Translations under genes and position numbers: made by a program
Part shown: piece by piece, positions 1-64,000 of the stretch
Numbering within the stretch: the first letter of the stretch is position 1
Layout: each line of letters starts with the position of its first letter
Notes under the pieces: generated by a model
Databases searched by the model: none
Told to the model about the DNA's origin: nothing
Seen by the model: only the letters and a program-made list of their open reading frames with translations
From: Leuctra nigra
Taxonomy: Eukaryota; Arthropoda; Insecta; Plecoptera; Leuctridae
Direction: 5' to 3'
Length of the DNA stretch: 64,000 nucleotides
NCBI GenBank assembly: GCA_934045905.1
Contig: OW203771.1
Coordinates: 1,364,001 to 1,428,000 of the forward strand

Positions 1-1940
1 GTAAACCCTGTTTTATGTATTAGCAGACCTTCTAAGAAGTATACCTATCAGTATAATTTGCTAAATAATAATGTAAAACCTACATTATTGGAATTTAAAT
101 GGTACTTTACTTAGCAATTGAGTGAATTTTTGGGAAGTAAGGGTTTTGTTCCAAAGTGAAAAAAATATATTTATAAACATGTTTTAGTGGAGTTACTAGA
201 GAATATTTCAAACAGTATGTAAATTATATTAATAATACAAATATACAAATTGTAGTGTTCTTCAATTATGGTTATCAGCTGAAATAGATAAAACTGATAC
301 ACTATCACCTTCCAACTAATAAAATTTACTTTGCATATAATTAAATTTAAATAAATTAAAATTAAATGTTTAAGGGAATACAAAGTTCCTCAACCGTGTA
401 AATTACTTTGATCGACTTTTATAACTTTTATAACAGGTATTTGTGTAATAAAGGTCAAAATCTTGCAAAACTCATGAACAATACAGTATAAACTAGTTCG
501 AAAACATTGTATTTTTTGAGAATACAATAACTAATGCAGTAAATTATTTCATAAATAATAGAAATGTTAATATTATACCCATACAGTTAATGTCATTTCA
601 TTTGATGAATGGGCAACATAATTGAATTTATTATATAATTTGCAATAATGAATGATAGATAATGCTTGATATCTTAAAAAGAGAACGAACTAAAAACATT
701 GCAAAACTTTTAACCACTTCTTGGTCCTCCGCTTATGGCGGAAGAATTATCTTGTATTTCGTATGCTTTAGTTTGTAAATTTATCCTCGGTTTCCTCTAT
801 TATTAGCTTTTTGCTCTCTCAGCAAAAACGTCCTTCTAATATTCTTCTGCTCATATTGAGTAATATTACCAGGTAAACGTTAAACGAAGAAACGTCAAAA
901 TCATGATTTCACTTCCTGGAAAAAGCTCCACATCCTGAAAATATTAAACCACGAAATTACAACAACTAATCTCTCTGTCGGATTCCAATTAAATGTAATG
1001 CATATGCTTTGAACTTTAATAAGTTGTAAGCAAAGAAGGCAGACTGTAATCACGGAATTGACTGCCAATTTCAAAACTCTCGGCAAGATGAAAATTTAAT
1101 GGAATTTCACTGTAAATTCAATTTGAGTTTTCTTGAAAAACATTGTCATTTAAGAAAAAAACTCGTTAAAGCAAAATGTAATATCAGTTAAAAACTAAAT
1201 ATTCTTCGAAACACAATTTCATGCTACGTGTTTCTCGGATGGACTTTTGTAAAGAAATATGAGAGTTGAAAATTTAGAGAATGGTATGAATTTCTTAGAC
1301 ATCCTTCTATGAAAGAAGCCGCAGTCCATCTTATACCCATTTTATCAACTTTGTTCCATTAAACTGTTCCTTTATAACATGTGGATGTGGATTTTGCTGC
1401 ATTATATAGGCCCAGGCAACATCTGTTAAGACAAAAATACCTTCTGGTCCACTGATGAAACAGTTATTTTACAGATTTTAAAAATAAAGTAAAATAATAT
1501 TATCTTTTGAAGTTGTCACCGATTTGGCTGAAAAATTGTGATTCGGATAAATTGTATTTACATTGACCGTGAAAATTACGTTTTAAACGTGATCATTTCA
1601 GTTTTGAACATATCACAGAATTTTTCCTGCATCTATTTCAACTGTTAAAATGTTTTACTTGGGCATTGCAGGCAAACAATACCAAACAGTAAATATTGAC
1701 GATTCCGCAAATGTAGGTAGGTACTCAAGTATTAGGCCCACTTATCTCCTACTGTTGTATATTTTACTCAAAGTACCAAGTATTCGTATTATTTAATTTT
1801 CAAAAATATTTTTGAACTCATATGTTTACTTGGTCTATTTTTTATATCACTTCCTTTCAATGCTGATTTGTTTATGATATTTCATTTGAGGATTCTTGAC
1901 AGACAATTTACATGTTTTGCCATTTAAATCAATATTAAAG
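1..1940. other. AT-rich DNA without recognisable gene
   Basis: Strongly AT-rich with stop codons in all frames; only very short open frames. I see no RNA gene or clear transposon end. The right-hand part (from about 1400) resembles the sequence flanking the 40.9 kb TA-type element. Confidence 0.6.
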
Positions 1941-2045
1941 TTTAAACGGTAATTCAAAGAATGTCATTGGTTGTTTCCAGGCAATATAGTCCTAATCGAC
2001 TGTTCAATATTTAGCAGAGCATTGAAAAACTGGCATACAGAGTTA
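1940..2045 (+). repeat. Repeat segment carrying the empty site of the 40.9 kb element
   Basis: The stretch around GTCATTGGTTGTTTCC and GGCAATATAGTCCTAAT matches the two flanks of the TA element at 40885-42452, joined with a single TA. This is an uninterrupted copy of the sequence into which that element went. A weaker third relative lies near 42680-42720. Confidence 0.75.
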
Positions 2046-2102
2046 ATGGGCGTGGGCTCTTGATGTCATTCCCCATAGCACCCGAATCACCAAATAACTA
2101 AA

Positions 2103-2510
2103 CTAGGAAAACGCTCAGTGTAACGCGTTGATGAGCGAGCACGGATACGTGCAAATTCTCGAACCGGAAATGCGTACACAACGCACAGAAAACATATACC
2201 TCCATATTTAATTGAAATATGATCACTCAATCAATAAAAAAGTATATTATGCTTTTCATCGAAACTTTAAAATAGCATCTAAACACCTGGTTCATAAAGC
2301 AAATCAGAATCAATTCAATTGGCACTGGAAAACATTCATTTCGATACTTCATTACTAACAGATATTAAAAATGTCAATACATTCATACGTTCTTAACTGA
2401 TTGGGATGAAATTTTGTAAAATAAGAGACAATATTGGTCTTAATGATCATGCAAAATATGAGTTTGATCAGAATTATTGAAGACCGTTTTCATTTTTCAG
2501 CCTATCACAC
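2103..2510 (-). mobile_element. Helitron-like family A, partial copy (3' end)
   Basis: On the minus strand the copy ends in a small hairpin (AACGC...GCGTT), then TTTTCCTAG, followed by T. Every full end of this family in the window (2103, 2959, 6653, 8114, 20152, 32986) shows the same CTAG followed by T, which is the Helitron-type rule. Homology to the 31666-32986 copy stops near 2510, where the array at 2516 begins. Confidence 0.6.
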
Positions 2511-2515
2511 AGAAA

Positions 2516-2957
2516 AAAATGGTTTCGTTGCGCCAACCAAAAATGTTTAGTTGGGCTATGTTTGGTTGGGCCAACTAATATTTTAGTTGTCTCCACCAAA
2601 CCGAAAATTTATTTAGTTGTTAGGACATTAATTTTTAGTTGTCTGTACCAAAAAGTTTAGTTAGCAATTGTTTAGTTGTGAGAACTAAACCTTTAGTTCT
2701 CACAAACAAAACATTTTGGTTCAGAATTCTTTGATTGTAACAACTAAACTGTTTGGTTCTCGGAACCAAAGAGTTTAGTTCGTTCTGTGCAAAAGCGTAC
2801 AACTGTGAAACTTCGGTTGTGACAACCAAAATGTTTAGTTCTCCTGAGTAAAATCGTATAAGAAGGTCCAACTAAACCTTTAGTTGCCGCAACTAAACAA
2901 AGCCAACCAAAATGTTTGGTAGAGACAACTAAACCTTTAGTTGAACGTATATTGACT
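2516..2957. repeat. Array of AACTAAACC-type motifs in both orientations
   Basis: About twenty short degenerate copies of AACTAAAC or its complement alternate irregularly. Many abut as hairpins. The best is a 14-bp perfect stem with a CC loop near 2675-2706 (arm TTGTGAGAACTAAA). It lies between two family A Helitron-like ends and is absent from the other copies. The open frames across it are motif translations, not genes. Confidence 0.7.
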
Positions 2958-2958
2958 A

Positions 2959-4268
2959 CTAGGAAAACGCTCAGTGTAACGCGTTGTTGAGCGAGCACGG
3001 GTACGTGCAAATTCTCGAACCGGAAATGCGTACACAACGCACAGAAAACATATACATCCATATTGAATTGATTATGATATCAACTTAAAAGTGTATGCTT
3101 TTCATCGAAACTTTAAAATAGCATCTAAGCACCTGGTTCATAAAGCAAATCAGAATCAATTTTCAATTGGCACTGGAAAACATTCATTTCGATACTTCAT
3201 TACTGACAGATATTAAAAATGTAAATAACTTCATACGTTCTTAACTGATTGGGATGACATTTTGTAAAATAAGAGACAATATGTCTTAATGATCATGCAA
3301 AATATGAGTTTGATCAGAATTATCGAAGACCGTTTTCATTTTACATTATTTAAATTTTAACCAATGAATCTGAGTAACGCGTTGATGAGCGAGCACGGAT
3401 ACGCGCAACACCTCGAACCGAAATTCTGTCTATCGAAAATGTCATTAAAATCCAATAATTCTAAAATTTCGCCACAGATTTGTATAGAAATCTCATTTAA
3501 CATTCCTAAAATATTGGTCCAAATAACCATGCAAAGCTTTAAGTTGATCGATTGAACCTTTATGATTGAACTGTTCCGTGTTAATTTTCAAAAATCACAG
3601 GATCTCCTTCAAAAAATATACCTGAGACCACTCATATGATATAAGTGTGTCTACACAATATCAGATCGACTGTTGAACGGTCATTATCAGTTTCATTTGC
3701 GTTTGAAAGTTTCTGCTCTAACTACCTTGCCTTGAACTGAAGAGTCGAAGTCGCCGTGAATTTGACAGCCAACACGCAAATAGTCCGTAAAATGTCAATA
3801 ACGTTTGGATTTAAACACAGATTAGTATGAAAATTGTCAAAAATGCAGATAATGTTGGTCCCAACCATCATGCGAAGTTATAAGTTGATCGTTCAATCGG
3901 TTATAGTTTAAATTTCTAAAAACACAGGAAAGATGGTTTTAAATTTTAACCAATGGGATGATTTGGCTGAAACTTTGTTTGATTGGGTACAATGTTGGGG
4001 GTAATGACTTGTCAAAATTTCAATTTGATCAAAACAACCAATCGAAAGTTAATTTTTTTTAAATTTGAACCAATCAATGGATTTCAAAAAAATTAGGGTC
4101 TGCAACAATCAGAAATGTTACGTACATGTGTTCAAAATTTCAGCTCGATCGAAGAAAAACTCTAACCTGTATATCGTCAGTAACAGAAAAAAAAAAAAAC
4201 AAAAAAAAAAAAAAACAGAGGTCCGTGCCAAAAGAGCCAAAAGGAGACGCTCGCTTCGCTCGCTCAAT
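2959..4268 (-). mobile_element. Helitron-like family A, near-complete copy
   Basis: A 1.3 kb copy whose minus-strand 3' end is the hairpin plus CTAG at 2959 and whose 5' end is the TTGAGCGAGCG block at 4268. It is a close reverse-complement of the 31666-32986 copy over its length. An inner duplicate of the terminal hairpin block sits near 3375. It has no coding capacity, so it is non-autonomous. A poly-A/oligo-A tract lies at about 4190-4215. Confidence 0.65.
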
Positions 4269-4499
4269 AAATAAAGCAATGTAAATTTAAATTTTACGTC
4301 ACATTATCCATATTCTTTTTTAGAGAAAGACTGTTTGTATAACATAACGTTTATTAACAACGTTCGTTTAAATAAAAGTAATACATAATAAATGAAAGAA
4401 TATAAATACAATAATTTCAATAAAAAAACAATATAATTTTGTAAAAACATGTATGCACTTAAAATTCGTGCAATCATTTTAACGTTGTGCCTAGATCAA

Positions 4500-4780
4500 A
4501 CATTAAAATAAGCTTTCAAATTTCCAACATTAACCGTAAAAAATTTAAAAAAATTAAAAAAATCTAAATAATATAAAAACAAAACAAAGAATTAAAAACT
4601 TAAAGCTTGGCGCATTGAATTTGGACCGCCACGAATTTCTAATTTATTATTCTTCTATAGTTTTTATATTCTTGTGATGCCCTCTTTATAACGCAATAAG
4701 CAAAGTTTTTTTAGTAATTTTTAAAAATTATTTCGATTTTTTTATTTTGTTTACATTTTTTACGGTTAATGTTTATAATG
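4500..4780. repeat. AT-rich inverted repeat
   Basis: ACATTAACCGTAAAAAA near 4530 is mirrored by TTTTTTACGGTTAATG near 4757-4772, enclosing a segment with AAGCTTGGCGCATTG. A similar segment occurs at both inner sides of the hAT element (near 6600 and 9090-9260), so it is probably a small related TIR element. Confidence 0.4.
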
Positions 4781-4919
4781 ACACGTCATGTTTCATGAAT
4801 GTTTATATTTTATTTTAATTTTTAATTTTATTGTCTTTATTGTACACATTATGGTAACAAAGGCGATGTTCAGCATGTATTAAACAAATACAGTGGCTGC
4901 TCTTCCACATGACCATTCC

Positions 4920-5084
4920 AATGTTGTGGGGAGCTTAAACCCCGCACAGCGATTATTTAGTTTCAAACACAATCGGAACGATATGGGACTCTGAAATAAC
5001 TCATTTAGAGAGACATACTTAGTGGAAAATATAGTTGAGCTAAGTAAATTCTTCTAAAAATTAAGAAAATAGGTATGTATTTAC
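4920..5084 (-). repeat. Ankyrin-locus 3' flank, left half (split by the Foldback element)
   Basis: From GTTGTGGGGAGCTTAAACCC to the 9-bp TSD this matches 45247-45385, the DNA downstream of ankyrin gene copy 2. It is therefore the displaced 3' flank of ankyrin copy 1, separated from its gene by the 13.1 kb insertion. Confidence 0.75.
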
Positions 5085-6351
5085 GGGGACGCTGAATAGC
5101 GCCAACAGGAATAACGCCAACACAATGTTAAATAAAAGTGCTGGAATAACGCCAACATTTTGTTGGCGTTGTTCCAGTGGAATAACGCCAACAAAATGTT
5201 GGCGTTATTCCACTGGAACAACGCCAACAAAATGTAGGCGTTATTCCAGTGGTAAGAAGTAATTCTGTCGTCCCCGGAATAACGCCAACAAAACGTTGGT
5301 GTTATTCCAGTGAAACCACGTCAATTTTATGTTGGCGTTGTTCCAGTGGAATAACGCCAACAAAATGTTGGCGTTATTCCAGTGGTAACATGAAATTCTG
5401 TCGTCCCCGGAATAACGCCAACATTTTGTTGGCGTTGTTCCAGTGGAATAACGCCAACATTTTGTTGGCGTTATTCCACTGGAACAACGCCAACAAAATG
5501 TTGGTGTTATTCCAGTAGTAAGAAGTATTTTTGTCGTCCCCGGAATAACGCCAACAAAACGTTGGTGTTATTCCAGTGAAACAACGTCAACTTTATGTTG
5601 GCGTTGTTCCAGTGGAATAACGCCAACAAAATGTTGGCGTTATTCCAGTGGTAACATGAAATTCTGTCGTCCCCGGAATAACGCCAACATTGTTGGCGTT
5701 ATTCCACTGGAACAACGCCAACAAAATGTTGGCGTTATTCCAGTGGTAAGATATAATTCTTTCTTCCTTGGAATAACACCAACATTTTGTTGGCGTTGTT
5801 CCAGTGGAATAACGCCAACAAAAAGTTGGCGTTATTCCACTGGAACAACGCCAACAAAATGTTAGCGTTAATCCAGTGGTAAGATGTAATTCTGTCGTCC
5901 CCGGAATAACGCCTACAAAACGTTGGCGTTGTTCCAGTGGAATAACGTCAACTTAATGTTGGCGTTCTTCCAGTGGAAGACCACCTACAATGAACGCATA
6001 CGTTTTGTAGGCTTTATTCCAGTGTCGACGTTGCGATTTTGTCGACACTGGAATAACGCCAACTCACCTCAAACTGGAATAACGCCAACAAAATGTTGGC
6101 GTTGTTCTAGTGGAATGACGCCAACAAAGTGTTGGCATTCTTCCAGTGGAATAATGCCAACAAAATGTTGGCGTTATTCCACTGGAACAACGCCAACTTT
6201 TTGTAGGCGTTATTCCAGTACTATTGGACACTTTCTTGTTTTGGCAGAACCCTTCCTTGTCCCGTACACTAGCACTGAACTGCGGCAAGTGTATGAACTA
6301 CGTCGATTTTCTTTGATGTGGTGGGTGCCTACCTCTCGGGAGTAAACAGGT
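5085..6351 (+). repeat. Foldback element, left inverted arm
   Basis: Made of repeated palindromes: GGAATAACGCCAACA, a 2-4 base centre, then TGTTGGCGTTATTCC. They alternate with CAGTGGAACAACGCC spacers and GTCGTCCCCGGAATAACG blocks. The inner 140 bases (about 6210-6351) are unique sequence. The outer tip is GGGGACGCTGAATAGCGCC. Open frames of the GITPTKCWRYSSG type come from the subrepeats and are not genes. Confidence 0.85.
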
Positions 6352-6652
6352 TGTGACCGAATTCTTTCTTACGAAACAGTGGCGTAACTACCGGGAGGCT
6401 GGGTCGGCAAAATGCCGGTGGCTCAGACACTAGGGGGTAGGTGGGCACCACGGGCACTTTTAAAATAAAGTAGATTTTTATTAACTTTCCTTAATTTTTT
6501 CGAATATTTTTCTTTGCTCAACGTGGTATATACTTACATCGATTCCAAAAGTAGAGTAATAATTTGTATGTTGTGTGAACCATCAGATTGGCATAAAATA
6601 AGCCTCCTAATTTCTAACATTAGCCGTAATAGAATAGGTACTAAATATTACA

Positions 6653-8088
6653 CTAGGAAAACGCTCTGTGTAACGCGTTGATAAGCGAGCACGGATACGT
6701 GCAAAACCTCGAACCATAATTCCTTAAAAGCTGGCAATAATATACCTAAAACAACTGAAATCTAGAAGCACGATCCACTAAATTATATAAAAAAATAGCT
6801 GAATTTGCTTCTCATTGCAAGTTATTGCAACAGTTATTGCAAGTCATTGCAACATGATACACACTCATGTGTATTTATTTCAGTATTTAGGTACGTAGGT
6901 ATTATGGAATTATTATAAATAAAAAATACAGCGATTCAAACCACAAAATAGGCCATTATCTAAGTGCTAATATGAGCAAACATAATTTAAGAAACATTAT
7001 CCAAACAATTACTTGCCGTTCCGTATAAAAGGGCTTATTTCTTCTAGTACATTGCTTACCTAACACAAACCTAACACATTGTATCTGATACAAATGAAAT
7101 AAATATTTCATAAACATAATTTCAATAGCGAAGTCTCCTGAAATTTTATTCTAGTAAATTTCTATAAATTAACACAAATAATAATGTCAAATACACTTAT
7201 TACCTGTGAAATCTTAAATTTTCTTTCATAAAAATCGAGTTCAAATATCATAGGATTTTTGGCCGGAAAAACGGCCTTTAACAAGAATCAGAACTGTGAT
7301 GTCATTTCCAAGTCTTGAACATTGTGTTGACATGGGGATTCCCTTGTTACCATGGCAATATAGCAAACTGTGATGTCATTGCCAATTTTCCTGTTTTTAA
7401 ATGAGAGGAGATCTATCAAACTTTGTAAATTAATTACATGAGAACTGTTCGTCCAACAACAAAAATAATACCACATCTGTGTTCAGCAACATCTCAACTT
7501 TCATAAAATAAATATTATTCTGAATTCTAATCTTCACGAGACTTCCCTATTATCAACCAACCAATCTATTTCTACAATCAAGCAGACATTTCATCGGTCT
7601 ACAAATAATTTGCTCAGCCTTTGAAAAGATTGGAAGTAAGACTGCATGTTAAAACTCTCATAATCAATAAATACCTATACCTATTAACTACATCTTCAAA
7701 AATAATAAAATAAACCCTAAGTATAACCTCGCATGTATTGCTTTAACTATTATCTAACCGCAAAGAAATAATTGTTACGTATTCAAACAATAATAGATAG
7801 ACAGCTGCTTGCTTCCGAGTTGTTTTGAATGGAGCGCATCGGGCGGCCGCAACGGACTCCTCGAACCTACAATGCTATTTATATGGGAAAACGCGATTTT
7901 TTTTTATTTGTGAACGGATCTTTCTCAAAAACTATACAGGTCTAAGTTAGTATGAGATGAAAGTGTGTGCAAAATTTCAGATCGATACGTTGACCGGTGC
8001 GGCCTGGGTTGAACCAGCAAAAAAAACAAACACACACACAGAGAAAGTGCCGCAAGAGTCAAGTGGAGACGCTCGCTCCGCTCGCTTA
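6653..8088 (-). mobile_element. Helitron-like family A, subfamily 2, copy 1
   Basis: Runs from CTAGGAAAACGCTCTGTG (3' end, minus strand) to GGAGACGCTCGCTCCGCTCG (5' end). It is tandem to a second copy at 8114-9073 and shares its body, for example GCTTGCTTCCGAGTTG and GGCCGCAACGGACTCC. It is longer because of a 420-bp MITE at 7128-7547. Non-coding. Confidence 0.6.
7128..7547. mobile_element. MITE with GNGAAGTCTC termini
   Basis: The termini GCGAAGTCTCCTGAA and, inverted, GGGAAGTCTCGTGAA enclose 420 bp flanked by TA on both sides. The insert is missing from the neighbouring Helitron-like copy, where TTTCAATTAACAAC continues straight on. A second copy lies inverted relative to this one at 9687-9984. 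TA flanks suggest a Tc1/mariner type. Confidence 0.6.
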
Positions 8089-8113
8089 AAAATCGAAACA
8101 ATTTTAAATAAAA

Positions 8114-9073
8114 CTAGGAAAACGCTCTGTGTAACGCGTTGATAAGCGAGCACGGATACGTGCAACACCTCGAACCATAATCAATAATATACGTAAAACA
8201 ATTGAAATCTAGAAGCACGATCCATTAAATTATATTAAAAAAATGAATTTGCTTCTCATTGCAAGTAACACTTCACTCATGTGTATTTATTGGAATATTT
8301 AGGTATTATGGATTAATACAAAATAAAAATACATAGATTCAATCCACAAAATAGACCATTATCTAAGTGCTAATAAGAGCAAACCTAATTTAAGAAATAT
8401 TATCCAAACAGACCGTTCCGTTTAATAGAGCTTACCTAACACATTGCTTACCTAACATAAACCTAACTCGTTGGATCTATAAGAAACATATCGACTAAAT
8501 AAATAAAATATTTTATAAAATTAATTTCAATTAACAACTAACCAAACTGTTTCTACAATCAAGCAGACTTGCCGTTCTACAAATAATTAGCTCAACATTT
8601 AAAAGGATTTAAAGTAAGACTGCATGTTAAAACTCTTATAATAACCTATACCTACATTAATTACATTTTCTTCAAGAAAATAATATAAAACCTAAGTATA
8701 ACTTAGCAGGTATTGCTATAACTATATATCATACCGTAAAACGTATTCTAACAATAAAATAGATAGACAGCTGCTTGCTTCCGAGTTGTTTTGAATGGGG
8801 CGCATCGAGCGGCCGCAACGGACTCCTCGAACCTACAATGCTATTTATATGGGAAAACATGATTTTTTTTTTTATTTATGGACGGATCTTTCTCAAAAAC
8901 TATACAGGTCTAAGTTAGTATGAGATGAAGGTGTGTGCAAAATTTCAGATCGATACGTTGACCGGTGCGACGTGGGTTGAACCAGCAAAAAAAACAAAAA
9001 CAAACAAACAAACAAACACACACACAGAGAAAGTGCCGCAAGAGTCAAGTGGAGACGCTCGCTCCGCTCGCTT
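8114..9073 (-). mobile_element. Helitron-like family A, subfamily 2, copy 2
   Basis: Same ends as the copy at 6653-8088 and the same internal blocks, without the MITE. The minus-strand CTAG end at 8114 is followed by T. The 5' end carries a (CA)n and A-rich tract followed by GGAGACGCTCGCTCCGCTCG. Confidence 0.6.
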
Positions 9074-9686
9074 AATAAAAAATAAAGCTTGGCACATTGA
9101 TTTTGCACCGGACACGAACTTCTATTCTATATTGTATTATTCTTTAGTTCATTTTCTTCTTTAGGCGCATTAATCTCTTTTTTTCTATTATTTCGATTTT
9201 TTAACTTTTAATTTGTTTACATTTTATTTTACGGCTAACGTTTTAAATTTGGAGGCTTATTTATGTCAAATTCAGTGACAAAGTTAAGTGTAGTGCTTGT
9301 ATGCAGTATATACTTCGACTGATTTCATGAACTAAGTGCGAACTAAGTGCGAACTAAGTGCGAACTTTTAGGTGAGACGGTGCTTGGTAGTCTTTTTACA
9401 AGTACCTATTGTTTTTGTACAGTATTCAACATATTCAATTATAACAAAAATATATTTATTTGGGGGGGGGGGCACAAGAAGAATATTTTGCCAGGGGCCC
9501 ATCAATCTCTAGTTGCGCCACTGTTACGAAATGAACATTGGGGTTCACAGGATATATGACAGGGGGTGGTGGTGGAGGGAAATGGTCTAATTATGGGTCG
9601 GGATGAGCTCCCCCCCCCCCCCCCCCCCAACAATTATGTGACACATTGCACTTTTTTTTAAAATGTAATTTCAATTTGAAGCAATG

Positions 9687-9984
9687 GGGAAGTCCGTGAT
9701 GATTAGATTTCAGAATAATTTTTATTTTATGACAGTTGAGATGTTGCTTTTTTGTTGTGGGACGAACAGTTAGACATCGGTCGACCAGAACAGCTCGACA
9801 ACAAGGTTAATTGACAATGACATCAATTTGCTATATTGCCATGGCAACAAAGGAATCACCATGGCAACACATTGTTGAAGACTTGGAAATTACATCACAG
9901 TTCTGATTCTTGTTACAGGCCGTTTTTCCCGCCAAAAATTTCTATGATATTTGAATTAATAACAATTTATTCTCGAGACTTCCC
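9687..9984. mobile_element. MITE with GGGAAGTC termini, second copy
   Basis: Inverted relative to the copy at 7128-7547. Shared blocks include CAGTTGAGATGTTGC-like sequence, CATGGCAACA and ACATCACAGTTCTGATTC. Ends are GGGAAGTC and GACTTCCC, the right one followed by TA. Confidence 0.5.
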
Positions 9985-10179
9985 TATTTGATGTTCTTTG
10001 GACAGAATTGGTAGGTATATAAATCGAATAATATTATGTACACAATTAATTAAAAAAGGAAAAATCGAAATAATTGAAAACAAAATTAAAATGTAAATAT
10101 TAGCTCTCTGAATATGAACCAGCCACTAAATTATATTTTATTATTCTTTTATAAATGTGAAGGATAGGATACTGCTTAA

Positions 10180-10717
10180 GGATGAACCAGCGCCAGGTCA
10201 TCTACCAACATTTTTTTCCAAACCATTTTATTTTGTTCCTAATAGTATTATCTACAATATAAGATCAAAAAATTTATACCTTGCCGACCTAACTTTTATG
10301 TAAAACGATTTCAAAGTTCAAGATTTTTACATGGCTCTTATGGGGGAACGAATTAATTTCCTACATTATTCTAAATTATTTTTAATCCGCACCAACAATT
10401 TCAACAGAAAACTATACTGATATATTCTTCGACTAATACTGAATGCATTGAAAACTTAAAATACTCTTTGGCATTTTAATGTTTGAAAATCTTGATATAT
10501 GGCCATTTAACATGGGACAACTGAACTAGTCAAAACCACTGCTGTATTCTTAACAAAATTATTTTACGAAAACTTTGTTAAAAAAATCCTCATCATCTCA
10601 TATCGTAGTATTCTCCACATATTACATTATAAAACTATGTTTTAAAGTTTAAACATGCCTTTCTGAATTAATGTATCTCATGTTATGAATATAGTCATTC
10701 AAAGCGATGGTTCATCC
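10180..10717. mobile_element. TTAA-flanked MITE, 538 bp
   Basis: TIRs GGATGAACCAGCGC and, inverted, GGATGAACCATCGC are flanked by TTAA at 10176-10179 and 10718-10721. TTAA duplication is characteristic of piggyBac-type insertion. Another element of exactly 538 bp with related ends sits at 34996-35533. Confidence 0.7.
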
Positions 10718-10721
10718 TTAA

Positions 10722-10982
10722 CACCTATAAAATTACAAAAGAAAATTACAACCATCTCGCTAGTAATTTGGTTATAAACGGAACATTTGGCGCTCTTCCG
10801 TCTTTGCCTGACTTTCGAGGTAGTCAGGTGGAAGGGTTGAGGTTGAGGACTATGGAGCTTATCAAGCGGATGGTTGGTGTCTGGGGGACAATAGACAGGA
10901 GATCCTCGCTGGTTTCGTAGCCAACATTCCTTGACCACACAACTCTTGAGAATACCACGAGCTTCTAAAAGATAAAGAACGT
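10722..10982 (-). other. GC-richer segment, possible captured exon fragment
   Basis: More GC-rich than its surroundings. One minus-strand frame is open (10699-10992), rich in Pro, His, Ser and Lys, with no family I recognise. It may be chance or a host fragment carried in the Foldback interior. No splice pair is convincing. Confidence 0.15.
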
Positions 10983-11105
10983 TATTGGCCAAACTACTAT
11001 AGTAGTTACTACCATAGTACTATACTATAGTATCATATAGTACTATAGTAGTATAGTAGTATAGTATACTGTAGTACTATAGTAGTATAGTATACTGTAG
11101 TATAC
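10983..11105. repeat. ACTATAGTA low-complexity palindromic tract
   Basis: Irregular repetition of TACTATAGTAGTATAGTA; almost every block is self-complementary, so it can fold into many hairpins. Confidence 0.8.
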
Positions 11106-11439
11106 TAACGTCCCGGTTTTTATTATTAAGAAAAATAATATCGACTTTTTTCGGTCGGGTGATACAAGCGCCCGGCCGTTTTAGAAAATTGAGAAACAAA
11201 ATTGTTTCATAAGTGGGCGTGTGAACGGTACGATACCAAAAAAAATAGAACTAAATTACACGGTTTTACTTGGCTGCCATAAGATAACATGGGGGATAAA
11301 ATTCAAATTATCCCAGAAACTAGACACGAGAAGTGTTTCATTTTTCCATGGATTGTGTATGGCATGATTATCAATAAGTACACACAAAATATTATGAAGA
11401 TCTGAGACTATGACTCGAGTAATCGCGCCACCTACAAAA

Positions 11440-11675
11440 TATGAATTGCCATATTTGGCAAACGGTTATGAATATCGAAAAATTAAGACTTAGGTGACAT
11501 ATTGTATTGAACCTTTATTAGCTCCTACTTTGTACCCGACAAATTCTGACGACATAGTAGAAACAAAGTTATGACAGTAAGTGATGAAATTGTAGATAAA
11601 GGTTCAATACATGTCACCTAAGTCTTAATTTTTCGATATTCATAACCGTTTGCCAAATATGGCAATTTATATTTT
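11440..11675. repeat. Large hairpin, about 75-bp arms
   Basis: The left arm (about 11444-11517, including CAAACGGTTATGAATATCG) is mirrored by the right arm (about 11596-11668) with a loop of about 80 bases. It resembles a small fold-back MITE. No coding capacity. Confidence 0.75.
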
Positions 11676-12237
11676 GTATTTCCTTCTACCACCGCTCCAA
11701 ACCGCGCGTTGGCGGGAAAAAATAAATGGCCTGCCTAGGCGCCGGTTATTCAACACAACCGCTAAAAACTATGAAATTTCCGATACGATTAGAGACGAGC
11801 CTCACATTTTAATCATGATTAGATAAAAGACAAACAAAGGGCTATCACTAGGCACATTTTTTAAATATTTTTTTTACTGCAACCAGCGAGACAAGAAAAT
11901 ATACAATTTTACACTAAAAATTAACTAATTATTACTAATTAACTAAGCCAAAAATTTAAATTTAAGTACCAAGTGATAACTTTAAGTTTGGCTTTTATCT
12001 AATAACTAGAGAGCCCCGCCAAGTAATACATGACCCAATAAGCTCTCTTTCTGGGCAAGGCAATGCATAACTGAAGATGGACCACCATTAAAATAAAACT
12101 ACTCTGATATGCTGGCAAAGAATTGTCTCTCGTGATAATTTTTTTCAACTCACGGAATGACCGATCATAAATGCAAATCAAGGCTTTTTTATAGTTATAT
12201 CTGTGGAAGGTGCATACTAACCCCACACTAACCCCAA

Positions 12238-12687
12238 GATAGATTAGATTATTGTGGTTTAACGGCGCGTCAACGACGAGGTTATATTGCGCACATTAAT
12301 TTTTGCATTTTTGCATTTAACTTTGTCGATATAAGTGGTGGACATGGGGACGGGACGACCTAACGGGCCCGATCCGGGGGAGTCCAACACTGGTGGGGAG
12401 GCCAGGCCGGAATGGGGACGGACCGGGGGGTGTGAGGATTCGGGCCGGCGGAACCCGATTTCAGGGGGATCACCATCTCGAGGGGAGAGGCCGACCCGAT
12501 GGGGACCGCAAATTCAAGGGAGGACATGGTTAGTCCGACCCTGGCTGCTCTTTGTCTGGACCTCACCACTGATCTGTCCGGCATGGGTAACCCTTACACA
12601 TGAGCATATGCTCGCCGGCGTAGCTGCAATGGATCATTGGCCAACGCAAACCCCACCACCGCGCTAAGGTGGCAGCCATCGGTGGGG
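12238..12687 (-). mobile_element. SINE-like retroelement S2, 450 bp
   Basis: A GC-rich copy flanked by an 11-bp duplication ACTAACCCCAA (12227-12237 and 12688-12698). Read on the minus strand it starts CCCCACCGATGGCTGCC and ends ACGCGCCGTTAAACC plus a TAATCTAATC-type tail, as in LINE-mobilised SINEs. A second copy with the same 5' and 3' ends lies at 59388-61074, so the start is a true 5' end and not a truncation. I see no tRNA-like head. Confidence 0.65.
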
Positions 12688-12895
12688 ACTAACCCCAATG
12701 CACACCTGTAGTGTACAATGTAAATTAGAAAAAAAAGAAACCATGTGTAACTATTTTTAAAATATTTAAATATATCGTGAATAACTCAATATTATTATTT
12801 TAAGCATTTTAAGCATTATAAAAATATAAACAGTACGACTCAATGTTAAATAAAAACAAAAACTTCAGTTGCATGGTATACAGAATTAAAATAAT

Positions 12896-14749
12896 CTAGT
12901 AGAGCGGTCGCTCCACGCCAGCCAAGTCGTACGGCGCGCGCACACTCTTATATAAAGGCTGGAGCAAACCCACTTTTACTGTAAGCATCAAAGTGGCATT
13001 TCGGCCTACTGGATCTTAAAATTGGAAAATCTCACATTGTTGCGATATATCTTAATTTCGAGCTATGGCCCACCCTACAACATATACCAAATTTGGGAAC
13101 AATAGGTTACGCCCTTTGCGCGCTAGAGGGCCGTGAAAACAGTGTTTTAGGGCGGTTTTCATAATAATAATAATCTCAGTAGTAGTAGTCTCCTGGAATT
13201 CAAATCCGGTAACATGGCCACAGCCTAAACGGCTGAACCGATTGATCTCACATTTTTACCACGTGTGCACTTTTGGCGTCTGATTTAACCTTCACCCCAT
13301 TAATTTTTTGTGCCGCCATTTTGAAACCGGAAGTGACGTCATATCTCGACAACGGCTATACCGATCGGAACGAAATTTGCGCCAAACGATTCAGACGGTA
13401 AACTATATGGATTATCAATAGCAACAGACTAAAATTTATGTTAACGAAACCGGAAATGACGTCATGAAATTTGAAATACATCGATTGGCATTTCGGCAAC
13501 AAATTTGATCCGATTATTTTGTTATTTATGTAACGTATGTACTTTTGATATTTCATTTGACTTATTATAAAACCAACCGGAAGCCGCCATTTTGAAACCG
13601 GAAGTGACATCATATGTCAATAACGGCTAAATAGATTTGAACGAAACCAGCGCTAAACAATTTAGACGGTCAACTTTATGTATTATCATCAATAATATTT
13701 GCAGTTTCCCATACCGAAACCGGAAATGACGTCACACATTTTAAAAATCTCACAAATTTACATTTTGATACAATAAATATACTATTTGAGACAGCTTATA
13801 ATGAAATGTAATCATGTTTAAATTATAATTCAAGGGGTCAGTGATTTCAGCAGCCATTTTGAAACAGGAAGTAACGTCATATCTTGAAAATTGGTTGACT
13901 GATCGGTATGAAACTACCGCCAAACGATTCGGAAGGTCATCTCTATGAAATGGGAACAGTCACACTAGAAATTTCCTATTTATAAGACCGGAAATTACAT
14001 CATTCAAATTTAAAAATTATTATAATCCCCTCCTATATAATGAATACATATTCAGAAAACTTAAAATGATACACATCATTTATAGATATACATTCTTTGT
14101 GGCAGTGCAGTAAGTTCAGCAGCCATTTTGAAAACCGAAGTGTTGCCATATCTCGGAACTCGGTTAACTGATAGGAATGAAACCTTTGCTATTCTTCATG
14201 AAAGATCATTTAAAGCAAATATATAGTACCATACGTAGATTTTCATTAGTAAACCAAATTGTCAATGGCGACTATTTTTAATGGATTTAGTAATTGTTCA
14301 ATTGACGTCACAAGTTCTAAGAATAAACTAAAAAAAGGAGTGATATCCCCATAAAAAACACTCCGTGTAAAAATACCAGCCAAGTCTCTACAACTAAAAA
14401 AAATTATGAAATCTAAAAAATTCTGCACTGAAAAGTAGTGATATCAAAAAATGGTCCAAATCAAAACTTTATTTGAAAATCAAAAAATACTTGGCGCATC
14501 GTATTTTTAGGGCATAATAGGTATACTACATGTATTATGTATATTTGATGTATATTTTCTATCTGGTCTATACTTCTAAACTATGTATACACGATGCGCC
14601 AAGTATTTTTGGATTTTCAAATAAAGTTTTGACTTGGCTAATTTTTGGATATCACTACTTTTCAGTGCAGAATTTTAAGATTTCATATCTTTATTTTTAG
14701 TTGTTGAGACTTGGCTGGTACTTTTACACGGAGTGTTTTTTTATGGGGA
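12896..14749 (-). mobile_element. Helitron-like family C, copy C1
   Basis: The minus-strand 5' end is TCCCCATAAAAAA preceded by A; the 3' end is an 8-bp-stem hairpin (GTAGAGCG/CGCTCCAC here) followed by CTAGAT. The 5' part is a long inverted repeat (14343-14510 against 14590-14749). The middle has several TGACGTCA/CTTCCGG/ATGGCGG motif blocks. It is non-coding and lies in the Foldback interior. Confidence 0.65.
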
Positions 14750-14796
14750 TTTTGTTTAAGTCTTCTGATTCGCATTTAAGGTACCTTATTTGGCTT

Positions 14797-15706
14797 TCAT
14801 CCGTGAAGTTAGACCAGAACACACGTACGTTATTTGGGATGCCTACATACAGGGGTACCCACTACCCTCGCCCACTGTTTCAATAAAACCTCGACGAATC
14901 TAGTTGATTGTCTGATCTAGGAAGGTCACTCTGTCTGATTGCAGTGTGTGGTTTCTAATTACTTGTTGTCACTTGTCAATGACACAAAATAATAAATATT
15001 TTTGTGATCATCAGGAATAAGACATTCAATACTTTGATATTTCTAATAGCGTTTTTGTTTAGCAGAAATAAACCAATATTACTAAGCAATTTTTCTAGTA
15101 TTTAGGATATAAATATTTTGCTCCGTGTATTCCGAGATAATGATCAAACAATTTATGTAGTAGGTATAAAAATATATTAAATATTGTGTGCAAATGAAAG
15201 ACCCAGATCATCCTATAGCAATTAAAGTATGATTGAACTTGTTTTTAACTGAAACAAATTATATTTATTGAGCACCAAGGAATCATGATCATTTCGGGTC
15301 AACATCATGTAGGTAGTACACTTATTTGAACATCACTGCGTGAAATGGAAAGAGAATAGGTATAAACACTTCGCATTCAATGGAAGCAAAAACAACCGAG
15401 CATGCAAACTCAATCTGGCATTTGTAAAAATAATATAACATTTCTATATTTTACAAAACGCACAGAAACATTCAGATTTAAGTAAGTAAATATCATGGCA
15501 ATTGAATATCTTTGAAGACAAACAAAAAATAATTAGGAATCAAACAATTCTGTATATGAAAATATAAACTATAAAAGATGAAAGACGATGGGGCATTCAC
15601 TCTCCGACTCGGATGGGGAGGCGCATTGTGCTTGAAGAAGATTCCCCTGGATGTAGGCAACCCAAATAACATCCGTGTGTTCGGATATAACTTCACGGAT
15701 GACGCC
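14797..15706. repeat. Element with about 60-bp inverted ends
   Basis: The block ATCCGTGAAGTTA...GAACACACG...TTATTTGGG...TGCCTACAT at about 14797-14860 recurs inverted at about 15640-15706. The inside is AT-rich and non-coding. No TSD could be settled. Confidence 0.45.
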
Positions 15707-16247
15707 GTGAAATAACTTAAATGTATAGTAAAGAAACTGGTATAAATAATTGCGTATTCAAATTTTTACACGTTTTGGTGTTATCCAGCTACAAGCAAAA
15801 GATGATTCTGGACTTACCTATTCTTTTAATTGACACCTTATTAATGTGTGAAAGTTAGGTTACAAGAGATTAGAAGAGATTACAACAACCACAAAGTGAA
15901 CCAATTGGACTGATGAGTGCAACAGTCTTTAACAATAACAAATGTGGGATAATTATCTTAGTCATGCTCCAAGTAATTATTTAGGTACAAACCCAACAAC
16001 AGACCAGATAAATAAATGTAAATTAACCGCCCCCCCCCCCCCACTCCCAAAAAATGCCGCGCAGTAGATTCTTAAAATTTTAATTGATAATTTAGAGTGG
16101 TTTAAAATGATTTGAGTGCATATGAAAAAAAAATCGTACGTTTTCATTTGCTTCACCTAATTATAGAAATGTCATGAGTGTAAATTTTGAATTTCATCTA
16201 GGTACCTACCTCTAAGACTGATTAAATGCAGATTGTTTAGTCCATTA
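15707..16247. other. Non-coding AT-rich DNA in Foldback interior
   Basis: No gene or transposon end is recognised. A C-run lies at about 16029-16041. Confidence 0.5.
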
Positions 16248-16566
16248 ATGGGTTGTGCATAAGGGATCACGCTTCTGATGAGCGAGTGAGGGGGCATTAT
16301 GTTGCGACATAGTGTAACAGGGGTGAGGGGGGCCTAGAGCCAGAGGGACGGTTCAAAAATTGACATTATAATTCGTGAAAACGGACGGCATAAATGGATC
16401 AAGTGTCTCAGTCCGACCAATTCCATTTTGGGTGGGCGGGGGGGGGGGGGGGGGGGGGGTAGAGATAGTTCTGTAACATCCTTTCGAAACTGTGACACAG
16501 TGGGACAAGAGGAGGGGGGAGTCAAATAACCCATTTTTAATGTGACGTCTTTATGCACGGCCACTA
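16248..16566. mobile_element. MITE with GTGCATAA...TCAC termini
   Basis: Left GTTGTGCATAAGGGATCAC and right (inverted) GCCGTGCATAAAGACGTCAC form imperfect TIRs around about 320 bp. A G-run of about 20 bases lies at 16440-16459. The end style resembles the MITE at 45422-45886. Confidence 0.45.
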
Positions 16567-16907
16567 ATAAATTGTTCCAAAAAGTTTCCACTCACTTATA
16601 TGCCGCTCTACGATCTGTTACAAATGATTGGATTAAATTATACTTTAGAATAGTGCATATTGATTGATAAAAAATAAAAATTGTTAATTTTAATTTAATT
16701 GAGCGCCGATTCTCAAAAGAGAGGTTCTGATGCTAAATCAGTCTGTAAAGTTATGTCGTTTTTTTTTTTTTTTTACTGAACTCTCTACATAATACAGTAC
16801 GTACAATAATAATACAAAATAATGCGACAAACATTTTCATGTTAATTGACATTGATCTGACCCAAGGATCTGGCCGAAGAAATACAACTTCTCGAAAGCA
16901 ATGGTCA

Positions 16908-18175
16908 CCTGTTTACTCCCGATAGGTAGGCACCCACCACATCAAAGAAAATCGACGTAGTTCATACACTTGCCGCAGTTCAGTGCTAGTGTACGGGACA
17001 AGGAAGGGTTCTGCCAAAACAAGAAAGTGTCCAATAGTACTGGAATAACGCCTACAAAAAGTTGGCGTTGTTCCAGTGAAATAACGCCAACATTTTGTTG
17101 GCGTTATTCCACTGGAAGAATGCCAACACTTTGTTGGCGTCATTCCACTAGAACAACGCCAACATTTTGTTGGCGTTATTCCAGTTTGAGGTGAGTTGGC
17201 GTTATTCCAGTGTCGACAAAATCGCAACGTCGACACTGGAATAAAGCCTACAAAACGTATGCGTTCATTGTAGGTGGTCTTCCACTGGAAGAACGCCAAC
17301 ATTAAGTTGACGTTATTCCACTGGAACAACGCCAACGTTTTGTAGGCGTTATTCCGGGGACGACAGAATTACATATTACCACTGGATTAACGCCAACAAA
17401 ATGTTGGTGTTATTCCAAGGAAGAAAGAATTACATCTTACCACTGGAATAACGCCAACATTTTGTTGGCGTTGTTCCAGTGGAATAACGCCAACAAAATG
17501 TTGGCGTTATTCCACTGGAACAACGCCAACAAAATGTTGGCGTTATTCCGGGGACGACAGAATTTCATGTTACCACTGCCAATAGTGATGTTATCACTGC
17601 CACTGCCTGAATAACGCCAACATTTTGTTGGCGTTATTCCACTGGAACAACGCCAACATAAAGTTGACGTTGTTTCACTGGAATAACACCAACGTTTTGT
17701 TGGCGTTATTCCGGGGACGACAGAATTACTTCTTACCACTGGAATAACACCAACATTTTGTTGGCGTTGTTCCAGTGGAATAACGCCAACAAAATGTTGG
17801 CGTTATTCCACTGGAACAACGCCAACAAAATGTTGGCGTTATTCCGGGGACGACAGAATTTCATGTTACCACTGGAATAACGCCAACATTTTGTTGGCGT
17901 TATTCCACTGGAACAACGCCAACATAAAATTGACGTTGTTTCACTGGAATAACACCAACGTTTTGTTGGCGTTATTCCGGGGACGACAGAATTACTTCTT
18001 ACCACTGGAATAACGCCAACATTTTGTTGGCGTTGTTCCAGTGGAATAACGCCAACATTTTGTTGGCTTTGAATAACGCCAACATTTTGTTGGCGTTATT
18101 CCACTGGAACAACGCCAACAAAATGTTGGCGTAATTCCGTTGGCGTTATTCCAGTTGGCGCTATTCAGTCGACTC
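16908..18175 (-). repeat. Foldback element, right inverted arm
   Basis: Reverse-complement partner of 5085-6351, nearly the same length but with a different order of palindromic subrepeats in the middle, which points to slippage or unequal exchange within the arms. The inner unique part (16908-17040) is almost identical to 6210-6351 inverted. A unique patch (ATAGTGATGTTATCACTGCC) interrupts one unit near 17580-17605. Confidence 0.85.
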
Positions 18176-18265
18176 TGTATTTACAATAGACATTGAATGT
18201 ACATAAGCATCTAGATGAAGAGATACGTGGAGATTGAATCTTGATATGGACAACATGTCAGGTGA

Positions 18266-19435
18266 CTATGAGAATGGAGTTAAATACGCGATGATCGCAG
18301 CAGCTCGTTGTCTTGGACCAACCAAAGGAAAGCAGTCAACAGGTCGTTCATTATCTATGTTGCGAGCTTGAGGATCAGCACCGAGCTCGTGTAACAGCTT
18401 CACAGCTTGTAGTTTACCACTGCAACTTGCCCAGTGTAGAGGCGTCATCCTCTCATAGTCCGTCTCTGAGAGGTCAGCGCCTTGTTGATGGAGGTATCTT
18501 ATGACATCTAGTTGACCATACTCACTTGCACAGTGAATTAGAGTCCTCCCTGAAATCATTGCTAATGAGACGTGTGTGTTTGATGACGTCACATGCGAGT
18601 AACCGAAGAGTGAACAACTAATGACATCAGTAGCACTTTGAAAAATATTCTTAAAATAATAAAATAATAATATTTTTTTGTCTGGGGCTTAACGTCGCAC
18701 TGTTCTGCAGCGAGGCTAATGGCGACGGATGAATGATTATGATGATGATTGGGAGATGATGGTGAAGAGTAGGTAAGGATGGAAGGTGGGAAGGAGGCGG
18801 TCGTGGCCTATTAGCAGGGTACCTTCCCAGCATTTGCCTGTCGACTGAGGGAATACCACGAAAAAACTCCAGTCAGGAAGGACGGCCGCGGGAATCGAAC
18901 CCGGGCCTCCGGAATACAAGTTCAGAGCGTTACCACTCAGCCAACCTGTTCCGTAATAAAATATAATATTATATATAATATTATTAAAATATGATTAAAA
19001 ACAAAATATGAAAAAAATCACACTGAATTAAAACAAAATGCGTAAAAATAAAATATGCATTCGAAAATCAACAAATAATATAAACAAAAGCAAATTCTAG
19101 AAATCATGTAAAAATGAGAAAAAAGTAAATTTATTATCATTTAATAAAAAAATAATAAAAATTTAAGGAAAACCTAAAGTTCAAAATATCAAAAACAATA
19201 CTATCACATAAAAAAAGGTCAAAAACAAATAAAGTGAAAATCAAAAAATCCTAGAATCGAAAAACATTTTGTCTAAGAGGTTCTCACCATACTGATCTCT
19301 CGCTGATATTGGCAGTCCGCGTTGCTCAATTAGGTATTTCAGATCTTCTAGGCGTCCTTCTCGGATTGCCAAGAACATTACTTGGTGCTGTGCTTCCTTC
19401 CCTTTTCCTTGCAGTGCCACATCCATTCTTGCATT
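18266..19435 (-). CDS. Ankyrin-repeat protein gene, copy 1 (3' exons)
   Basis: Two exons are seen: 19288-19435 and 18266-18549 (stop included). The first has a TTTCAG acceptor before it, so at least one upstream exon is missing from view. It reads NARMDVALQGKG and then EGRLEDLKYLIEQRG, an ankyrin-like helix pair. The donor G|GTGAGA at 19288/19287 joins the acceptor TTTCAG|GG at 18549 in phase 1 to read QYGRTLIHCAS. The second exon holds two ankyrin repeats (VIRYLHQQGADLS type) and a C-terminal cap ending IIAYLTPFS. Copy 2 at 45.9-47.2 kb has the same splice sites and six repeats, so copy 1 is contracted. Ankyrin repeats bind other proteins; the partner is unknown. The intron carries a SINE, and the 3' flank was split by the 13.1 kb Foldback element. 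Confidence 0.72.
18660..18957 (-). mobile_element. tRNA-derived SINE (S1) in the ankyrin copy 1 intron
   Basis: The minus-strand head is tRNA-like: an A box (TGGCTGAGTGG) and a B box (GGTTCGATTCC) about 40 bases apart, near 18890-18950. The 3' end GCGACGTTAAGCCCCAGAC plus an A/T-rich tail is typical of LINE-dependent SINEs. The AT-rich flanks (TAATAAAATA...) look like a TSD. The matching intron of ankyrin copy 2 (46714-46760) lacks it. A head-less relative lies at 36100-36305. Confidence 0.8.
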
Positions 19436-19439
19436 CTGA

Positions 19440-19960
19440 AATATTAGGTTATTGTGAGGTTATAAACAATATTGCAAAAAAGGTATATATATTCCTACGT
19501 TGGGGAACCACACTCTTTTCAATCTCAAAAGTTTCATAAATGTGAAATGAAAAGTCGGTGTCAATTTTGTCGGGAAAACGGAATCCTGGCGAGTAATGTC
19601 ATATTTGATTGTAACCATGGCAACATCATTGTTGGTTGAGATAAATGACATCACTCGCCGGGATGGCGTTTTCCCGCCAAAACTTAAATTGATTTCTTAC
19701 TTCAAATTTATGAATGAACATTTACACCATTTGGTGTGAAAATATTGTGTTTTACAAACAAATATGTTGTGATTTTGAATGTTTTTAAAAGATGCTGTGC
19801 CCTATTGACATATCACTGCAAGCAGGGAGTCATAACATGGCCGTCCACAAGGGGTGGTGGTGGGGGGAGAGAAACTTCGCCCCCCCCCCTTCTACCCCCC
19901 TACCCTTGATGCCAGGAAAACATAACATTTTTGTAGTTTTAAATATAGTTTCATTTTCTA
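19440..19960 (-). repeat. Upstream part of the ankyrin segmental duplication
   Basis: Homologous to 47190-47760. Shared blocks include GTAACCATGGCAACATCATT, CTCGCCGGGATGGCGTTTTC and the left TIR of a hAT-type MITE (CATGGCCGTCCACA at about 19838). Homology stops near 19965. It probably contains the intron upstream of the first visible exon. Confidence 0.65.
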
Positions 19961-20151
19961 AACAATTTCCGAATTGGTTACTAAGAAAAATTGTGTTTGG
20001 TGCTAAATATCACTTTAAAGTGATATTCCATGAAGAATTGCGAATCGTTCCAATCGGTCTAGCCATTTTTGAGACATGGCATCACTTCTGGTTTCCAAAA
20101 ATGTGACTGAAATTACTGCCACCTAGAATTTATTTCTATAAATGTTATGTA

Positions 20152-20900
20152 CTAGGAAAACGCTCAGTGTAACGCGTTGATGAGCGAGCACTGGTACGTG
20201 TAAATTCTCCAACAGGAATTCCGTACCAAACGCACAGAATCATGTACATCCATATTGAATTGAAATAATGATCCATTCAATCAACATAAAAGTATCTAGA
20301 GAAAATAGACAATACGGTATGAGTTCTATGTTATTTAATATGAGTGACGTTTATTAAATAACATAGAACTCATACCGTACAGTCTATTTTCTCTACTTAT
20401 GTTGTGTTATAAAAGTATCTGTTTTCTATTGAAACTTACGAATAACAATCTATACGCTTTGGTACGTAAAGCAAATCAGATCCATTTGGCAGTGAAAACA
20501 TTCATTTGATACGTCATTTCTGACAGATATTAAAACTGTCGATATAAGTGCATTATGTTCTTGATTGAATGGGCTGAAAATTTGTAAAATCAGAAATAAT
20601 GTTGGTCTTAACGACCATGCAAAATATGAGTTTAATAAGATTTATAGAAGATATTTGATAGGTCAAACGGTTGTGTACTATAGCCACAGGCCATTTTAAG
20701 CATACAATTGTCAGTAAAATGTCTATTACTCTAGAAGTTCATTAAAGATTTGTCAAAATACACTTATAATGCTGGTGCCAATGACAATGCAAAATTTGGT
20801 GATGATCGGTCAAACGATTCCAGTTTTATTGGCACAAAGAGTTGACGTTTCTTTCATATTGCCAAGCCAAGACCTACTAACTACTAATCAACTTTCCGAT
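20152..20900 (-). mobile_element. Helitron-like family A, truncated copy
   Basis: The minus-strand 3' end (hairpin, then CTAG, then T) is at 20152. The body matches 2103-2510 and 2959-3330, with an extra hairpin inserted at 20298-20396. Homology fades toward 20900 and the 5' end is missing. Confidence 0.55.
20298..20396. repeat. Perfect hairpin insert with direct-repeat flanks
   Basis: About 42-bp arms (AGAGAAAATAGAC... and ...GTCTATTTTCTCT) around a loop of about 13 bases. TAAAAGTATCT occurs just before it and again about 20 bases after it. It is absent from other copies of the host repeat, so it is probably a tiny fold-back MITE. Confidence 0.7.
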
Positions 20901-21179
20901 GAAATTAATGGATCGATTATGCTGGAAATCAATAGCCTTCTGCTACGGATAGTAATGCATCTTTTGTAAAAAAAATTGCCAAATCCATTACTTCGTTTAA
21001 AATATAATGCTGAAGCATTACGAAGCTAATTACAAAGTTTCAACCTTGTTTTGTAAATTTATTTTACTGTTATTATGACCAGGTTAGCGTAACTATTATT
21101 AAACAAATGTTTTATGTTAATTATATTATGTATGCTTTGATTATAAAAGAATAGGAATGTGTATCAACTCTCATTATAG

Positions 21180-21747
21180 TATCTGAAAATGTCCAGTTTG
21201 AATGTGCGCGCCGATTATACCCACAAGGTCGAGTGAGTCTGATGATGCACAAGGTCGAGTGCGAGCATAGAAGGAAGTTCTTGACGAGTCAGGGTGTTTG
21301 GACATGCGCAGAAGTCCAAAGTGAAGACTTAGCGCTTAATCCACGACTTCGGGATCCTGTAGATTTCTGCACTGTTGGCTTTATCCGGAAATCGCTGATT
21401 GGTTGAGAGGAACTAACTAGCGGCGAACAAAATTTTGATTGGACAAGCGTCGGGTGCGGCAGGACAGAGAGGGGGGATAGCGTCAGTGAACATTTCGAGA
21501 AGAAGTTTTGAGAGCAGAGCGTGCACGGCAGTCAACCGAGCACGTCCACGACACTTTGGTCCGTCAAATGACCACGCGGTCTTGGAAATTACCGCTAATA
21601 TCTTACTGTGAAGTTTAATAAGTCTATTTAAGTGTTATATACTGACACAAGTCACATGTAAAGTGTTCTTCGTCAAAGTTTTGGCCAACAAATGTGATAA
21701 ATTCGAATACGCAGGCCATGACGACCGGGGACCAGACCCACCGAGAA
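21180..21747 (+). promoter_or_regulatory. Possible promoter and first exon
   Basis: A GC- and CpG-richer island in AT-rich DNA. Inverted CCAAT boxes (GATTGG) lie at 21397 and 21437, followed by a leader. An ATG at 21718 (G at -3) opens ten codons, MTTGDQTHRE, ending at a GTAAAT donor (21748). No downstream exon can be linked to it; the DNA after it is repeats. It may be a real first exon of a gene with a long intron, or chance. Confidence 0.3.
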
Positions 21748-21763
21748 GTAAATAACCTATCAA

Positions 21764-21862
21764 GATTCAAGATTCAAGATGTTTATTCATGTAATGTTAC
21801 AAAAAGTCACAATTGATATTTATATACCCTTGGAAGAACACAATGTTCTTGTGGTAGGGTAC
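21764..21862 (-). mobile_element. LINE 3'-end fragment
   Basis: The minus strand reads an AATAAA-containing end followed by a (TTGAATC)n tail (CTTGAATCTTGAATCTTGA), a typical non-LTR 3' terminus. It is severely 5'-truncated, and the Helitron-like element C2 starts right beside it. Confidence 0.5.
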
Positions 21863-21863
21863 A

Positions 21864-23732
21864 TCCCCATAAAAAACACTTCGTGTAAAAATACCAGCCA
21901 AGTCTCTACTAAAAAAAAATATATGAAATCTAAAAATTCTGCACTGAAAAGTAATGAAATCAAAAAATTTGCCAAGTCAAAACTTTATTTGAAAATCAAA
22001 AAATACTTGGCGCATCGTGTATATTAATAGCTTAGAAGTATAGGCCAGATATAAAATATACATAAAATATACAAACATATAGTAGACCTAAAATGCCCTA
22101 AAAAATCGATGCGCCAAGTATTTTTTGATTTTCAAATAAAGTTTTGACTTGGCAAATTTTTTGATATCATTACTTTTCAGTGCAGAATTTTTAGATTTCA
22201 TATATTTTTTTTTAGTAGAGACTTGGCTGGTATTTTTACACGAAGTGTTTTTTATGGGGATATCACTCCTTTTTTTAGTTTATTCTATAACAACTTGTGA
22301 CACATATAAAATGAACAATTACTAAATTCTTTTAAAAAATCATCACCCTTTACAATTTCGTTACCACTAATGAATAGCAGCGTATGGTCCTAAATAATTG
22401 CTTTAAATGATCTTTCACGAAGAATAGCAAAGGTTTCATTCCAATCAGTCAACCCAGTTCCGAGATATGGAAACACTTCGGTTTTCAAAATGGCTGCTGA
22501 ACTTTCTGCAATGCCACATAGAATTTATTTCTATAAATGATGTGTATCATTTTAAGCTTTCTGAATATGTATTTATTGTATAGGAGGGAATTATAATAAT
22601 TTATACATTTGAATGACGTCATTTCCGGTCTCATAAATAGAAAAATTCTATTTGTACTGTTCATATTCCATAGAGATGGCCTTCCGAATCGTTTGGCGCT
22701 AGTTTCATACCGATTTGTCTACCAGTTTTTGAGATATGACGTTACTTCCGGTTTAAAAATGGCGGCTGAAATCTCTGACCCCTTGAAGTATATTTGAAAC
22801 ATGATTACAATTTTATAAGCTGTCTCAAATAGTATATTTATTGCATCAAAATAAAAATTTGTGAGATTATTAAAATGTGTGACGTCATTTCCGGTTTAGG
22901 TATAAGAAACTGCAAATATTATTGATGATAATACATAAAGTTGACCGTCTCAATTGTTTTGCGCTGGTTTCGTTAAAATCTATTTAGCCGTTATTGAGAT
23001 ATGATGTCACTTCCGGTTTCAAAATGGCGGCTTCCGGTTAGTTTTATAACAAGTCACATGAGACGTCAAAAGTACATACGTTACATAAATATCAAAATAA
23101 TCGGATCAACCTTTGTTGCCAAAAAGCCAATCGATGATTTTCAAATTTCATTACGTCATTTCCGGTTTCTTTAACATAGTGTTTAGTCTTTTGCTACTTA
23201 TCATGCATATAGATGACCGTCTGGATCGTTTGGCGCAATTTTCGTTCCAATCGGTCAAGCCGTTGACGAGATATGACGTCACTTCCGGTTTCAAAATGGC
23301 GGCACAAAAAATTTATGGGGTGAAGGTTAAATCAGACGCCAAAAGTGCACACGTGGTAAAAATGTGGGATCAATCGGTTCAGCCGTTTAGGCTGTGGCCT
23401 GTTTACCGGATTTAAATTCCAGGAGACTACTACTACTACTACTACTGAGATTATTATTATTATGAAAACCGCCCTAAAACACTGTTTTCACGGCCCTCTA
23501 GCGCGCAAAGGGCGTGACCTATTGTTCCCAAATTTGGTATATGTTGTAGGGTGGGCCATAGCTCGAAATTAAGATATATCGCAACAATGTGAGATTTTCC
23601 AATTTTAAGATCCAGTAGGCCGAAAATGCCACTTTGATGCTTACAGTAAAAGTGGGTTTGCTCCAGTCTTTTTAAATGAGTGTGTGCGCGCGCCGTACGA
23701 CTTGGCTGGCGTGGAGCGACCGCTCCACTAGA
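21864..23732 (+). mobile_element. Helitron-like family C, copy C2
   Basis: 5' TCCCCATAAAAAA preceded by A; 3' hairpin GTGGAGCG-AC-CGCTCCAC then TAGA, followed by T. The first 400 bases are a long inverted repeat (about 21864-22025 against 22095-22265). The rest has degenerate TGACGTCA, ACTTCCGG and ATGGCGG blocks. It is near-colinear with C1 at 12896-14749. No Rep/helicase gene, so it is non-autonomous. Confidence 0.7.
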
Positions 23733-24271
23733 TACCTACATACTAATACTAAAGCTAGGTACATCAAATTGCTATTCTAGGATTCTATAAAATTTTATTC
23801 TAGGTTTTTAATAAAAAATCTAAATTTTTTCTAATCTAACATTAACCAGTTGGACACTTTAATTCAGTCAGAATGACCAATGCAGTATTATGTTAGTAAT
23901 ACTTAATAATGTAATATAAGTAACTATGTGTATATATTTTATTTTTTAGTATTTTATCTTTCTTGTTTATTTTTGCGTCTAACTAGGTATAAAGACTTAC
24001 ATAAAAATAATGTAAAACTACTGTTACTAGTGTAACTCTAAATTAGATTCTTATACTATAACTTAAGTATAACGTTTAACATAGAAATAAATTAGATGAA
24101 ATAATATAACATAAAATAACCCAGACACTCTGATCTACAGGTAGCACCTGCCCTTACTACATTACACATAATACATCTACAAAAAAGAATTACAAAACAT
24201 TATAATGATATCAGATAACAATGGATTTAAATTAATTGTGTAGTGTGACTGAAAGTTCAACGGTGCATCCA
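23733..24271. other. AT-rich DNA, including the outer LINE 3' region
   Basis: No gene is seen. The part after about 24100 is likely the 3' untranslated region of the minus-strand LINE whose RT ends at 24272; the exact LINE end could not be fixed. Confidence 0.4.
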
Positions 24272-25591
24272 TCACGATAGTTTGTGGTTCATTGTATCTT
24301 TTATTATATCCTTCGAACATTTCCTTAGCCAAAATTTTAAGCATGTTTTAAACGATTTCTTTTGTTTTAGTTCTCTTATTTCTAATGGAAGGAGGTTGAA
24401 AAGTTTTGGACCAAGATAACTAGCATGCCTCTGACTTAGCGTTTTCTTCATCTTTGGAACTCTGATAAGCTTGTTTGTATTACCTCTCGTAATGCGTTGA
24501 CCAAGGAGAGCGTCGATCTTGTCAGAATGTGTAATTAATTTATTTTTATTTATTTGTTTGTGTACATGAGTAACGATTGACTTGAAATATAGTTTACAGA
24601 TTGGCAAAGTGTTACTCTCTTCGTATATAAGTGCAGTAGGGTATCGATACGTCTTATTTAGTATAACTTTTAGGGTGATATTTTGAAGTATTTCAAGTGG
24701 GCGTAGGTGGGTGTTATAGGCACCTCCCCATCCAGCAATTCCGTATTGTATCACTGACTGCGATATCGCATGGTAGACATTTCTTAGTGTACGGAAAGGA
24801 AGGATATCTCTTAATATATAAAAGTTATGCAGTGAATACCGTAGCTTCTTCACAAGCAAGTTAATATGGCTATCCCATTTTAGATGCTGGTCGATCTTCA
24901 GTCCAAGGTACTTCACCTCACGTTCTTTCTTTAGGATATGACACTGGCAGTTGAGATCGGACATGCTGCAACCGTTGTTATGAATCTTTAAGGCAATATC
25001 TGTGGGTTGAGTGTTTTGTCGAGGCGAGAAGGTAATGTACAGTGATTTATCCAAGTTCAAGGTGAGTGTGTTAATATCAAGCCATTGTTTTACTCTTTTA
25101 GATCCGATTTCAGCTTTCTTATAGGTCTCATTCCAAGATGGTGACGAAAAAAAGAGGACTGTGTCATCTGCAAAAGTGGTGATTTTTCCTTCTATATCTA
25201 AGTTACATAAATCATTTATATACAAGAGGAAGAGCAGAGGACCTAGCACTGTCCCTTGCGGAACACCGTACTCTATTATCCTAGGTAAGCTGAGAACTTC
25301 ATTAATTTGGACATACTGCTGCCTATTTGAGAGATAGTTTCGAATTAGTTCTAGTGAGATACCCCTGATGCCATATTTATAGAGTTTGTGGTATAAAGTA
25401 TTATGAGATATTGAATCGAACGCTTTTGCCAAGTCCAAGAAGATTGCGAGTGGTTTCTTACTATTATCTAGCTTTTGATGTATTTCCTCTGTCAATTTCA
25501 GTATTGCATCCTGAGTGCTGGTTTCTGCTCTGAACCCAAACTGGTTGGAAGATAATAGATCGTTGGATTCTAAGAAATTATATAATCTCAA
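24272..25591 (-). pseudogene. Outer LINE (J1): reverse transcriptase, main part
   Basis: A 439-residue open frame of a Jockey-like non-LTR reverse transcriptase. Visible motifs: QFGFR, LAIFLDLAKAFDSI (first catalytic Asp), GVPQGTVLGPLLF and TTFADDTVLF (catalytic Asp pair), then the thumb and the usual C-terminal region ending near CLKFWLRKC. It begins abruptly at RLYNFLESNDLL because the second LINE (25592-29765) split it. The missing upstream RT motifs are at 29766-30130 on the same strand. The endonuclease and ORF1 are absent (5' truncation). It cannot make a working protein in this form. Confidence 0.85.
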
Positions 25592-25704
25592 TTTGTGGTA
25601 AATTTGTGGATTCCTTGTTTGGTCCGTGTAGTGGATGGTTGTGTCTAGCAGTAGCTCCGCATCGTTTCAGTGTATTGACAATTTACTGTGTTATTATCAT
25701 TATT

Positions 25705-26601
25705 ATGTCGTGCCTAAACTCCAAGTGCAAGTTAGACTTATCAGCTGATGCTGACTTCATTCAGTGCTCAGGTTGTTCTTTAAATTGTCACTTTGACTGT
25801 GCTAAATTGAAAACGCAGGAAAATAGGAAGTTGTGGCGTTGTCCGAAGTGCATAAAGGGTAAAGTTAAAACGCCCAAGGACGATACACCGTTTGTTTTTC
25901 CTGACTTTACTGCGGCAATTGCTGATTTAAAGCGTGAACTTCTGGAGAGTTTCAGAGTAGTGTCTGAAGATTTGCGCTGTTTCAAAGACGACATAGCGAA
26001 GAAAGTTATTGCCATTGAGGCTGGGGTGGCTGACTTGCAACAACGTTGCGACGAGAAAGACGAGCGGATTGAGTTTCTGGTGCAGCAGGTCAACGATCTT
26101 GACCAATACGGTAGGCGCAATAACATTGAGATTGACAACGTATCTGAAGTCGTGGGGGAAAATATTGAAGCTATCGTTATTAAAGTGGCGGCAAAACTAT
26201 CCGTGGATTTGTCTGCAAGTGATATTGAGGCAGCGCATCGCCTTCCGTCGAGGAATTCAGTCAGACCTCCTAGAATCATTGTTCGATTCGTAAACAGAAA
26301 GAAGAGAGACGAAATTATAAACAAAAAGAAGGTAGCAGCTACAATTAAGAGTCAAGATATTGTACAAGTGGGTCAGTCCCGCATATACATCAACGAGAAT
26401 TTGGCTCCTTTCTTCCGCGAACTCCTCTGGTCGGTCAAGACTAGGGCAAAGGAAACCGGCTACAAGTTCGTTTGGTGGAGCCACGGAAAGGTCTTGGTGC
26501 GCAAGGACGAAAATTCCCGTAAAGTATTTAGAATTACTTCTTACCAGGATATTGACCTTTTGGTTTCTGATAGGCAGGCTGAGTCAGATTTAGCGGGTTA
26601 A
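25705..26601 (+). CDS. LINE ORF1: PHD finger, coiled coil, RNA-binding-like domain
   Basis: 298 codons from the ATG at 25705; an in-frame ATG at 25606 would add 33 residues, but the PHD finger starts right after the later Met. Residues 3-49 carry C-C-C-C-H-C-C-C in PHD spacing (Cys3, 8, 21, 24, His29, Cys32, 46, 49). Residues about 70-140 look like a coiled coil ending in the QYGRRNNIEI motif, followed by an FP/transposase-22-like region (AAHRLPSRNS, PRIIVRFVNRKKRDEI). Such ORF1 proteins bind LINE RNA and act as chaperones in the ribonucleoprotein. The stop lies 16 bases before the ORF2 ATG, suggesting re-initiation or a similar coupling. Confidence 0.85.
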   Translation: MSCLNSKCKLDLSADADFIQCSGCSLNCHFDCAKLKTQENRKLWRCPKCIKGKVKTPKDDTPFVFPDFTAAIADLKRELLESFRVVSEDLRCFKDDIAKKVIAIEAGVADLQQRCDEKDERIEFLVQQVNDLDQYGRRNNIEIDNVSEVVGENIEAIVIKVAAKLSVDLSASDIEAAHRLPSRNSVRPPRIIVRFVNRKKRDEIINKKKVAATIKSQDIVQVGQSRIYINENLAPFFRELLWSVKTRAKETGYKFVWWSHGKVLVRKDENSRKVFRITSYQDIDLLVSDRQAESDLAG

Positions 26602-26617
26602 TACTTGCTTCCAGTTT

Positions 26618-29584
26618 ATGCAAAACATAGAATTTGTGTTTACAGAAGAAGTCGAGAGGGAAGTAATATCAGATATTGACAGTTGGTTTTCTAAAGTAGA
26701 GGAATTTTTCACTTGTTTACATGTGAACATCAGATCAATAAATAAAAATTGGGACCAATTAAATGGTATATTATGTAAGCAAATAGGGGTTGTGGATGTC
26801 ATTGCGATAACCGAAATCGCAATAACTGCAACCACACCTATTTCTCTCTTTAGCATTGAAGGTTATGATAGATTTCATTATACTCGTGTAAATAGGGGTG
26901 GAGGAGGAATATTGTTATTTGTAAAATCTGTATGGCATTTTGTTGTAAATGATGATGAATTTCAGTATTTTGAAGGAGTAGGAGGAATCTTTTCTCTGGC
27001 AAATGGAAATGTTATTACCTTGTTGGCAATTTATAGGCCACCTAATTTAAATAGAGGTGGTTTCGTGGAGGAATTGGAAATGTACATTGGAAATTATTCC
27101 AAAGTAAATAATGTTGTAATATTAGGAGATATGAATTTAAATCTGTTCGATTCAGATGATTGCAATGTTCGTTCATATTTATCGCTAATGGCTGCAAATG
27201 GTTATATTAATTGTATTAATGATGCAACACGCGAGGAATGTAGAGGTGATGTTTTTACGAGTACTTGCATTGATCACATTTTTATTAAGTCTAGTTGCCA
27301 TGATATTAAGTCGGCTGTGTACACTACCAAGATATCTGATCATTATATAATTATTGCCGGAATCATGTTTCATGGCTCATCTCAGAAATTTCAACATCAA
27401 ATTCCAGTAAAAAAATGCATTAATGAAGTTAAATTAACACGTTTGTTGAGAGAGTGTGATTGGCTTGAGCCTATGACATATGATACATGCACTGACGTTT
27501 TTGACAACCTAACTGCCAAGTTTGATTATTGTTATGATGAATCTTATTACCTAAATTACCAGCTGGGGAAACGTAAGAAAAAGTCTTGGTTGACGGCTGA
27601 TATTATTAAATCCTGTAAAGAAAGAGACCGTCTATTTAAGAAATGGAAGAATTGTAACGGTGTATTGAAATTTTACTATGGCGTCGAGTACAAAAAATTC
27701 AGAAATAAAATAAATAATGCTATTCGTAATGCCAAAAAAATTTATTATACAGGTGTCTTTGAGAAGTCTAGAGGAAGTATTAAGGACACATGGCAATCTA
27801 TTAATGATGTACTTGGTAAAAAGAAAAAGGATACTGTAGATCAGGTTTTAAGTAAATATTTAGGGAAACAATTCAATGATAAGCAGATTGCAGATAGATT
27901 TTTGCACTGTTTCATCAGTGAGGTAGAATCTTTGAAACATGTTTGCAACATTCATACTTTAAGTTACAATTATGATGTAGTTCAGCTTCAGTCTTTATAC
28001 ATGCCTCCAGTGTGTGCCACCCGCATAAATTATATTATAAATTCATTAAACTCTAACAAACAACCGGGTTTTGACAGGATACGAATAACTGATTTGAAAA
28101 ATATAGCGGAAAAAGTAAGCCCAGTTATTGCTAAAATTATTAATACTTCAATTTCAGAAGGTGTTGTTATATCTAAATTAAAAATGTCAATAATTCGACC
28201 TGTTTACAAAAAAGGTGACCACCTCGAGTTCAATAATTACCGACCAATTGCTTTGCTCCCTACTATTGAGAAAATTATGGAGCGGTGTGTTGCAAAAATA
28301 TTAACTGATTATTTATCAAAGTTTAAAATCATCAATTCACATCAGTTTGGTTTTCAAAAAGGTAGAAGCACCACTGATCTGCTTACTCTTTTCGCTGATT
28401 ACATAAATTCTAAATTAAATGAGAATATGCACGTTCTGGCTCTTTTTATAGACTTTTCAAAGGCATTTGATACGTTAAACCATACAAAATTGTTAACATC
28501 TCTTGAAAATGCTGGTATTCGGGGTCCCCTCTTATGTTGGTTTCACAATTATTTAACGGATAGGCAAATTATAGTTAAAGTTGGTGAAACTGTGAGTATA
28601 GCTGGGGTATGTAATTCTGGTGTACCTCAAGGGTCAATATTGGGTCCAATTCTTTATCTCTTATATGTGAATAACATGCCTAGTTATATTCAAAATTGTA
28701 AAATTTATATGTACGCAGATGACACTGTTCTAGTATCTGCTCATAAAAATTTAGAACAGGCTCAGATAATTCTTCAGTCTGATTTCAATACATTGTTGAT
28801 GTGGACTCATGATAATGATTTGTTAGTAAATAGTACAAAAACTAAGTTAATTCACATTTGTTCACCTTCAATTGCAAGTAGGTTAGACCCTGTAACATTA
28901 TTGTGTCATAGTTTTAATTGTTTACATACATTAGATTTTGCTTTGTGTACTTGTACTGATCTGATTGAGGAGGTTGATACTTGTTTATATTTAGGTATAA
29001 CAATTGATAAATACTTTTCCTGGAGACCTCATATAAATAGCTTAGCTTCCAAATTACGTTCTTGCTCGTTTCAATTGTTTCATGTAAAATCTTTTTTACC
29101 TGTTAGAATTTTAAAATTAATATATTCTGCTTTAGTGGAATCTGTAATTTCTTACGGTTTACTTGCTTGGGGCAGCACATCCAATGTTCACCTTCAAGTC
29201 ATTCGATCTATACAGGATAGAATGATCAAGAATTTGACCCCTGATGCCGTTAAGCTCAAATGTAACAATAACACTCTCTTAATGTACGATCATCTTAACT
29301 TCCTTCCAATATCTGATTTGTATAAATATAAATTCATAATCAAATATTTTTATTCGAACGAACTTAAAATTATCTACAATCATTCCAGGGCCACTAGATC
29401 AATGGTGAATCCAGTTTCTTTAATACTCCCCCGATTTACTAATAAGTATGGAAAGCGATGTTTAAATTACTCTGTCCCTTTTATTTTCAATCAGTTGCCT
29501 CAAGAAATTAAGTCTTTAGATAATTATAGTAGTATTAAGAAAGAAGTGAAATCTTGGTTGTATGAATACTCTGATGATGTATAA
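26618..29584 (+). CDS. LINE ORF2: endonuclease and reverse transcriptase
   Basis: 988 codons, uninterrupted. The N-terminal AP-endonuclease-like domain shows VNIRSINKNW, catalytic Glu66 (ITEIAI), GDMN with Asp171 and SDH at 240-242. The reverse transcriptase shows IIRPVYKKGD, NNYRPIALLP, QFGFQKGRST, FIDFSKAFDTL (Asp612), SGVPQGSILGPILY and YADDT (Asp701/702), followed by a long C-terminal thumb region. It nicks target DNA and copies LINE RNA at the nick. All catalytic residues I looked for are present. CR1/Jockey group is my inference from motif style. Confidence 0.9.
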   Translation: MQNIEFVFTEEVEREVISDIDSWFSKVEEFFTCLHVNIRSINKNWDQLNGILCKQIGVVDVIAITEIAITATTPISLFSIEGYDRFHYTRVNRGGGGILLFVKSVWHFVVNDDEFQYFEGVGGIFSLANGNVITLLAIYRPPNLNRGGFVEELEMYIGNYSKVNNVVILGDMNLNLFDSDDCNVRSYLSLMAANGYINCINDATREECRGDVFTSTCIDHIFIKSSCHDIKSAVYTTKISDHYIIIAGIMFHGSSQKFQHQIPVKKCINEVKLTRLLRECDWLEPMTYDTCTDVFDNLTAKFDYCYDESYYLNYQLGKRKKKSWLTADIIKSCKERDRLFKKWKNCNGVLKFYYGVEYKKFRNKINNAIRNAKKIYYTGVFEKSRGSIKDTWQSINDVLGKKKKDTVDQVLSKYLGKQFNDKQIADRFLHCFISEVESLKHVCNIHTLSYNYDVVQLQSLYMPPVCATRINYIINSLNSNKQPGFDRIRITDLKNIAEKVSPVIAKIINTSISEGVVISKLKMSIIRPVYKKGDHLEFNNYRPIALLPTIEKIMERCVAKILTDYLSKFKIINSHQFGFQKGRSTTDLLTLFADYINSKLNENMHVLALFIDFSKAFDTLNHTKLLTSLENAGIRGPLLCWFHNYLTDRQIIVKVGETVSIAGVCNSGVPQGSILGPILYLLYVNNMPSYIQNCKIYMYADDTVLVSAHKNLEQAQIILQSDFNTLLMWTHDNDLLVNSTKTKLIHICSPSIASRLDPVTLLCHSFNCLHTLDFALCTCTDLIEEVDTCLYLGITIDKYFSWRPHINSLASKLRSCSFQLFHVKSFLPVRILKLIYSALVESVISYGLLAWGSTSNVHLQVIRSIQDRMIKNLTPDAVKLKCNNNTLLMYDHLNFLPISDLYKYKFIIKYFYSNELKIIYNHSRATRSMVNPVSLILPRFTNKYGKRCLNYSVPFIFNQLPQEIKSLDNYSSIKKEVKSWLYEYSDDV

Positions 29585-29765
29585 AATATTATTTTTTTCT
29601 TCTTTGTTAATCAGTTTATTATGTATTTTTCTCTCTTTTCTTGTATATTGTTTAAACATTTTTGTATCCACTAATTTTCTTTAAATTAATCCACAGAAAA
29701 GCCGTTTTGGCTTTGTGGAAAACGGAATGTATGTATTTTTGTGTGTTTACAATAATAAATAAATA

Positions 29766-30140
29766 AATAAAATAAAAATACATTTTTCATGGATTTTAGA
29801 TAAGTTTGTTAGTAATGAGATTGGTCTATAGTTGCTGCTTACAGTTACAGCACCCTTTTTATATACTGGTTTTATGATTGCGACCTTAAAGTTGTTTGGA
29901 AATATCCCCGTCTCAAAACTTAAATTGATGATATGTGCGATCGGGGACGCTACAAGATGCTTTACAGATTTCAGTGGAAGAGGGCCGATTTTGTCATGGC
30001 CTGAAGCAGTATTTGGACCAAGAGAGTTGATATGTTCCATAATTTCTGTTTCGGTTACTGGTACCATATAAATTGTGCTAGATTCAATATCAGAATTAGG
30101 TATGTCAATATCAATATCAATATAATTCAATATCAGGTAT
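29766..30140 (-). pseudogene. Outer LINE (J1): upstream RT fragment
   Basis: Minus-strand frame with HINSLGPNTASGHDKIGP, IIKPVYKKG and NYRPISLLTNLSKI, i.e. the RT motifs that precede those in 24272-25591. It breaks off at EKCI exactly where the inner LINE tail begins; removing the inner LINE rejoins one RT. A GATATT simple repeat lies near 30100-30125, and homology ends near 30140 (5' truncation). Confidence 0.8.
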
Positions 30141-30596
30141 GCTGAATGGAACCTTCATACTGTATAATCCAGTGAGACAGGAGTTTACACGTTATTGGAA
30201 GAGATCGGGGAGTACGGCGAGAAACTCGGGCCAAGATGGTTCCCGTAACGGCTGGAAATCGCCGTCCTAAAACGGCGTGCCCTTCGTAGGGTCGAGACTG
30301 CGTTGCCGGCAACACACGTAACCGTCAAGCAAGAAGGCAAGCGATATTTGTGTTGGACTGGGACGATGTACGAGGAATATGGACAAGGCGAATAAGGTTT
30401 GATGTATCACTGTATTTTATTGTGTGATTGACGAGACAGAGAATCATTTAGTACTTGGCCAAGTAGGGTTTAATGATAGTTGTAATTGTTGTATTTAATC
30501 TGATAATTATATGAGTACTACTTTAATTGTTTTGGACCATATTATTGCTATACCACCTGAGCTAGTTTCCTTTGTGTTTTTCGGAAGGTATGATTT
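30141..30596. other. Unassigned DNA, GC-richer at 30150-30390
   Basis: A moderately GC-rich patch with no recognised product, then AT-rich sequence up to the Helitron-like element C3. No RNA gene was found. Confidence 0.4.
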
Positions 30597-30991
30597 ACCC
30601 AGAAAAAAACACTCCGTGTAAAAAAGGCAGCCAAGTCTCTTTACTTTAAAAAAATTCAACACCGAAAAGGAGTGATATCAAAAAAGGAGCCAAGTCAATG
30701 ACATTTCCAAATATTTAATCGTATCTTTGAAATAAAAGTATAAACACCGAGAAATACTTTACAAAAGGACTTGGCGCATCGTTTTTTTAAAGACATCATT
30801 CTATCCTAAAAGTGGAAAGAAATTTACAAGTAGGTACATTTTCCTCTTTCTATTAGAGCCAGAATCTATGAATCAAGCTACTTTTAGTAATGACTATTTT
30901 ATAGTTTTGTCAATGGCGATAGAAGCATGATTTTATGCTGTAATATATAAGTAATATAAGGGTGAAAGAATTACATAACAATTGGAAGTGG

Positions 30992-31181
30992 TGAGAATGT
31001 AGGTTTCTTTGGAAAACTTCCATGGAGTCAGGAGTCAGGATCCTCATCAGTGTGTTGTGTCTAATGTCCGCCCGTCCGATCGGGTAGCTCAGTTGGTAGA
31101 GCTCTCGCCCGGCAAGTGAGAGGTCCCAAGTTCGTGCCCCGGTTCGGTCGGATATTTTTCACAACACACAACCCTTCATAT
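30992..31181 (+). mobile_element. SINE-like insert with tRNA-like body, 190 bp
   Basis: Flanked by a perfect 13-bp duplication CAATTGGAAGTGG (30979-30991 and 31182-31194). C4 has a single uninterrupted copy of that sequence near 37305. Positions 31075-31152 fold partly as a tRNA: a 7-bp acceptor stem (TCCGATC/GGTCGGA) and A box TAGCTCAGTTGG, but the T arm is broken and three extra bases follow. TGTGTTGTG and CACAACACA flank it in inverted orientation. Confidence 0.75.
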
Positions 31182-31665
31182 CAATTGGAAGTGGGCTCAT
31201 ATATATTCTTGCAGTACTGTTAATATGGCGATATTAGACTGGTATCTTTTCATAATTTGATCTTGACTGAAGGAAATCATGAAACGTTGTCAAATAATTA
31301 CTAACTAATGGAACACAATTATATATTTTTGAAGTGTCAAGTGTATAAAGTTAAATTTTTTAATAGAAATTCAATATGACTGTCTTCTTTGTGAAATGTA
31401 TTTTTATAAAATGTGTATTAATAGAAATTGTTACATGATGAGAAGGTATAACGCATGAGACTTAATTATATTCACCACGAAACAATATTACGAAGATAAC
31501 TATTGTGTATATTTATAGAAAGCATAGACAACAAGTTTCATAGCGTATATAATCATATAGAAAATATTTTACAGAAGGTATGTATAATATGTACCTAATT
31601 GAAAGATGTTTCCCTATTATTCTAAACATTCAAAATGACGGTTGTATATAAATGGCACATGCTTA

Positions 31666-32986
31666 TTGAGCGAGCGAAGCGAGCGTCTCCATTTGGCTCT
31701 TTTGGCACGGACCTCTGTTTTTTTTTTGTTTGTTTTTTTTTTCTGTTACTGACGATATACAGGTCAGAGTTTTTCTTCGATCGAGCTGAAATTTTGCACA
31801 CATGTACGTAACATTTCTGATTGTTGCAGACCCTAATTTTTTTGAAATCCATTGATTGGTTCAAATTTAAAAAAAATTAACTTTCGATTGGTTGTTTTGA
31901 TCAAATTGAAATTTTGACAAGTCATTACCCCCAACATTGTACCCAATCAAACAAAGTTTCAGCCAAATCCTCCCATTGGTTAAAATTTAAAACCATCTTT
32001 CCTGTGTTTTTAGAAATTTAAACTATAACCGATTGAACGATCAACTTATAACTTCGCATGATGGTTGGGTCCAACATTATCTGCATTTTTGACAATTTTC
32101 ATACTAATCTGTGTTTAAATCCAAACGTTATTGACATTTTACGGACTATTAGCGTGTTGGCTGTCAAATTCACGGCGACTTCGACTCTTCAGTTCAAGGC
32201 AAGGTAGTTAGAGCAGAAACTTTCAAACGCAAATGAAACTGATAATGACCGTTCAACAGTCGATCTGATATTGTGTAGACACACTTATATCATATGAGTG
32301 GTCTCAGGTATATTTTTTGAAGGAGATCCTGTGATTTTTGAAAATTAACACGGAACAGTTCAATCATAAAGGTTCAATTGATCAACTTAAAGCTTTGCAT
32401 GGTTATTTGGACCAATATTTTAGGAATGTTTTGAGATTTCTATACAAATCTGTGGCGAAATTTTAGAATTATTGGCTTTTAATGACATTTTCGATAGACA
32501 GAATTTCGGTTCGAGGTGTTGCGCGTATCCGTGCTCGCTCATCAACGCGTTACTCAGATTCATTGGTTAAAATTTAAATAAATATCTCCTGATAGGCTGA
32601 AAAATGAAAACGGTCTTCGATAATTCTGATCAAACTCATATTTTGCATGATCATTAAGACCAATATTGTCTCTTATTTTACAAAATTTCATCCCAATCAG
32701 TTAAGAACGTATGAAGTTATTTACATTTTTAATATCTGTCAGTAATGAAGTATCGAAATGAATGTTTTCCAGTGCCAATTGAAAATTGATTCTGATTTGC
32801 TTTATGAACCAGGTGCTTAGATGCTATTTTAAAGTTTCGATGAAAAGCATACACTTTTAAGTTGATATCATAATCAATTCCATATGGATGTATATGTTTT
32901 CTGTGCGTTGTGTACGCATTTCCGGTTCGAGAATTTGCACGTACCCGTGCTCGCTCATCAACGCGTTACACTGAGCGTTTTCCTAG
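31666..32986 (+). mobile_element. Helitron-like family A, complete copy in C3
   Basis: 5' TTGAGCGAGCGAAGCG, 3' hairpin then TTTTCCTAG. Compared with C4 (GCTTATGAAT near 37795), the empty site is GCTTA|TGAAT, so the insertion fell between A and T without a visible TSD, as expected for a Helitron. It is the plus-strand counterpart of 2959-4268. Non-coding. Confidence 0.75.
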
Positions 32987-33379
32987 TGAATAGAAAAATG
33001 TCTTTAAAAAACCGATGCGCCAAGTCCTTTTGTAAAGTATTTCTCGGTGTTTATACTTTTATTTCAAAGATACGATTAAATATTTGGAAATGTCATTGAC
33101 TTGGCTCCTTTTTTGATATCACTCCTTTTCGGTGTTGAATTTTTTTAAAGTAAAAAGACTTGGCTGCCTTTTTTACACGGAGTGTTTTTTTCTGGGATAT
33201 CACTTCTTTTGTTAGTTTATTCATACAGCTTGTAGCACAGCTTGTGTCCGTGCAAGAACTTATTTCTTTAAAAAAATACGCCTATGCCGATTTGGATACT
33301 TAGAAAAGTTGCGTTTGGTATATAAGATTAAAATAATTATCCAAGAAGAAAAGCTTTAAGTTTCGTTACAATCGGTCCA

Positions 33380-33915
33380 GCCGTTTTCGATATATGACGT
33401 CACTTCCGGTTTTAGCAATGGCGGCCGAAAATAATGTCGTCTTGAATTCATAATTATTACTCCTACACATTTCCAAAATTTGGTTGCAATCGGTACAGCC
33501 GTTTTTGATATATGACGTCACTTCCGGTTTTAACAATGGCGGCCGAAAATAATGTCGTCTTGAATTCATAATTATTAGTACAACACATTTCCAAAATTTG
33601 GTTGCAATCGGTACAGCCATTTTCGATATATGACGTCACTTCCGGTTTTAACAATGGCGGCCGAAAATAATGTCGTCTTGAATTCATAATTATTAGTACA
33701 ACACATTTCCAAAATTTGATTGCAATCGGTACAGCCATTTTCGATATTTGACGTCACTTCCGGTTTTAACAATGGCGGCCGAAAATAATGTCGTCTTGAA
33801 TTCATAATTATTAGTCCAACACATTTCCAAACTTAGGTTGCAATCGGTACAACCGTTTACGATATATGACGTCACTTCCGGTTTTAAAAATGGCCGCCGA
33901 GAACACTGCAACCTT
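33380..33915. repeat. 118-bp tandem array with CRE/ETS/YY1-like motifs (C3)
   Basis: About 4.5 units, period 118 (GGCCGAAAATAATGTCG at 33423, 33541, 33659, 33777). Each unit carries TGACGTCA, then CTTCCGGTTTT, then AATGGCGGCC. The overlapping open frames MAVPIATKFWK... are the array read on the minus strand. Confidence 0.85.
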
Positions 33916-34991
33916 GAATTTATAATTATTTACAAAGTACGTTTACTTATATCTATTTTAAAGTATAAAGTGGTGAATTTAGCGTCATTTAGCATATTTA
34001 TGGCGTCATTTCCGGTATAGGTCATAAAATGTGTGACGTCATTTCCGGTTTCGATATTTTAATCATCAAATATTACTGATTACATAAAGTTGACCGTCTA
34101 AATCGTTTAGCGCTGGTTTTGTTCTAATCTGTTTAGCCGTTTTTGAGACATGATGTCACTTCCGGTTTCAAAATGGCGGCTTCCGGTTGGTTTTATAACA
34201 AGTCAAATGAAATATCAAAAGTACAAACGTTACATAAATATCAAGACAATCGGATCAACAGTTGTTGCTGAAATGCAAATCGATGTATATTAAATTTCAT
34301 GACGTCATTTCCGGTTTATTTAAAATAATGTTCAGTCTTTTGATATTGATAATCCATATAGATGACCGTCTGAAACGATTGGCGCAAATTTCGTTCCGAT
34401 CGGTCCAACCGTTGACGAGATATGACGTCACTTCCGGTTTCAAAATGGCGGCACAAAAAATTCATGGGGACAAGGTTAAATCAGACGCCAAAAGTGCACA
34501 CGTGGTAAAAATGTGAGATCAATCGGTTCAGCCGTTTAGGCTGTGGCCTGTTTACCGGATTTGAATTCCAGGAGACTACTACTACTATGATTATTATTAT
34601 GAAAACCGCCCTAAAACACTGTTTTCACGGCCCTCTAGCGCGCAAAGGGCGTAACCTATTGTTCCCAAATTTGGTATATGTTGTAGGGTGGGCCATAGCT
34701 CGAAATTAAGATATTTCGCAACAATGTGAGATTTCTCAATTTTAAGATCCAGTAGGCCAAAAATGCCACTTTGATGCTTACAGTAAAAGTGGGTTTGCTC
34801 CAGCCTTTATATGAGAGTGTGCGCGCGCCGTACGACTTGGCTGGCGTGGAGCGACCGCTCCACTAGATTTCAAGAGGTTTCAAGTACCTATTTAATTTTA
34901 TTCCTGAGTTTGTTAGTATTCTACCGGGCAAGGGTAGTAGCATCTCAATGCAAAAAGCACAAATACAAAAAAAAAAAAAGAGATTTGTGCC

Positions 34992-35537
34992 TTAAGGAGG
35001 GACTAGCGAATTTCCTTATTCATGAGAAATCGTTTAAACTCTACATTAATATAGATAATTTAATTCTACACCATAATATGCCAAGAAAAAGTGGGCAAGC
35101 TGAACTAACTTCCGAGATATATCACTTCAAAGTATTGCTTTTAGCCTCTATTTTAACATGGCGGCCATGCTAGGAATGATTTTCGTACAGCTTCAAAATG
35201 GTTTGAGACTGACTTCCCGACATAAGAATTTTGTAAAAAACTGATATGTAGTGTATCAGATGCTCTAGTATTTTTTAAAATTTTTAGATATACATGTTCC
35301 TGAACGTTTTAATGAGCTAGGAGGGTTTTAGTGAAAATAACTTGGCATCACTGGTTGAAAGAGATGGCTCAGAGAACAGCTGTCTCATGACAGGTGCGCT
35401 CTGATTGGTTGTTTGGGATTTGAGGGAGGTGAGAATTGCAAATGCAGTGTTGCCACTTACAGTATCCACAGCCTTCTAACAGAACATTCGTGGTGTTTTT
35501 GAAGAAGGCTGTGATTATATCGCTAGTCCCTCCTTAA
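34992..35537. mobile_element. TTAA-flanked MITE, 538 bp, second example
   Basis: The element proper is 34996-35533, with TIRs GGAGGGACTAGCGA and the exact inverse TCGCTAGTCCCTCC, and TTAA on each side. It has the same length as the TTAA element at 10180-10717. It sits inside a family A Helitron-like 5' region: GTGCC before it and GCTTCAAGTGGAGACGCTCG after it belong together. Confidence 0.7.
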
Positions 35538-35574
35538 GCTTCAAGTGGAGACGCTCGCTACGCTTGCTCAATCA
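35538..35574 (-). mobile_element. Helitron-like family A, 5' terminal fragment
   Basis: GTGGAGACGCTCGCTACGC matches the 5' ends at 4268, 8088 and 9073. It continues leftwards past the TTAA insert (about 34920-34991, A-rich tract). The 3' end was not found. Confidence 0.45.
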
Positions 35575-36099
35575 CTATAATTCTGAATATTTTTTTATTC
35601 TGTATTTGTTGTAGTGTTTTTTTTATATCTTCTCGTCTATACCAAGGACGTTACTAAGATAATAAACATTCAAACAACAAAATTACACATCGTTTTTCTT
35701 AATAAAAATCATTTGAATCTACTGGTTATTTACTAGGGGCTTTACTAGGGGACTAGTATACCGGCATCGTATCAACTACCCTTGACAAAACTTCTTAATT
35801 GCTTGAATAGCGACTTCAACCCTTCAACCGTAGAATTGTTCGCTGTAAATTGTTTAGGAAATAATCAGTTTTATTCACCAGATTCTGATCAACAACTTCC
35901 TCTTCTTCCATCTTCTTCGATTTGCCGGACATTTCTTATATTCCTGGAAGAAGGAAAACAAACCTAACAATAAATGTGTAATCTAATGTGAAAACTAATT
36001 GTTGTATTACAACAAAAGAGGATAGAACAATATAGAAACTCATTATGATCCGTGATGTTTTTATATGGATTCCAGTTGACTCATAATTCGTTTATTATT
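35575..36099. other. AT-rich DNA without recognised gene
   Basis: Short open frames only; nothing recognised. Confidence 0.5.
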
Positions 36100-36305
36100 C
36101 GTATGCTTCTTAACGTCGCACTGTTATGCAAATAGGCTAATGGAGGATTAATGAAAACGATGATGATTGGTAGATGATTTTGCAGTATCGGTAGGACAGT
36201 GGGGAGGAGGCTGTCGTGGACTATCTCTAGAGAACCTACCCTGCATTTTCCTCTAGTCTTTGGAAGAACACATGCACAGTGGTGGAAACAAGATCGCCGC
36301 ACTCT
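36100..36305 (-). mobile_element. SINE S1, degenerate copy without tRNA head
   Basis: The minus strand shares the S1 body (a CCACGACAGCCTCC block, an ATCATCATC block, a CATTAGCC block) and the GTGCGACGTTAAG end with the SINE at 18660-18957. The tRNA-like head is missing. Confidence 0.6.
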
Positions 36306-36721
36306 GCTCTCTCAGACTCATATCATAAACATGTTTTGATATGGAGCAGAGAGAGATAGAGTACAAACAACTTTTTTCCAAACTAGATTCATTCAACGTT
36401 TTAAAATGGAAGAAATTTATTCTTGAACATTACATGCACTTGGAAGATGGAGAATTTAAAACTGTATTCAATCACGCATCTAAGTAAAATATTATTTTTC
36501 TGGCGAAGGAAAGTACTGCATATTTACCACTAAATTGGCTCATTGCCAACACAAACCGCACCACTCTGTTTAACCCTCCTGCCCCACCCCTATCGGCCTT
36601 CACCACTCTACCAGACTACCCCCGACCGGTGTCCCTCTGTTTGCCTCTACCTGTCACCTCCCTTGATATGAAACCAAATATAGGTGTAATTATGTCATCG
36701 CTGTAGCGTTTTACATTGATA

Positions 36722-36924
36722 AATTATTAAGGGGGGAAGAGCGTAACCCCCACTTCGATAGAATTCGCTGTAACTTTGCATTCTTATAGACAATTTCATT
36801 CTACACCAGAATATGGCCCCCAAAAACTAGCATCGTGAACTAGTTTTTGAGATAAACCCATATGTCTCCCAATGTTAGCTTATGTCAGCCAAGAAAAATC
36901 GTGCAATTTTTACGCTAAAATGAA
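36722..36924 (+). mobile_element. Left end of a third TTAA-type element, interrupted
   Basis: TTAA followed by GGGGGGAAGAGCG and a body with TCTACACCA...ATATGCC-like sequence that parallels 34996 onward. It runs into the start of C4 at 36925; the other half was not located. Confidence 0.35.
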
Positions 36925-39900
36925 TCCCAGAAAAAAACACTCCGTGTAAAAAAGGCAGCCAAGTCTCTTTACTTTAAAAAAATTCAACACCGAAAAGGAG
37001 TGATATCAAAAAAGGAGCCAAGACAATGACATTTCCAAATATTTAATCGTATTTTTGAAATAAAAGAATAAACACCGAGAAATACTTTACAAAAGGACTT
37101 GGCGCATCGTTTTTTTAAAGACCTCATTCAATACTAAAAGTGGAAAGAAATTTAAAGTAGGTACATTTTCCTCTTTCTATTAGAGCCAGAAACTATGAAT
37201 CAAGCTACTTTTAGTAATGGCTATTTTATAGTTTTGTCAATGGCGATAGTAGAAAGATTTCATGCTGTAATAGATAAGTAATATAAGGGTGGAAGAATTA
37301 AATAACAATTGGAAGTGGGCTCATACATATTCTTATAGCACTGTTAATATGGTGATATTAGAAGGGTATCTTTTCATACTTTGATCTTGACTGAAGGAAA
37401 TCATGAAACGTTGTCAAATAATTACGAACTGTCTTTGGAACACTATTATATATTTTTGAAGTGTCAAGTGTATAAAGTTAAAATTTTTAATAGAAATTCA
37501 ATGTGACTATGTACTTTGTGAAATGTTTTGTTATAAAATGTGGATTAATAGAAATGTATTTCATGATGAGAAGGTTTAACGCATGAGACTTAATTATGTT
37601 GACCACGATACAATATTACGAAGATAACTAACTATTGTGTATTTATAGAAAACATAGGCAACAAGTTTTATCGCGTACGTACATATTCTAATAGATAATA
37701 TTTTACAGTAGGTATATGTATAATATGTAATTGAAAGATGTTTCCCTTTTATTCTAAAAATTCTAAATTACGGTTGTATATCAATGGCATATGCTTATGA
37801 ATCAAAAAATGAATTTAAAAAACGATGCGCCAAGTCCTTTTGTAAAGTATTTCTCGGTGTTTATTCTTTTATTTCAAAAATACGATTAAATATTTGGAAA
37901 TGTCATTGACTTGGCTCCTTTTTTGATATCACTCCTTTTCGGTGTTGAATTTTTTTAAAGTAAAGAGACTTGGCTGCCTTTTTTACACGGAGTGTTTTTT
38001 TCTGGGATATCACTTCTTTTGTTAGTTTATTCATACAGCTTGTAGCACATGTCCGAGCAGGGACTAATTTCTTTAAAAAAATACGCCTCAACCGATTTGC
38101 TTACTAAGAAAAGTTGCGTTTGGTATAAGATGAAAATGATTATCCAAGAAGAATAGCTTAAGTCGTTATAATCGATCCAGCCGTTTTCAATATATGACGT
38201 CACTTCCGGTTTTGAAATAGCGGCCGAAAATAATGTCGTCTTGAATTCATAATTATAAGTCCTACATAATTGCACAATTTGGTTGCAATCGGTACAGACG
38301 ATTTCGATATATGACGTCACTTCCGGTTTAACCAATGGCGGCCGAAAATAATGTCGTCTTTTTATCCATAATTATAAGTCCTACATATTTCCAAAATTTG
38401 GTTGCAATCGGTACAGACGTTTTCGATATATGACGTCCCTTCCGGTTTTAACAATGACGGCCGAAAATAATGTCGTCTTTAATTCATAATTTTTAGTCCT
38501 CCATATTTCCAAAATTTGGTTGCAATCGGTACAGACGATTTCGACATATGACGTCACTTCCGGTTTTAACAATGGCGGCCGAAAATAATGTCGTCTTTAA
38601 TTCATAATTATAAGTCCTACACATTTCCAAAATTTGGTTGCTATCGGTACAGCCGTTTTTGATATACGACGTTACTTCCGGTTTTAACAATGGCGGCCAA
38701 AAATAATGTCGCCTTTAATCCATAATTATAATTCCTACATATTTCCAAAATTTGGTTGCAATCGGTACAGCCGTTTTCGATATATGACGTCACTTCCGGT
38801 TTTAACAATGGCGGCCGAAAATAATGTCGTATTTCATTCATAATTATTAGTCCTCCATATTTCCAAAATTTGGTTGCAATCGGTACAGCCGTTTTCGATA
38901 TATGACGTCACTTCCGGTTTTAACAATGGCGGCCGAAAATAATGTCGTCTTCAATTCATAATTATTAGTCCTACACATTTCCAAAATTTGGTTGCAATCG
39001 GTACAGCTGTTTTCAATATATGACGTCACTTCCGGTTTTAAAAATGGCGGCCGAGAACACTGCAACCTTAAATTTATAATTATTTACAAAGTAGGTTTAC
39101 TTAATATCTATTTAAAAGTATTAAGTGGTGAATTTTGTGTCAATTATCATATTTATGACGTCATTTAGCATATTTATGACGTCATTTCCGGTATAGGTAA
39201 TAGGAAAACAATCTAGTTGATACTTTATGAACGACCATCTGAATTCATAATCCCTATATTTCCGTGAAATCGGTCTTGCCGTATGTAATATATGACGTCA
39301 CTACCGGTTTCATTTAGTGGTTCCTGCCGCCATTTCCGGTACCGTTAATTTGTTTATTCATTTTTCACAATTGAGTTTCAAAAAAAGTTGCAGAATGAAT
39401 ACGCAGGAGCTAGTTCAGTTGCAAACGGTACAGGCGTTTTAGATATATTACGTCACTTCCGGTTGCAGGAATGGCGGCCGAGAACACTGCCTCCTTGAAT
39501 TTATAATTTGTATTGTCTATGTTACAATGTAAGTTACTTATGTATGTATTTTAAGTATAATTTGTTGAAATAAGTTAAATATTGCGTATTTATGACGTCA
39601 CTTCCGGTTCAGAAAATAAGAAAATAATAATTTTTTTATTGATACTTCATAGAGATGACCGTCTAAATCGAATGGCGCTAATTTCGTTCTAATCGGTCCA
39701 GACGTTTTTTAGATATGACGTCACTTCCGGTTTAAAAATGGCGGCACAAAAAATCACAAGAGGCAAGGTATCATCAGACGCCAAAAGTGCATATGTGGTA
39801 AAAATTTCAGGTTGATCGGTTCAGCCGTTTAGGCTGTGGCGGTGATAGCAACGTTTCCTGATATCTGAATCATCATCATCAGATAGCTTTTAAAAGGGGT

Positions 39901-40179
39901 GTAATTTCACTGTTTTCACGGCCCTCTAGCACCCAAACGGCATAACGTATTGTTCCCAAATTTGGTATATGTTGTCAGGTGGGCCATAGCTCGAAATTAA
40001 GTTATTTCGCAACAATGTGAGATTTCCCAATTTTGAGATCCAGTAGGCCGAAAATGCCATGTTGTTGCTTACAGTAAAAGTGTTTCGTCTGCTCCTCAGT
40101 TTATTAGGCATTTACGGTATGTTGAGTGAGTGTGAGTGTATAGTACGACTTGGCTGGGTGGAGCGACCGCTCCACTAGA
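36925..40179 (+). mobile_element. Helitron-like family C, copy C4 (3.25 kb)
   Basis: Starts TCCCAGAAAAAAACACTCC after A and ends in hairpin GTGGAGCGACCGCTCCAC, then TAGA and T. The 5' inverted repeat (36925-37125 against about 37810-38010) encloses 0.7 kb. This is followed by an eight-unit 118-bp array (38220-39060) and further CRE/ETS blocks. It lacks the SINE and family A inserts of C3 and so serves as their empty site. Confidence 0.75.
38165..39065. repeat. 118-bp tandem array with CRE/ETS/YY1-like motifs (C4)
   Basis: Eight units at 38222, 38340, 38459, 38577, 38695, 38813, 38931 and 39049. Most carry TGACGTCA-CTTCCGG-AATGGCGGCC. The expansion relative to C3 (4.5 units) shows the array grows by tandem duplication. 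Confidence 0.85.
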
Positions 40180-40882
40180 TATCTAATTTTTTAGTGTCGA
40201 TAGATTTTAACAAAAAAACTTATTTTCTAGTAGACATATGGATAAATTATCAGGAAAAAAATCCATCCAAAACTATTTTAAAAGTTAGACAGCAAAAACT
40301 AAATCATTTTCCTATACCTCCTGTGTTAAAAATTTCCTCATCTTCTGAAGGCATCAAATTGAAAACTCAATATAAGTCATGGGTTGCAAGTTACATGACA
40401 TTTTATGAATCCTTCATACTTAAATATAGTTAAAATATTGGAAAAGTTATTAAATATTGCTAATTTCAGTAAAAAATATTTTCGGGTTGTGGCATTCGAT
40501 GTCCCCACCTTAAGTAATAATGTAATCCACTCATCCGTCGAAAGTCATGTATACTTTTAGGTGTGAATCACTGTCAAGATCCTCTCCAACCATTTATCAA
40601 AACTTATCAGAGTATGTCTTAGAAGTCGGCTGCACTACAACTACATTCGCGTGATAATAATTCTAAATATCATATTCTAATATTTTCATTAATGATGACT
40701 CTTAAAACAATGTTACAATTCATGAACAGTGTTTAAGAGTGGTAATTTTATTTGTAGCTGACTCCTTAACACAATGCTTCATTTAGGCCCAGTCTTTCAA
40801 TACTCTGCTAAAGTCTCAATTAGCTCTTAACAGTTAGTTAGTGGTCATTCTAGAAATGTCATTGGTTGTTGCCATGGCAATA
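40180..40882. other. AT-rich DNA; left flank of the TA element
   Basis: No gene. The last 60 bases (ATGTCATTGGTTGTTGCC) match the repeat segment near 1960. Confidence 0.5.
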
Positions 40883-40884
40883 TA

Positions 40885-42452
40885 CAGTAAGCGACAGGGC
40901 AATTTGAACCCCAGGTATAATTTCCACCCCTACTGAACCTTCCCCCACCATGCTACCACGCTGCCGAGCTGCAATCTCGCCGAACAACAAGACCTGTCAA
41001 AACAAATTGACATGGGTCGATATCCAACCACCTCATTAGTTACAAATATTATTTTAATGCGTTTTTGCTCAAAATGATTTAGTTTTTGTCAGATTATTAT
41101 ACTGCCTTAAAATTGAATGTCATACCTCTTTTAAATTTAAAAAATGGTCAATATTTGACTAAACTACGGAAAAAGGTATATCACTGCAAATACAGTTGGA
41201 AATTCGATTTGTCACGGTTTATAGCCCATAATAAAGTTGCGTTTGTTTGTTTGTTTGTTTGTTTCATGAAGTTATATAAACGATCGACCAGACAGTTAAT
41301 AATTGCTAGATTGTATGACGCAACTCCAATTGCATTCATTCAATATTATTGGACAAACATTGATTCTTCAAATCAATAGTTGTGCATGAATAATTCAAAT
41401 TATAGTCGCAAATTTTAACAACGAATGAAGATGAATGAATCGCCGTGTTAGTCTTTCACACCAAGTCCAGGATTCTGCTTACGCAAGTTTGCATACACTG
41501 TCAAAACTAAACGACGCTCTTGGCTTGACACTGGCTTCCCTTTCGATCGAGCACTCAAATATTTGTCGGGCGATTGGTCACGAGCTTGATGGTCTGCCAT
41601 GGCGAGTGAAAAACACCCACAAGAGTCAGCTGTACTAAAAGATAAACATTGGTGATAATATTACCTAAATATCGCTATAACTATTGAGTCAACTCATTCA
41701 AGATCCGCCGTCACATCCTCATTCCTTAGCAATGATCAGATATTAGACCATCTTGCAAGATAAAACTTTATTTACCCCAAAGAAACTAATAAATTAGCTG
41801 TCAAATTATTACGTTTCTTTGATGATGTATTTGAATATCATGATATTCAAATTGTGTATTGTAACATAAAATCATCAGACGCTGCACACAAACTGCTTGG
41901 AAACACGGCGATTCATTCATCTTCATTCGTTGGTAAAATTTGCGACTATAATTTGAATTATTCATGCACAACTATTGATTTGAAGAATCAATGTTTGTCC
42001 AATAATATTGAATGAATGCAATTAGAGTTGCGTCATACAATCTTGCAATTATTCACTGCCTTGTCGATCGTTTATATAACTTCATGAAACAAACAAACAA
42101 ACAAACGCAACTTTATTATGGGCGACAAATCGAATTTCCAACTGTATTTGCAGTGATACACCTTTTTCCGTAGTTTAGTCAAATATTGACCATTTTTTAA
42201 ATTTAAAAGAGGTATGACATTCAATTTTAAGGCAGTATAATAATCTGACAAAAACTAAATCATTTTGAGCAAAAACGCATCAAAATAATATTTGTAACTA
42301 ATGAGGTGGTTGGATATCGACCCATGTCAATTTGTTTTGACAGGTCTTGTTGTTCGGCGAGATTGCAGCTCGGCAGCGTGGTAGCATGGTGGGGGAAGGT
42401 TCAGTAGGGGTGGAAATTATACCTGGGGTCCAACTTGCCCTGTCGCTTACTG
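40885..42452. mobile_element. TA-inserting element with about 550-bp TIRs
   Basis: Ends CAGTAAGCGACAGGGCAA in inverted orientation; arms 40885-41438 and about 41904-42452 are nearly identical. The flanking TA (40883-40884, 42453-42454) occurs once in the empty homologue near 1990, so the TSD is TA, as for Tc1/mariner. The 465-bp centre has one 67-codon plus-strand frame (41435-41638) with no recognised domain and no DDE motif, so the element is non-autonomous. Confidence 0.85.
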
Positions 42453-42454
42453 TA

Positions 42455-43201
42455 GTCCTAATTGACTGTATACAAATTAGCAAGGCATTGAAGAACGGCC
42501 CTTAATTGTTTACATATTAATATATACTCATACTAATGACGTAAATAAAGCTATGCAATGGCCAAATTTCGTGTTCAATGTGACAAACTGCAAAGAAGCA
42601 ATATTTTGCACTTTTAATGTAAGTTTATGAACTATATTTTGCTTTTACCTGCAGTGTTTTAGTGTTAATTCGAGGAATGTCATTTTCTGTTGTCATGAAA
42701 ATATTGTCCCAAACAACTCTTTAAAATTAACAGAGCAATTGTAGTACTTATGATTCAAATATTATGAATATTATGAATTATAAGTACTTGAATTTACCTC
42801 TTGGTTACAGCGGATTGTAGGAATTCTAAGATAAACTTTACCTTGAATGAAGTGAAGTGTTGCTAACTTCACACGCAATGAACTGTCACGTGACCTGAAT
42901 GTGTTGATTGAAATATGAAGTTATTGAATAGAAACAGCAGCTGTTGTCTCGCTCTCTCCTTCTCTAACTGATAGTGATATGTTGCTTCTCAATCAATATG
43001 TATACCAAACACTCAAGTACTCTTTGCATATCATACCTTGCTGATAACAAGGTGCTATTTTTATTAGAATATTGATTGCTTATCAGTTGCTCTTAATTAA
43101 ATGTAGTACATCGGTACAAAGTTTTGCAAAGCAACTAATTGAATGTAGGAATATAGAAATGTGACATTACCAGCCATTTATTTTCAGTTAATTAATACAT
43201 A
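42455..43201. other. Non-coding DNA right of the TA element
   Basis: The first 60 bases continue the repeat seen near 1995-2030; a weaker relative recurs near 42680. No gene recognised. Confidence 0.5.
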
Positions 43202-43520
43202 TCCCAGAAAAAACACTCCGTGTAAAAAAGTCAGCCAAGTCTCTTTACTTTAAAAAAATTCAACACAGAAAAGGAGTGATATCAAAAAAGGAACCAAGTC
43301 AATGACATTTCCAAATATTTAATCGTATCTTTAAAATAAAAGTATAAACACCGAGAAATAATTTACAAAAGGACTTGGCGCATCGTTTTTTTAAAGACAT
43401 TACCAATTATTGTCAAGTTGTATAAGTAGGGTGGGTCATAGCTCCAAATTAAGATGTTTTAAAACAATGTGGAATTTTCTATTTTTAAGAATTAATAGGA
43501 TGAAAAGGTGTTCTTTAGGT
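43202..43520 (+). mobile_element. Helitron-like family C, internally deleted copy C5
   Basis: Starts TCCCAGAAAAAACACTCC after A and keeps one 5' arm to about 43405. It then jumps to the 3' region (AGGGTGGGTCATAGCTC...AATTAAGATG), which in full copies lies shortly before the terminal hairpin. The end is degenerate. Confidence 0.55.
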
Positions 43521-43554
43521 GTTCTTTTGGTAATTATGTTTATTTAACGTTGTG

Positions 43555-43690
43555 TTGATTAGGTGTTATATAACATGTGATCACGATCGCCTGTGATCAG
43601 ACTCGAACCCGAGTCTCTGACAGCTGTCCCGTGATCACTCAGATAACAACCAATGCATTGACCTACAATCTGTTATCAGTAAACACACCT
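43555..43690 (-). mobile_element. Possible tRNA-derived SINE
   Basis: The minus strand has a B-box-like GGTTCGAGTCT preceded by a weak A-box-like stretch, in a region with TGATCAC inverted repeats. No TSD was established. Confidence 0.3.
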
Positions 43691-45246
43691 TGTAGCTGCC
43701 ATGAATGAGTATGAATGCTATCACCTTTACTCGGTTATTTCTCTATTAGGTGTGAATTAATAAATTATTTATTGATATCTCCATTTTATAAAAGTACAAA
43801 TTATGTACTTAAAACTATTTGTAACAATTCAATTATTTTAACCTGACTGAAATTACTTAATTATTGGTAGGTAAGTCTGAAGGAATCAAGTCTAGTTCCT
43901 GATAGAGCATTGATCCTGGTAATTCAGGATTAAGGAAGACGAAAAGGATTCAAGGATCATCCAAGTTTAATGAGTGTTATATTATTTGTATGTTCAGTGA
44001 TATGTTTTGTGGTTCACTCATCCACGAAAGCAATATTGGCTGGAAAAATACAATCAACAATTTCATAAACAATGAATATACTAATTGCCATGCTTCTGTA
44101 CGTACAATACAAACTGTTGTGGATAGATTTGAGTTATCAAAATACAAATTAAAAGTCTTGAAATAAGTTTTTAAATAATTAAAAATATAGTGAAATTTAT
44201 TTTATTAATATCGATAATATGTTGTAAAAAAAAACATTTGTAAAAAAGCGCCAAGCTCCTAAACGACTAAATGGATTGAGATCTAAGAGGAGGGCCAAGC
44301 AAAATTTTAGAACATTTTCGTCTACAAAATTCGTGAAATCATTTTGGCCAGATACTGCCGCCAAGCACAACATTAAAAACCTACCGTTTTGTCCAAATTT
44401 GACATGAAAGAAGCCACCAAATTACATATGTAAACCGTGACAAGAAACAAAAAAATTATTATAATTTAAAAAAATAGAAGGTAAGTAAATAATTAATTCA
44501 TCGTTTCAATAAATAAACAAATTAAAAAATGAAATGAAATTAAAATGAACATTAACAAAAAAAATATTGGCGCATTGCGTGAAGAGGGCGGGAAAAATAA
44601 GAAAATTAATTATTACAAAGATGTCAAGGATTCCAATACCGGCTTTCCACACCAACATGGGGATTTTTCTGGCTTCTTTTGACGCTGACCCTACATGGTC
44701 AGTGCAATTCAATGCTCCAAGTTTCATTTGTATTATTATACAATTATTATTACACGCTTCATTATAAACATTTGGTAAACCATGAAAATATAATTCAATA
44801 AATAATAGTTCACCGTAGCGAAAAGCACGAAAAACACAAATATAAATCTATGTAACAATTGTAAAATACACCACATCAGAACTCATCAGAGAGCAGCTAC
44901 ACAATATTTATTTTCATTATTAATTCTAAATTCAAGAGAAAGTATGGGAGCTAGAGAGTACAAATAGTAAATTTGGTGAGTGATACAGATGTGTTTGAAT
45001 CTGGATTTAAATATTTGGGTTGGTCTGTGGGATTTATGCCAAGCAGAGTGGGTAAGGAGCGCACAATGTAAATTGTTGGCATTAATTTGAAATAATTATA
45101 AGCAATAAAACTGAACACAGAACAGAACCCGGGCCGAACAAAATGTACATAAATCTGTTCTGATTGTAAAGCAATGAAGACACGTTCTAGTTTGACAACA
45201 TGCAGAAGGAACAAAGTGCTGCCCAGGACAAGATATGTTCCTTGAT
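43691..45246. other. AT-rich DNA without recognised gene
   Basis: Only short frames; overlapping frames on both strands near 44510-44770 show no family. No transposon ends recognised. Confidence 0.5.
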
Positions 45247-45421
45247 GTTGTGGGGAGCTTAAACCCCGCACGGCGATTATTTAGTTTCGAACACAATCGG
45301 AACGATACGGGACTCTGAAATAACTCATTTGGAGAGAAATGATCTAGTTGAGCTAAGTAAATTCTTCTATAAATGAACACACTTGAAATTGGAATTTTAA
45401 GACAAATGTACATAAGCATCA
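45247..45421 (-). repeat. 3' flank of ankyrin gene copy 2
   Basis: Matches 4920-5084 on its left part and 18185-18210 (ATGTACATAAGCATC) on its right part. It is thus the uninterrupted version of the site occupied by the Foldback element in copy 1. Confidence 0.75.
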
Positions 45422-45886
45422 AGGGGCTGTTCATATGAAGTATGTCACGCAAAATTGACCACTTTTTACCCCCCCCCCCCCCCCCCCCCTTGTCAAAGTT
45501 ATCACACTTTTTACAACCCCCCCCCCCCACCCTAAAAAGTATGTCGCAACTGCAGACCCCCCTGAACAAAAAAGTTATTTAATTGTGGCAGAGAAAAAAA
45601 TGCATCGATAGAATGAGAAAACAAATAAATTGATAGAAATATATTACTAACTATTTATAACTTGGTATTACTTGGTATTATCCTAAAAAGAGTCTCAGAA
45701 AATTCAAATCTCAGTTGTGATTAATAAATGTGATATTTCTTTTTGCTCAAACATATAGGTAGTACATCACAAAATGGATACAACAAATGTGACATCACCC
45801 TTGTCCACCCACCCTCCTGTCACAGATTGTCACAGTATAACATACCCCCACCCCTGAGGTGTGACATACTTAATGAATAATCCCCT
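45422..45886. mobile_element. MITE with AGGGG...GTATGTCAC termini
   Basis: Left AGGGGCTGTTCATATGAAG and right (inverted) AGGGGATTATTCATTAAG, both continuing GTATGTCAC. Two C-runs lie inside (about 45471-45489 and 45516-45527). The homologous site of ankyrin copy 1 (about 18208) lacks it. Confidence 0.7.
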
Positions 45887-45942
45887 GGATAAAGTGATAG
45901 ATACTTGAGATTGAATCTCGCCATGGACATCATGTCACGTGA

Positions 45943-47183
45943 CTAAGAGAATGGAGTTAAATACGCGATGATGGCTGCTCGTTGTGTTGGATCACCATGA
46001 GTGAAGTCAACAGGTCGTTCTCCACTGTTGTTCCGAGCTTTGGCATCAGCACCCAGCTCGTGTAACAGCTTCACAGCTTCTAGTTTACCAGTGGAACTTG
46101 CCCAGTGTAGAGGCGTCGACTCGGCATTGTTCTTCACTGAGAGGTCAGCGCCTTGTTGATGGAGGTATCTTATGACATCGAGATGACCTTGCTGACTTGC
46201 CCAGTGTAGAGGCGTGTACCCGGCATAGCTTTTCACTGAGAGGTCAGCGCCTTGTTGATGGAGGTATCGTATGACATCGAGATGACCATTCCGACTTGCC
46301 CAGTGTAGAGGCGTGTACCCGATATTGTCCTTTACTGAGAGGTCAGCGCCTTGTTGATGGAGGTATCGTATGACATCGAGATGACCATTCCGACTTGCCC
46401 AGTGTAGAGGCGTGTACCCGATATTGTCCTTTACTGAGAGGTCAGCGCCTTGTTGATGGAGATATCGTATGACATCGAGATGACCTTGCTGACTTGCCCA
46501 GTGTAGAGGCGTGTACCCGTCATTGTTCTTCACTGAGAGGTCAGCGCCTTGTTGATGGAGGTATCTTATGACATCGAGATGACCTTGCTGACTTGCCCAG
46601 TGAATCGCCGTCCACCCTGAAATCATTTGCTAATGAGACGTGTGTGTTTGATGACGTCACGCCACGCTCATGCGAGTAACAGAGGAGTCAACAACTAATA
46701 TCAGTGTACACTTTGAATAAATATTCGTAAAATAATAAATAATAATTAATACAAACAAATGTAAAAAATCACACTTAATTAAAAAAAATTGCTTAAAAAT
46801 CATAAATGCATTCGAAAATCGAAAACTAATAAAAACTAAAATAGAATTTAAAAAATCGCGTAAAAGTCAGAAAAAATATATATTTATTACAAAAATGTAT
46901 TAAACAATTAAATCAAATCAAAGAGCCAAAATATCAAAAATCATACTATCACATCATCAAAATAAAAATAAAAACAAATCAAGTGAAAATCAAAGAATAA
47001 AATAATCGAAAAGATTATGTCTAGGAGGTTCTCACCGCTCCAATCCCCCGCTGATATTGACAGACCGCGACGCTCTACCAGGTACTTGAGATCTTCTAGT
47101 CGGCCTTCTCGAGCTGCCGAGAACATTACTCCTGCTTGTTGTTTCATCCCTTTTCCTTGCAGTTCTGCATCCAATCTTGCATT
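45943..47183 (-). CDS. Ankyrin-repeat protein gene, copy 2 (3' exons)
   Basis: Exons 47036-47183 and 45943-46616. The first is preceded by a TTGCAG acceptor, so it is not the true first exon. It begins NARLDAELQGKG, suggesting a coiled coil upstream, then EGRLEDLKYLVERRG. The donor G|GTGAGA joins the acceptor TTTCAG|GGTGG in phase 1 to read DWSGWTAIHWAS. The second exon encodes six 33-residue ankyrin repeats (TPLHWASQQGHLDVIRYLHQ type) and a cap ending IIAYLTPFS. Repeats 2-5 are almost identical in DNA (99-bp period), showing recent homogenisation. Ankyrin repeats are protein-binding scaffolds; the partner is unknown. Copy 1 at 18.3-19.4 kb has only two repeats. Confidence 0.8.
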
Positions 47184-47189
47184 CTGCAA

Positions 47190-47642
47190 TATTAGATGTC
47201 AAGGTTTTAACATTATGTGGAATATCTAATAGGGATTAGTCAGAAGTGTTTTAATGAGGTTAAAACAATATGTCGCAATAAATAACAACTTACCTATGTT
47301 GGGGAACCACACTAATTTCAATATCAAGAGTTTCATAAATATGAAATTAAAAATCAGTGTAAATTTTGGAGAAAAAAAACGGAAACACGGCGAGTGATGT
47401 CATATTTTATTGTAACCATGGCAACATCATTGTTGGTTGATATAAATGAAATCACTCGCCGGGATGGCGTTTTCCCGCCAAAACTTACATTGATTTCTAA
47501 CTTCATTATGAATGAAAATGTACACTTTTTGGTTTGAAAATAGTGTGTTTTACCAACAAATGTGTTGTTATTTTGTATAAGAGTTTTTAATAAAGTCATG
47601 CATATTCCCTATTGACATATCACTGCAAGCAGGTAGTCACAA
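47190..47642 (-). repeat. Upstream part of the ankyrin segmental duplication (copy 2)
   Basis: Homologous to 19440-19837 and presumably intronic. It contains GTAACCATGGCAACATCATT and CTCGCCGGGATGGCGTTTTC. No upstream coding exon could be recognised. Confidence 0.6.
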
Positions 47643-48019
47643 CATGGGCGTACACAGGGTGGTGGGTGGTGGGGGGGGGGGGGAGGGGGCTTGCCCCAAC
47701 TCCTGTATGTCAGGAAAACATAACATTTTTGTAGTGTTTTAAATATAGTTTCTTTTTGTAAACAATAATAATCAAAAAAATATTCAATGTGTTAAAAAAA
47801 TCAAATACCACCACAAAGTGTAAAATTTAAAAAAAAATAATAAGTACTATTTTAACAAAATACGAATCATAACGTCTTAAAATTGATTTCAAGGTGTCCA
47901 AAACCCAAAATCCGCACAGCGGATGAGGGTGGGGGGCGCGCCCCCACATCCCCTTATCACTGAGGGAATTGTTTTCCTTGCCTTGCCCACCCCTGGCGGA
48001 AATTATGTGGACGCCCATG
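47643..48019. mobile_element. hAT-type MITE, 377 bp
   Basis: TIRs CATGGGCGTACACA and, inverted, CATGGGCGTCCACA, with a perfect 8-bp duplication AGTCACAA (47635-47642 and 48020-48027). Its left end is also present at 19838 in the other ankyrin copy, so this insertion predates the duplication. It has a G-run near 47672-47690. Confidence 0.8.
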
Positions 48020-48217
48020 AGTCACAACGGAATGTTTTTCCAGGCCCAGCTCCTCAATATCGAGGAAAGTTAGTTTCCTTCTTCTTGACATCACGTGATC
48101 GCTCGCAGCTCTCGAACTAAAGTCATGTCAAGGTGATTCCATGGTCACTTCCATTACATTCTGTTCGTGTAGCGACTTGGTCTCCTGCTACAAGTAGGCT
48201 GTGACGACACAGCCTAA

Positions 48218-48745
48218 ACCCCGTTCTCACTACAGTCTCAACCGCGGTTGACCTCAACTGCAGTTCAAATATAAATGGTGTTGATCTACCAAAACTGACA
48301 CTTGCAGTTACTGCAACTGCAGTTAAACCCTGTAATATATGCAACAAGCCTGACAACCAGCTGTTTTTGAACAATCAACATCATGGCGCTCACCGAAAGT
48401 GAAATTATGTATTTATTTGCTTTGACGCTAATTATCAACGCCAATATAATCAACAAATTACTAAGTAAACACAGGAGTAAACTTACAATACCTACGGGAA
48501 TGTCGGCAATGACGAAAATGACAGGTAGGACTAGGTTAGGTGTCAAATGTACAAAGATTTTATAGCGGTGCGCGCATATTTCCTAGTGAACTGCTTTGGC
48601 TAACTGCAGTTCAGATCTCAACTGAGTTCTGGAAACACGATCGAGTTTTCGATCGCAGTTGAACTCGATTGTGTTGCGTTCACTCTGATGTTCAACTGCG
48701 ATTGAGATTTTCAACTGCAGTTGAAACTTGTAGTGAGAACGGGTA
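48218..48745 (+). mobile_element. PIF/Harbinger-like deletion derivative
   Basis: Termini share CCCGTTCTCACTACA (48220-48234; inverted 48729-48743) and are flanked by TAA (48215-48217, 48746-48748). The subterminal regions are dense in the palindrome CAACTGCAGTTG. Inside, an ATG at 48383 opens 60 codons starting MALTESEIMYLFALTLII, which resembles the leader of HARBI1-type nucleases, but the catalytic domain is absent. Confidence 0.5.
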
Positions 48746-49440
48746 TAAGACAGACGAAGACGAGAGATTTGAGATTGAATTGTTAACCATTTTGTGTGAC
48801 TGAACAAGAGCCCATATTTGTCTTTTAACAGTTAATAAACCTGTAATAATTAACATGTAATGACAGTGACCAGGGAATCACCCTCAACTGATAGTTGTTG
48901 AAAATGAAATATCACCAACAAAATCATGTAAATAAACTGTCAATTCAATTCAATTAACATTTCTTCCCTCTAAACACAATTGCAAATGAACTCAGATTTT
49001 TATGTAAATGTAAAATTGTCATACATGCTGCAGTTATATTTTATGAAATTTAAATAAAATTTAATTCTCAAATACCCTTGTATTGTTTATGATTGTATTT
49101 CGTATTTTTTTCAAATACTTCCTCTGGTAGATGTCACCGTATAAAAGACACTCCGTGTAAAAATACCATAAGTCTCGTCAACTAAAAAAAAATACAAAAT
49201 CCATAAATTCAGCAGTTAAAATTGTTGACATCTGTTTGATATCTAGTCAACTGTATCTGAACTTTCGAGCGTGGAGAGATTTAACTGCAGGAAAGATTGA
49301 AAAGTACTTATTGATAATAGAAATTTCATATAGGTGTTTTTCGTTTGGATGAAAAAATGCAAGTGAAGTACAGAAAATTTAACAATAGAAGACAGAGCAG
49401 AGCCAGAGTAAAATAGAAAAGAAGCACTCAAATGAGCAGT
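48746..49440. other. AT-rich DNA with a family C 5'-arm fragment
   Basis: About 49145-49250 contains ACACTCCGTGTAAAAATACC and following sequence from the start of family C elements, diverged. Otherwise nothing recognised. Confidence 0.45.
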
Positions 49441-49464
49441 GATATTTGAAATGTTTCCTTCTGA

Positions 49465-50465
49465 ATCGAGTCCATGTCGTTGGCACACCCACCTTCGATT
49501 TAACAATTTTTTTTTAATGCAATCGTTTGTGCTACGTTTGTGCTGGATTGTGCCGTCAATTAAATCGTTTGTGCCGCCTTCCTTACCCCCGTTTTTAGGG
49601 GTTGGTTAGTGGGTGTGCCAACGACATGGTAGCACACCCACTTTCAAAATGTGCCATTTTTATTTTTGCTATCGAAAGATCTTCGTTTGTGCTGGATTGT
49701 GCCGTATTTTTTTTCGTTTGTGCCGCAACCCTTCACCCCCAAATAATTGATACAAAGGGGTGGTTCTAGCACACCCACTTTCAAAATTTGCAATTTTTAT
49801 TTTTGCTATCGAAAGATCTTCGTTTGTGCTGGATTGTGCCGTATTTTTTTTCGTTTGTGCCGCAACCCTTCACCCCCAAATAATTGATACAAAGGGGTGG
49901 TTCTAGCACACCCACTTTCAAAATTTGCAATTTTTATTTTTGCTATCGAAAGATCTTCGTTTGTGCTGGATTGTGCCGTATTTTTTTTCGTTTGTGCCGC
50001 AACCCTTCACCCCCAAATAATTGATACAAAGGGGTAGTTCTAGCACACCCACTTTCAAAATTTGCAATTTTTATTTTTGCTATCGAAAGATCTTCGTTTG
50101 TGCTGGATTGTGCCGTATTTTTTTTCGTTTGTGCCGCAACCCTTCACCCCCAAATAATTGATACAAAGGGGTGGTTCTAGCACACCCACTTTCAAAATTT
50201 GCAATTTTTATTTTTGCTATCGAAAGATCTTTGTTTGTGCTGGATTGTGCCGTATTTTTTTTCGTTTGTGCCGCAACCCTTCACCCCCAAATAATTGATA
50301 CAAAGGGGTGGTTCTAGCACACCCACTTTCAAAATTTGCAATTTTTATTTTTGCTATCGAAAGATCTTTGTTTGTGCTGGATTGTGCCGTATTTTTTTTT
50401 CGTTTGTGCCGCAACCCTTCACCCCCAAATAATTGAAACAAAGGGGTGGGACTAGCACACCACTC
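49465..50465. repeat. 137-bp tandem array, about seven units
   Basis: Unit starts (CGTTTGTGCTGGATTGTGCC) at about 49684, 49821, 49958, 50095 and onward, each 137 bases apart and almost identical; the first units (49485-49680) are diverged. Units contain GCACACCCACTTTC and GCTATCGAAAGATCTT. An inverted pair CCATGTCGTTGGCACACCC (about 49471 and 49612) borders the first unit. The open frame at 50217-50441 is the array itself. Confidence 0.9.
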
Positions 50466-50469
50466 TTAA

Positions 50470-51305
50470 ATTTTCTCCTGCATTTGGACCTCTCTTCTTT
50501 TAACTAATTGATAATTAAATGAAGTTAACAAGGCAATCGGATTTCATAGTTTCACTGAAAACGCTATTTCATTGATTAGAAATATAATTTGCACAATTTG
50601 GTTTGTAATAGTGTGTTTGGAAGATATTTCTTCGATACACTTTTATCCCTCGAACTGGCTGGGTCTTCAAGTGCCAAAATTAAATCATGTATCAATTTCT
50701 TTAGCTCGTACCTATATGACTCCTCATTATATCAGTTATCTTTTTCACTTTCTTAAAACTTTATTATTAGATAATAATATTTGCAAAATTCTTTAGAGAT
50801 GGACGTAAATTTAAAAAAAACGGAAAGGATTTATACCTAGGAAAAAACACACTGATACTGTTTATAAAATAAGAGTTTTAATGCAATTTAATTAATACAG
50901 TTTATTCATAAAAGTGGATAAAAAGAATAATTGATAATCATCTAATGGTATCCACGTTATGGATTTTTAAATGGTAATTAAATACATTTTTAATGTGTAC
51001 AGTCCTTAATCAGGGCTGTTTTCCAGAATACATACCTAAATTATTAATCTTCCGCCTTTTACATCAGAACAAAAATAGCATATTCAGGATTCTCCAGTTA
51101 AAATCCGAAAAACAGCTCGAAAAGAAATAATATTTTCCAATTTTATGGAGCATCTAGGAAACAAACTACCTAATTTTACATTGAATGTGTCCAGTTTGAA
51201 CACAAAGTACAGTTCCGTCGCATGCTTAAAAAAGGCGTTTCTTAGAGCTGGATCAAATCTATGATTGAAAATGTGTATACATCCTTAATTATGAAAGGAA
51301 AAATG
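50470..51305. other. AT-rich DNA between two tandem arrays
   Basis: No recognised gene or transposon end. Confidence 0.5.
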
Positions 51306-51309
51306 TTAT

Positions 51310-51835
51310 GCTAAAACAATGATTTTCAACTGAAGTAGAAATATTACAGTTCTAATTAAACTCCAGTTACTAGTTCTTATAAACATATAATCATTTGTGA
51401 AGAAAGTGAGGCAATGAAAACATTGATTATCAACTGAAGTAGAAATATTACAGTTCTAATAAAACTCCAGTTACTAGTTCTTATAAACATATAATCATTG
51501 GTGAAGAAAGTGAGGCAATGAAAACATTGATTTTCAACTGAAGTAGAAATATTACAGTTCTAATAAAACTCCAGTTACTAGTTCTTATAAACATATAATC
51601 ATTTGTGAAGAAAGTGAGGCAATGAAAACATTGATTATCAACTGAAGTAGAAATATTACAGTTCTAATAAAACTCCAGTTACTAGTTCTTATAAACATAT
51701 AATCATTAGTGAAGAAAGTGAGGCAATGAAAACATTGATTTTCAACTGAAGTAGAAATATTACAGTTCTAATAAAACTCCAGTTACTAGTTCTTATAAAC
51801 AAATAATCATTGGTGAAGAAAGTGAGGCAAATTCT
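51310..51835. repeat. 104-bp tandem array next to the giant ORF's 3' end
   Basis: Five units, period 104 (GCAATGAAAACATTGATT at 51411, 51515, 51619, 51723; the last is cut at 51827). The array ends about 15 bases before the stop of the minus-strand 2294-codon frame, so it would lie in its 3' untranslated region. Confidence 0.9.
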
Positions 51836-51847
51836 GTATTTATACAT

Positions 51848-54800
51848 TTAAATAGTATACACCAATAGATGGCAATTTACTTCCCTTTTACCACTGGTAC
51901 GGGAAGCCTTGGTTTGGACATCATCATACAAGTCCCAACATCCATCAGATCGTAAGCAATGGGCCATATAGTGTCCTACTGCATTTCTGGTTTTTGTCCC
52001 TCTATAACCAACGACACCTCTAAAGATGAAAGGCTTATCGACATTTTTCAAATGCAAACTTTTTGGAATGTCTTCTAGAGTTACAAGAAACTCATCCCTA
52101 ATGTTTGTCTCCTGGTTTAATGGAGTCTCGTCAAGACTGGGATAAGGCTCAACGAGTAAATGCGACATTTCGAGCTGTAGCGTCGACGTTCGGTTTCCAC
52201 TACAATTACAATTGCTCAGCGCATTTAAACACAGTCCTGTTTCTCCCGTTATCCTCTGGTTCAGCAGCGCTTCTACGTCGGCGATGTTCATTTTTGGGCT
52301 GGAGAATGATGCCTGTATTACGTTTACATTGAATTTCCTGTTTCCATGTCGGCAAAGTGCTCCTTCCGAACAAGTATATGACTCGAAGCCACATGGTCTC
52401 GCAGCAAAAAGCCTTTGAGCCATTGCACCTGCATGCATATTGGCATCAATATAATACACATTACTTGGATATGATGTTCCTTGTACTATGTCCTTTAGTA
52501 GCAAAGCCCTGTGTTTGTAGATTGATGCCGTTACGCCTACAGTGTTGACTCCTCTTATGATGTTGTTAAAGTGGTCCTCTTGCTGTTCAACGTAATGTTT
52601 ATACTCATCGCTGTCGCAGTACGCAACAGAAAAGATTTGAGCAATCGAATCAAATGCGCACGTCTGCGACAGCGATATACGGATCCCCTTATCCCTGACA
52701 GCGGTCAATCCCACAGAATGTCCATTTCTCAACAGTCCAATTAATTTGGAAGGGTCTACTTTCTTACCAAGATCGAGATTCAGCCATACCCTCTTGGGAT
52801 CCAAGTGTCTTCTCTTTTTTGGTGGGATGCCTTGACCCCGCCAGTTCTCAGTTTCGAACATTTCTGGATCAACACGGGGTGCAGGATCTTGAACACCAAG
52901 TTGTCCTTGTTGAAGCTGATTGCCAATGAACCGAGGTTGTCCTTGTTGATCATTTAAGTTGTTCATGCATCTCAGGTCAGCCATCACTGAAGGGTGATAT
53001 TGTGAACCAGTTGTTGAACTACACAATCCATGCTGTCCTAGACTATCGCGATGTCCGTTCAATCCATGCTGTCCTAGACTATCGTGATGTCCGGTCAGAG
53101 GGAGCTGTTCTTGATTGTCGCGATGTCCGTTCAATCCATGCTGTCCTAGACTATCGTGATGTCCGGTCAATCCTAGTTGTCCTAGACTATCGTGATGTCC
53201 GTTCAATCCATGCTGTCCTAGACTATCGTGATGTCCGGTCAATCCATGCTGTCCTAGACTATCGTGATGTCCGGTCAATCCATGCTGTCCTAGACTATCG
53301 CGATGTCCGGTCAATCCATGCTGTCCTAGACTATCGTGATGTCCGTTCAATCCATGCTGTCCTAGACTATCGTGATGTCCGTTCAATCCATGCTGTCCTA
53401 GACTATCGTGATGTCCGGTCAGAGGGAGCTGTTCTTGATTGTCGCGATGTCCGTTCAATCCATGCTGTCCTAGACTATCGTGATGTCCGGTCAATCCATG
53501 CTGTCCTAGACTATCGTGATGTCCGTTCAATCCATGCTGTCCTAGACTATCGCGATGTCCGTTCAATCCATGCTGTCCTAGACTATCGTGATGTCCGTTC
53601 AATCGGAGCTGTTCTTGATTGTCGCGATGTCCATTCAATCCATGCTGTCCTAGACTATCGTGATGTCCGGTCAATCCATGCTGTCCTAGACTATCGTGAT
53701 GTCCGGTCAATCCATGCTGTCCTAGACTATCGTGATGTCCGGTCAATCCATGCTGTCCTAGACTATCGCGATGTCCGTTCAATCCATGCTGTCCTAGACT
53801 ATCGTGATGTCCGGTCAATCCATGCTGTCCTAGACTATCGCGATGTCCGTTCAATCCATGCTGTCCTAGACTATCGTGATGTCCGGTCAATCCATGCTGT
53901 CCTAGACTATCGTGATGTCCGTTCAATCCATGCTGTCCTAGACTATCGTGATGTCCGTTCAATCCATGCTGTCCTAGACTATCGTGATGTCCGGTCAGAG
54001 GGAGCTGTTCTTGATTGTCGCGATGTCCGTTCAATCCATGCTGTCCTAGACTATCGTGATGTCCGGTCAATCCATGCTGTCCTAGACTATCGTGATGTCC
54101 GTTCAATCCATGCTGTCCTAGACTATCGCGATGTCCGTTCAATCCATGCTGTCCTAGACTATCGTGATGTCCGGTCAGAGGGAGCTGTTCTTGATTGTCG
54201 CGATGTCCGTTCAATCCATGCTGTCCTAGACTATCGCGATGTCCGTTCAATCCATGCTGTCCTAGACTATCGTGATGTCCGGTCAGAGGGAGCTGTTCTT
54301 GATTGTCGCGATGTCCGTTCAATCCATGCTGTCCTAGACTATCGTGATGTCCGGTCAATCCATGCTGTCCTAGACTATCGTGATGTCCGTTCAATCGGAG
54401 CTGTTCTTGATTGTCGCGATGTCCATTCAATCCATGCTGTCCTAGACTATCGCGATGTCCGTTCAATCCATGCTGTCCTAGACTATCGTGATGTCCGGTC
54501 AGAGGGAGCTGTTCTTGATTGTCGCGATGTCCGTTCAATCCATGCTGTCCTAGACTATCGTGATGTCCGGTCAATCCAAGTTGTCCTAGACTATCGTGAT
54601 GTCCGTTCAATCCATGCTGTCCTAGACTATCGTGATGTCCGGTCAATCCATGCTGTCCTAGACTATCGTGATGTCCGGTCAATCCATGCTGTCCTAGACT
54701 ATCGCGATGTCCGGTCAATCCATGCTGTCCTAGACTATCGTGATGTCCGTTCAATCCATGCTGTCCTAGACTATCGTGATGTCCGTTCAATCCATGCTGT

Positions 54801-57800
54801 CCTAGACTATCGTGATGTCCGGTCAGAGGGAGCTGTTCTTGATTGTCGCGATGTCCGTTCAATCCATGCTGTCCTAGACTATCGTGATGTCCGGTCAATC
54901 CATGCTGTCCTAGACTATCGTGATGTCCGTTCAATCCATGCTGTCCTAGACTATCGTGATGTCCGTTCAATCCATGCTGTCCTAGACTATCGTGATGTCC
55001 GGTCAGAGGGAGCTGTTCTTGATTGTCGCGATGTCCGTTCAATCCATGCTGTCCTAGACTATCGTGATGTCCGTTCAATCGGAGCTGTTCTTGATTGTCG
55101 CGATGTCCATTCAATCCATGCTGTCCTAGACTATCGTGATGTCCGGTCAATCCATGCTGTCCTAGACTATCGTGATGTCCGGTCAATCCATGCTGTCCTA
55201 GACTATCGTGATGTCCGGTCAATCCATGCTGTCCTAGACTATCGCGATGTCCGTTCAATCCATGCTGTCCTAGACTATCGTGATGTCCGGTCAATCCATG
55301 CTGTCCTAGACTATCGCGATGTCCGTTCAATCCATGCTGTCCTAGACTATCGTGATGTCCGGTCAATCCATGCTGTCCTAGACTATCGTGATGTCCGTTC
55401 AATCCATGCTGTCCTAGACTATCGTGATGTCCGTTCAATCCATGCTGTCCTAGACTATCGTGATGTCCGGTCAGAGGGAGCTGTTCTTGATTGTCGCGAT
55501 GTCCGTTCAATCCATGCTGTCCTAGACTATCGTGATGTCCGGTCAATCCATGCTGTCCTAGACTATCGTGATGTCCGTTCAATCCATGCTGTCCTAGACT
55601 ATCGCGATGTCCGTTCAATCCATGCTGTCCTAGACTATCGTGATGTCCGGTCAGAGGGAGCTGTTCTTGATTGTCGCGATGTCCGTTCAATCCATGCTGT
55701 CCTAGACTATCGCGATGTCCGTTCAATCCATGCTGTCCTAGACTATCGTGATGTCCGGTCAGAGGGAGCTGTTCTTGATTGTCGCGATGTCCGTTCAATC
55801 CATGCTGTCCTAGACTATCGTGATGTCCGGTCAATCCATGCTGTCCTAGACTATCGTGATGTCCGTTCAATCGGAGCTGTTCTTGATTGTCGCGATGTCC
55901 ATTCAATCCATGCTGTCCTAGACTATCGTGATGTCCGGTCAATCCATGCTGTCCTAGACTATCGTGATGTCCGTTCAATCGGAGCTGTTCTTGATTGTCG
56001 CGATGTCCATTCAATCCATGCTGTCCTAGACTATCGTGATGTCCGGTCAATCCATGCTGTCCTAGACTATCGTGATGTCCGGTCAATCGGAGCTGTTCTT
56101 GATTGTCGCGATGTCCGTTCAATCCATGCTGTCCTAGACTATCGTGATGTCCGGTCAATCCAAGTTGTCCTAGACTTTCGTGATGTCCAGTCAATCCAAG
56201 CGGTCCTTGATTGTTGGAATGTCCGGTCAATCGGAGCTGTTCTTGATTGTCGCGATGTCCGTTCAATCCATGCTGTCCTAGACTATCGCGATGTCCGGTC
56301 AATCCAAGTTGTCCTAGACTATCGTGATGTCCGGTCAATCCAAGTTGCCCTAGACTTTCGTGATGTCCGTTCAATCCAAGTTGTCCTAGACTTTCGTGAT
56401 GTCCAGTCAATCCAAGCTGTCCTTGATTGTTGGAATGTCCGGTCAATCCAAGCTGTTCTTCATTGTCGGGATGTTCGGTCAATCCAAGCTGTTCTTGATA
56501 ATCGTGATGTTCGGTCAATCCAAGCTCTTCTTGATAATTCTGATGTTCGGTCAATCCAAGCTGTTCTTGAGTGTCGTTAAGGACAGTGATATTCTGTCCT
56601 AAATGACTATCTCTTGGAGGATGTGACGATGTCGTAATCGGAGGTCGTGGTGCTCCAGCAAGCTTCAGCTTCCCTTTATTAGATGTTATGTGGGCGTTTA
56701 GGAAGTCATCAATGCGCATGGGTAAGGGGATGTTGCCCATCCGATGTTTCACGTCATTGAAACTGCTTTCCACTGGTGCACTGGAAGCAGTTTTCTCTCC
56801 ATATCCGAAATATGGAGTCATTACTGCCGTGACCAGTGGTAGCTTCTGGAACAGGATGGTTATTGATGCTGTAACTTCTGGTAAGTATTCATGGTTGGCG
56901 CGGTCTCCTTTGATGTTTGCAGGTTGTATGCACGATGATGTAAGCTTTTCTATCCAATTTTTATATGGGTTACCGTCGATCATCAATGCATCTTGACTGG
57001 GGAGGTCTAATTCATCTGCTTCTTCCTCGTCCCTTTTGTCCCAAGATTCAAGAAAATCGTCTAGATTAGCGAACCCAAGACCCATTTTCTGTATCAGGGC
57101 TTTCTTAGCAAGCTCACACGGAACTTCTAAGCCCGTTGTTAAGTCACGCCCTTCCCATGCGCCCAAAGCCACTGTGAATAGTGCTTTCAGCAATGATTCA
57201 ATCTCTTGCAGACTTGAGCACTGCAGCACTTGAGCAACAGCATCCAAGTAAAACCCTCTCATGCGCCTGTCCTTACCTTTCAGAGCTGGCCAACCTGATA
57301 TGCTTTTCATTACGTGAGCAATATCACAGCGGATGAAGCATTCGGGCAGCTTCAATTCATCCTCTCTGCCCACAAGGACCTTCGAGCATTCGAAGAGATA
57401 ATCGGATAAAGATTTGAAGCGAGTGAATGCCTGTGCAGTTGCTGATAGTAATGCCACGGACATGTCACATACAACTTCCTTGGGTACTGGGGCACCGTCA
57501 CGCACCCACTTGCTCAACCAACAGTAAATGCTGATAGTGTCGTGTAGCTCTGACAACATATTGCTTACCGAGTACTGCTGAGCGGACATGTTGTCATTTA
57601 CTGTTGCCTCGTACAGAAAAATGTGACCACTTATCGATCCGTCTTCTCTTCTTATTTTATGAACAACGCTACCAGTAGCATCAATGCACAGCCTGGAAAC
57701 AATTGATTGACTGCAGTATTGTTTGTACACATGGAGTTGAGCATTACTCCAATAATGTACAAAAAATTTGTCAATCCCCACATCTTTAATTATCCCCGAT

Positions 57801-58732
57801 AATGTGCTTCTCTTTGCCATTACAATCGCTTGTACTGGGTTCTTGTGGAGTCTTGCAGCTTGAAGTCCCTTCTTTTTTGCAAGGCGAAGTTGATTAAGGT
57901 TAGGGAGATGAGCTGGTTCGCAGTCTCCCAACTCCATCAGCCTGTTAGCTTCCTGACGGCGGTAGCTGCATGCTGGCAAATTCCGCAAGCAAAGACTCTC
58001 CTGCGCTGCCTTACGAGCACTACCAGATAAGTGTCTTTTTAAATGTAAGGCGTGCTCTGAACTATATGCGCCAATATACTTGCATTGAAGTAATACTCTT
58101 GAATCTTGTGTGTCAGGTTCACTGGCTAACACACCCGAGAATGTAGATTTGCACTCCATACATGACCCGGTAATAACAATGTAATTTTCCCCATTGGGTG
58201 TCACCCTCGAATTTTTAAATGTTAACTTACATGGTAATTTAGTGTGACTCCAGAAATGACCATTAATAATGTGACTCCAATGATTAGGTGTGAGGATTTC
58301 ATAGCGTCTACTGTGGTTATGTTTTGCGTCACTGTTATATTCAATTTCAGATGGTTTCATTGAAGACCATTCTTCTGCTGACAATGTAATGGTAAAATTC
58401 TTTGCAGTCGTACTGGGTTCCGTTTCAGAATTGCTGTTATCATTCAAGTCTTCAGTAGTGAAATTATTTTCATTCTCCCCAGAGAAACAACTATCTGTCG
58501 GCTGTACTTCGCTAATACCTAATAAGTTAAGAATATTATATCGATTACACTTAACAATTGTGTATAAATATTTGGGTGTCAGTTTGTACTCTAATTTTTT
58601 CGAAATTGTTTTCCAAATTTCCGCTGCTGGAAACGCGATTTTATCAGGAGAGTCAGCACTGATGATTCCATTTCTTTCTTCAAGAACTGCTTTTTGTATG
58701 ACCTCAGCATCTACTTTTGGTGTTTTTGGCAT
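51848..58732 (-). CDS. Mutator/NOF-like transposase fused to a repeat array and a USP-like protease
   Basis: One uninterrupted 2294-codon frame from ATG at 58732. Residues 1-110: a small N-terminal domain and acidic linker. About 130-240: a Cys/His-rich region (CMEC, then C-x9-H-x4-H spacing) that may bind zinc. About 300-690: a DDE-type core with Asp351 (CIDATGSVV), Asp423 (VCDMSVALL), C469-x3-H473 (CDIAHVMK) and Glu655 (APVESSFNDVKH), the Mutator-like order also found in NOF of Drosophila Foldback. About 719-1905: roughly 98 units of 12 residues, GHHDSLGQHGLT/N or GHRDNQEQLPLT. About 2000-2294: a peptidase C19 (USP)-like domain with Cys2025 (QTCAFDSIAQIF), finger-like CSEGALC and CNC, His2254 (GHYMAHC) and Asp2270/2271 (LYDD). 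An acceptor-like TTTACAG precedes the ATG. Whether it is mobile or domesticated is unknown; I saw no TIRs around it. Confidence 0.8.
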   Translation of the reverse strand: MPKTPKVDAEVIQKAVLEERNGIISADSPDKIAFPAAEIWKTISKKLEYKLTPKYLYTIVKCNRYNILNLLGISEVQPTDSCFSGENENNFTTEDLNDNSNSETEPSTTAKNFTITLSAEEWSSMKPSEIEYNSDAKHNHSRRYEILTPNHWSHIINGHFWSHTKLPCKLTFKNSRVTPNGENYIVITGSCMECKSTFSGVLASEPDTQDSRVLLQCKYIGAYSSEHALHLKRHLSGSARKAAQESLCLRNLPACSYRRQEANRLMELGDCEPAHLPNLNQLRLAKKKGLQAARLHKNPVQAIVMAKRSTLSGIIKDVGIDKFFVHYWSNAQLHVYKQYCSQSIVSRLCIDATGSVVHKIRREDGSISGHIFLYEATVNDNMSAQQYSVSNMLSELHDTISIYCWLSKWVRDGAPVPKEVVCDMSVALLSATAQAFTRFKSLSDYLFECSKVLVGREDELKLPECFIRCDIAHVMKSISGWPALKGKDRRMRGFYLDAVAQVLQCSSLQEIESLLKALFTVALGAWEGRDLTTGLEVPCELAKKALIQKMGLGFANLDDFLESWDKRDEEEADELDLPSQDALMIDGNPYKNWIEKLTSSCIQPANIKGDRANHEYLPEVTASITILFQKLPLVTAVMTPYFGYGEKTASSAPVESSFNDVKHRMGNIPLPMRIDDFLNAHITSNKGKLKLAGAPRPPITTSSHPPRDSHLGQNITVLNDTQEQLGLTEHQNYQEELGLTEHHDYQEQLGLTEHPDNEEQLGLTGHSNNQGQLGLTGHHESLGQLGLNGHHESLGQLGLTGHHDSLGQLGLTGHRDSLGQHGLNGHRDNQEQLRLTGHSNNQGPLGLTGHHESLGQLGLTGHHDSLGQHGLNGHRDNQEQLRLTGHHDSLGQHGLTGHHDSLGQHGLNGHRDNQEQLRLNGHHDSLGQHGLTGHHDSLGQHGLNGHRDNQEQLRLNGHHDSLGQHGLTGHHDSLGQHGLNGHRDNQEQLPLTGHHDSLGQHGLNGHRDSLGQHGLNGHRDNQEQLPLTGHHDSLGQHGLNGHRDSLGQHGLNGHHDSLGQHGLTGHHDSLGQHGLNGHRDNQEQLPLTGHHDSLGQHGLNGHHDSLGQHGLNGHHDSLGQHGLTGHHDSLGQHGLNGHRDSLGQHGLTGHHDSLGQHGLNGHRDSLGQHGLTGHHDSLGQHGLTGHHDSLGQHGLTGHHDSLGQHGLNGHRDNQEQLRLNGHHDSLGQHGLNGHRDNQEQLPLTGHHDSLGQHGLNGHHDSLGQHGLNGHHDSLGQHGLTGHHDSLGQHGLNGHRDNQEQLPLTGHHDSLGQHGLNGHHDSLGQHGLNGHHDSLGQHGLTGHRDSLGQHGLTGHHDSLGQHGLTGHHDSLGQHGLNGHHDSLGQLGLTGHHDSLGQHGLNGHRDNQEQLPLTGHHDSLGQHGLNGHRDSLGQHGLNGHRDNQEQLRLNGHHDSLGQHGLTGHHDSLGQHGLNGHRDNQEQLPLTGHHDSLGQHGLNGHRDSLGQHGLNGHRDNQEQLPLTGHHDSLGQHGLNGHRDSLGQHGLNGHHDSLGQHGLTGHHDSLGQHGLNGHRDNQEQLPLTGHHDSLGQHGLNGHHDSLGQHGLNGHHDSLGQHGLTGHHDSLGQHGLNGHRDSLGQHGLTGHHDSLGQHGLNGHRDSLGQHGLTGHHDSLGQHGLTGHHDSLGQHGLTGHHDSLGQHGLNGHRDNQEQLRLNGHHDSLGQHGLNGHRDSLGQHGLNGHHDSLGQHGLTGHHDSLGQHGLNGHRDNQEQLPLTGHHDSLGQHGLNGHHDSLGQHGLNGHHDSLGQHGLTGHRDSLGQHGLTGHHDSLGQHGLTGHHDSLGQHGLNGHHDSLGQLGLTGHHDSLGQHGLNGHRDNQEQLPLTGHHDSLGQHGLNGHRDSLGQHGLCSSTTGSQYHPSVMADLRCMNNLNDQQGQPRFIGNQLQQGQLGVQDPAPRVDPEMFETENWRGQGIPPKKRRHLDPKRVWLNLDLGKKVDPSKLIGLLRNGHSVGLTAVRDKGIRISLSQTCAFDSIAQIFSVAYCDSDEYKHYVEQQEDHFNNIIRGVNTVGVTASIYKHRALLLKDIVQGTSYPSNVYYIDANMHAGAMAQRLFAARPCGFESYTCSEGALCRHGNRKFNVNVIQASFSSPKMNIADVEALLNQRITGETGLCLNALSNCNCSGNRTSTLQLEMSHLLVEPYPSLDETPLNQETNIRDEFLVTLEDIPKSLHLKNVDKPFIFRGVVGYRGTKTRNAVGHYMAHCLRSDGCWDLYDDVQTKASRTSGKREVNCHLLVYTI
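53022..56577 (-). repeat. 36-bp coding minisatellite, about 98 units
   Basis: The unit (plus strand) is about CAATCCATGCTGTCCTAGAC plus TATCGTGATGTCCGGT, 36 bases, in frame with the ORF. Older, more diverged units lie at the 5' coding side (56.2-56.58 kb). Two blocks of 39 units (1404 bp) are duplicated: CAATCCTAGTTGTCC at 53168 pairs with CAATCCAAGTTGTCC at 54572. The opposite strand is also open for 1192 codons because no unit has a stop in that frame. Confidence 0.95.
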
Positions 58733-58929
58733 CTCGACCTGTAAATCGTATCATAAAGTTTGTGTATGTTGTCTTCACACTAAAATAAATTTAAAAAAAT
58801 CATATACTATGATTACATACATATTATAATACATTATCATAAATATAATATGATCATATTATTGTTTTAATTGTTTTGAGATATTTTTCATGTATTAACA
58901 CTTTCAAAAAGAAAGTGTACTGTACTTTT
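58733..58929. other. AT-rich upstream region of the giant ORF
   Basis: Holds the putative 5' leader of the minus-strand ORF. An acceptor-like TTTACAG lies 6 bases before the ATG. No recognisable promoter element. Confidence 0.35.
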
Positions 58930-59190
58930 CAAAAATATTTAAAAAGTCAAAATTTTGACCTCGGGGGATAACGCTTTATAAAAATATACAGAAGGGTGTA
59001 TATTTATATCCCATTTACGAATATCAAATCAGATATATAAAATATAATATCGTATTGTCACAGTTATTTGTACAACGTCTCAAAAATTCGCAAAATTATA
59101 CCTCTCTACACACCCCACCCCCCAGGCGCCACAGTGCAGACAAGTAAATATTTACTTAAAATATGACCCTCTATCAAAAAAATATATTAA
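58930..59190 (+). repeat. Left member of a direct repeat flanking the LINE complex
   Basis: Shares TATATCCCATT, ACACACCC...CCAG, GTGCAGACAAGT and ATATGACCCTCTAT in order with 62330-62575, diverged. The pair brackets the decayed LINE and its nested insertions. Confidence 0.55.
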
Positions 59191-59387
59191 ATATTATAGC
59201 GGTTTATGCACCAGACGAATCAAAACCACTGATCTTAGAAAAGGACATATTTTATAGTCAGTTACAGAGGACTGTAGAAGAAATACGACAAGACGACTTA
59301 ATGCTATGCTACTTATGGGAGACTTCAATGCCAGAATTGGAAACCAAGAAATACCTGGAGTAATGCAGCGTTATAACGAAGATGTAG

Positions 59388-61074
59388 ATTAGATTATTAG
59401 GGTTTAACGGCGCGTCAACGACGATGTTATATTGCGCACATTATTTTTACTTTTAACTTTGTTGATCTAAGTGGCGGACATCGGGAGGGGTCGACCTAAC
59501 GGGTACGATCCGGGGAAGTCTGAAACTGGTGGGAAAGCCAGTTCAGAATGGGGACAGACCGGGGGGCGTATTTACGTAGGCTAACTGAATTCGAGACACA
59601 GGTCTCGAATTCGTATAGACTTCGTAGTCGCATTTTGCAACTCCGTAACCTAACTGAATTCGAGACCAACTTCGTCGGTTCTCGGCTGCTTTCGGCTGCC
59701 TTCGTTCTTCCGTGTCTCTATCAGCTGATCGGGTATGCCTGGTTGTCAAAGGAGTTTGCATGCCGTTATAAATCATCATGTCAAATGATATTGATTTAAC
59801 TAAGATTTTGCTTGGTGTTAATAGTACGACCGAAATTAATAAACTTGATTTCGATAGTGAACATCAGTACACTTACAGACTCGAGCAAATCTAAACAAAA
59901 TATAATCATTAATAATGAATCTTGAATTTAATTTTCCGAACTGAGAAATATTTATTGATTTTCATTGATGGTTACATTACATAGTAAATTCTCGTGTAGA
60001 TAAGTAAATGATTTTATATCAGTAAATCTATTCAATGTATGTGTCTTTACTAATGAAACTCTTAAATCAGTTTGAGTGAAAGTGACAATTCGCATTTTTT
60101 TTAAGGAGCGAACATATTCTGTTGCCTACTATTTTTAATGAAGTATTTTTTAATTTTAGGGAATTGTACTTAAATGTGGCACAATGATTCTTTTCATTCC
60201 TTAGAAAATGTTTAAGAAATGAGAAATTACGTGCGGACGGTTATTAATTATATATATGCCTTGTTTTTTCCAAACATAAAAAATAAACACATTGAAATTC
60301 AAATATTCTAACCTACCTTCTTACTGAGAATTTCCCTTCTGCAAAATTATTTCAATATTAATTTATATCTTCTAAAAATATTATTAGTGTCAATATTATA
60401 TTTGTATTTAAAATATAATATTGACACGATAAATTTATGTAATTATCAAGTGAATATTAATGGATAGGGAAATTGTATTACCTATCCCTTTTTGCTCTTG
60501 GTGACTAGCGTAGAACGATATTTTTCTCTAGGTATTTTAATAATATTAATATTGCTAATTTGCTTATATAGATATAATAGCATATTAATGAACAATGTGT
60601 TGCTATTAGTTGATAGAGAAAGAAAATAATTAGTAATACGCGTGAATTCGACATTTAAATTTGAAGTATCCCATATTTAATATCAAGCGTGCGAATTGAA
60701 GACATGTGCAAGCCTCGAAATCAGTAAGGCTGCGGAGTTGGTAAATCTCACTCGGAAGTCTATATGAATTCGAGACTTAAATAGGTCTCGAAATCAGTTA
60801 GGCTACGGAGTTGCAAAATGCGACTACGAAGTCTATGCGAATTCGAGACCTGTGTCTCGAATTCAGTTAGCCTACGTAAATACGCGACCGGGGGGGGGGG
60901 GGGGGGGGGGGGGCTTCGGGCCGGTGGGACCCAATTTCAGGGGGATCACCATCTCGAGGGGGAAGGCCGGCCCGAGGGGCCCACGAATTTAGGGAGGGCA
61001 TGGGACTAGGTCGACCCTGGACTGCACTTAGTCGGGACCACCACCGCGTCAAGGTGGCAGTCCATTGGTGAGGA
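59388..61074 (-). mobile_element. SINE-like S2, second copy, split by a Mutator-like element
   Basis: Flanked by CGAAGATGTA (59378-59387 and 61075-61084). Outer parts 59388-59565 and 60895-61074 match the left and right portions of 12238-12687. Removing it restores the LINE reading frame (MQRYNEDVKNVNEEK). Confidence 0.8.
59566..60885. mobile_element. Non-autonomous Mutator-like element, 1320 bp
   Basis: 102-bp TIRs (59566-59667 and 60784-60885), nearly identical, starting GCGTATTTACGTAGGC. The flanking 9-bp duplication GACCGGGGG (59557-59565 and 60886-60894) is the Mutator signature. The right TIR is followed inward by a diverged tandem copy of its own sequence (about 60700-60783), a common MULE trait. 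The interior is AT-rich and has no gene. Confidence 0.88.
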
Positions 61075-61855
61075 CGAAGATGTAAAGAATGTTAACGAAG
61101 AGAAGATGATAAGGTTCTGTACTAGTAACGAGCCACGCATTAATAATACATTCTTTGATCACAAAGTTCAACATAAATATACTTTTCAAAATACGAGGGG
61201 ATACACATCAATGATAGATTTCATTGTGTCAAATCGTAGCATCCATCCATCCGAGATTTTGGACGTACGGTGTCTGAATTCAGCAGACATCGGTAGTGAT
61301 CACAGTTTAGTACTTGCGAAAATCTGAGTGAAAAGGAAGAGACAGACAGTGAGGAATACGACGAGCGATAGTAAAATCAGAATAGATTCATTGATTGATG
61401 AAAGTACAAGAACGCTGTACAGAAACAGACTATCGGAAAGAATAGAGAATAATGGAATCGAGGAGGATGATGATGTGCAAGTTGTTGGTCGAAGATACAA
61501 GGAAATATAATTGAAGCTGATGAAGCATTAGGAAGAACAACAAGAAAAAAAGGTGCAAGACAGCAGAAGAAGAAACAGTGGTTTTGTTCTGAAGTCAAAC
61601 AGTTAGCGCAGAGAAAAAAAAACAGCGAACCTAGCTTACAAATCAAGTAACGGACTGTATAACGGACCAATAACGGACTGGATCGATCACAGGCGAGAGG
61701 AATGGAACGCCCACATATCAAGAATGATGAAGACAGGATTGTCAGAGTTACACGAGACAAGAGGGTTCGAGGCACAAGGAATGTGGGGAGACCGAGAAAG
61801 AGGTGGAAGGACAGTTTGTAGATCTGGTGAAGGACAGGCACATGTGCCTATTAAG

Positions 61856-61857
<2 letters not shown>

Positions 61858-61889
<32 letters not shown>

Positions 61890-61953
61890 AAGAAGAAGAA
61901 GAAGAAGAAGAAGAAGAAGAAGAAGAAGAAGAAGAAGAAGAAGAAGAAGAAGA
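61858..61953. repeat. (AAG)n microsatellite at the LINE 3' end
   Basis: About 30 AAG units directly after the decayed LINE coding end; this may be its tail expanded. The poly-Lys and poly-Phe frames over it are not genes. Confidence 0.95.
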
Positions 61954-62329
61954 TCAAAAAAATATGGTCGCTGAAAATCCCCATGGGGTGGTGGTGATTC
62001 CGCCCAACATAGTTAAAAACCCCAAAAAGTGGAAGAAATCGAAATTTTGGTTTCGGGGACATATGCAAAATAATTTTTATACTCTTAATGACTACCCCTC
62101 ACAAATGTGATCAATAAACGCACAATATTTTATTCTAATCACATAATATAATTTTTTTTTGAAAATATCCCCAAAAAATTTACATTTTGGCCTTTTGGGA
62201 GATACGTAAGTACTTATTAGGGCCTTTAACCATCTAATATTATCTGCCAAGGTAACTTACTGTTGGTTGATTTAATTTTTTTTTAATTTTCAAAAGCATT
62301 TTAATTTTTTTTAGAAAAAAGTCAAAAAT

Positions 62330-62575
62330 TTTACTTGACGGTAGAAGGGGATATAAAAAAATACTATTCAGTATAGTTTTATATCCCATTACTAAATATG
62401 TGTTCAGAAAGACTCTATCTCTTACCGTCTTTTCACAATTAATTAATTAAATACTCAAAAAAGTCCAAAAATGCCACTTTAAACCCCCCTGTACACAACA
62501 CCCACCAGGGGTCAAAGTGCAGACAAGTGAATTTTCACTTCAAATATGACCCTCTATTAAAAAAATATAGTCACG
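62330..62575 (+). repeat. Right member of the direct repeat flanking the LINE complex
   Basis: Diverged homologue of 58930-59190 in the same orientation (see that entry). Followed by a G-run at about 62588-62604. Confidence 0.55.
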
Positions 62576-62604
62576 GCAAGTCCGCAGGGGGGGGGGGGGG
62601 GGGG

Positions 62605-63820
62605 AGCTCCCACCCTTATCAGCCGATGGACTATACTAGAATGGTTGTGAAAATTTATCTATACCTATTATTGATGACTCCAATTCCTCAAGTACTTAAT
62701 ATTAAAGTACGAAAAGTAATACTTACTACCTAGGTACTACTATCTCTACTACCAAAATTCACAGCATATACGCAACTGGTTACAATAACTGAAGAGGTGT
62801 CATCAAGCATTAAAAAAATAAAAATATTTAAATATTTAAAAACATTTCTGACACTATTTTAGTTGTAAATCTAGTTACATATGCTGGATTATTTTTCGTA
62901 TAATGGTAGGTAATAGAAGAAGGTAAAATATTATAACCTCAGGTCCACTTTGAGTCTGGGGACTGGGGCTTTCGTAATCTACCTACCTACACAGATGGTT
63001 TCCAAAACATTATATCGCACATTCAATATCAAATTTAAACCGAACATTATTTCAATAAATCCGTAATCAATGTCACACAATCACTGTGTCGAAACTACCT
63101 ACCTAGTCATCGAGTAACAGGTAGATTTGCTTGCCCATAAACCGCATTGAATGATGGGAAAAACTGAGCTGAAAATACGATAGGATCCTACAATTTCGTC
63201 AATAATTATTGCAAACTATTGGGTAATTCATCACACTTACCTTCAGTAGTTAATATTGGTAGTTAAATGTGGTAGTTTATATTGTAGTTAAACCATATTA
63301 CTATTAGCAAAACTCCATGAGCCGTGAAGTGTGAACACTAAAATGGCGGTGATGATACGCGTCCTTCTAGACAAAAAACTTAGCTACTACCAACCCACCT
63401 TTTATATTAGTCCATAGAAATGTAAATCATATCTATTATTTAGTAATATTATCTTTAGTTTTTAATACATTTTTACTTTCTGTATATAATAATGACTATC
63501 GTACTGTAATATATGCCATAAATGTCAGCGAAATTCATTATATAGCATTGTTTTCAAGTGTTAATACCCCACTTTCGTATTGTAATGTTGTTTCACCTTC
63601 TATCTGCGCGCGTCGTTTTAATTACTCTGGCGACCCCCGCGACCAATCATAACGATTTACAGCTTGCCTCCAAATTCAAATTTATGCGCGCGGTGACAAT
63701 CTTAAACATAAAAACTGAAAAACTTCTAACATAAAATAGTATTATTGGGAATGTACTCCCACATCCTTTGGCCTAATGTCTGCAACAATTGTCAGACATT
63801 CTATGGGAACCAGCTCACAT
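62605..63820. other. AT-rich DNA without recognised gene
   Basis: Only short frames. Local repeats of TAGTTAATATTGGTAG/TGTGGTAGTTTATATTG type near 63235-63290. No transposon ends seen before 63824. Confidence 0.45.
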
Positions 63821-63823
63821 TAT

Positions 63824-64000
63824 CTAGTGGAGCGGTGGCTCCACGCCAGAAGAAACCTAAAAATTTAGCACTGAAAAGTAGGGATATAAAAAAATGGGCC
63901 AAGTCAAATTAATTTTAAAAACCAAAATATACTTGGCGCATCATTTTTTAATAAAGGGCATTATAGGTATATTATATATATATATTGAGGTTCATTTGAT
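63824..64000 (-). mobile_element. Helitron-like family C, short copy C6, cut by window end
   Basis: The minus-strand 3' hairpin (GTGGAGCC/CGCTCCAC region) then CTAGAT is at 63824. It is joined by internal deletion directly to the 5' inverted-repeat arm (CTTGGCGCATC near 63932). The remainder lies beyond 64000. Confidence 0.6.

Follow-up and report, generated by a model that had tools for sequence, protein, structure and literature searches.

The window, i.e. the whole 64,000-nucleotide stretch that was analysed, carries on its minus strand an intact transposase gene (P0001) that reads from an ATG at 58732 to a TAA at 51848, 2,294 codons in all. The first-pass annotation had described a single intact open frame, without naming its strand, in which two domains are joined by a giant repeat linker, and both parts of that description were borne out. 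The frame is not a product of chance, since about 71 stops would be expected from base composition in the 1,154 open codons that flank the repeat array. The openness of the array is in itself little evidence, because the opposite strand is open there too, for 1,192 codons, as is expected of any repeat whose unit has no stop and is a multiple of three bases long.

A transposase and a protease-like domain in one frame

The transposase half holds a predicted RNase H-like DDE core at 56741..57694 (minus strand, residues 347-664; D351, D423, D470-x2-H473 and E655). The top match to its structure model is ISCth4, and the five best PDB rows have TM-scores of 0.18-0.26, which denote a loose global superposition; the sole viral match of the model under E 0.001 is the bracovirus protein O92526 (E 1.4e-9). 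D351, D423, E655, C469 and H473 are each at the position originally given. The C-x3-H motif that had been proposed to precede the Glu held in part: C469 and H473 are present, but what the family conserves is D470-x2-H473, with Asp at 470 in 24/24 and His at 473 in 24/25 of the rows that have a letter there (26 rows in all), as compared to a Cys at 469 in only 10/24. The Mutator superfamily (MULE) characteristically has a C/D(2)H motif that lies after the second Asp and before the Glu; D470-x2-H473 has this form, and the predicted RNase H-like core is related to IS256-type transposases, as is expected of a MULE.

The C-terminal half is a USP-like domain at 51851..52756 (minus strand, residues 1993-2294). 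The predicted model has a papain-like USP fold with thumb, palm and fingers, and a ubiquitin-specific protease is the match in all 50 Foldseek rows among the matches listed, with sequence identities to known USPs of 9-18% across those 50; TM-scores against PDB chains are 0.36-0.51, again a loose global superposition. The motifs QTCAFDSI (2023), GHYMAHC (2253) and LYDD (2268) lie where they had been reported. C2025, H2254 and D2270, which we take to be catalytic from their counterparts in known USPs, are conserved in 15/15, 14/15 and 14/15 rows, the one miss being a protein that ends early; the Asp position is Asn in three relatives. Four finger cysteines that are putative zinc ligands (C2121, C2127, C2168 and C2177) are conserved in 15/15, 14/15, 15/15 and 15/15 rows. 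The fold, the Cys box, the His box, the Asp/Asn and the four finger cysteines are shared with USP30, USP46, Ubp8 and USP36 (peptidase C19), relative to which the window domain is compact, with 229 residues from Cys to His. The fold does not by itself point to a substrate, because the targets of the relatives with solved structures in the match lists range over ubiquitin, ISG15, SUMO and Fubi.

Both domain assignments, a Mutator/NOF-type DDE transposase and a USP-like protease, had been made at first pass, and support for them now comes from relatives, from a profile of the family and from predicted folds; structure prediction of both halves had been suggested as a check, and it returned a DDE core and a USP fold. 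The window protein has no match to the Pfam model UCH, for which its relative P0011 scores 27.6 bits against a gathering score of 23.9. When the window protein alone was compared with Pfam, only Collagen and a sub-threshold LED_rpt were obtained, both across the repeat. The Collagen match (PF01391, E 3.5e-50) was rejected as compositional because the commonest repeat unit, GHHDSLGQHGLN, lacks a Gly at its fourth residue and thereby breaks the Gly-X-Y triplets; the LED_rpt match was rejected as compositional as well. A search of the protein database with the USP domain alone gave nothing at E <= 1 among 984 candidates of ~180-570 residues, and the long relatives are absent from this search because only proteins of that size were admitted.

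A foldback element and its copies

The gene lies inside a foldback Mutator-like transposon that, by comparison of three copies, is 18,124 bp long and extends on the minus strand from 49468 through the window's edge at 64000 and on to 67591, i.e. 3,591 bp past the window. The left target-site duplication, TTCTGAATC, is at 49459..49467, and an identical 9-bp partner lies just beyond the right end, at 67592-67600; the tips of the element are GAGTCCATGTCGTTGGCACACCCACC and its reverse complement. The terminal inverted repeats, about 1.2 kb on the left (49468..50637) and 1.8 kb on the right (about 65764-67591, outside the window), are composed largely of 137-bp units, and their outer 1,004 columns are 97.7% identical. 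On the left, a tip at 49472..49629 bounded by a perfect 21-nt inverted repeat is followed by 6.1 tandem copies of the 137-bp unit at 49630..50461, with 11.0 copies in the right repeat. Between 47 and 64 kb of the window, no inverted repeats convincingly enclose the gene, as the right end is 3.6 kb beyond; the ends were found only via the other copies. An 18-nt inverted pair (I14, 89%) was rejected as being of chance quality. A 104-bp minisatellite of 5.0 copies (51313..51830) begins 17 bp past the stop codon and, in contrast to the 36-bp array described below, is constant at 5.0 copies in all three elements. A small nested element with 114-nt inverted repeats sits within the transposon at 59559..60892; it is also present in the other two copies, where it holds a further insert.

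A search for other genomic copies and their terminal inverted repeats had been proposed, and it was productive on both counts. Two near-identical copies of the gene start lie on contigs C7 and C4; together with the window copy (C10) there are at least three, all from one genome, and this count is a lower bound. The similarity among the three loci spans 49468 to past the window's right edge. All three elements are flanked by perfect 9-bp duplications that differ from one another (the above TTCTGAATC for C10, GCGAGCTTT for C7 and ATAAGTTTC for C4). The C7 and C4 elements measure 23,389 and 28,677 bp, both being longer than C10 and containing extra inserted DNA. The left tip of C7 is at 10705443; the idea that C4 had lost its left end was rejected when that end was found upstream, behind other DNA. 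Across six non-array segments (11,111 bp), the copies are 98.9-100% identical, the lowest value coming from a 951-bp segment in which C10 differs from the other two. Over the 11,111 bp, C10 and C7 are separated by 21 substitutions and 17 gap positions; between C7 and C4 there are one substitution and two gaps of a single base. Copies this similar, each with a different duplication of its own, indicate that the element moved recently.

Long inverted repeats that are built from tandem repeats and whose unit number varies (left/right 6/11 in C10, 8/6 in C7 and 8/7 in C4) are the hallmark of a foldback element, and long inverted repeats with internal tandem repeats are what the available part of one source gives for Foldback elements (PMC3573991), among them FB-NOF of Drosophila. 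Duplications of 8-10 bp are given for Mutator elements in the portions at hand of two others (PMC6446971, PMC4079207). The architecture is therefore that of the foldback plan with a Mutator-length duplication.

Among the three copies, only C10 has an uninterrupted ORF. In C7 and C4 alike, codon 126 is interrupted by a 5.6-kb insertion whose edges repeat 4 bases of the gene, and in C4 an additional 1-base gap shifts the frame ahead of the array. In the insertion (L007:891-6489 in C7) a perfect 300-nt direct repeat occurs at 890 and again at 5245, and a 541-codon frame inside it has no convincing Pfam match. Because C7 and C4 carry the same insertion, their common ancestor was a single copy, already interrupted, which has since moved once or more. 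By which transposase? The simplest reading would be that an intact copy such as C10 moved the others in trans, and a shortened product of the interrupted gene may also have moved C7 and C4.

Other repeats and elements are found in the window. A second foldback-type element of 13.1 kb occupies 5085-18175, with the 9-bp duplication TGTATTTAC at 5076-5084 and 18176-18184, and with inverted repeats of about 1.26 kb (5092-6351 / 16907-18168, 88%) that consist of palindromic 36- and 133-bp units; its right tip starts GAGTC like that of the main element, and its left tip is unlike it. By tblastn this element does not match the transposase family, and between its inverted repeats no frame from stop to stop exceeds 110 codons. 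A non-LTR retrotransposon at 24272-29584 encodes PHD and Baculo_FP_2nd domains (25606-26601) and an endonuclease-reverse transcriptase (26618-29584), with a second reverse transcriptase frame on the opposite strand (24272-25591). Additionally, a 118-bp repeat forms two arrays of the same orientation (33361-33930 and 38170-39054) inside a longer stretch that is ~90% alike, and a minus-strand 227-codon ORF (45943-46626) consists largely of 99-bp ankyrin repeats that are 93% alike.

The repeat array and the protein family

The linker between the two domains is dominated by a coding minisatellite of 95 units of 36 bp, or 12 residues, at 53021..56440 (minus strand, residues 765-1904), which is preceded by four degenerate units at 56441..56584 (minus strand, residues 717-764). 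The earlier figure of about 98 units was thus close to the 99 counted, of which 95 are in exact register. The array has 95 units in C10, 52 in C7 and 48 in C4, its lengths being multiples of 36 in every case, and the 195 units of the three copies contain no in-frame stop. All three arrays open with four units that agree in type and order, and their last units end identically, while the interior order differs. C7 and C4 share a longest run of 7 units (shuffle maximum 6) and a longest common subsequence of 30 of 48 (shuffle mean 21.5, maximum 26); for C10 and C7 the run is 8 and the subsequence 34 (shuffle maxima 7 and 33); and for C10 and C4 the subsequence is 36 (shuffle maximum 35), with a shared run of 6 that is no longer than chance, given a shuffle maximum of 8. 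Within the window-copy array, the longest stretch repeated exactly measures 903 bp, its two occurrences being offset by 41 units. In other words, the three arrays are related yet heavily rearranged, though the copies hardly differ elsewhere, and the linker is a hypervariable coding minisatellite unless the arrays were wrongly assembled, a caveat that only reads can remove. Neither the unit 23-mer nor probe A3 found a relative in genome or viral contigs.

The fusion itself had seemed special to this gene, and that impression did not survive comparison: the USP Cys box is present in 14/14 aligned long relatives, and the order of transposase then USP is common to all 14, one of which is labelled NOF-FB. 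What sets the window protein apart is its linker. From Glu to Cys there are 1,371 residues here as compared to 133-340 in the relatives whose Glu and Cys could both be located by pattern (22 in all), and P0004, the closest relative outside the genome copies, has no array. A finger-like cysteine pattern lies within the linker of 10/21 relatives, and Znf_SCAND3 (Pfam) is found in 3/26. No protein of ~1,260-4,010 residues with this N-terminus was obtained at E <= 1e-5 among 7,985 candidates scored; relatives with an expanded linker were not seen among those scored, which is no proof of their absence. Neither the window protein nor P0004 has a relative in viral contigs.

In a tree of 20 transposases, the window protein pairs with P0004 (100/100), and P0017, P0021, P0023, P0032, P0033 and P0037 split from the rest (100/100). 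A tree of 14 USP domains has the same window-P0004 pair and, for the rows in both trees, the same deep split; the pairs P0005-P0006 and P0019-P0020 appear in it as well. The two trees agree where they are resolved, bearing in mind that 7 of the 11 inner forks of the USP tree are open and that long branches meet there. On the strength of the shared domain order and the agreement between the trees of the two halves, the USP appears to be an old component of the family and was most likely present in its common ancestor. The relatives measured lack an array and the copies differ in theirs, for which reasons the element probably tolerates its array without needing it.

Interpretation and known systems

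Taken together, the locus is very probably a complete, recently mobile and probably autonomous foldback-type Mutator-like transposon of a NOF-like branch that encodes a DDE-USP protein, and inheritance of the two domains together across the family is supported by the trees. The transposase would bind the 137-bp repeated units of the inverted repeats, cut at the tips and insert with a 9-bp stagger. The USP domain would strip ubiquitin either from the transposase itself or from chromatin or repair proteins at the break. Protection of the transposase, one of the possibilities raised in the first-pass annotation in connection with ubiquitin-dependent turnover, is the role that we tentatively rank first; action on chromatin or repair proteins is possible and is ranked second; and after those two, the protease may have another substrate or process its own product. 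The array would be tolerated since the linker would have no fixed structure, and it would change by multiples of 36 bp, through exchange between repeats or through repair synthesis, so that the reading frame is kept.

Could this instead be a domesticated host gene, as the first-pass annotation had suggested, with the array as one of its functional parts? The frame is intact, the relatives retain the catalytic residues and C10 and C7 differ less in the coding flanks (2 changes in 3,516 bp, one synonymous and the other I187V) than in non-coding sequence (19 changes in about 7.6 kb; Fisher p 0.033, calculated with 7,609 bp of non-coding sequence where the exact total is 7,671), an excess of identity that is weak evidence of constraint. 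However, the ORF sits within a complete element with inverted repeats, tips and a 9-bp duplication, the two near-identical copies on other contigs have duplications of their own, and the length and order of the array vary among copies; domestication is largely refuted. It is also very improbable that the array is an intron or that the USP is a separate gene, given that start, DDE core, USP and stop share one uninterrupted frame, that relatives show the same order in one protein with only 133-340 residues from Glu to Cys, and that the arrays differ by multiples of 36 bp throughout.

Two further explanations concern what the array does to the protein. Perhaps the element died recently because the array makes its product useless, and a copy with a shorter array, missing from this genome or not found in it, mobilised the others. 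A recent death would fit with the 95-unit array being the longest of the three, with the lack of an array in P0004 and with the insertion in C7 and C4, of which C4 is frame-shifted as well; yet all 2,294 codons of the window copy are open, both of its catalytic sets are complete and none of the 195 units has a stop in frame, such that we consider this explanation somewhat unlikely. At the other extreme, the array could be a functional His/Gly/Gln-rich linker, responsive to pH or metal, that gathers transposases on the repeated ends. It has 225 His in 1,140 residues and a computed net charge that goes from about -64 at pH 7.4 to +39 at pH 6.0, and the inverted repeats are multivalent too, with 6-11 units of 137 bp. 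Against such a function, unit number (95, 52, 48) and order are not kept, the distinct codon variants of the commonest unit are 16 non-synonymous and 5 synonymous, and best linker self-identity at any lag is 0.75 here versus <=0.27 in the 21 relatives with a measurable linker. A functional spacer is in our estimation quite unlikely.

Among known systems, the nearest by label is P0016 (Macrosiphum euphorbiae), a UniRef 'NOF-FB transposable element protein' that is 32% identical over 99% of the N-terminal 700 residues and shares the transposase-then-USP order, with 252 residues from Glu to Cys versus 1,371 here; the likeness to NOF is by way of this label. The available portion of one paper (PMC6446971) offers two further comparisons, both by description. 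Rehavkus, a Mutator-related group in Repbase, has 9-bp duplications, one ORF and a minisatellite that is C-terminal or precedes the 3' inverted repeat; the window element likewise has 9-bp duplications and one ORF, with the 36-bp array inside it and the 104-bp array after it, but its inverted repeats are 1.2-1.8 kb as opposed to 26-400 bp. Phantom is a Mutator group of animals and insect viruses with duplications of 8-10 bp where these are given, and an aphid Phantom has a minisatellite past its ORF, so the likeness is that of an animal Mutator-like element with a post-ORF minisatellite. The main text of that paper, in the portion available, contains no word starting protease, peptidase or ubiquitin. 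The Rehavkus transposase also has a PHD finger; one regular expression picked up no finger pattern in the window linker, though it did so at that place in 10/21 relatives. Fusions of a transposase with a cysteine protease that cleaves ubiquitin or SUMO are represented, in the accessible part of another source (PMC2836005), by Ginger1, which has a Gypsy-like integrase with an OTU, Ulp1 or PHD domain, and by a Trichomonas protein with transposase_11 and peptidase C19; these use other transposase families, as compared to the Mutator/IS256-like core with a USP here. The Ginger authors proposed that such proteases act in transposition and repair (PMC2836005, same part). Deubiquitinase-like domains on other transposase groups and ORF minisatellites in Rehavkus and aphid Phantom are thus already known. 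The literature searched, the coverage of which was partial, contained no paper describing a USP in NOF-like Mutator elements, an absence that proves little.

What might this mean for the family? A bolder proposal, which we regard as rather unlikely, is that a whole branch of animal Mutator-like transposases has an active deubiquitinase as a fixed part of its transposition machinery and that, in the lineage of the window element, repair synthesis reshuffles the arrays of both ORF and inverted repeats at about each transposition; if so, every insertion would encode a transposase of a different length. The three copies are in any event a natural experiment, in which a coding minisatellite changes much more quickly than its surroundings. 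In other superfamilies, transposases linked to ubiquitin or SUMO proteases are scattered examples, so far as the part of PMC2836005 at hand describes them. Here, in a group near NOF, the association looks old and appears to have been inherited with the transposase, the predicted active site being retained. To our knowledge, little is known about the biology of this NOF-like group, and the element raises a question that can be tested: must a transposon remove ubiquitin to move?
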